From assembly GCA_002869405.1 (NCBI GenBank), contig PKSY01000055.1, positions 1 to 32,610 on the forward strand: a stretch of DNA of 32,610 bases, read 5' to 3'. This stretch comes from Marinilabiliales bacterium. Lineage in GTDB: Bacteria; Bacteroidota; Bacteroidia; Bacteroidales; BM520. A model generated the notes under the pieces. That model was not told the origin of the DNA. It ran no database searches and saw only the letters and a program-made list of their open reading frames with translations. Of the stretch, positions 1 to 32,610 are shown piece after piece; the first letter of the stretch is position 1; the number at the start of each line of letters is the position of its first letter. The position numbers and the translations under genes were made by a program.

Positions 1-24
1 AGATGGAACCTCTAACAAGGTTCA

Positions 25-108
25 AGAGGCCGCCGCGCTGCGGCTGGTGGTTTCATGGGGATGTATCGTGCTACATAGAGGCCGCCGCTGACGCGGCTAT
101 ATGTTTCA
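25..108. repeat. Two imperfect direct copies of a GC-rich palindromic (REP-like) unit
   Basis: 25-55 agaggccgccgcgctgcggctggtggtttca and 77-108 agaggccgccgctgacgcggctatatgtttca; each contains GCCGC...GCGGC arms. Confidence 0.6.
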
Positions 109-127
109 AAATAACCAATGTAGGGTA

Positions 128-191
128 GATGCTTGAGCGGAGTCGAAAGCATCGGGTGATACAATCCTCCTTCGCCAAGGCTCCGGAGGAT
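128..191. repeat. Two adjacent palindromic elements in the intergenic region downstream of yqeY
   Basis: gatgctt-gagcggagtcga-aagcatc (128-153) and atcctcc-ttcgccaaggctcc-ggaggat (164-191); neither lies in a credible ORF. Confidence 0.55.
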
Positions 192-251
192 ACAAAAGAG
201 ACCACCCCTCACGGAATGGCCTCCAACACGTAAATATATAAGTAAGTAATT

Positions 252-698
252 CTAGGAAAGTTCTGATCGTACGATGCCTGAGATAACTTTGTTGTCTGCT
301 AAACCCTGCATGGCTTTTTCTGCCTGGCCCATCACCTTGCCCATGTCCTTCATGCCTTCGGCACCGGTTTGGGCAATGATCTCTTTAACCCTGGCCCTGA
401 TATCCTCTTCGCTCATCTGCTCAGGAAGATATGCTTCGATAATGCCTGCCTGATAGGCTTCCTCTTCTGCCAGGTCAGGACGATTCTGGTTGGTGTATAG
501 TTCTGCAGCCTCTTTACGCTGCTTTACAAGCTTCTGGATAATAGAGAGCTCCACTTCGTCAGGGATCTCCATATCCGCACCTTTGGTTTTCTCCAGCAGC
601 ATGGCTGCCTTTATTGCTCTGAGGGCTGCCAGCTTTTTGCTGTCACGGGCCTTCATTGCACTTTTTATATCTTCATTAATCTGCTTCTCAATTGTCAT
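252..698 (-). CDS. yqeY: GatB/YqeY domain-containing protein
   Basis: 148 aa ORF with YqeY-like composition (IKSAMKARDSKKLAALRAIKAA, YLPEQMSEEDI, GxxGMKDMGKVMG); located downstream of ftsZ. Confidence 0.9.
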   Translation of the reverse strand: MTIEKQINEDIKSAMKARDSKKLAALRAIKAAMLLEKTKGADMEIPDEVELSIIQKLVKQRKEAAELYTNQNRPDLAEEEAYQAGIIEAYLPEQMSEEDIRARVKEIIAQTGAEGMKDMGKVMGQAEKAMQGLADNKVISGIVRSELS

Positions 699-710
699 AG
701 TGGTTGGTTT

Positions 711-2291
711 TTAGTCAACATTGTCGTGTAAGAATGAATTATTTGGACGAATCTCCGGACCAGAACCGGAGCCGTTATCATCGAAAAGTGAATACCTGGA
801 AACATGCGATTCGTTGGATGGCTTCACTTCTTTAAGTTCTACAGCTCTTCTGACATATGCCGGTTGGTTTTCAAGCTCCTCGATACTTTTTCTGGTGTTC
901 AAAAGGCTATATCCCTGAAGTTTCTTTCTGCGCTCCTCCCTGCTTCGTTCCAGTTTCTCTTCCTCTTGCGATGGTGCTGAAATTTTCGGGGTAACAGGTT
1001 TGTGTGCTACTTCCCGGTTTGTAACATTAATTCCACCGGAAACCGGCTCACTCTCCTGATCTTCCTCCTCATCATAGAGCTTATGGATCGTTTCTTTTCT
1101 CTCCGGTGCTTTGGGTGTCATCGCCGGAGTATCATTCTCAGATGCTTTTACAGTACTTTCAGTGTGCTCTTTCATGTATGGTTTAGGCGGAATCATTCTT
1201 ATCTCGTCATGAGTTTCAGGTTCTTTTTCCGGAATCGGTTTTTCCGCTTTAACGGCCTCTTCAGGATTTAATGTATGAATGATTCTTGTGGTATTTGTAT
1301 CCTCCTTCAGACCTGTGTTGAGGCTCTCATTTCTGGAAAAACCTGTTGCTACAAGGGTAACACTGATTTTCTTGCCCAGGGTTTCATCAAAACCATTACC
1401 CCAGATGATTTCTGCAGTCTGACCTGCTGCATCCTGAATGTAATCAGTAATTTCAGTAATTTCATCCATCAGAATCTCCTCTTCCATACCTGAAGAGATG
1501 TACAGAAGAATATCACTGGCTCCTTTAATATCATTGTCGTTCAGCAAAGGTGATGCAAGCGCTTCTTCTATTACTTTCTGTGCTCTGTTTTCACCTTCGG
1601 CAGTTGCATTACCCATTATTGCAACACCACTGTTGTTCATTACTGTTTTAACATCTTCAAAATCCACATTTATATACCCTGTTTCAGTAATGATTTCAGC
1701 GATTCCTTTTGCTGCTGTAGTAAGCACATTGTCGGCATTACAAAAGGCCTGTGAGAGTTTGAGGTTTCCATACAGCTGCCTGAGCTTGTCATTGCAAATT
1801 ACAAGCAGAGTATCCACATAGCTTCTTAACTCCTTAATACCTATTTCAGCCTGCTGTTTTCTTTTTCTGCCTTCAAAAGCAAATGGAAGTGTAACGATAC
1901 CAACGGTCAGGATTCCGAGTTCTTTTGCTATTTCAGCGATTACAGGAGCAGCACCGGTACCTGTTCCACCGCCCATTCCGGCAGTGATAAAGAGCATTTT
2001 TGTGTTCGACTCAAGCATTTTCCTGATCTCATCACCTTTTGCAAGTGCTGCATCACGTGCTACTGACGGGACTGCCCCGGCGCCAAGTCCGCTGGATCCC
2101 AATTGAATTTTGTTTGGTACAGGACTCATATCCAAAGCCTGAGCATCGGTGTTACACAAAATGAAATCCACACCTTTTATGCCCTGCAGGAACATGTGGT
2201 TAACGGCATTGCTGCCACCGCCGCCGACACCAATCACCTTGATGATCGATGAACGGTCTTTGGGTAAGTTAAATTCTAAAATGTCAGTCAT
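711..2291 (-). CDS. ftsZ: Cell division protein FtsZ
   Basis: GTPase motifs [13 protein letters not shown] and [13 protein letters not shown]; long linker; C-terminal NSFLHDNVD. Confidence 0.98.
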
Positions 2292-2330
2292 AATTTTCCT
2301 CCTACTTATATTACGTGTGTTTTATTACCT

Positions 2331-3608
2331 TTATTGAATTCCTTCTTCTTCAAACAGTCCTTTGATTTTATCAAAGAAGCTTGTTCTGTCTTTTCTGGTG
2401 TTTTTATCTTTCTTCTCGTCTTTCTGGTTAATTGATTGCTTCCGGAGTTCTTTCTCATGTTTTGCAATACCCCGGCTCACAAGTCCTACACCTGTGGCAA
2501 ACATGGGTTGCACCATCTCTTCCGGGCACTCCTTTGAAAGGTGCTCATTAGGATACCCTATGCGTACATCCATGCCGGTAGCAAATTGTGTGAGCTGCAG
2601 GATATGTTTTAGCTGCGCTCCGCCACCCGTAAGTACGATTCCGGCAATCAGTTTTTTCTCATAGCCCGAATTCCTGATCTCAAACATGATGTGTTCAATG
2701 ATCTCTTCCATACGTGCTTCAATAATGGATGCCAGGTTTTTAAGTGAAATCTCCTTGGGTGGTCGTCCACGAAGTCCGGGGATTGCAACAATCTCATCCT
2801 CACGGTTTTCGCTTGAGAGCGCGGACCCAAACTTAACTTTCAGATCTTCAGCATATTTCTTGATGATTGTGCAGCCTTCTTTGACATCTTCAGTAATGAT
2901 ATCTCCACCAAAGGGAACTACTGCAGTATGTCTGATTATTCCATCCTGGAAGATGGCGATATCTGTGGTTCCGCCTCCGATATCTACAAGAACAACTCCG
3001 GCTTCTTTCTCTTCTTCACTCAGCACTGCTTCTGCGCTGGCAATAGGTTCAAGAATAAGTGACTCAACTTCCAGTCCTGCTTTTTTGACACATTTATAAA
3101 TGTTCTTTGCTGCGGTGGTCTGGCCTGTAATAATATGGAAGTTGGCTTCCAGGTTCACTCCCGACATACCCGCCGGTTGCTTGATGCCCTGCTCTCCATC
3201 AATTGTATACTCCTGAGGAATCACATCGATAATCTCTTCCCCGGGGCTCATAGCAAGCTTGTACATCTTCTCTGTGAGCGTATCAATATCATTTTGATTA
3301 ATCTCATCATCGTTGCTGTTACGGATGTGACTGCCATGATGCTGCAGACTTTTGATATGTTGCCCTGCAATACCCACATTAACGGTATGGATATCTACTC
3401 CCGACATCTGTTCTGCCTGTTCGATGGCTGTGGTGATGGAGTTTACTGTATGCTCGATATTTGATACCACGCCGCGCTTTACACCTATTGATTCTGTTTT
3501 GCCATAACCCAGAATCTCCATTTTGCCGTGTTCATCCCTGCGCCCTACAATGGCTGCGATCTTGGTTGTACCAATGTCTAATCCGACTATAATATCTGAT
3601 GTTGCCAT
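2331..3608 (-). CDS. ftsA: Cell division protein FtsA
   Basis: Actin-like VGLDIGTTKIAAIVG, VDIGGGTTDIAIF and VLTGGGAQLKH; C-terminal amphipathic segment FFDKIKGLFEEE. Confidence 0.97.
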   Translation of the reverse strand: MATSDIIVGLDIGTTKIAAIVGRRDEHGKMEILGYGKTESIGVKRGVVSNIEHTVNSITTAIEQAEQMSGVDIHTVNVGIAGQHIKSLQHHGSHIRNSNDDEINQNDIDTLTEKMYKLAMSPGEEIIDVIPQEYTIDGEQGIKQPAGMSGVNLEANFHIITGQTTAAKNIYKCVKKAGLEVESLILEPIASAEAVLSEEEKEAGVVLVDIGGGTTDIAIFQDGIIRHTAVVPFGGDIITEDVKEGCTIIKKYAEDLKVKFGSALSSENREDEIVAIPGLRGRPPKEISLKNLASIIEARMEEIIEHIMFEIRNSGYEKKLIAGIVLTGGGAQLKHILQLTQFATGMDVRIGYPNEHLSKECPEEMVQPMFATGVGLVSRGIAKHEKELRKQSINQKDEKKDKNTRKDRTSFFDKIKGLFEEEGIQ

Positions 3609-3613
3609 AGCTT

Positions 3614-4375
3614 TTATTTTTTTGCTATTATTTGATTATCAAATGAAATGTTGAGTTCGTTATATGTTGTTCGCTCCACAAAAGGAAGCTTTTGTTCATA
3701 AAAAAGCTGCAGATTGTCGAACCGCTCAATGAGGTTTTTGGAGTCACCCACTACAATATTTTTAATGCCTATATTCGGCACTACTTCAAACTTTTTATCT
3801 CTGTTCACGTAGATTTGCTCCGAAAGCGCGTTCATGAAGACATGTTGTGACAATGCTTTTGCGAAAAGATATATATCAGTGTAAACCGGCGTGTCCAGGT
3901 CGCGGATATACATCAGGTCTTCTGTTATGGGGGATATGTAGCCTGTAAATACCGGTACTCTCACCGAAACTTCTCCTGTGGGGAAATAGTATCCTGATTG
4001 TGTGATATAGAATTGCCTGCCTGCCGTATTTATTATTCTGGCAATAATAATTTCCTGTTCGATATATATTTTCAGTACACCGGAAAGCCCGAATGAAATA
4101 TCTGCATCGCTGATAAATGGCGATTGTATAATATTGTATCGTATGCTTTCTAAGTCAATGTCGCGAATTGCTTTGCCTATAATTGAATCGGTATCTTTTA
4201 AGGCAAGTTTGATAACCTCAGCCGGAGCTATGAGCGTATCACCAGGATTATGGTCGTAAATAACTATAATACTTTTGCACGACCTTGTTTTATGCATGTG
4301 GGCAGTAAATACCCCTGCAGCAATAATCAGTATGCCGATTATAATAAATGTGATATGTCGTTTTTTTATTGTCAT
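3614..4375 (-). CDS. ftsQ: Cell division protein FtsQ/DivIB-like
   Basis: Single N-terminal TM; position between murC and ftsA; 4-bp overlap with murC. Confidence 0.8.
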   Translation of the reverse strand: MTIKKRHITFIIIGILIIAAGVFTAHMHKTRSCKSIIVIYDHNPGDTLIAPAEVIKLALKDTDSIIGKAIRDIDLESIRYNIIQSPFISDADISFGLSGVLKIYIEQEIIIARIINTAGRQFYITQSGYYFPTGEVSVRVPVFTGYISPITEDLMYIRDLDTPVYTDIYLFAKALSQHVFMNALSEQIYVNRDKKFEVVPNIGIKNIVVGDSKNLIERFDNLQLFYEQKLPFVERTTYNELNISFDNQIIAKK

Positions 4376-5721
4376 GATTCTATGGCCGTTAATACTTTTT
4401 TAATCTGAGGTACCAGCCTGTCGATATCACCTGCACCCATTGTTACCAAAACCTCAGGATTCTTCTCTTTGATATATTCTGTAAGTTTTTCATACTTAAT
4501 AATTGATGCTTTAGTGCCGGAAATTTTTTCCTTTATGATTTCTGATGTAACACCCGGCAATGGTTCTTCACGTGCCGGATAGATGTCAAGCAGAATGCAC
4601 TCGTCAAGTTTGCTTAGTGCTTCCGCGAATTTTATGGCATGATCCGCAGTTCTTGAATAGAGGTGTGGCTGGAAAACACCAGTGATTTTTTTATCCGGGT
4701 AAAGTTCTTTAAGGGTATGGATACATACTTCAAGCTCCTCAGGGTGGTGCGCATAATCATCAATAAACACATGTTTTTCGTCCTGAATTACAACTTCAAA
4801 CCTTCTGTGCATTCCTTTATAGGATTCGATACCTTTTTTTACCTGCTGCACGGACAGGCCTGCCTCAACAGCTGCAGCCATTGCAGCGACGCTGTTCTCT
4901 ACATTATGTCTGCCGGGAATTTTGCTTGTAATCTTCACCCTGTTGTCGGGAGTAGTGATATGGTAATGATAGCAGTTATCCGAAACACTAACATCATTGG
5001 CAAAATAGGATGATCCGGAATGCAGTCCATAGGATATATCAGTGCAGCACATATTCAACAGATTTTGATGAACGATAACAGTTCCATTGGGCGCTGTTAA
5101 ACCTATAAAGGCATTGAAAGCCTCAACAAGGTTTTTGAAATCGCCGTATATATCCAGATGATCGGGAGCAATGGCAGAAACCAGCGTGATATCTGAATGA
5201 AGATGATGGAAAGATCTGTCATACTCATCAGCCTCCACAATCATATATTTTGGCTTTTCATGATACAGAATATTTGTGTTGTAATTGTTGCTGATACCTC
5301 CCATGAAGGCGAGTACAGGAATGTCTGCTGATTTAAAAATATGTGCCAGCAACCCGGTGATGCTTGTTTTACCGTGTGTTCCGGCAACAGCAATGCATTT
5401 ATGTTCTTTCGAAAGTTGTCCTAAAATTGCAGCGCGTTTATATAATGGTATATTAAGCGATTTTACTGCATTCAACACATTGTTGCCGGCAGGAATTGCA
5501 GGTGTGTAAATTGCAAGATCTGTATCATGGGTTACGAAATGCGAATCATCTTTAAAAAAGACATCGATGCCCTCTTTTTGGAGTTGTTCAGTGAGTTCCG
5601 ATGGCGTTTTATCGTAGCCGTAAACTCTGCAGCCCCTGTACTTATAATAGCGAGCCAGCGCGCTCATGCCGATGCCGCCAATACCAATGAATATGACCGT
5701 ATTAATCTGATCGCTTTTCAT
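4372..5721 (-). CDS. murC: UDP-N-acetylmuramate--L-alanine ligase
   Basis: IGIGGIGMSALA N-terminus, AVAGTHGKTS P-loop, DDYAHHPEE. Confidence 0.97.
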   Translation of the reverse strand: MKSDQINTVIFIGIGGIGMSALARYYKYRGCRVYGYDKTPSELTEQLQKEGIDVFFKDDSHFVTHDTDLAIYTPAIPAGNNVLNAVKSLNIPLYKRAAILGQLSKEHKCIAVAGTHGKTSITGLLAHIFKSADIPVLAFMGGISNNYNTNILYHEKPKYMIVEADEYDRSFHHLHSDITLVSAIAPDHLDIYGDFKNLVEAFNAFIGLTAPNGTVIVHQNLLNMCCTDISYGLHSGSSYFANDVSVSDNCYHYHITTPDNRVKITSKIPGRHNVENSVAAMAAAVEAGLSVQQVKKGIESYKGMHRRFEVVIQDEKHVFIDDYAHHPEELEVCIHTLKELYPDKKITGVFQPHLYSRTADHAIKFAEALSKLDECILLDIYPAREEPLPGVTSEIIKEKISGTKASIIKYEKLTEYIKEKNPEVLVTMGAGDIDRLVPQIKKVLTAIES

Positions 5722-6830
5722 GAGTGCTTTTTTAAGAGGGTGAATACTTCATTTGCAATTGACTCTGCCGCATTGGGTTTTCCTGTCGACTTGATATTCC
5801 CTGCCAGTTCTAATACCTTTTGTTCATTTTCAAGCAATGAGACTATCATCGGAAGCAGCTCTTGTGGCATCTCTTTCTGCGCCATGCAGATTGCCGCATC
5901 CTGATCCTGAAGACTCATGGCATTTTTTGTTTGATGGTCTTCTGCGGCAGTGGGCAATGGAATAAATATGGCACATTTTCCTGCTACAGCAATTTCTGAG
6001 ATTGCAATTGCTCCGGCCCGGGAGATAATAATATCTGCAGCACCGTAGGCCATATCCATTCTTTTTATGAATTTGTGAACTTTGACATTGCTTCCCGACA
6101 GCTCTTCGGAAACCTTTATAGCATCAGTATATCCGTTTTCTCCTGTCTGCCAGATCAGGTTTGCTTTATCTGCTATGGATACTATGTTTTCACTTATTGT
6201 ACGATTAATTGCCATTGAACCCTGGCTGCCGCCAACTACCAGAATTGTCTTTTTGTCTTTCTCAAGTCCGAAAAAGTGAAGTGCTTCGAGCTTATTTTCA
6301 ACCGGACTCTGAAGCTGTTTTCTGATTGGATTTCCCGTTTTAACGATTTTCTCTTCTGCAAAGAACTTTTGCATATTATCATAAGAAACGCATATGGTAT
6401 CTGCTCTTCTGGCTAGGATTTTATTTGTGATTCCGGGAAATGCATTTTGTTCCTGAATCAGGGTCGGGATACGTCGTCTGGCAGCCATGTATAGTGTAGG
6501 TCCTGAAGCATATCCTCCTGTTCCGATGGCAATATCCGGCTGGAACGTACGAATTATCTTTCCTGCTTTTACAAGGCTTTTTAGCAGACGGAATGGAAAG
6601 AGTAGATTTTTCAGGTTTAAAGACCGTGAAATCCCTGAAATATCAAGACCTGTAATGCTGTAACCTGCATCGGGAACTTTAGTCATTTCCATACGGCCAT
6701 TAGCACCCACAAACAGAAATTGAGCATCCGGCTCCTTGTCGCGGATAGCCTCTGCAATGGCGATTGCCGGAAAGATATGTCCACCTGTTCCACCTCCGCT
6801 AATCAGATATTTATGTGGTCTGTTATTCAT
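5718..6830 (-). CDS. murG: UDP-GlcNAc--undecaprenyl-pyrophosphoryl-MurNAc-pentapeptide GlcNAc transferase
   Basis: SGGGTGGHIFPAIAIAEA, VVGGSQGSMAINR, SRAGAIAISEI. Confidence 0.97.
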   Translation of the reverse strand: MNNRPHKYLISGGGTGGHIFPAIAIAEAIRDKEPDAQFLFVGANGRMEMTKVPDAGYSITGLDISGISRSLNLKNLLFPFRLLKSLVKAGKIIRTFQPDIAIGTGGYASGPTLYMAARRRIPTLIQEQNAFPGITNKILARRADTICVSYDNMQKFFAEEKIVKTGNPIRKQLQSPVENKLEALHFFGLEKDKKTILVVGGSQGSMAINRTISENIVSIADKANLIWQTGENGYTDAIKVSEELSGSNVKVHKFIKRMDMAYGAADIIISRAGAIAISEIAVAGKCAIFIPLPTAAEDHQTKNAMSLQDQDAAICMAQKEMPQELLPMIVSLLENEQKVLELAGNIKSTGKPNAAESIANEVFTLLKKHS

Positions 6831-7980
6831 TGCTCTCCTTTATGTCCGTGTTATGTTCTGTTGTTCTGCTGACACTTAAAATAATCCCTACTGCAATCGA
6901 TGTCATCCATATTGATGTTCCGCCCATACTTACCAGTGGCAACGGCTGTCCTGTTACCGGTAAAATCCCGGAAGCTACCATCATATTGATGAGTGCCTGA
7001 AACATGATCATGAATGCCAATCCCTGAACAAGGTAACTTCCGAATTTGCTTGTTGTCCTTGATGCAATTTTGAAGCATTGTGAGAAAAATGAGATGTATA
7101 TTCCCAAAAGGATTAAAAGTGCTATTAACCCACCCTGTTCAATAATTGTTGAGAAGATGAAGTCATTATAACTTTGTGGCAGGAAATGGCGCTGTGTGGA
7201 GTTTCCATACCCTTTTCCCGTGGGCCAGCCATTGGCAATGGCAATTTTCGATTGCAATGCCTGATAGTTGTCCTCTTCAGAGTTATCCCCTGAAAAATAG
7301 TTTTCTATTCTGTGTTCCCATGTCGTGGCCCGGGGTATTGCATCCGGAAAGACCTTGACAATTCCAATGGTTAATACAACTGATAGCCCGGCAATCCCTA
7401 TTAAGGATCTTAGAAGTTTAGCATTTGCATTTCCAATCAATAGCATCACAAATGAGATAGCAAATACCATCATTGCCGTACTAAGGTTGAAAGGCAGAAT
7501 TAATAAACAGATAAGAAAAATTGGTAAGTAAACCGGAATAATGCTTTTCGTAAAGCTAAAGGTTTTCAACGCTTCATTGTCTGAGGCCATTAGCCGGGCC
7601 AGGTACATTACAATCCCGATTTTTGCAATATCGGATGGCTGAAATGTGAGGCCCAGGGGCAGCTGAAGTACACGTTTGGCATCATTTACATTAAGGCCGG
7701 CTACAATAGTTAGTATTAGCAGCGCTATGCTGATATAGAGGACAATTAAAGCAAGTTTGCTGAACCTGACAATGTTCAGGTGCTTGTGAATCAGATATAT
7801 AATTGCGAATCCGGTAAGAAGAATGAAGCCATGTTTAAACAGGAAAAATGAGGTGTTGCCACCATGGCTTACCCATGCCAGGTTCCCGATAGTACTGAAA
7901 ACAGCTATCAGGGAAATGGATAGTAAGCCTATTACTATTCCCCACAGTTTTTTATTTCCTTCTAACCGAAAGCGTTCCAT
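6823..7980 (-). CDS. ftsW: Peptidoglycan glycosyltransferase FtsW (SEDS family)
   Basis: Polytopic SEDS-type protein; P-rich G(K)GYGNSTQRHFLPQSYNDFIFSTIIEQGG; PVTGQPLPLVSMGGTS. Confidence 0.95.
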   Translation of the reverse strand: MERFRLEGNKKLWGIVIGLLSISLIAVFSTIGNLAWVSHGGNTSFFLFKHGFILLTGFAIIYLIHKHLNIVRFSKLALIVLYISIALLILTIVAGLNVNDAKRVLQLPLGLTFQPSDIAKIGIVMYLARLMASDNEALKTFSFTKSIIPVYLPIFLICLLILPFNLSTAMMVFAISFVMLLIGNANAKLLRSLIGIAGLSVVLTIGIVKVFPDAIPRATTWEHRIENYFSGDNSEEDNYQALQSKIAIANGWPTGKGYGNSTQRHFLPQSYNDFIFSTIIEQGGLIALLILLGIYISFFSQCFKIASRTTSKFGSYLVQGLAFMIMFQALINMMVASGILPVTGQPLPLVSMGGTSIWMTSIAVGIILSVSRTTEHNTDIKESNE

Positions 7981-7981
7981 A

Positions 7982-9316
7982 TTAAAGATTGTTTACTGCT
8001 TCAATGAATTTCTCTCCTCTCTCTTCATAGTTTTCAAACAGGTCGAAGCTTGCGCATGCCGGAGACAGTAATACTGTTTCACCGGGATGTGCAGCCTGAT
8101 AAGCCATATTTACAGCTTCCTGCATTGAGTTGGCTTGTTGAATTACGTCAACATGGTCGATAAATGCTTCCACCAGTTTCCGGTTGTCTTTGCCAAGACA
8201 AATAAGCACATCAACACGCTCCTTCACCAGTTCAGTGAGTTTGGAATAGTCGTTTCCTTTATCAATACCGCCGGCAATCCAGATGATGGGGTCCCGTTGC
8301 GACTCCAGTGCAAACCACGTGCTGTTTACATTAGTGGCTTTACTGTCGTTGATAAAAGTCACACCATGAATTGTGGCCACTTTTTCAAGCCGGTGCCCCG
8401 CATTTTTAAAGTCAGATAAACATTGTTTAATGTTTTCTTTGCGGATGTCCACCAGCCGTGAGGCTACACCGGCAGCCATGGAATTGTACACATTGTGTCT
8501 GCCTTGTAATGCTAATTCTTCAAGTGTCATATCTGTTCTTTTCTGATTTATTTCTATGTGAATAGTGTTGTCTTTGAGGTATGCTGCTGCACTGCTATCT
8601 GCTGATAGCGTAATGCGATGAATCTGTGCTTTGACCGGAGTTTGTGCCAGCATCTCCATGGTTTTTGGATCATCGGCACAAACAATAAGATGATCATGTT
8701 CATCCTGATTCATGGTGATGCGCATTTTCGACTGTGCATACTCTTGAAAACTATTATGATACCGGTCGAGATGATCCGGTGTAATATTGGTAAGAATTGC
8801 AATGTGTGGTTTAAATCCGGTAATCCCGTCCAGCTGGAAACTGGAGACTTCGAGTATATAGTAATCATACCCTGCCATAACAGCTCTTGAAAAGCTGTAA
8901 CCCACATTCCCTGCTGCAATACTTCTTAACCCTGCCGATTCAAATATGTAATTTGTTAACAGTGTTGTAGTTGTTTTACCGTTGGCTCCGGTAATGCCAA
9001 TAACTTTTCCTTTGCAGAAGCGCCAGGCAAATTCGATTTCAGATATAATTTCAATATCATTAGCCCTGAGATCCTTTATTGTTTGGGATTCATCAGGGAT
9101 TCCGGGACTTTTTACCACTAAATCTGCATTGTAAATAGCCGACGTATGGCCATGCACTTCATAAGGAATGTTCATCCTTTGAAGTTCGTCAGTGAAGCAA
9201 TCCTTAATGGCACCATTGTCGGATACAAAGGGCTTCATTCCGGCCTTTTGTGCCAACAGTGCTGCTCCGGTTCCGGATTCTCCACCACCTAATATGACAA
9301 TACGTTTGTTGTTCAT
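7982..9316 (-). CDS. murD: UDP-N-acetylmuramoylalanine--D-glutamate ligase
   Basis: GGGESGTGAALLA, ITGANGKTTTT, NDSKATN, LSPACASFDLFENYEERG. Confidence 0.97.
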   Translation of the reverse strand: MNNKRIVILGGGESGTGAALLAQKAGMKPFVSDNGAIKDCFTDELQRMNIPYEVHGHTSAIYNADLVVKSPGIPDESQTIKDLRANDIEIISEIEFAWRFCKGKVIGITGANGKTTTTLLTNYIFESAGLRSIAAGNVGYSFSRAVMAGYDYYILEVSSFQLDGITGFKPHIAILTNITPDHLDRYHNSFQEYAQSKMRITMNQDEHDHLIVCADDPKTMEMLAQTPVKAQIHRITLSADSSAAAYLKDNTIHIEINQKRTDMTLEELALQGRHNVYNSMAAGVASRLVDIRKENIKQCLSDFKNAGHRLEKVATIHGVTFINDSKATNVNSTWFALESQRDPIIWIAGGIDKGNDYSKLTELVKERVDVLICLGKDNRKLVEAFIDHVDVIQQANSMQEAVNMAYQAAHPGETVLLSPACASFDLFENYEERGEKFIEAVNNL

Positions 9317-10564
9317 TTATCTGAGTTTCAGTGTTACTACTGATATTACAGCCAATAATATTCCCACCAGCAGAAACCGCATTACGATTTTTGCCTCCGG
9401 GTATCCTTTTTTCTGATAATGATGATGTAGCGGCGACATCAGAAATATTCTGCGTCCTTCGCCGTATTTTTTGCGTGTGTATTTAAACCAGGTCACCTGC
9501 ATCACTACGGAGAGGTTTTCCATAAGGAATACTCCGCAAAGAATTGGCAGGAGTAACTCTTTACGAATCATTATGGCAAATACTGCGATGATACCTCCAA
9601 TGGCCAGGCTTCCTGTATCGCCCATAAATACCTGAGCAGGGTAGGAGTTAAACCAGAGGAAACCGAGACAGGCTCCCACAAAGGCACTGATAAACACTGT
9701 CAGCTCTCCCACATGCGGGATATACATGATGTTTAGGTAATCAGAGAATACTATGTTGCCTGAAACCCATGCAAATATGGCCAGTGTTGCACCTACAATA
9801 GCTGATGACCCAGTAGCAAGTCCGTCTAGGCCGTCGGTGAGGTTTGCACCGTTGGAAATTGCCATGATGATAAATATCACTATAGGGATAAATATCAGCC
9901 ATGCCCATTTTTGTGCACCTTCACCGGCCCAGTTAATAATCCTGCCATAATCAAGCTCGTTATTCTTAAAAAATGGTATAGTGGTTTTTGTGGATTGAGT
10001 AGCTTCTCCAAAAACAGGGTTTTCCTCTTCCGACCACTCCTGGTGATAGGATGATGCTTCCCCTGTGGTTTCCACTCTGATTTTTTCTTTTATCACTATG
10101 TCAGGATGGAAGAACATTGTTGCTCCAACCACAAGACCCAGAATTAACTGACCTAAAAGTTTAAACCTGCCGGCAAGGCCTCCTTTATTCTTTTTGAATA
10201 CCTTAATATAATCATCGAGGAAGCCGATAAAACCCATCCACACGGTAGTGAACAGGATCAGGAGGATATAGATGTTGTCGAGTCGGGCGAATAGTAACGT
10301 GGGGACGATGATTGCCAGCAGAATGATAATACCTCCCATTGTTGGAGTACCTTCCTTCTCTTTCTGCCCGTGAAGACCCAGGCTGCGGACAGTTTCTCCT
10401 ACCTGTTTCTTTCTGAGCACCTTTATAAGCTGTTTGCCAAACAACATGGAAATAATCAGGGATGTAATCAGCGAACTTGCTGCCCGGAATGAGATGTATT
10501 GAAATACACCTGCTCCCGGCAGATCCAATGCTTTATCGAAATAATCAAAAAGATAATATAGCAT
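9317..10564 (-). CDS. mraY: Phospho-N-acetylmuramoyl-pentapeptide transferase
   Basis: [47 protein letters not shown]; carries an insertion (about [30 protein letters not shown]). Confidence 0.97.
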
Positions 10565-10569
10565 AGTTT

Positions 10570-12027
10570 CTAGTTTTCAGTTTTTAAAATTTCCCCGACA
10601 ATAGCTTTATCGTCGAATGGGTGCTTTACACCTTTTATTTCCTGGTATTTCTCATGCCCTTTTCCTGCTACAAGGACAATATCTCCCGGAGCAGCAATGG
10701 TACATGCCGTTCTTATGGCCTCTCTGCGGTTAGTTATGCGCAAGACATTTCGTTTATCGGTGATTTCCACACCTTCCATCATCATATCGATAATTGCATC
10801 CGGGTCTTCACTTCTTGGGTTGTCTGAGGTCAGTATCAGTTTAGTACTTAGTTTTGAAGCTATGGATGCCATTTCAGCACGTTTGGAGGTGTCTCTGTCG
10901 CCGCCTGCACCTGCAACTGTGATAAGCTGACCCTGTCCTTCACGGATGTCATTAATGGTACTTAGTACATTCTTCAAAGCATCAGGAGTATGCGCATAGT
11001 CGATAACAGCCGTAACTCCGTTGTCACCATTTATAATGTCAAAGCGTCCTTCCACCGTCGATGCCTTTGATAAGGCTATCAGTACTTCCTGTTTGTTTTG
11101 GTTTAATAATACCGCTGTTGCAAATGCGGCAGTGAGGTTATATGCATTAAAGCTTCCGCAGAACCTGCTCCAGAACTCTTCATTATCCAGATTTAGGTAG
11201 AGCCCGGTGAAACTGTTTTCCAATAACCGCGTTTTGAAGTCAGCCATCCCTTTTAGCCCATAGGTTTTTACCTCTGCCATGGTATTCTGGATCATAATTT
11301 TTCCGTTCTTATCATCTGTGTTTGTCAGTGCGAATGCGGTTTTAGGCAGTTGATCAAAGAATGCCTTCTTTGCTTCCAGATATGCTTTGAATGTTTTATG
11401 ATAGTCGAGGTGATCGTGTGTCAGGTTTGTAAATACACCACCTGCAAATTGAAGACCTGCAATTCTGTGCTGATCCACAGCATGACTGCTAACTTCCATA
11501 AAGCAGTATTCGCAATTCTCTTCCGCCATTCTGGCTAACATTTTCTGAATTGATACTGCATCAGGAGTAGTGTGTGTAGAAGGGAGAACCTCTTCCCCGA
11601 TAATTATATTAATGGTACTTAACAGTCCGCACTTGTATCCCAGATTGGAGAACAGATTATGTAGCAGCGTTGCAATTGTGGTTTTTCCGTTTGTACCTGT
11701 TATGCCAACTACTTTTAGTGCTTTTGAAGGATGGCCATAAAATGCGGAGGCTAGTTCTCCGGCTCCTATGGCACTGTTCTTCACCTGTATGCCGCAAATG
11801 TTTTCAGGAAGCGTTACATCCTGTTCATAAATAATAAGTGCAGCACCCTGAGCAACAGCTTTTGAGATGTATTGGTGGCCGTCGGTAACAGTTCCGTTTA
11901 TGGCAATAAATGCATCTCCTTGCTGCACCTCTCTTGAATCAATGCAGATATGCTTAAGATTCCCGGGCCAGCTGCCTGAAATCTTCATGATTTCGCTCTG
12001 AATAAATATGTCCTGCGGTTTCTGCAT
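10570..12027 (-). CDS. murE: UDP-N-acetylmuramoyl-tripeptide synthetase MurE, meso-diaminopimelate type by motif
   Basis: [25 protein letters not shown] motif (DNPR). Confidence 0.96.
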
Positions 12028-12029
12028 TT

Positions 12030-14114
12030 TTATTGTAGTGTTACTGATATTCTGTTTGTTGTTATTTGTGATCCCGGTTCAGGTTGCTGTTGTATTACTT
12101 TGCCTTTTCCGTTTGCCCTTACTGACATCCCTGCTGATTCGGCCATATAAATTGCATCTCTGAGGCCCAGTCCTTTCAGATTTGGGACTCTTCCTTCCGG
12201 TGGGATACTCTCATTTATGTTTGTGTTCATTTCGGTGTCAATCGTCATGCTGGCCCATTCAGTGCCGGACTTTGCTGCCCTGTATCCCATTGTCCGGAGT
12301 ATCTCTTTCAGATCTTCCAGATAGCCATACTGATATGCGCTGTATTTTACTATTGTATCGGTATCTTTGGAATGGATGGAGATGTCGGATGCATATACCC
12401 TGTCAGCAATCTCCTTGAATACAGGTACAGCCACTGATGATGCGTAATATTTTCCTGCTCCGGGGCGGTTTACTACCACGATACATGAATATTTCGGGTT
12501 TTCAGCCGGAAAGTATCCTACAAAAGATGCATTGTATTGCCTTGCGCCATACCCTTCATTGCCGGAATGTATCTGGGCAGTACCTGTTTTACCTGCAACA
12601 TTATACGGGGAATTGCGGAAAGCCAGTCTTCCGGTACCTTCATTTACTACCTCTTCCAATAGATACTGTGCATCTGCTATGGCTTCACTTCCTGCTATCC
12701 TGTTATTCAGAATTTCAGTCTCTGCTTTGTAATGAACTATGTTCCCTTCACGAATCTCTGTAACGAATTTTGGCTTTACGTAAACCCCGTCGTTTGCAAC
12801 AGCATTATAAAAGCCCAATACCTGAAGTGGTGTCAGCATTAATTCATATCCAATCGACATCCAGGGAAGACTTACGCCGGACCATTGTTTGTGGCTTTTA
12901 TCCTTTATGAAAGGGGAGGGCTCACCCGGAATTTCCACGCCCTGCATTTGGGCAAGGTTGAATTTTTTCAATGTATTTATATACTGCTGAGGTTTATCTC
13001 CGTAATACTTTTGAGCAAACCACGATATGGCAGCATTTGACGATTCTTCAAAAGCTGTTTCAAGAGAGTAAACAAACTCGCCCTTATGAATATGGCTGTC
13101 AATCATTCTTTGATTGTAGTAGTATTTAACCCCGTCTTTGATTTTTACTGTGTCTGCGATAGTTGCTTTTTTATCTTCCAGCAATGCCAGCACTGTTGCA
13201 AGTTTAAAGGTGGATCCCGGTTCCATGGAAGACCCCAGCGCTACATTGTATGATTCTGTAAGCGGGCCGGTTTTTGTCGACAGGTTTGCAATTGCGAGGA
13301 TATTCCCTGTATTCACCTCCATCAGAACTGCACATCCCTCGATGGCTCTTTGTTCCATCAGGTGTTTTTTAAGTGCGTTTTCCAGCACATCCTGATAAAG
13401 CATATTCAGGGTAGTGACAATGTCGTAGCCATTTTTAGGTTCTACGTTTTCATTCATCTCCACAGGTTTGAACATGCCGGCAGAGATTCTTTTTTCCAGT
13501 CTTGAGACTTTTTCTCCGGCAAGGAACCCGGAATAAGCGCCTTCGATTCCAACATCATTATCTGTTCCCTCACGATCCAGTCCAATTGTTCTGAACGCCA
13601 GTTCCTGATAGGGGTATTGTCTTTGTGTGTGTGTTTCTGTTATGAGTCCGCTTTTATATCTGCCTTCATTGAAAACCGCGCGCGTTTTCAGGCGCTTAAT
13701 CATTTCATAACTGGCTTCTTTTTCAATAAGATAATAGCGGTTTTCTGTGCGTATTGCTTTTTTGAGTTCTTTCAGGTAATGGCTTTTTGTGCCGTTAAGG
13801 GCATCTGCCAACCCTGTGGCCATGGTGTCGAGAACACCGCCTGCGATGCGCGCCTCCAGTACATGATAATCCCAGCGAAGGGTAAACACAGGTACCGATG
13901 TAGCAATAAGCTCTCCGTCAGCACTCAGAATATTGCCTCTTATTCCGCTTACTTCGCGGGTTCTGTATGCATTCTTCTCTGCCAGTTCCCGGAGTTCCGG
14001 GCCGGGAATCAGGAATATATATATAACGCGTACCAGTACCAGTAATGCACCAAAGAGCATAAGAAAGTAGATCAGGTAGCTGCGTGTTGATATGTGCTTT
14101 TCCTGTTTACTCAT
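12030..14114 (-). CDS. ftsI: Division-specific PBP transpeptidase FtsI/PBP3 with C-terminal PASTA domain
   Basis: N-terminal TM; PBP dimerisation region; SMEPGSTFK (SxxK), SSN, AGKTGTAQ (KTG); C-terminal VPNLKGLGLRDAIYMAESAGMSV PASTA-like repeat. Confidence 0.96.
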   Translation of the reverse strand: MSKQEKHISTRSYLIYFLMLFGALLVLVRVIYIFLIPGPELRELAEKNAYRTREVSGIRGNILSADGELIATSVPVFTLRWDYHVLEARIAGGVLDTMATGLADALNGTKSHYLKELKKAIRTENRYYLIEKEASYEMIKRLKTRAVFNEGRYKSGLITETHTQRQYPYQELAFRTIGLDREGTDNDVGIEGAYSGFLAGEKVSRLEKRISAGMFKPVEMNENVEPKNGYDIVTTLNMLYQDVLENALKKHLMEQRAIEGCAVLMEVNTGNILAIANLSTKTGPLTESYNVALGSSMEPGSTFKLATVLALLEDKKATIADTVKIKDGVKYYYNQRMIDSHIHKGEFVYSLETAFEESSNAAISWFAQKYYGDKPQQYINTLKKFNLAQMQGVEIPGEPSPFIKDKSHKQWSGVSLPWMSIGYELMLTPLQVLGFYNAVANDGVYVKPKFVTEIREGNIVHYKAETEILNNRIAGSEAIADAQYLLEEVVNEGTGRLAFRNSPYNVAGKTGTAQIHSGNEGYGARQYNASFVGYFPAENPKYSCIVVVNRPGAGKYYASSVAVPVFKEIADRVYASDISIHSKDTDTIVKYSAYQYGYLEDLKEILRTMGYRAAKSGTEWASMTIDTEMNTNINESIPPEGRVPNLKGLGLRDAIYMAESAGMSVRANGKGKVIQQQPEPGSQITTNRISVTLQ

Positions 14115-14481
14115 GTTTGCCCTCCTTTTTCCTGATCAGTTTCCTGGGTGGCACTGTTGCTTCTTTTATGCCTTTGTCATGCAATCTGCGGGCAAGTAAA
14201 CTCTGGCTGCTGTAATGCATAACCTTACTCTTGAGCAATAGATATTCTGCCCTTAGTTCCTGGTTTTCCTTGGTGAGTTGGTTTATCTCTATGGCTTTCT
14301 CTTCGGCTTTATAGTTATTCCAGATGTAAACTATCATCAAAAGCACAACCAGCATAATAACCCTGGTTGTTTCTGAAGATGGTGTGTTGGAGGAGAGACC
14401 CAGAACTCTGCGCACACCGCTGGCTACTCTGCGCTGTTTTGCAGTAGTCTTCTTCTCTTTATGTTTTTTGATAGTGTTCAT
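14107..14481 (-). CDS. ftsL: FtsL-like cell division protein
   Basis: 124 aa, single TM, coiled-coil after the TM, syntenic position between rsmH and ftsI; overlaps ftsI by 8 bp. Confidence 0.75.
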   Translation of the reverse strand: MNTIKKHKEKKTTAKQRRVASGVRRVLGLSSNTPSSETTRVIMLVVLLMIVYIWNNYKAEEKAIEINQLTKENQELRAEYLLLKSKVMHYSSQSLLARRLHDKGIKEATVPPRKLIRKKEGKHE

Positions 14482-15375
14482 CTATAATTTTATTCCTATT
14501 CTTAATCGCGCACTTCTTGATCTTGGGTTTTCTTCTATCTCTTTTTCATCTGCCGTTATTGGCTTGTTTTTTATTGTTTTGAATGGCACCATGGGATTAC
14601 CGAAGAAGTCTTTCTCCTGCTTTCCTTCGAAGTTTCCGGATTTGAGGAAGTTTTTAACCAGTCGGTCTTCCAGTGAATGATAGCTCATGATAACCAGTGT
14701 GCCTCCGGGTTTAAGGGCTTTTTCTGCCTGATAGAGCAAATCCTTCAGTGCTCCGAGCTCGTCGTTAACTTCAATTCTTAGTGCCTGATAAACCTGAGCG
14801 AGATATTTATTGGCATTCTTTTGTCCTGAGAGTGGTGTTGCAATTTCATTTAGACGATCGGTCGTATCTACAGGATGTTCTTCGCGGGCGGTGGCAATTC
14901 TTTTTGCAAGCGGATATCCGTTTTTCAGTTCACCGTATTGCTTAAAAATGCGGGCCATCTCTTCGATAGAAGCATTATTCAGAATGTCGGCAGCTGAGCG
15001 GCTTCCTTTCTGATCCATGCGCATATCCAGGAGAGAGTTGTAGCGTGTGGCAAATCCACGTTCAGGAACATCGATTTGGTGGCTTGAGATACCCAGATCT
15101 GCGAGGATACCATCTACGGGTATAGCATCATAAAACCTGAGGTAGTTGATCATATACCTGAAATTCTGCTGGATAAGCGTTAAGTTTTCGTTTCCGGGAT
15201 GGTTTGTCATGGCATCGGGATCCTGGTCAAAGGCAAAGAGTTTTCCTTGCGGGATATGTTTCAGGATCTCAGCCGAGTGCCCGCCACCGCCGAAGGTAAC
15301 GTCCACATACACTCCGTCGCGACGTATATTCAATGCGTCGATACACTGGTGAAGCATAACAGGTTTATGATACAT
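14482..15375 (-). CDS. rsmH: 16S rRNA (cytosine(1402)-N(4))-methyltransferase RsmH
   Basis: MYHKPVMLHQCIDAL, DVTFGGGGHSAEIL, ADLGISSHQID, SYHSLEDRLVK. The ORF track starts at 15447, but the conserved start is the ATG at 15375, just after the mraZ stop. Confidence 0.96.
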   Translation of the reverse strand: MYHKPVMLHQCIDALNIRRDGVYVDVTFGGGGHSAEILKHIPQGKLFAFDQDPDAMTNHPGNENLTLIQQNFRYMINYLRFYDAIPVDGILADLGISSHQIDVPERGFATRYNSLLDMRMDQKGSRSAADILNNASIEEMARIFKQYGELKNGYPLAKRIATAREEHPVDTTDRLNEIATPLSGQKNANKYLAQVYQALRIEVNDELGALKDLLYQAEKALKPGGTLVIMSYHSLEDRLVKNFLKSGNFEGKQEKDFFGNPMVPFKTIKNKPITADEKEIEENPRSRSARLRIGIKL

Positions 15376-15382
15376 AAGCACT

Positions 15383-15847
15383 CTATTCAGGTTGATTATC
15401 TCCCATAACTTCTTCTGCAAGTGCTCCAAAGTCATCAACGCTGTCAAGGCTTTCTTCGTAGAGGTTTTTATCCCAGATCTCTATCTTGTTTACTGCTGAT
15501 GAGAGAACCAGGTTTTTGGTGAGTGTGGCAAAATCAATCAGATCCTTTGGCACCAGAAAGCGATCCTGTGCATCCAGATCGATCATCTTTACACCTGCCA
15601 TAAAGCGCCGGATAAACTCGACGTTTTTCTTTACGAAGCGATTCAGCTTGTTGACTCCCGCGATCTCTTTATTCCATTCTTTCTTTGGATAGAGTTCGAG
15701 GCATTGGTGGAACACGCTGCGTTTCAGAACAAATCCATCATTGAGCCCTTCCATAAGCTGTTTCTTCAGCCCGGAAGGAAGGAGTACACGACCTTTCGCG
15801 TCGATTTTGCACTCATATGTCCCGATGATAAATAAGTCTTCGCTCAT
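15383..15847 (-). CDS. mraZ: Transcriptional regulator MraZ
   Basis: GTYECKIDAKGRVLLPSGLKKQL and LDAQDRFLVPKDLIDFA (two AbrB-like DxxGR motif repeats). Start set at the ATG at 15847 (MSEDLFIIG). Confidence 0.93.
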   Translation of the reverse strand: MSEDLFIIGTYECKIDAKGRVLLPSGLKKQLMEGLNDGFVLKRSVFHQCLELYPKKEWNKEIAGVNKLNRFVKKNVEFIRRFMAGVKMIDLDAQDRFLVPKDLIDFATLTKNLVLSSAVNKIEIWDKNLYEESLDSVDDFGALAEEVMGDNQPE

Positions 15848-15856
15848 TTTGTGATG

Positions 15857-15900
15857 TAAAGATATGTAAAATATTCCCACATTTTTCCACATTTTACCAC
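15857..15900 (-). promoter_or_regulatory. Putative mraZ/dcw promoter with triple MraZ-box operator
   Basis: Minus strand GTGGTaaaatGTGGAaaaatGTGGG: three GTGGN units at exact 10-bp period (15876-15880, 15886-15890, 15896-15900), followed by TATCTTTA (15857-15864), which is 7/8 to TAnnTTTG. Confidence 0.75.
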
Positions 15901-16103
15901 TTCTTATCAACAATGGTTGCGTTTTTATTCAACTTTTTTCAGTAATGAGTGTAAAATTTTGAAAAACAATAAGATAACCTGCTGTTTTTTGGTAGGGGAT
16001 TTTGCGCTTTATCTCCACGGATACACCTTGGCCTTTAGATCCTTTTTAATCGGTGTATTTGATGTTTTAAAGAGTGAAAATTCACTTTAAAGGGATTATT
16101 ACC

Positions 16104-16111
16104 TATTTTTG
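16104..16111 (+). promoter_or_regulatory. Putative Bacteroidetes -7 promoter box
   Basis: TATTTTTG (matches TAnnTTTG), 20 bp before the ATG at 16132; palindrome AGTGAAaaTTCACT at 16073-16086 just upstream. Confidence 0.45.
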
Positions 16112-16131
16112 TATAGGAAAAGTTTATTGGG

Positions 16132-17001
16132 ATGCAAGAAAGCAGTATAGAAAGACAGGATGAGGATCAGGTTTATTCCATTGATCTGCGTGATGTTGTG
16201 GAAACAAAGAAAGAGGGCTTGTATGAAAAAATGCCCCGTTTTCTTCGGAGATATCTTAAGAAAATAGTGCATATAGATCTTCTGAATAACATATTTAAAA
16301 GAGCAAATGGCAGAAGGGGGATTGAATTCGCTGAGATGCTGATTGAGGATTTTAATGCTTCAGTTTCTACCACTGGTCTCGAAAACGTTCCCAGGGAGGG
16401 TAAGGTGATGATAGTCGGTAATCATCCTCTGGGTGGTTTCGACGGAATGAACCTCTTCTGGGCTGTTGGGCAGAGGAGAAGGGATATTCTGATTCCGGCA
16501 AATGATTTTCTCATGTACCTGGAAAATATGAGAGAGCACTTTTTGCCAATTAATAAGGTTGGATCCAATTCAGCCAATGTAAGAAAACTCGAAATGGCAT
16601 TCCGTGGAGATGATGCTATCATTATGTTTCCCGCAGGAATCTGTTCACGAAAACAGGATGGTGTAATTTGCGACCTGGAGTGGAAAAAGACTTTTGTGAC
16701 TAAGGCACGTAATAACCAAAGAGATGTTGTGCCGGTATATATTTATGGGCAGAATTCAAAACGGTTTTACAGGTTAGCTAAAATCAGAAAATTTCTGAAA
16801 ATTAAATTCAATATTGAGATGATGTTTCTGGTAGACGAGGCTTACAAACTTAAAGACAAGAACATCAGAATGATATTTGGTAAACCCATTCCTTACACAG
16901 TTTTTGATAAAAGGCATTCTGATCTGGAGTGGGCTCAATTGGTTAAGAATCATGTGTATAAGCTAAAAGACGATCCTGACGTTATATTTGATGGAGAGTA
17001 A
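16132..17001 (+). CDS. PlsC-like lysophospholipid/glycerol acyltransferase family protein (GlsA-type candidate)
   Basis: GNHPLGGFDG (motif I-like) and IIMFPAGICSRK (motif III-like); adjacent GNAT-like acyltransferase. Confidence 0.85.
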   Translation: MQESSIERQDEDQVYSIDLRDVVETKKEGLYEKMPRFLRRYLKKIVHIDLLNNIFKRANGRRGIEFAEMLIEDFNASVSTTGLENVPREGKVMIVGNHPLGGFDGMNLFWAVGQRRRDILIPANDFLMYLENMREHFLPINKVGSNSANVRKLEMAFRGDDAIIMFPAGICSRKQDGVICDLEWKKTFVTKARNNQRDVVPVYIYGQNSKRFYRLAKIRKFLKIKFNIEMMFLVDEAYKLKDKNIRMIFGKPIPYTVFDKRHSDLEWAQLVKNHVYKLKDDPDVIFDGE

Positions 17002-17006
17002 TTGTT

Positions 17007-17954
17007 ATGAAAGATATAATTAAAAAAATTGACAGGGAGACGATCCGCGAGGAGTTGTCTAAGGTGCGTTTTGTAAGAAAAACAAACGCCGGGAATAATG
17101 AGATATATATTTTTACTGCGCATCAATCACCCATTCTGATGGATGAAGTTGGCAGACTGCGTGAGGAGACTTTCCGCAGCGCCGGAGGAGGAACAGGAAA
17201 AGCAGCGGATATCGACCATTATGATACTGATGAAAAACCTTTTCATCAGTTGATCGTATGGAATGCTGAGGAGAGTGAAATTGTTGGTGGGTATCGTTTT
17301 ATTCATGGAAAGGATATCCCTTTTGATGATAATGGGAATGCCATTAGTGCTACAGGTCGCCTTTTCCGTTTTTCAGAGGAGTTTGTCAACCACTATCTTC
17401 CAAAAACAGTGGAGCTTGGACGCTCATTTGTTCAACCGCTATTTCAGCCTTCCCGTGATCAGCGTAAAGGCCTCTTTGCCCTCGACAATCTTTGGGATGG
17501 ACTCGGTTCACTTCATGTAGATTATCCTGATACTGAATACTTTTTTGGAAAGATTACCATGTATCCTCATTTTAATACCGAAGCGCGTGATATCATCATG
17601 AAGTTTATGAGTATTCATTTTGCAGATGAAGACGAATTAGTAAGGCCGTTTGAGCCTATAGCGATGAATCTTAATGCACCCTTCCTGCAAGATCTTTTTG
17701 AGGGTGAAAAATATGAGGATGACTACAAGGTATTAGTGCGTGAAGTCAGAGCCCGGGGAGAAAATATACCTCCGCTGGTTAATGCATATATGAATCTTTC
17801 TCCTACCATGCGCGTTTTCGGAACTTCCATGAACGATGCTTTCGGAATGGTTGAAGAGACTGGGATTCTGGTTACCATCCGTGACATTGTTGAGAATAAG
17901 TTTAATCGCTATGTGACTTCCTATGTCAACATTAAAAACGAGGAAAACAAATAG
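17007..17954 (+). CDS. OlsB/hemolysin-like GNAT-fold N-acyltransferase (GlsB-type candidate)
   Basis: MDEVGRLREETFRSAGGGTGKAADIDHYD, VGGYRFIHG, ELGRSFVQP; 5 bp downstream of the PlsC-like gene. Confidence 0.8.
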   Translation: MKDIIKKIDRETIREELSKVRFVRKTNAGNNEIYIFTAHQSPILMDEVGRLREETFRSAGGGTGKAADIDHYDTDEKPFHQLIVWNAEESEIVGGYRFIHGKDIPFDDNGNAISATGRLFRFSEEFVNHYLPKTVELGRSFVQPLFQPSRDQRKGLFALDNLWDGLGSLHVDYPDTEYFFGKITMYPHFNTEARDIIMKFMSIHFADEDELVRPFEPIAMNLNAPFLQDLFEGEKYEDDYKVLVREVRARGENIPPLVNAYMNLSPTMRVFGTSMNDAFGMVEETGILVTIRDIVENKFNRYVTSYVNIKNEENK

Positions 17955-18562
17955 TGAAAATTAACACGGCTACATTTTTGTGCAGCAGTCCTTCGATTGG
18001 GAAATGCCCTGATCCGAAAATGCCGGAGTATGCTTTTATCGGCCGCTCCAATGTTGGAAAAAGCTCGATGCTGAATATGCTGACCAATCATAAAGGACTG
18101 GCCAAAATAAGTGGCAAACCCGGAAAGACCAGACTTATAAATCATTTCCTGATTAATGAAGATTGGTATGTGGTGGATCTTCCGGGGTATGGGTTTGCGA
18201 AGGTTTCCAAGTCAGAGGTTGCAAAGTGGGATAAGATGATTCGTAACTACCTGTTGAAGAGGGAAAACCTGATGACTGTTTTTCTGCTTATCGACTCCCG
18301 TCTGGAGCCACAGAAGAATGACCTGGAATTTATGGAGTGGCTGGCAATGAGTCAGATACCGTTCGTAATTCTTTTTACGAAAACTGATAAGATGGGTGTG
18401 AATCAGCTGCAAAGTAATATTGCTAATTATAAGAAAATGCTTCTTCAGGATTGGGAGGAGATGCCGCAATATATTCTTACCAGCAGTATTTCAAAATTAG
18501 GGAAAGATGATGTTCTTTCTTATGTTGAAGAGACAAATAAGCTCTTTCCCGGGTATAAATAA
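17954..18562 (+). CDS. engB: Ribosome biogenesis GTP-binding protein EngB/YsxC
   Basis: FIGRSNVGKSSMLN, GKTRLINHF, DLPGYGFAKV, FTKTDK. GTG start overlaps the previous stop by 1 bp. Confidence 0.95.
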   Translation: MKINTATFLCSSPSIGKCPDPKMPEYAFIGRSNVGKSSMLNMLTNHKGLAKISGKPGKTRLINHFLINEDWYVVDLPGYGFAKVSKSEVAKWDKMIRNYLLKRENLMTVFLLIDSRLEPQKNDLEFMEWLAMSQIPFVILFTKTDKMGVNQLQSNIANYKKMLLQDWEEMPQYILTSSISKLGKDDVLSYVEETNKLFPGYK

Positions 18563-18615
18563 TTGCTGCTTAACAAAGACTCGCTTATATATTGCATATT
18601 AAACTGCCATGAATC

Positions 18616-18658
18616 ACCGACTCTTCGGTTATTTTGGAGAGGCACGATTTATCGTGTC
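18616..18658. repeat. Tandem small palindromes, possible REP-like relic
   Basis: accga-ctct-tcggt (18616-18629) and ggcacga-ttta-tcgtgtc (18641-18658, one G.U pair). Confidence 0.4.
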
Positions 18659-18685
18659 TGAATTTTTGGTTCTCAGTGTAATAGC

Positions 18686-18721
18686 AAAAAAAAATGTCAC
18701 CAGGGCAACTCCCGGTGACAT
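18686..18721 (-). terminator. Rho-independent terminator of the biotin-carrier gene
   Basis: Minus strand ATGTCACC-GGG-AGTTG-CCC-T-GGTGACAT (11 bp with one bulge) followed by a run of 9 T. Confidence 0.8.
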
Positions 18722-18746
18722 CATTTATCCCGATTATTCTATTCGA

Positions 18747-19073
18747 TTATTCAAATTCAATCAGTAGTTCGGATTTCGCTACAACAGTATCACTTGATGT
18801 TTTTACTGCCTTAATTACTCCATCAAAAGGAGCAACAATGTTATTCATCATTTTCATGGCTTCCAGAATCAGAAGGTTGTCGCCCTCTTTCACTTTACTG
18901 CCTTTTTTGACAAATATTTCGCGCACTGTTCCCGGGATTACCGCAACAATTTTTTTGGGGTCATTGGGAACGTATTTTTGACGGGATACGAATTTCGTCG
19001 TAAGAGTGGTTTTATATTTACCATTCTCGACATTCATAAACTTGTATCCTTCAGGTGCTTCTTTATATCTCAT
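18747..19073 (-). CDS. Biotin carboxyl carrier/biotin-lipoyl attachment protein
   Basis: Biotinylation motif LLILEAMKMMNNIVAPFDGVI; directly downstream of the carboxyltransferase. Confidence 0.9.
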   Translation of the reverse strand: MRYKEAPEGYKFMNVENGKYKTTLTTKFVSRQKYVPNDPKKIVAVIPGTVREIFVKKGSKVKEGDNLLILEAMKMMNNIVAPFDGVIKAVKTSSDTVVAKSELLIEFE

Positions 19074-19114
19074 GATTCAACATTTTAGGTTAACAAAAAT
19101 TGATTTGCCACATT

Positions 19115-20701
19115 TTAGAATGGTGGAATGCCATGCTTTTTATCTGGCGCATCAACTCTTTTTTCTTCCGAAATGTCGAGAGCATGAATAAGCATTTTAC
19201 GTGTTTCATCTGGTTCTATAACGGCATCAACATAGCCATAAGCAGCTGCAACATATGGGTTAGCGAATTTGTCTTTATATTCTTTAACCTTTTGTTTGCG
19301 AACTTCATCAGGGTTTTCAGCGTTTTTAATCTCATTTCTAAAGATGATGTTGGCTGCGCCTTCAGGTCCCATAACAGCGATTTCCGCCGTTGGCCATGCA
19401 AATACAAAATCTGCGCGAAGGTGATTAGAACACATTGCAATATATCCGCCACCGTATGCTTTACGCATAATGAGGGTGATTTTAGGTACTGTTGCTTCGC
19501 TGTAAGCGTAAAGTATTTTAGCGCCATGACGAATTACCCCTGAGTGCTCCTGGTCGATTCCCGGCAGATAACCAGGAAGGTCAACGAGGGTTACCAAAGG
19601 AATGTTGAAAGAGTCACAGTAACGGATAAAGCGTGCTGCTTTATCACTGGAGTCCACATCAAGAACACCGGCAAGAACGAGAGGCTGGTTGGCAACAAAA
19701 CCTACCGTTCTACCTTCCATACGACCAAAGCCAATCACGATATTCGCAGCAAATTTTTCCTGAATCTCCATAAATTCTGAGCTGTCAGCGATAGACTTTA
19801 TTATGTCTCTTACGTCGTACGGTTGTTTTGGGTTGGAAGGGAAAATATCCTCAATTTTATACTGTCTTGTTCTCGGTGTTTTTTTAGGGAATGGCTTCGC
19901 CGTGGTTTTATTGTTCCATGGGATGAATGATACAAGACTTTTAATCTGCTCAAAGCACTCCACTTCGCTTTCGGCATAGAAATGTGCATTACCGGTGATC
20001 TCTGCATGCACCTTTGCTCCGCCAAGGTCTTCCATAGAGATCTCTTCACCAAGCACTGTTTTGATAACTTCTGGTCCTGTGATAAACATCTTAGAGATTT
20101 TATCCACAACGAACACAAAGTCTGTTAAAGCCGGGCTATATACTGCGCCACCGGCACAAGGGCCGAGGATAACGGAGATCTGAGGGATTACACCTGAGGC
20201 CTGAGTGTTACGGTAGAATATCTCTCCATAACCGGCCAGTGAATTTACACCTTCCTGAATACGCGCCCCGCCGGAGTCATTGATACCAATCAAAGGTACT
20301 CTGAGTTTCATGGCGTGATCCATGATTTTTGTAATCTTCTTGGCATGCATGTAACCGAGTGAACCACCGGCAACTGTAAAGTCCTGTGCAAAAATACATA
20401 TAGGATGACCGTTTATAGTCCCTGTACCTGTAATTACTCCATCACCTGGAAGATACTTTTTATTCATATCAAAATCACGGCCTGCATGCTCAACAAACAG
20501 GTCATACTCATGAAACGAATTAGAATCTACCAAAGCGAGGATACGCTCACGGGCGGTAAGTTTACCACCGGCTTTTTGCTTTTCAATGGCCTTTGTGCCA
20601 CCTCCCTGCAGCGCGATTTTCTTACGTACCTGAAGTATGTTCTTTGACTTACTCAGGCCTGAATTGCGCTGTTTTGGGTCTGTGTTGTTTTTTTCGCTCA
20701 T
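19115..20701 (-). CDS. Acyl-CoA carboxylase carboxyltransferase subunit (propionyl-/methylmalonyl-CoA type)
   Basis: KLTARERILALVD, VAGGSLGYMHAKKI, INDSGGARIQEGV, GPCAGGAVYSPALTDF, DLPGYLPG, RKAYGGGYIAM, MGPEGAANIIFRNEI. Likely start is the ATG at 20701 (MSEKNN). Confidence 0.94.
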   Translation of the reverse strand: MSEKNNTDPKQRNSGLSKSKNILQVRKKIALQGGGTKAIEKQKAGGKLTARERILALVDSNSFHEYDLFVEHAGRDFDMNKKYLPGDGVITGTGTINGHPICIFAQDFTVAGGSLGYMHAKKITKIMDHAMKLRVPLIGINDSGGARIQEGVNSLAGYGEIFYRNTQASGVIPQISVILGPCAGGAVYSPALTDFVFVVDKISKMFITGPEVIKTVLGEEISMEDLGGAKVHAEITGNAHFYAESEVECFEQIKSLVSFIPWNNKTTAKPFPKKTPRTRQYKIEDIFPSNPKQPYDVRDIIKSIADSSEFMEIQEKFAANIVIGFGRMEGRTVGFVANQPLVLAGVLDVDSSDKAARFIRYCDSFNIPLVTLVDLPGYLPGIDQEHSGVIRHGAKILYAYSEATVPKITLIMRKAYGGGYIAMCSNHLRADFVFAWPTAEIAVMGPEGAANIIFRNEIKNAENPDEVRKQKVKEYKDKFANPYVAAAYGYVDAVIEPDETRKMLIHALDISEEKRVDAPDKKHGIPPF

Positions 20702-20727
20702 AATTAACACTTTTTTCCAAAGTAGAG

Positions 20728-20735
20728 CAAATATA
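20728..20735 (-). promoter_or_regulatory. Putative -7 box for the carboxyltransferase operon
   Basis: Minus strand TATATTTG, a perfect TAnnTTTG, 26 bp before the ATG at 20701; no -33 element at the expected spacing. Confidence 0.4.
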
Positions 20736-20788
20736 GATATTTTTACCTTACCGTGATGTTTTCCCAAAATTCCTCAAAACAGTTTAAC

Positions 20789-20796
20789 TATCTTTG
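20789..20796 (+). promoter_or_regulatory. Putative -7 box for the yjbR-like gene
   Basis: TATCTTTG, a perfect TAnnTTTG, 26 bp before the ATG at 20823. Confidence 0.4.
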
Positions 20797-20822
20797 TCTT
20801 TTAACAAATACTTATTTATCAG

Positions 20823-21197
20823 ATGAATATTGAAGAATTCAGAGACTACTGCATTACAAAACCGGGGGTCACGGAAAGTTTTCCATTCGATGAAACAACC
20901 CTGGTTTTTAAAGTCATGGGTAAAATGTTTGCACTTACTGATACAGAAGATGATTTCGCAATTAACCTGAAATGTGACCCCGAAAGGGCTGTGTCATTAA
21001 GGGCTCAGTACCCGGCGGTGATTCCCGGATACCATATGAATAAACTGCATTGGAATACGATCCGGATTGATGGATCCATGAATGATGACTTTCTTTATGA
21101 GTTGGTAAATCATTCCTATGATTTGATTGTGAAAAGTCTTACAAAGGCGAAGAAGGAGGAGTTAAAAGAAATTATCAGTAACGAAGAGAAACAATAG
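20823..21197 (+). CDS. MmcQ/YjbR family DNA-binding protein
   Basis: MNIEEFRDYCITKPGVTESFPFDETTLVFKVMGKMFAL, NLKCDPERAVSLRAQYPAVIPGYHMNKLHWNTI. Confidence 0.9.
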   Translation: MNIEEFRDYCITKPGVTESFPFDETTLVFKVMGKMFALTDTEDDFAINLKCDPERAVSLRAQYPAVIPGYHMNKLHWNTIRIDGSMNDDFLYELVNHSYDLIVKSLTKAKKEELKEIISNEEKQ

Positions 21198-23634
21198 TAA
21201 TTCCGTTGCCGCCAAATTCCAGTGCCTCATCTTTATATCTTCTGACTTCCTGAAGCGAATTTAAGTACTCTCTGATTACATCCCGCAGAATGCCATTGCC
21301 TTTGCCATGCAGGATCTTTATTTCAGGAACATTAAGTAGCATAGCATCGTCGAGATATTTGGAGATATTCAGGATGGCTTCTTCCGCTCTCTGACCTCTT
21401 ACATCAATACTTATTTTGAAATTTGCGGCTTTTGTAGTGAGGTCGTGAATAATATTTCCTGATGTTGATGTGGTAAGCCTTACCTGATCATTTTTCTGCT
21501 TCCCGGGTTGTGCTGGTTCCAGGTTTTGAATGTCAGCCTTAAGCGATAATGAATCAAATTCTACCGTTGCTTTTTTCCCTTTAAGCCCTGTAATAATTCC
21601 AACGCTTCGCTGCCCCTGCATCCTGACATGATCTCCCACCTTATATATATGTATTTCTTTTTCCGGAGAACTCACAGGGACTGTTTCCTCCTGCGGTGCA
21701 ACTTCTTCAAGCTCCTGTTTAAGTGATTTGAGTGCGTCGTGATTCTTTTTTATTCTTTCGCCTGCCGAGGCTTTAAGTTTTTCCCTGAGCTTTCTGGTCT
21801 TCTCCTTTTCAGCCTGTGTTTCTCTTATCTCCTTGATTGTGTGCTCGATGCGGGTATTTGCTGCTGTAATCAAACTATCTGCTTCTGCCTGAGCCTCTGC
21901 TAGAATCCTTTTTCTCTCTTTGTCTAGTTCCAGAATCCGATTTCTGTATTTATCCAGAAGCTCTTTAAGAAGATCATCTGCAACAGTTACTTCAGATTGC
22001 TTTTGTGACAGATCCTTTTTCTCAATTTCCAGTTGATGCAGCTGTTGATCGAAATCAAGTTGTTTCTTTCCTGTTTTTGTTCCTGCAAGATTCAGGATAT
22101 CTTCCGGGAAGCCGATCTTCCTGGCCATCTCAAAAGCAAACGAACTTCCCGGTTTTCCGGTTTTTAAAATAAACAGTGGCTGTAATTTTTTGCTGTCGAA
22201 AAGCATTGCGCCATTAATAATACCTTCATGGTGACCGCTCATCAGCTTAAGGTTGGCGTAATGTGTTGTGACTACACCCCAGGCTTTTTTATTATTCAGC
22301 GTTTCCAGTGTTGCTTCCGCAATGGCTCCTCCAAGGTTTGGCTCTGTTCCGGTTCCGAATTCATCGATTAGAAACAGTGTGTGACGGTCTGCATTTCGCA
22401 GGAAGACCTTCAGGTTTTGCAGGTGCGAAGTATATGTACTCAGGTCGTTTTCAAGCGATTGCTCATCCCCGATGTCGATAAGAATATTTCTGAAAATGCC
22501 AAATTCGGAGTTTTCATTTGCCGGAATCAGAAGTCCGCACTGCAGCATATATTGCAGAAGCCCGATTGTTTTCAGGCATATGGATTTTCCTCCTGCATTG
22601 GGCCCTGAAATGACCAGAATACGTTCTTTATGTGACAGCTCCAGCGTCAGAGGTACCACTTTTCGGTGCTGTTTTTTTAATGCCAGATATAATAGGGGAT
22701 GGCGTGCATTTCGGATATTCAGAACAGGACGGCGACGCATTACCGGCAGAATGCTGGCAGTCTCCAGCGCTACTTTTGCTTTTGCCCTTATAAAATCAAA
22801 CTCTCCCAGATGCGTATATGCTCGTTGTAACTCCGGAATAAATGGCCTTACATAATCTGCAAAATGTATTAGTATCTTTACTTCCTCACGGCGCTCGTCA
22901 AGTTGCAGCTCCCGGATCTCATTGTTAATCTCAAATATCTCAGCAGGCTCAATATAAACGGTTTGTCCTGTAGCAGATTCATCATGTATCCATCCTTTTA
23001 GGCGCCTTTTGTTGGATGCCGGAACCGGAATTACAGGCCTGCCGTTTCTGATGGTTACCTCTGCATCATCCTTGAGGTATCCTTTTTGCCTGGCCTCAGC
23101 AATGATTTTGTTTATCCTGTTTCCTATTCCTGATTCCTTGCGTTTGATTTTCTGACGAATTTCTGCAAGTTTTTCAGATGCGGAAGATCTGATGTTTGTC
23201 TTTTCGTCAAGAAGTTTCTCAAGTTGTTTTGGTATTTCCGGATCAATATACAGCTCTTCACTTAGAGCTGTTAAAAGCGGGTATTTCTCTTTTCTTTCAG
23301 GTGTGCTAAAAAACGTATATAGTTCTACAAGCGTTATTAGAGAAGCTTTTAATAAGCCCAGTTCTTCAGTTTCAAGGAAAGTTCCCGGAAGTTTTATTTC
23401 TGTTAATTCATCCGTAAGATCGAAGTAATTCTGTGCCGGAATAGGTTCACTTAATAGCAGAATATTCCTGTATTCTTCAGTAATCTGTAGTTGATGTACA
23501 ACCTTATCATAAGTGAATGCAGCTTTCATTTTCCTCGCTGCCTCAATCCCTGCATCACTTATGCATGCTTCCTCTATCATTAAGCGGATTTTATCAAATC
23601 CGGTCTTTTCCTCAAAAATCTCAGGATATATCAC
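21175..23634 (-). CDS. mutS2: Endonuclease MutS2
   Basis: Walker A ISGPNAGGKSICLKTIGLL, Walker B LFLIDEFGTGTEP; C-terminal Smr domain IDVRGQRAEEA...ILHGKGNGILRDVIREYL. GTG start. Confidence 0.94.
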   Translation of the reverse strand: MIYPEIFEEKTGFDKIRLMIEEACISDAGIEAARKMKAAFTYDKVVHQLQITEEYRNILLLSEPIPAQNYFDLTDELTEIKLPGTFLETEELGLLKASLITLVELYTFFSTPERKEKYPLLTALSEELYIDPEIPKQLEKLLDEKTNIRSSASEKLAEIRQKIKRKESGIGNRINKIIAEARQKGYLKDDAEVTIRNGRPVIPVPASNKRRLKGWIHDESATGQTVYIEPAEIFEINNEIRELQLDERREEVKILIHFADYVRPFIPELQRAYTHLGEFDFIRAKAKVALETASILPVMRRRPVLNIRNARHPLLYLALKKQHRKVVPLTLELSHKERILVISGPNAGGKSICLKTIGLLQYMLQCGLLIPANENSEFGIFRNILIDIGDEQSLENDLSTYTSHLQNLKVFLRNADRHTLFLIDEFGTGTEPNLGGAIAEATLETLNNKKAWGVVTTHYANLKLMSGHHEGIINGAMLFDSKKLQPLFILKTGKPGSSFAFEMARKIGFPEDILNLAGTKTGKKQLDFDQQLHQLEIEKKDLSQKQSEVTVADDLLKELLDKYRNRILELDKERKRILAEAQAEADSLITAANTRIEHTIKEIRETQAEKEKTRKLREKLKASAGERIKKNHDALKSLKQELEEVAPQEETVPVSSPEKEIHIYKVGDHVRMQGQRSVGIITGLKGKKATVEFDSLSLKADIQNLEPAQPGKQKNDQVRLTTSTSGNIIHDLTTKAANFKISIDVRGQRAEEAILNISKYLDDAMLLNVPEIKILHGKGNGILRDVIREYLNSLQEVRRYKDEALEFGGNGITIVSLRY

Positions 23635-23648
23635 AAATTATTTTTTTG

Positions 23649-23656
23649 CAAATGTA
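23649..23656 (-). promoter_or_regulatory. Putative -7 box for mutS2
   Basis: Minus strand TACATTTG (perfect TAnnTTTG), 14 bp upstream of the GTG at 23634; no clear -33. Confidence 0.35.
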
Positions 23657-23676
23657 AGGTAATAAACACAATACTT

Positions 23677-26600
23677 CTATTTCCTGCGACGTGATTGAAT
23701 AGTTCTGGCGGTAATAAATCCTGCTAAAGAAATCAGGATTAGTCCTGCAAGGATGAACAGCCAATGATTATTCCTGGTCACAGGATTCTGGTTACCGATG
23801 GAGACATATCCGGCCCAAAACCTGGGATGTGCTGTTAAAGGGTCACCTGTTTCCAGGAGATCAAGTTTAGCCTGACGCAGAGCTTGATCTTTTGAGTATC
23901 CTTTTTTCAGGTATTTATAAAATGACTCCATGATTAACGCACTTCTTGCATCATCTACCGACCAAAGCGTCATTACAACGCTGGGAACTCCTGCATAAAA
24001 GAAACCTCGTGCAAGAGACAGAATGCCTTCACCCTCTTTAATAGCTCCATCGCCGGTTTGACAGGCACTTAGCACTGCCATTTTTGATTGCAGAGACATA
24101 GAAAAGAGTTCACTGGTATACAGCACCCCGTCATCGGTTGAATTTGTTGTATCGGGAGCTGAGAATACCAATTTTGAATATGTGGGGTTTTTGGGGTCGA
24201 TCAATGTATGCATCGCCAGGTGAAGGATGTCATATTCCGGAGCATATTTTTTAAATGCATCCTCAGTAGCTTCTTTCCCTTCCAGGGTTGAACCAGAAAA
24301 ATACTTTTGAATGGACTTTATTTCATCTTTTACTCCGGGAATAGGAGCAAGCTGACTTAACAGGGTGTCTCCGCCATAAGTCAATCCTTTATAGTCATAT
24401 TCGGGGGCAAAGGCTAAAAGCTTTCCTTTTGAATTTCCTTTATAATCATTTCTGTCTTCAAACAGTAGCGTGGCAGAGTATGAATAGCTTATCTCATTAT
24501 GTTTAAGCAGGTAATCAGGACTTCTGAAATCCATTTTTTCAGAATCCGGCATTTTTGTAATTAAAGCTTCAAAAGGAATATATCCAAGCTTTGAATCAGG
24601 AATGATAATCAGGGATTTATCTATGATGGATGCTTCAAAAGGTGAGATCAGTTTTTGATATAAATAATATGATGAATTGATGAAAGTCTCATAATCTTTA
24701 CGTGAGTAATTTGCCAGCTCTGACGCATCAAGAGCGCTGCGCAGTGTATCAATACTTGATGTATTGATTTCGATTTTTTCTACTGATAATGAACCTGATG
24801 ATATTGCAAAAGCAAAAACAGTGCTGTCATGAAGACTAAACTCAATAAGGAAATGTTCAGGGCCAAGTCGTTGCTGAATTTCTGATGGTGAAATTACTTC
24901 CAGCTGTTTTGTTACATCCTGAAATCCCGGATTTAATTTGTTAAGATGGGCTTCCAGACTATCTTTTTTTCTGTTGAGATTAAAAATCTGTGTGTTTAAT
25001 AAATCTATTTTGCTTTGATCTGCCTTGTCCGCATCAGAAGCTTCATAAAGTGCTCTCATTGCTTTTTCCAGTTGAGATTCGAGGCTCAGCAGGTTGTCAA
25101 GATCTTTTGGTGATATCGATTGATTTCGGATTACCGTCTCCCTGTATGCTTCCAGCAGCGTTGAATATTTGCTCTTCTCTGTAAAGTTGTACGCATAATT
25201 GAGGTAAATCGTATCCCCGGTGATGGCATAAAGTTCATAATTCACCTCAATGGCATGATGGTATATTTGATTACTCTGACCTGACAGGAATAGTTTACTG
25301 TCATCATAACTGTACGAGGTTTTAAGCAAATCAAGAACTGCTGAAGCATCTTTAAAAGTTGTGGCAGCAAGAATAAGTCTCTCTTTATTTTTTTCAGCCC
25401 TGCCGGTTTCGAATAATACCTGCGCTTTAAGAGCCAGAATTCCAAGAAGCTCATAAGGTGATTCAGATGTTTCTATGTTAGGATTAATATGAAAATCTGT
25501 GTCATTAAAACCCGGTTCAAGAGCAATCAGAGCATCCTGAATATGAGCGAGTGCAGCAGGATAATCTTTTATGGTATAGTAGTAATTTGCAAGAATCGAA
25601 TGGATTATTGCCACATTATCTCGTTTGTCAACATCCTGTTTTCTTAATATGGAGATTGCTGCGTTAAGGTTCTCTATGGCTCGAGCCGGCCGTCCTGTTT
25701 CTATGAGGAACTGGCCGTAATCCTGCAGCGCGTAGGCATATTCAAGATTGATTTCATCGTTCCTGGTTTTTGCCAGAGCCAGGGCTTTCTCAAATGTCTC
25801 TTCGGCCGGTTGTTTCATATAGAGGCCGTGATAACTTTGCGCCAGATTACAAAGTGAACGTATTGCAGTAGAGCTGTTGCTGTTGTTTTCAAGACCTTTC
25901 TCAAAGTATCGGATTGCCTGGTCATACTCCTGAAGGCGAAAATATGTATAGCCAATATTATTATAAAGTGACCGTAGGTTTTCTTCACTTAAGTTTTTAA
26001 AACTTAAAGCTTTAAGATAATATTCGCGGGCTTTTGTGAAATCTGCAACCTGTACAAAAATATTTCCCTGATTAAGGTATACATTACCTAATAATTCATA
26101 ATCAGGACCAAACAGCTGAGTAGCAATACGAATTGCTTCATCGAACATTTCTGATGCCTGATGGAACTGTTTTCTGTCGAAATATATATTCCCCAGGTTA
26201 TTATGGTAGATGATGTCGTTTCTGCTTTGTGGTAACCCATAGAAGCGTTTTAATTCAAGGGCTGTTTTGAAGTAGGGCAGGGCCTGATCAAAATCCTGCA
26301 TCCGGGCATAAATTGTGCCAATTGCCTGGGTGTATTTTATTAGGTGACCAGGATTTAATTTTGAGAAGTTTTCCACAAGATTTCTGGCAGAGAGGTATTG
26401 TGGTATTGCCTCTGACAGCATACCCATTCTGTAAAGGCACTGTCCTTTGAGTCCAAATGCCCTTCCCAAAAGCGAAGTATCTGGTTTGGCGCTGTTTTGC
26501 AATAAGTTAATAGTGGTATCCAGATAAGCGATTGCTTTCTCAAATTCATTTCTCCTTTTTGCGTATCCTGCGATAGCATAATAGGCGGGAGCTGCAGTAC

Positions 26601-26943
26601 ATTCGGATTCAGAATTATCATCAGGGATATAGGATAATATACTCTTTGCTTCTTCCTCTGACAGAGTGTTCCCGCTGTTAAAGTACTCTGCAACAGCATG
26701 ACCAAGAAAGGCTTTACATCTGAATTCAGGGTATCTGTTTATATCTTCACGGGCAGCAACCTGAAAAAACAAAGTTTCCGCCGACTGATATTTATCCATG
26801 TTAAGTGAATCGTAAGCCCTGAGAATTTTTTCATTTATATTATAACGCACTGCTGCATCATCCTGAGCAAAGATATTGCTACCCAGCGAAGTGAGAAAAA
26901 GTACTATAAGGCAATTGATAAACTGGGGGCTTATTCTTTTCAT
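23677..26943 (-). CDS. Exported TPR-CHAT domain protein (putative caspase-like/separase-like protease)
   Basis: Signal peptide, many TPR-like repeats, CHAT domain with HLAMHT (His) and LSACQTGDG (Cys), EGEGILSLARGFFYAGVPSVVMTLWSVDD; C-terminal TM WLFILAGLILISLAGFITA followed by RRRK. Confidence 0.92.
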   Translation of the reverse strand: MKRISPQFINCLIVLFLTSLGSNIFAQDDAAVRYNINEKILRAYDSLNMDKYQSAETLFFQVAAREDINRYPEFRCKAFLGHAVAEYFNSGNTLSEEEAKSILSYIPDDNSESECTAAPAYYAIAGYAKRRNEFEKAIAYLDTTINLLQNSAKPDTSLLGRAFGLKGQCLYRMGMLSEAIPQYLSARNLVENFSKLNPGHLIKYTQAIGTIYARMQDFDQALPYFKTALELKRFYGLPQSRNDIIYHNNLGNIYFDRKQFHQASEMFDEAIRIATQLFGPDYELLGNVYLNQGNIFVQVADFTKAREYYLKALSFKNLSEENLRSLYNNIGYTYFRLQEYDQAIRYFEKGLENNSNSSTAIRSLCNLAQSYHGLYMKQPAEETFEKALALAKTRNDEINLEYAYALQDYGQFLIETGRPARAIENLNAAISILRKQDVDKRDNVAIIHSILANYYYTIKDYPAALAHIQDALIALEPGFNDTDFHINPNIETSESPYELLGILALKAQVLFETGRAEKNKERLILAATTFKDASAVLDLLKTSYSYDDSKLFLSGQSNQIYHHAIEVNYELYAITGDTIYLNYAYNFTEKSKYSTLLEAYRETVIRNQSISPKDLDNLLSLESQLEKAMRALYEASDADKADQSKIDLLNTQIFNLNRKKDSLEAHLNKLNPGFQDVTKQLEVISPSEIQQRLGPEHFLIEFSLHDSTVFAFAISSGSLSVEKIEINTSSIDTLRSALDASELANYSRKDYETFINSSYYLYQKLISPFEASIIDKSLIIIPDSKLGYIPFEALITKMPDSEKMDFRSPDYLLKHNEISYSYSATLLFEDRNDYKGNSKGKLLAFAPEYDYKGLTYGGDTLLSQLAPIPGVKDEIKSIQKYFSGSTLEGKEATEDAFKKYAPEYDILHLAMHTLIDPKNPTYSKLVFSAPDTTNSTDDGVLYTSELFSMSLQSKMAVLSACQTGDGAIKEGEGILSLARGFFYAGVPSVVMTLWSVDDARSALIMESFYKYLKKGYSKDQALRQAKLDLLETGDPLTAHPRFWAGYVSIGNQNPVTRNNHWLFILAGLILISLAGFITARTIQSRRRK

Positions 26944-26975
26944 ACCTCAAACCACTGAACCTGTTGTTCTGATTA

Positions 26976-26983
26976 CAAATTTA
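26976..26983 (-). promoter_or_regulatory. Putative -7 box for the TPR-CHAT gene
   Basis: Minus strand TAAATTTG (perfect TAnnTTTG) between an upstream terminator and the ATG at 26943. Confidence 0.4.
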
Positions 26984-27008
26984 AAAAAAAACCTGAAGAT
27001 TCACAGTA

Positions 27009-27049
27009 CAAAATAAAACAGGTTGCTTCGGGGAAAAAGCAACCTGTTT
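27009..27049 (-). terminator. Rho-independent terminator of the T9SS cargo gene
   Basis: Minus strand AAACAGGTTGCTT-tttccccg-AAGCAACCTGTTT (13-bp perfect stem) followed by TATTTTG. Confidence 0.75.
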
Positions 27050-27089
27050 GAGCGGTGTTACGTTGTTGTATTCTATAACTAATTGGGAT

Positions 27090-28340
27090 TTATTTTGTGA
27101 TTAGGACTTTACCTGTAGTCAGTACACTATTTTTATTTTCAATTTGATAGATGTAATATCCCGGTGAAAGGTTTGTGACATCTATTGCACTCTTAGTATC
27201 TTCAAGTAATACTGAAATTACTGCCTTACCTGTCAAATCTCTGACAGTAAAGGTGCTGTTTTGGTTTTGTGCCTCAACAAACAGGATATCAGTTGCGGGA
27301 TTCGGATATATTGAAACTGATTCCTCGAAATTGTTTAATGAAGTTGTTGTTTCTTTATTTAATACGTTGATTGACTGACTAACAAGTTTTGTTGTATTTT
27401 CTGATTTTCCGTCAGCAGTAATGTATGCAGATTCATCATCAAGAGAGAAAACGACTTCCTGTGGTTGAGCGTTCTCATTAACAGTGACATAGAGAGTGAT
27501 AATGGCATTATCTTTTTCAATGTGGAGGCTTTCCGTATTCTGACCAGTCATCCAGTTAAATCCAATTAATCCGTCAGCTTCCTCGGCACGATATTCCATT
27601 TCTGCAGGATTTGTTTCATACTCTTCAATGGTAACAACATCTGCATCATATTTTATACCCATGTAAAGAGCTGCAACATCGATTGTCTCGCTGGCATAGA
27701 AAGATACTTCAACGGTTTCACCCGGAAGCACATTAATTGTTTGGTTGGAAACAATTGTGGATTTCTCTTTGTCATCATCAATAATATAGGAACCACAGAT
27801 ATCGCCTGAGCATGTAGCGCCAAGTTCATTTCCACCAACAGACTGACCGTCTTTCGAAGGAGTAAAAGTATATTCCATGCTGTCGAAAAGCCATGGCTCA
27901 TTATTAAATGGAAGTTGGTAAATAAGCCAGTCGATGAGGATGTCCCAATAATCACCCCAGTCAATATTGCCATTGTTGTTTACATCAGCAGCAATAGCCT
28001 GATATCCTTCCAGGTTAATAAATCCAAACATATGGAACATTACCATAAATGCATCGCTGAGTTCCACTCCGCCTGCGGGGAGTTCAGTTTCTGCCAAAAT
28101 AGTAAAGGTGCCATAAGGAATATTGGTGAGTTCATAGTATCCGTTATCATCAGTTACAACACTTTGTATAAATGTATTATCTGCATTTTGAATAGTAACT
28201 GTAACTGAAGGAACCGGATTGTCTGAATTGCCGTGGTAGAGCACATTTCCGGAGAAAGTGTTTTGAGCTGTTGCTGTAGTCGAGAATAATGATAATGTAA
28301 TGATAAATAATCCAGCGAAAATAGAGTACAACTTTTTCAT
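27090..28340 (-). CDS. T9SS type A sorted protein with CnaB-like, dockerin-like and cohesin-like regions
   Basis: Signal peptide; VTVTIQNADNTFIQSVVTDDNGYYELTNIPYGTFTI; GVELSDAFMVMFHMFGFINLEGYQAIAADVNNNGNIDWGDYWDILID; VLPGETVEVSFYASETIDVAALYMGIKYDADVVTI; C-terminal VSIYPNPATDILFVE...VLITK. Confidence 0.85.
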   Translation of the reverse strand: MKKLYSIFAGLFIITLSLFSTTATAQNTFSGNVLYHGNSDNPVPSVTVTIQNADNTFIQSVVTDDNGYYELTNIPYGTFTILAETELPAGGVELSDAFMVMFHMFGFINLEGYQAIAADVNNNGNIDWGDYWDILIDWLIYQLPFNNEPWLFDSMEYTFTPSKDGQSVGGNELGATCSGDICGSYIIDDDKEKSTIVSNQTINVLPGETVEVSFYASETIDVAALYMGIKYDADVVTIEEYETNPAEMEYRAEEADGLIGFNWMTGQNTESLHIEKDNAIITLYVTVNENAQPQEVVFSLDDESAYITADGKSENTTKLVSQSINVLNKETTTSLNNFEESVSIYPNPATDILFVEAQNQNSTFTVRDLTGKAVISVLLEDTKSAIDVTNLSPGYYIYQIENKNSVLTTGKVLITK

Positions 28341-28613
28341 TTTTTTCTGTTTTAAAATTTAACACCGCAAAGACACTGAATCAATCCCCATATCAATGTC
28401 CGTACCCTTAATCCGCTTTTTTTAAAAAGGTAATACTGTTTTTCCCAACTTTTTTTTAAAATTTTCGTAAATCAGGATATAATATTATACTTTAGACACA
28501 GAAAACGGGTGATGTTTAAAATTATAATGTTGGTATACAGTAGTTTGTGCTAAGAGGTTACAAGTTTTTAAAAAAAACATATTTTTTTTGTATTACTTTT
28601 TGATAAAAATCGG

Positions 28614-29216
28614 ATGAATAAGAGAACGAGATTTTTGTATAGCGATAAGGATTATCTGGATGGATTGAAGACGAGAGATTCCGAAATTATCACTGCCATA
28701 TATTACAATCATATAGATCTTGTGAAGAATTTGGCTGTGAAGAATTCTGGAAATGAGGAAGATGCAGAAGATTTATTTCAGGATGCAATCATTATTACTT
28801 ACAAAAAAATTGTGAATGAAGAGCTGGAATTAACCAGCACATTTAGAACGTTCTTTTACAGTATTTGTCGTAATCTATGGCTTCAGCGCCTTAGCAAACG
28901 TCCGGGAAAAGTAATCGATATTGCTGATGTGGAAGAATATGTTCCACTTTCTGATAGTCAGGAATATGAAATTCATGATGAATCAGAAAACAGGGAAAGG
29001 TTATATCTGAAACACTTCGGAAAATTATCTTCTGATTGTCAGAAAATTCTTAAACACTTTGCTGAAGGTAAAAGCGTACGTGAAATCGCACAAATAATGC
29101 GATATAAAAGTGAGGATTATGCCAAATCAAGAAAGTATCAGTGTAAAGAGAATTTGAAAAAAAGGATTAAAAACGACCCCTTATACAAAGAACTACTTGA
29201 CAATGAAGAAGAATAG
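28614..29216 (+). CDS. ECF-type RNA polymerase sigma factor (sigma-70 family)
   Basis: Region 2 (NEEDAEDLFQDAIIITYKKI, FRTFFYSICRNLWLQRL) and region 4-like helix-turn-helix (LSSDCQKILKHFAEGKSVREIAQIMRYKSEDYAKSRKYQCKENLKKRI). Confidence 0.9.
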   Translation: MNKRTRFLYSDKDYLDGLKTRDSEIITAIYYNHIDLVKNLAVKNSGNEEDAEDLFQDAIIITYKKIVNEELELTSTFRTFFYSICRNLWLQRLSKRPGKVIDIADVEEYVPLSDSQEYEIHDESENRERLYLKHFGKLSSDCQKILKHFAEGKSVREIAQIMRYKSEDYAKSRKYQCKENLKKRIKNDPLYKELLDNEEE

Positions 29217-29961
29217 CCTACAAGAAAAACTCGAGCGATATCTCAAAGGAGATATGTCTGCAAAAGAGATGAAGAAATTTGAAGACTCTCTGATGAAAGA
29301 TAATGAGATGTTGCGCGAGATAGCCCTTGAGCAGGAGCTCGAAACAGTACTTGGAGATGCAGATATCCTCGATCTCAAAATGAAACTTGATGCAATACGT
29401 TATAAGGAGAGTAGAAATCAAATGTTATCTCCAATTATCCTAAGTATGAAGTCAAACATGAAGTATATCGCAGCCGCAGCAAGTATGGGGGTTCTGATAA
29501 CTGCCGGTGTACTTACACTTACTCCAAGGAATTATTCTTCCGACAAGTTGTTTAAAATGTATTATCAGCCTGATAAAGCCGTTATTGTCAATCGCGCAGG
29601 CAGGGGAAACGTTAATATCGTTGAAGCATTAATGAAGTTCCAGAAGAAGGATTATGACGCTGCTTCTGGAATGTTCGAAGAAATCCTTCTGAACAACCCT
29701 GATAATATAGCATTGCGCTTCTATAACGGGATATCGTACATAGAAACTGAAAAATACGATGAGGCTATTAAGTCGTTTAATCTGATCCTGGAAAATAAGG
29801 ATAACCTTTACATTGAGCATGCTGAATGGTACCTCGCTCTCTGTTACCTTAAAAAGGAAGATGTTGACGAGGCAAGAAAACAACTCTTGCGCATAGCGAA
29901 CGAAGAAGATGGCTTTTATAAAGAAGATGCACAAAAAATTCTTGAAAAGCTCGACAAGTAA
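29203..29961 (+). CDS. Single-TM TPR protein, candidate anti-sigma/signal transducer
   Basis: Overlaps the sigma gene (ATG at 29203; the track uses a TTG at 29197). N-terminal LQEKLERYLKGDMSAKEMKKFEDSLMKDNEM; TM YIAAAASMGVLITAGVLTLTP; C-terminal TPR-like repeats. Confidence 0.8.
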   Translation: MKKNSLQEKLERYLKGDMSAKEMKKFEDSLMKDNEMLREIALEQELETVLGDADILDLKMKLDAIRYKESRNQMLSPIILSMKSNMKYIAAAASMGVLITAGVLTLTPRNYSSDKLFKMYYQPDKAVIVNRAGRGNVNIVEALMKFQKKDYDAASGMFEEILLNNPDNIALRFYNGISYIETEKYDEAIKSFNLILENKDNLYIEHAEWYLALCYLKKEDVDEARKQLLRIANEEDGFYKEDAQKILEKLDK

Positions 29962-29992
29962 ACCATTGCTTTCCACATATTCATACATTCAC

Positions 29993-30029
29993 AACCGTTT
30001 TGATTGTCCTAATCTAAACGGTTTTTTTT
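29993..30029 (+). terminator. Rho-independent terminator overlapping the sdaA 3' end
   Basis: AACCGTTTTGATT-gtcct-AATCTAAACGGTT (13 bp, one mismatch) followed by an 8-T tract. Confidence 0.8.
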
Positions 30030-31205
30030 TGCCAGTCCGCCAAGTCCCGTCTCGCGGTATAATGCAGGAATATCATGTCCGGTTTCATTCATAACTTCAA
30101 CAACGCGGTCAAATGATACACGGTGGATCCCGTCTGATAGAAGCGCATAATCCTTACTGTCGATGGCTCTTGTTGCGGCAAAGGCATTTCTTTCGATGCA
30201 TGGAATTTGTACCAGCCCCATTACAGGGTCACAAGTTAGTCCCAGGTGATGTTCAAGCCCCATTTCCGCAGCGTATTCTACCTGAGCAGGAGTGCCGCCG
30301 AAAAGTTGTGTTGCCGCACCGGCAGCCATAGCGCATGCTGAACCTATTTCACCCTGGCAACCAACTTCAGCCCCGGAAATTGATGCATTGTATCTGATCA
30401 GGTTGCCAATAAGCCCGGCAGTAGCAAGAGCATGAAGGATTCGCTTTCGGTTAAATCCGTAATATTCCTGCAAAAGATATAGTACACCGGGCAGTACACC
30501 GCAAGATCCACAAGTTGGAGCTGTGACAACGCGGCCACCGGAAGCATTTTCCTCTGCTACAGCAAGCGCATAAGCGTAAAGTTGTATTCTTGGCTTTACA
30601 TAGTCATTGTGCTGCAACGATTTCGTGTAATAGGAAGATGCTTTTCGGGGTACATTCAGCGGCCCTGGTAATCTGCTTTCATGATTAAGTCCGTTTTTTA
30701 CAGAAGTAATCATAACCTCCCACACTTCATCAAGATAATCCCAAATATCATTATCTTCCCGGTCGGCAACATATTCCCACATATTTTTCCCCTGTTTCTG
30801 GCACCATAACAATATGTCGTTCATATTATGGAGCCCGTAAATGGATTTGTGATTACGCTTTCCCGGTGTTTGAGTGATTTCACCACCGCCAATGCTAAAC
30901 CATGTTTCCTTATGCAGAGTAACTCCTTCGTTGTTAATGGATTCAAAGGTAATGGCATTGGGATGACCCGGCAGCGATTCTGTTGGTTTCCACACAATTT
31001 CTGTATGATCCGCTCCAAGTGTTTTAAAGATTATTTCATCCGTAAGGTGGCCTTTCCCTGTTGCTGCCAGTGAACTATACAGCGTTACACGGTAACGTGC
31101 ACCGGGGAATTCTTTTATGAACAGTGCCGCAGCGCGTGCCGGTCCCATTGTATGGCTGCTGGATGGGCCATAGCCGATTTTATATATTGAGCGAATCGTT
31201 TCCAT
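30009..31205 (-). CDS. sdaA: L-serine ammonia-lyase, iron-sulfur-dependent, single-chain
   Basis: YKIGYGPSSSHTMGPARAA, APTCGSCGVLPGVL, GCQGEIGSACAMAAGA, GLTCDPVMGLVQIPCIERN. Start placed at the ATG at 31205 (METIRS). Confidence 0.95.
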   Translation of the reverse strand: METIRSIYKIGYGPSSSHTMGPARAAALFIKEFPGARYRVTLYSSLAATGKGHLTDEIIFKTLGADHTEIVWKPTESLPGHPNAITFESINNEGVTLHKETWFSIGGGEITQTPGKRNHKSIYGLHNMNDILLWCQKQGKNMWEYVADREDNDIWDYLDEVWEVMITSVKNGLNHESRLPGPLNVPRKASSYYTKSLQHNDYVKPRIQLYAYALAVAEENASGGRVVTAPTCGSCGVLPGVLYLLQEYYGFNRKRILHALATAGLIGNLIRYNASISGAEVGCQGEIGSACAMAAGAATQLFGGTPAQVEYAAEMGLEHHLGLTCDPVMGLVQIPCIERNAFAATRAIDSKDYALLSDGIHRVSFDRVVEVMNETGHDIPALYRETGLGGLAKKNRLD

Positions 31206-31223
31206 TGTAATTTTTTGATGTTG

Positions 31224-31256
31224 CAAATTTATAGAAAAACACAGATGCTGAACAAT
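31224..31256 (-). promoter_or_regulatory. Putative sdaA promoter
   Basis: Minus strand aTTG-N21-TAAATTTG, fitting TTTG-N19-21-TAnnTTTG. Confidence 0.45.
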
Positions 31257-31499
31257 ATTCACATTTGCATAACTGTAAAGCTATTATGTGTTTATGGTTT
31301 ATATTTTATTAATGCTGTAACGAGCGGTTTTGCAATGCTTTCCAAGGAGTTTTTAAATGTATTAAACAGCGATTAATTTCATGTTAAGGAATTGATGTAA
31401 ATCGTTCATTGTCAACCGCAATCGTTTTAATTTAGAATAGTTTTAAATTGGAGTATAGTCTTGTCGCTTTCCGTTGATATTCTCTTTTTTTTAGATATT

Positions 31500-32610
<1,111 letters not shown>

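Follow-up and report, generated by a model that had tools for sequence, protein, structure and literature searches.

The window (the whole 32,610-nucleotide stretch of DNA that was analyzed) contains a locus of four genes, encoding an ECF sigma factor, a membrane-spanning TPR (TM–TPR) protein, a T9SS-secreted surface protein and a TPR–CHAT protein. All four are present at the positions given in a first-pass annotation of this DNA, and the terminator said to separate the T9SS gene from the CHAT gene was located as well (Table 1).

Table 1. Features of the locus, in coordinates of the window
Feature	Position	Strand	Basis or remarks
ECF sigma factor gene	28614..29216	+	Open reading frame from ATG 28614; start at TTG 28635 likelier (193 aa)
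Putative single-TM anti-sigma factor gene, periplasmic TPRs, 252 aa	29203..29961	+	Domain searches; pairing with sigma
R131 codon (conserved Arg of juxtamembrane linker; proposed cleavage site)	29593..29595	+	Alignment; linker counts
Predicted promoter of sigma/anti-sigma operon, TATTACTTTTTGATAAAAATCGGATGAA	28591..28618	+	Motif search
Predicted promoter of T9SS gene (same element), TATTACCTTTTTAAAAAAAGCGGATTAA	28408..28435	-	Motif search
T9SS-secreted surface protein gene	27090..28340	-	CNA-B-like domain, dockerin-like loop, cohesin-like domain, type A sorting tail
Intrinsic terminator between T9SS and CHAT genes	27016..27049	-	14-pair stem followed by T-rich tail
Putative exported TPR–CHAT protease gene, C-terminal membrane anchor	23677..26943	-	1088 aa; TM at about aa 1062–1079
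CHAT domain	23791..24663	-	Invariant H908, H912, C961

The ECF identity originally claimed for the sigma factor is borne out by matches above cut-off to TIGR02937 (59.2 bits) and Sigma70_r2 (36.8 bits). The protein has regions 2 and 4 and lacks region 3, with only a weak Pfam match for region 4 (E 0.014). The TTG is the likelier of the two candidate starts because the upstream ATG falls inside the gene's own predicted promoter –10 and because the TTG gives the length of the orthologues (∼193 aa). The T9SS protein carries a type A sorting domain (PF18962 and TIGR04183, 48.0 bits each) together with CarboxypepD_reg and Cohesin domains that exceed their cut-offs, the latter at 26.5 bits against a required 24.1. 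No Pfam dockerin match was found in this protein, described earlier as cohesin/dockerin-like, and the single dockerin-like loop, ADVNNNGNIDWGD, in which D119 and D130 are invariant, was recognized by eye.

The best start of the TM–TPR gene is ATG 29203, giving a 14-bp overlap with the sigma gene, and not TTG 29197. The encoded protein has a helical N-terminal domain (aa 1–71), a predicted TM segment at about aa 86–106 and TPRs from aa 137. With a paired ECF sigma gene, a helical N-terminal domain and a TM segment, it shows these features of a class I anti-sigma factor. A search of the window protein for domains gave no anti-sigma match and Foldseek with the N-terminal domain gave no anti-sigma fold, but zf-HC2 matches the N-terminal domain of two relatives (L272 and L084) just below cut-off, with E of about 4e-4. 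Based on gene order, membrane topology and this zf-HC2-like N-terminus, the protein is best read as a membrane anti-sigma factor, for which binding and inhibition of the sigma factor are inferred. The vague 'transducer' of the first-pass annotation can be given this more specific name. The sign of regulation is not settled, and in one relative (L047) the sigma factor and TM–TPR protein are naturally fused in a single reading frame, which favors the anti-sigma reading but might also be expected if the TM–TPR protein were an activator or membrane tether and a cut by the CHAT protein switched the sigma factor off. We give this possibility very little weight, since the three features just listed are all of the anti-sigma type.

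A conserved arginine marks the linker between the membrane and the TPRs. R131 lies 25 residues from the membrane, is present in ∼90% of relatives and is nearly invariant in alignment A2. An arginine is found in the juxtamembrane linker of 69/74 anti-sigma factors from CHAT loci, and R[SGA] occurs in 97/108 linkers compared with 120/1252 control windows. Three Arg-bearing anti-sigma factors (L107, L116 and L119) have no CHAT gene nearby, which speaks against cleavage by CHAT at this residue, although in each of these genomes one is found elsewhere.

The CHAT domain is assigned with a PF12770 score of 203.7 bits (cut-off 24), in a protein that opens with a signal-like hydrophobic stretch, contains many TPRs and closes with a TM segment and a basic tail. 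The gene is the only one of its kind in the genome. Both the His and the Cys motif of the catalytic site are retained by 130/136 relatives, and the three residues listed in Table 1 are those invariant in alignment A5; protease activity itself is inferred. None of the CHAT proteins fetched contains the anti-sigma N-terminal domain. Whether the C-terminal TM segment independently tracks membership in the module was also considered; the association is significant by Fisher test, but it was not counted because it reflects only two changes on the tree. According to the predicted topology, the CHAT domain is anchored with its end 12 residues from its own TM segment, a geometry that matches the 25-residue distance of the anti-sigma arginine.

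This arginine could serve structure or docking and not cleavage. In particular, the CHAT protein might be a sensor or scaffold that docks on the arginine linker and cuts nothing, leaving the cut to a DegS-, PrsW- or RseP-like protease or release to an allosteric change. Linkage, geometry and the conserved arginine fit docking equally well, and in the DdvA protein of Myxococcus xanthus CHAT is part of the anti-sigma factor itself. However, pure docking would not need the His and Cys that nearly all of the CHAT proteins retain. Among the relatives examined, moreover, only those without CHAT have a trypsin-like protease domain fused to the anti-sigma factor. We regard docking as unlikely, though it remains the alternative to be taken most seriously.

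The first-pass annotation proposed that the four genes form one regulatory module and held that a lack of co-occurrence in relatives would refute this. We looked for such co-occurrence and found it to be strong. A sigma gene, a TM–TPR gene or both lie within 6 kb in 33/38 named CHAT loci, counting only loci flanked by 5 kb or more in each direction; by our own count, linkage at the level of the phylum is 22/31. Linkage is seen when searching in both directions, and the module recurs in Bacteroidales and in further Bacteroidota families. In 92 module loci, a sigma gene is found near CHAT in 89, an anti-sigma gene in 81 and a T9SS cohesin-like gene in 24, making the T9SS gene the least widely shared of the four. 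That the genes are unrelated neighbors might be suggested by their opposite strands and by the terminator that splits the minus-strand pair, but they co-occur in divergent, convergent and co-directional orders and share promoters; chance proximity is refuted on these grounds and can practically be set aside. Because the arrangement is kept in many genomes, the sigma factor, TM–TPR protein and TPR–CHAT protein are confirmed, as far as genome comparison can do so, as a real conserved module beyond chance.

The proposal of one module is further upheld by a promoter common to the sigma and T9SS genes, which identifies the link between them as regulatory, as had been guessed. An element of fixed spacing, TTACCTTTT-N10-GGATWAA, lies upstream of both genes, and these two copies at the locus are the sole perfect ones in the 3.49 Mb genome. 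Upstream of sigma and T9SS genes the element gave 48 matches versus none in the control, and it was found before 0/100 CHAT genes. This promoter logic, like the linkage, is read directly from the sequences. A candidate housekeeping promoter, TAnnTTTG, is enriched twofold before CHAT genes and equally so before sigma genes. Two extra sites were noted in the same genome: C340:13870, with one mismatch, is upstream of a secreted-protein gene, and C29:3418 has no clear gene.

These observations also bear on the possibility that the CHAT protein is an output of the system, or a separate surface-processing protease that trims T9SS or other envelope proteins and lies near the sigma pair through involvement in the same process. 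The CHAT and T9SS genes do adjoin on one strand in loci resembling the window. The absence of the sigma promoter before CHAT genes argues against such a role, as does the presence of the T9SS gene in so few of the 92 loci when sigma and anti-sigma genes are near CHAT in almost all of them, and we consider it improbable.

There are no biochemical data for the locus, and we hold with about even confidence that it is a membrane switch in which the CHAT protein would cut the anti-sigma factor at R131 in the periplasm and thereby free the sigma factor. In the resting state, the TM–TPR anti-sigma factor would hold the sigma factor at the inner membrane by its N-terminal four-helix domain, an inferred interaction, and the TPR–CHAT protein would be anchored beside it with the protease domain near the periplasmic face. 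A cue, itself inferred and of unknown nature, is probably sensed by the TPR arrays and would trigger CHAT to cut after R131, in the linker between the membrane and the TPRs. The cut is inferred, as is the ordinary intramembrane and cytoplasmic proteolysis that would then release the sigma factor to activate two divergent promoters, those of its own operon and of the T9SS surface-protein gene. Precedents for such a switch are Csx29, which cleaves the sigma inhibitor Csx30 in Craspase (PMC10028731), and the CHAT anti-sigma factor DdvA. More generally, CHAT proteases outside the inner membrane may be site-1 proteases of ECF anti-sigma factors that cut after a conserved arginine, constituting a separate class of regulated proteolysis found across Bacteroidota, with Craspase and DdvA as relatives in mechanism. 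We advance this tentatively, at slightly less than even confidence.

In a published survey, only 6% of Bacteroidetes ECF sigma factors had an anti-sigma domain encoded next to them, versus 32% overall, and control of the rest was left open (PMC7406223). The module offers one widespread answer to this question and supplies candidates for the protease, the substrate site, the promoter and the target. A literature search, of a limited collection, found no ECF and CHAT modules outside Craspase; the switch is conserved and apparently undescribed, with a membrane-bound caspase-like protease probably freeing a sigma factor that directs a surface protein. It is testable, since Marinifilum, Mangrovibacterium, Mariniphaga and Ancylomarina are cultured carriers of the sigma, anti-sigma and CHAT genes.

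As proposed for the locus, the RseA/DegS and RsiW/PrsW systems have a single-TM anti-sigma factor with a protease-sensitive site outside the membrane, and their sigma operons are autoregulated. They employ serine or PrsW proteases, whereas a clan CD cysteine protease is proposed here; a DegS/RseA pathway was rejected because the locus has CHAT in place of a site-1 protease of the trypsin/DegS kind. Class I anti-sigma domains (ASDI) are short and helical, lie N-terminal to a single TM segment and are encoded next to an ECF sigma gene, and their zinc motif is optional (PMC7406223). By comparison, most module members lack Hx3Cx2C and score below the Pfam cut-off, and their outer part consists of TPRs with a conserved arginine linker. 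A defense system was rejected, since PADLOC returned only generic TPR matches and one weak OloA match.

In the DdvS/DdvA system of M. xanthus (PDB 8ROT, 8RW5; PMC4374960, PMC12288465), an ECF sigma factor is likewise paired with a transmembrane anti-sigma factor linked to CHAT. Searching the PDB with this one CHAT domain gave nothing useful, but DdvA was matched both by the CHAT profile and by the CHAT model of the locus. In DdvA, CHAT belongs to the anti-sigma chain, whereas the locus encodes the two as separate proteins that each have a TM segment. DdvS drives an antiphage island, unlike the surface protein that is the visible target here. The trigger is unknown in both systems, and a role for CHAT proteolysis in DdvA is not established in the literature examined.

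Craspase (type III-E CRISPR: Cas7-11/Csx29/Csx30/CASP-sigma; PMC10028731, PMC9729208) resembles the proposed switch in having a TPR–CHAT protease and an inhibitor of an ECF-like sigma factor that is relieved by cleavage, and the locus CHAT model has Csx29 among its best structural matches. Identity with Craspase was rejected: no cas gene is present among the window genes scanned, a search confined to the window, and the signal stretch and TM segment of the CHAT protein give the wrong topology. Csx30 is not a TM–TPR protein as the proposed inhibitor is, and Craspase is cytoplasmic and RNA-guided, whereas the locus CHAT protein is predicted to be exported and anchored in the membrane. The CHAT proteases, caspase-like enzymes familiar from CRISPR-guided Craspase, would be tied to ordinary cell-envelope signaling.

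The four genes that the first-pass annotation had described between mutS2 and sdaA are all present in the window. The CHAT protein scores 203.7 bits against PF12770, a strong match. Its CHAT domain is accompanied by TPRs, a signal-like stretch at the N terminus and, at the C terminus, a transmembrane (TM) segment with a basic tail, and a genome search identifies its gene as the sole CHAT gene of the 3.49 Mb genome. In the T9SS protein, a type A sorting tail and a CNA-B/carboxypeptidase-regulatory-like domain are recognised, and cohesin is matched barely above cut-off. The best start for the TM-TPR gene is ATG 29203, correcting its earlier placing, and the sigma gene probably starts at TTG 28635 instead of ATG 28614, because the latter lies within the −10 element of the gene's own promoter and orthologues are ~193 aa long. 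Elsewhere, positions 711–14114 hold an ordinary cell-wall/division cluster (FtsZ, FtsA, Mur ligases, MurG-like, FtsW, MraY-like and a penicillin-binding protein).

It is almost certain that the sigma, TM-TPR, CHAT and T9SS genes constitute one conserved module. Across 295 genomes of the order, CHAT is found in 159 and a sigma match at 1e-6 in 140. A CHAT gene occurs in 31 of the pieces fetched around the 60 best sigma matches, and several others end at contig ends. Starting instead from CHAT, we retrieved 80 named loci; 38 of these have 5 kb or more of sequence on each side, and in 33 of the 38 a sigma and/or TM-TPR gene lies within 6 kb of CHAT. By chance, CHAT would be expected within 10 kb of <1% of sigma genes, given our own estimate of ~1 CHAT per 3 Mb. 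At the phylum level we count a CHAT match within 7 kb of 22 of 31 TM-TPR matches, with linked matches spread over several families of the same class and the wider phylum. The neighbourhood survey proposed with the first-pass annotation thus finds the predicted co-occurrence and, together with a promoter common to the sigma and T9SS genes, bears out its inference of a single linked module. The association outlasts rearrangement, since gene orders differ between loci (divergent, convergent, CHAT between sigma and anti-sigma, or all on a single strand). Among 20 CHAT loci picked regardless of sigma, the module often accompanies high-scoring CHATs with a C-terminal TM and low-scoring CHATs generally lack it, indicating that linkage is a property of one CHAT clade.

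The 92 module loci in our census contain CHAT (92), sigma (89), TM-TPR (81), a HisKA-HATPase kinase (28, by Pfam), a T9SS protein (24) and a C39-peptidase ABC exporter (15). Entry required CHAT plus sigma or TM-TPR, so these counts describe composition and do not test linkage. The kinase is soluble (e.g. L089, L142, L143, L172 and L176), and its genes in L089 and L079 have their own motif-like promoter. The exporter (~729 aa; L198, L172, L176, L195 and others) adjoins the module, often with an HlyD-like gene, hinting at double-glycine peptide export. Other variants include a second anti-sigma paralogue on the far side of CHAT (L129, L143, L163, L217), tandem CHAT genes (L042, L131) and, in a distant family, sigma (186 aa), anti-sigma-like, CHAT and T9SS-type genes on a single strand (L275, L276).

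In window-like loci, the two-part element TTACCTTTT-N10-GGATWAA occurs with fixed spacing upstream of both the sigma and T9SS genes. The window has two copies with zero mismatches, where 0.03 would be expected even allowing two mismatches, and there is no other such match in the genome. The fetched loci, 2.79 Mb in all, contain 48 matches to the strict motif and none to the reversed control; 39 of the 48 lie directly upstream of sigma or T9SS genes, and none precedes any of 100 CHAT genes. Fourteen genomes with the window-like arrangement have 37 motif sites against 2 for the control. Convergent loci have a sister form, GGTTACCTTTT...GAATTAA, ahead of both genes. From this distribution we infer that sigma very probably activates the T9SS gene as well as its own operon, whereas CHAT lies outside the control of this promoter and acts upstream of it or independently. 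By eye, additional sites precede single-domain response regulators in two families and a C39-VKOR-like protein; in L243 and L246 such regulator genes lie outside the module with the motif ~50 bases upstream. At window positions 28591–28635, as in many orthologues, the −10 is just a few bases ahead of the codon at which sigma probably starts, so its mRNA is probably leaderless or almost so.

The TM-TPR protein is likely to be the anti-sigma. Its gene overlaps the sigma gene, and AlphaFold2 predicts four helices, a single TM and then TPRs (mean pLDDT 83). zf-HC2 is a zinc anti-sigma motif; in two relatives the N-terminal domain resembles it slightly under the Pfam cut-off (E about 4e-4), with HxxxCxxC present in L272 and absent from L084. 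This domain occurs in two to four copies in 13 related proteins, and ~500 aa genes with such tandem domains before the TM are seen in L134, L135, L147, L148, L160, L084 and L098. In L047, as assembled, sigma and TM-TPR are fused in one 448-aa frame. An anti-sigma fold is not proven, because Foldseek returned TPR-type matches only.

Most relatives have LFxxYYxP just outside the TM and, at a distance of ~25 residues from the membrane, an arginine whose next residue is usually S, G or A. The arginine is kept in 69/74 anti-sigmas of CHAT loci and 14/21 of others, and R[SGA] is found in 97 of 108 linkers versus 120 of 1252 control windows. Of 14 phylum members that have diverged strongly, most retain the motif, even with the TPRs replaced. 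The CHAT domain ends 12 residues (10–15) from the core of its C-terminal TM, which places protease and arginine in one layer, and 130 of 136 CHAT proteins have the His and Cys motifs. Clan CD proteases frequently cleave after Arg, and on that preference we propose R131, the conserved linker arginine of the window protein, as the site where CHAT would cut the anti-sigma, a step we hold at about even chances. The signal, we guess, may be the accumulation or binding of the T9SS protein in the periplasm. In L055 and L067, with sigma, anti-sigma and CHAT in a co-directional row, CHAT lacks the C-terminal anchor and the anti-sigma lacks the conserved arginine.

In three anti-sigma-like relatives (genomes G069, G092 and G265) a trypsin-like domain replaces the TPRs outside the TM (Trypsin_2, E between 3e-22 and 1e-21), and these genomes have zero CHAT matches. 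A protease outside the membrane therefore seems to go with this sigma family.

Coordinates of variant features in loci of relatives
Feature	Locus	Coordinates
Anti-sigma-like TM protein with fused periplasmic trypsin-like domain	L104	8676-9743
Anti-sigma-like TM protein with fused periplasmic trypsin-like domain	L113	540-1601
Anti-sigma-like TM protein with fused periplasmic trypsin-like domain	L117	10344-11399
Sigma and TM-TPR fusion	L047	3146-4492
HisKA-HATPase histidine kinase	L089	12388-13236

A survey left open the regulation of most Bacteroidetes ECF sigmas (PMC7406223). No description of the module was found in the literature searched; an earlier one elsewhere cannot be excluded, because most subscription papers lay outside that search. 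The predicted CHAT model matches separase, Csx29 and, in particular, DdvA, a Myxococcus transmembrane anti-sigma factor with a CHAT domain. The trigger of DdvS/DdvA is unknown (PMC4374960), and an antiphage island is under DdvS control (PMC12288465). Csx30, an inhibitor of an ECF-like sigma, is cleaved by Csx29 (PMC10028731). The proposed module would resemble both systems in its working and is identical to neither: the window locus shows no CRISPR effector, in contrast to Craspase-type Csx29/Csx30, and, unlike in DdvA, the anti-sigma and the protease are two distinct proteins, each in the membrane.
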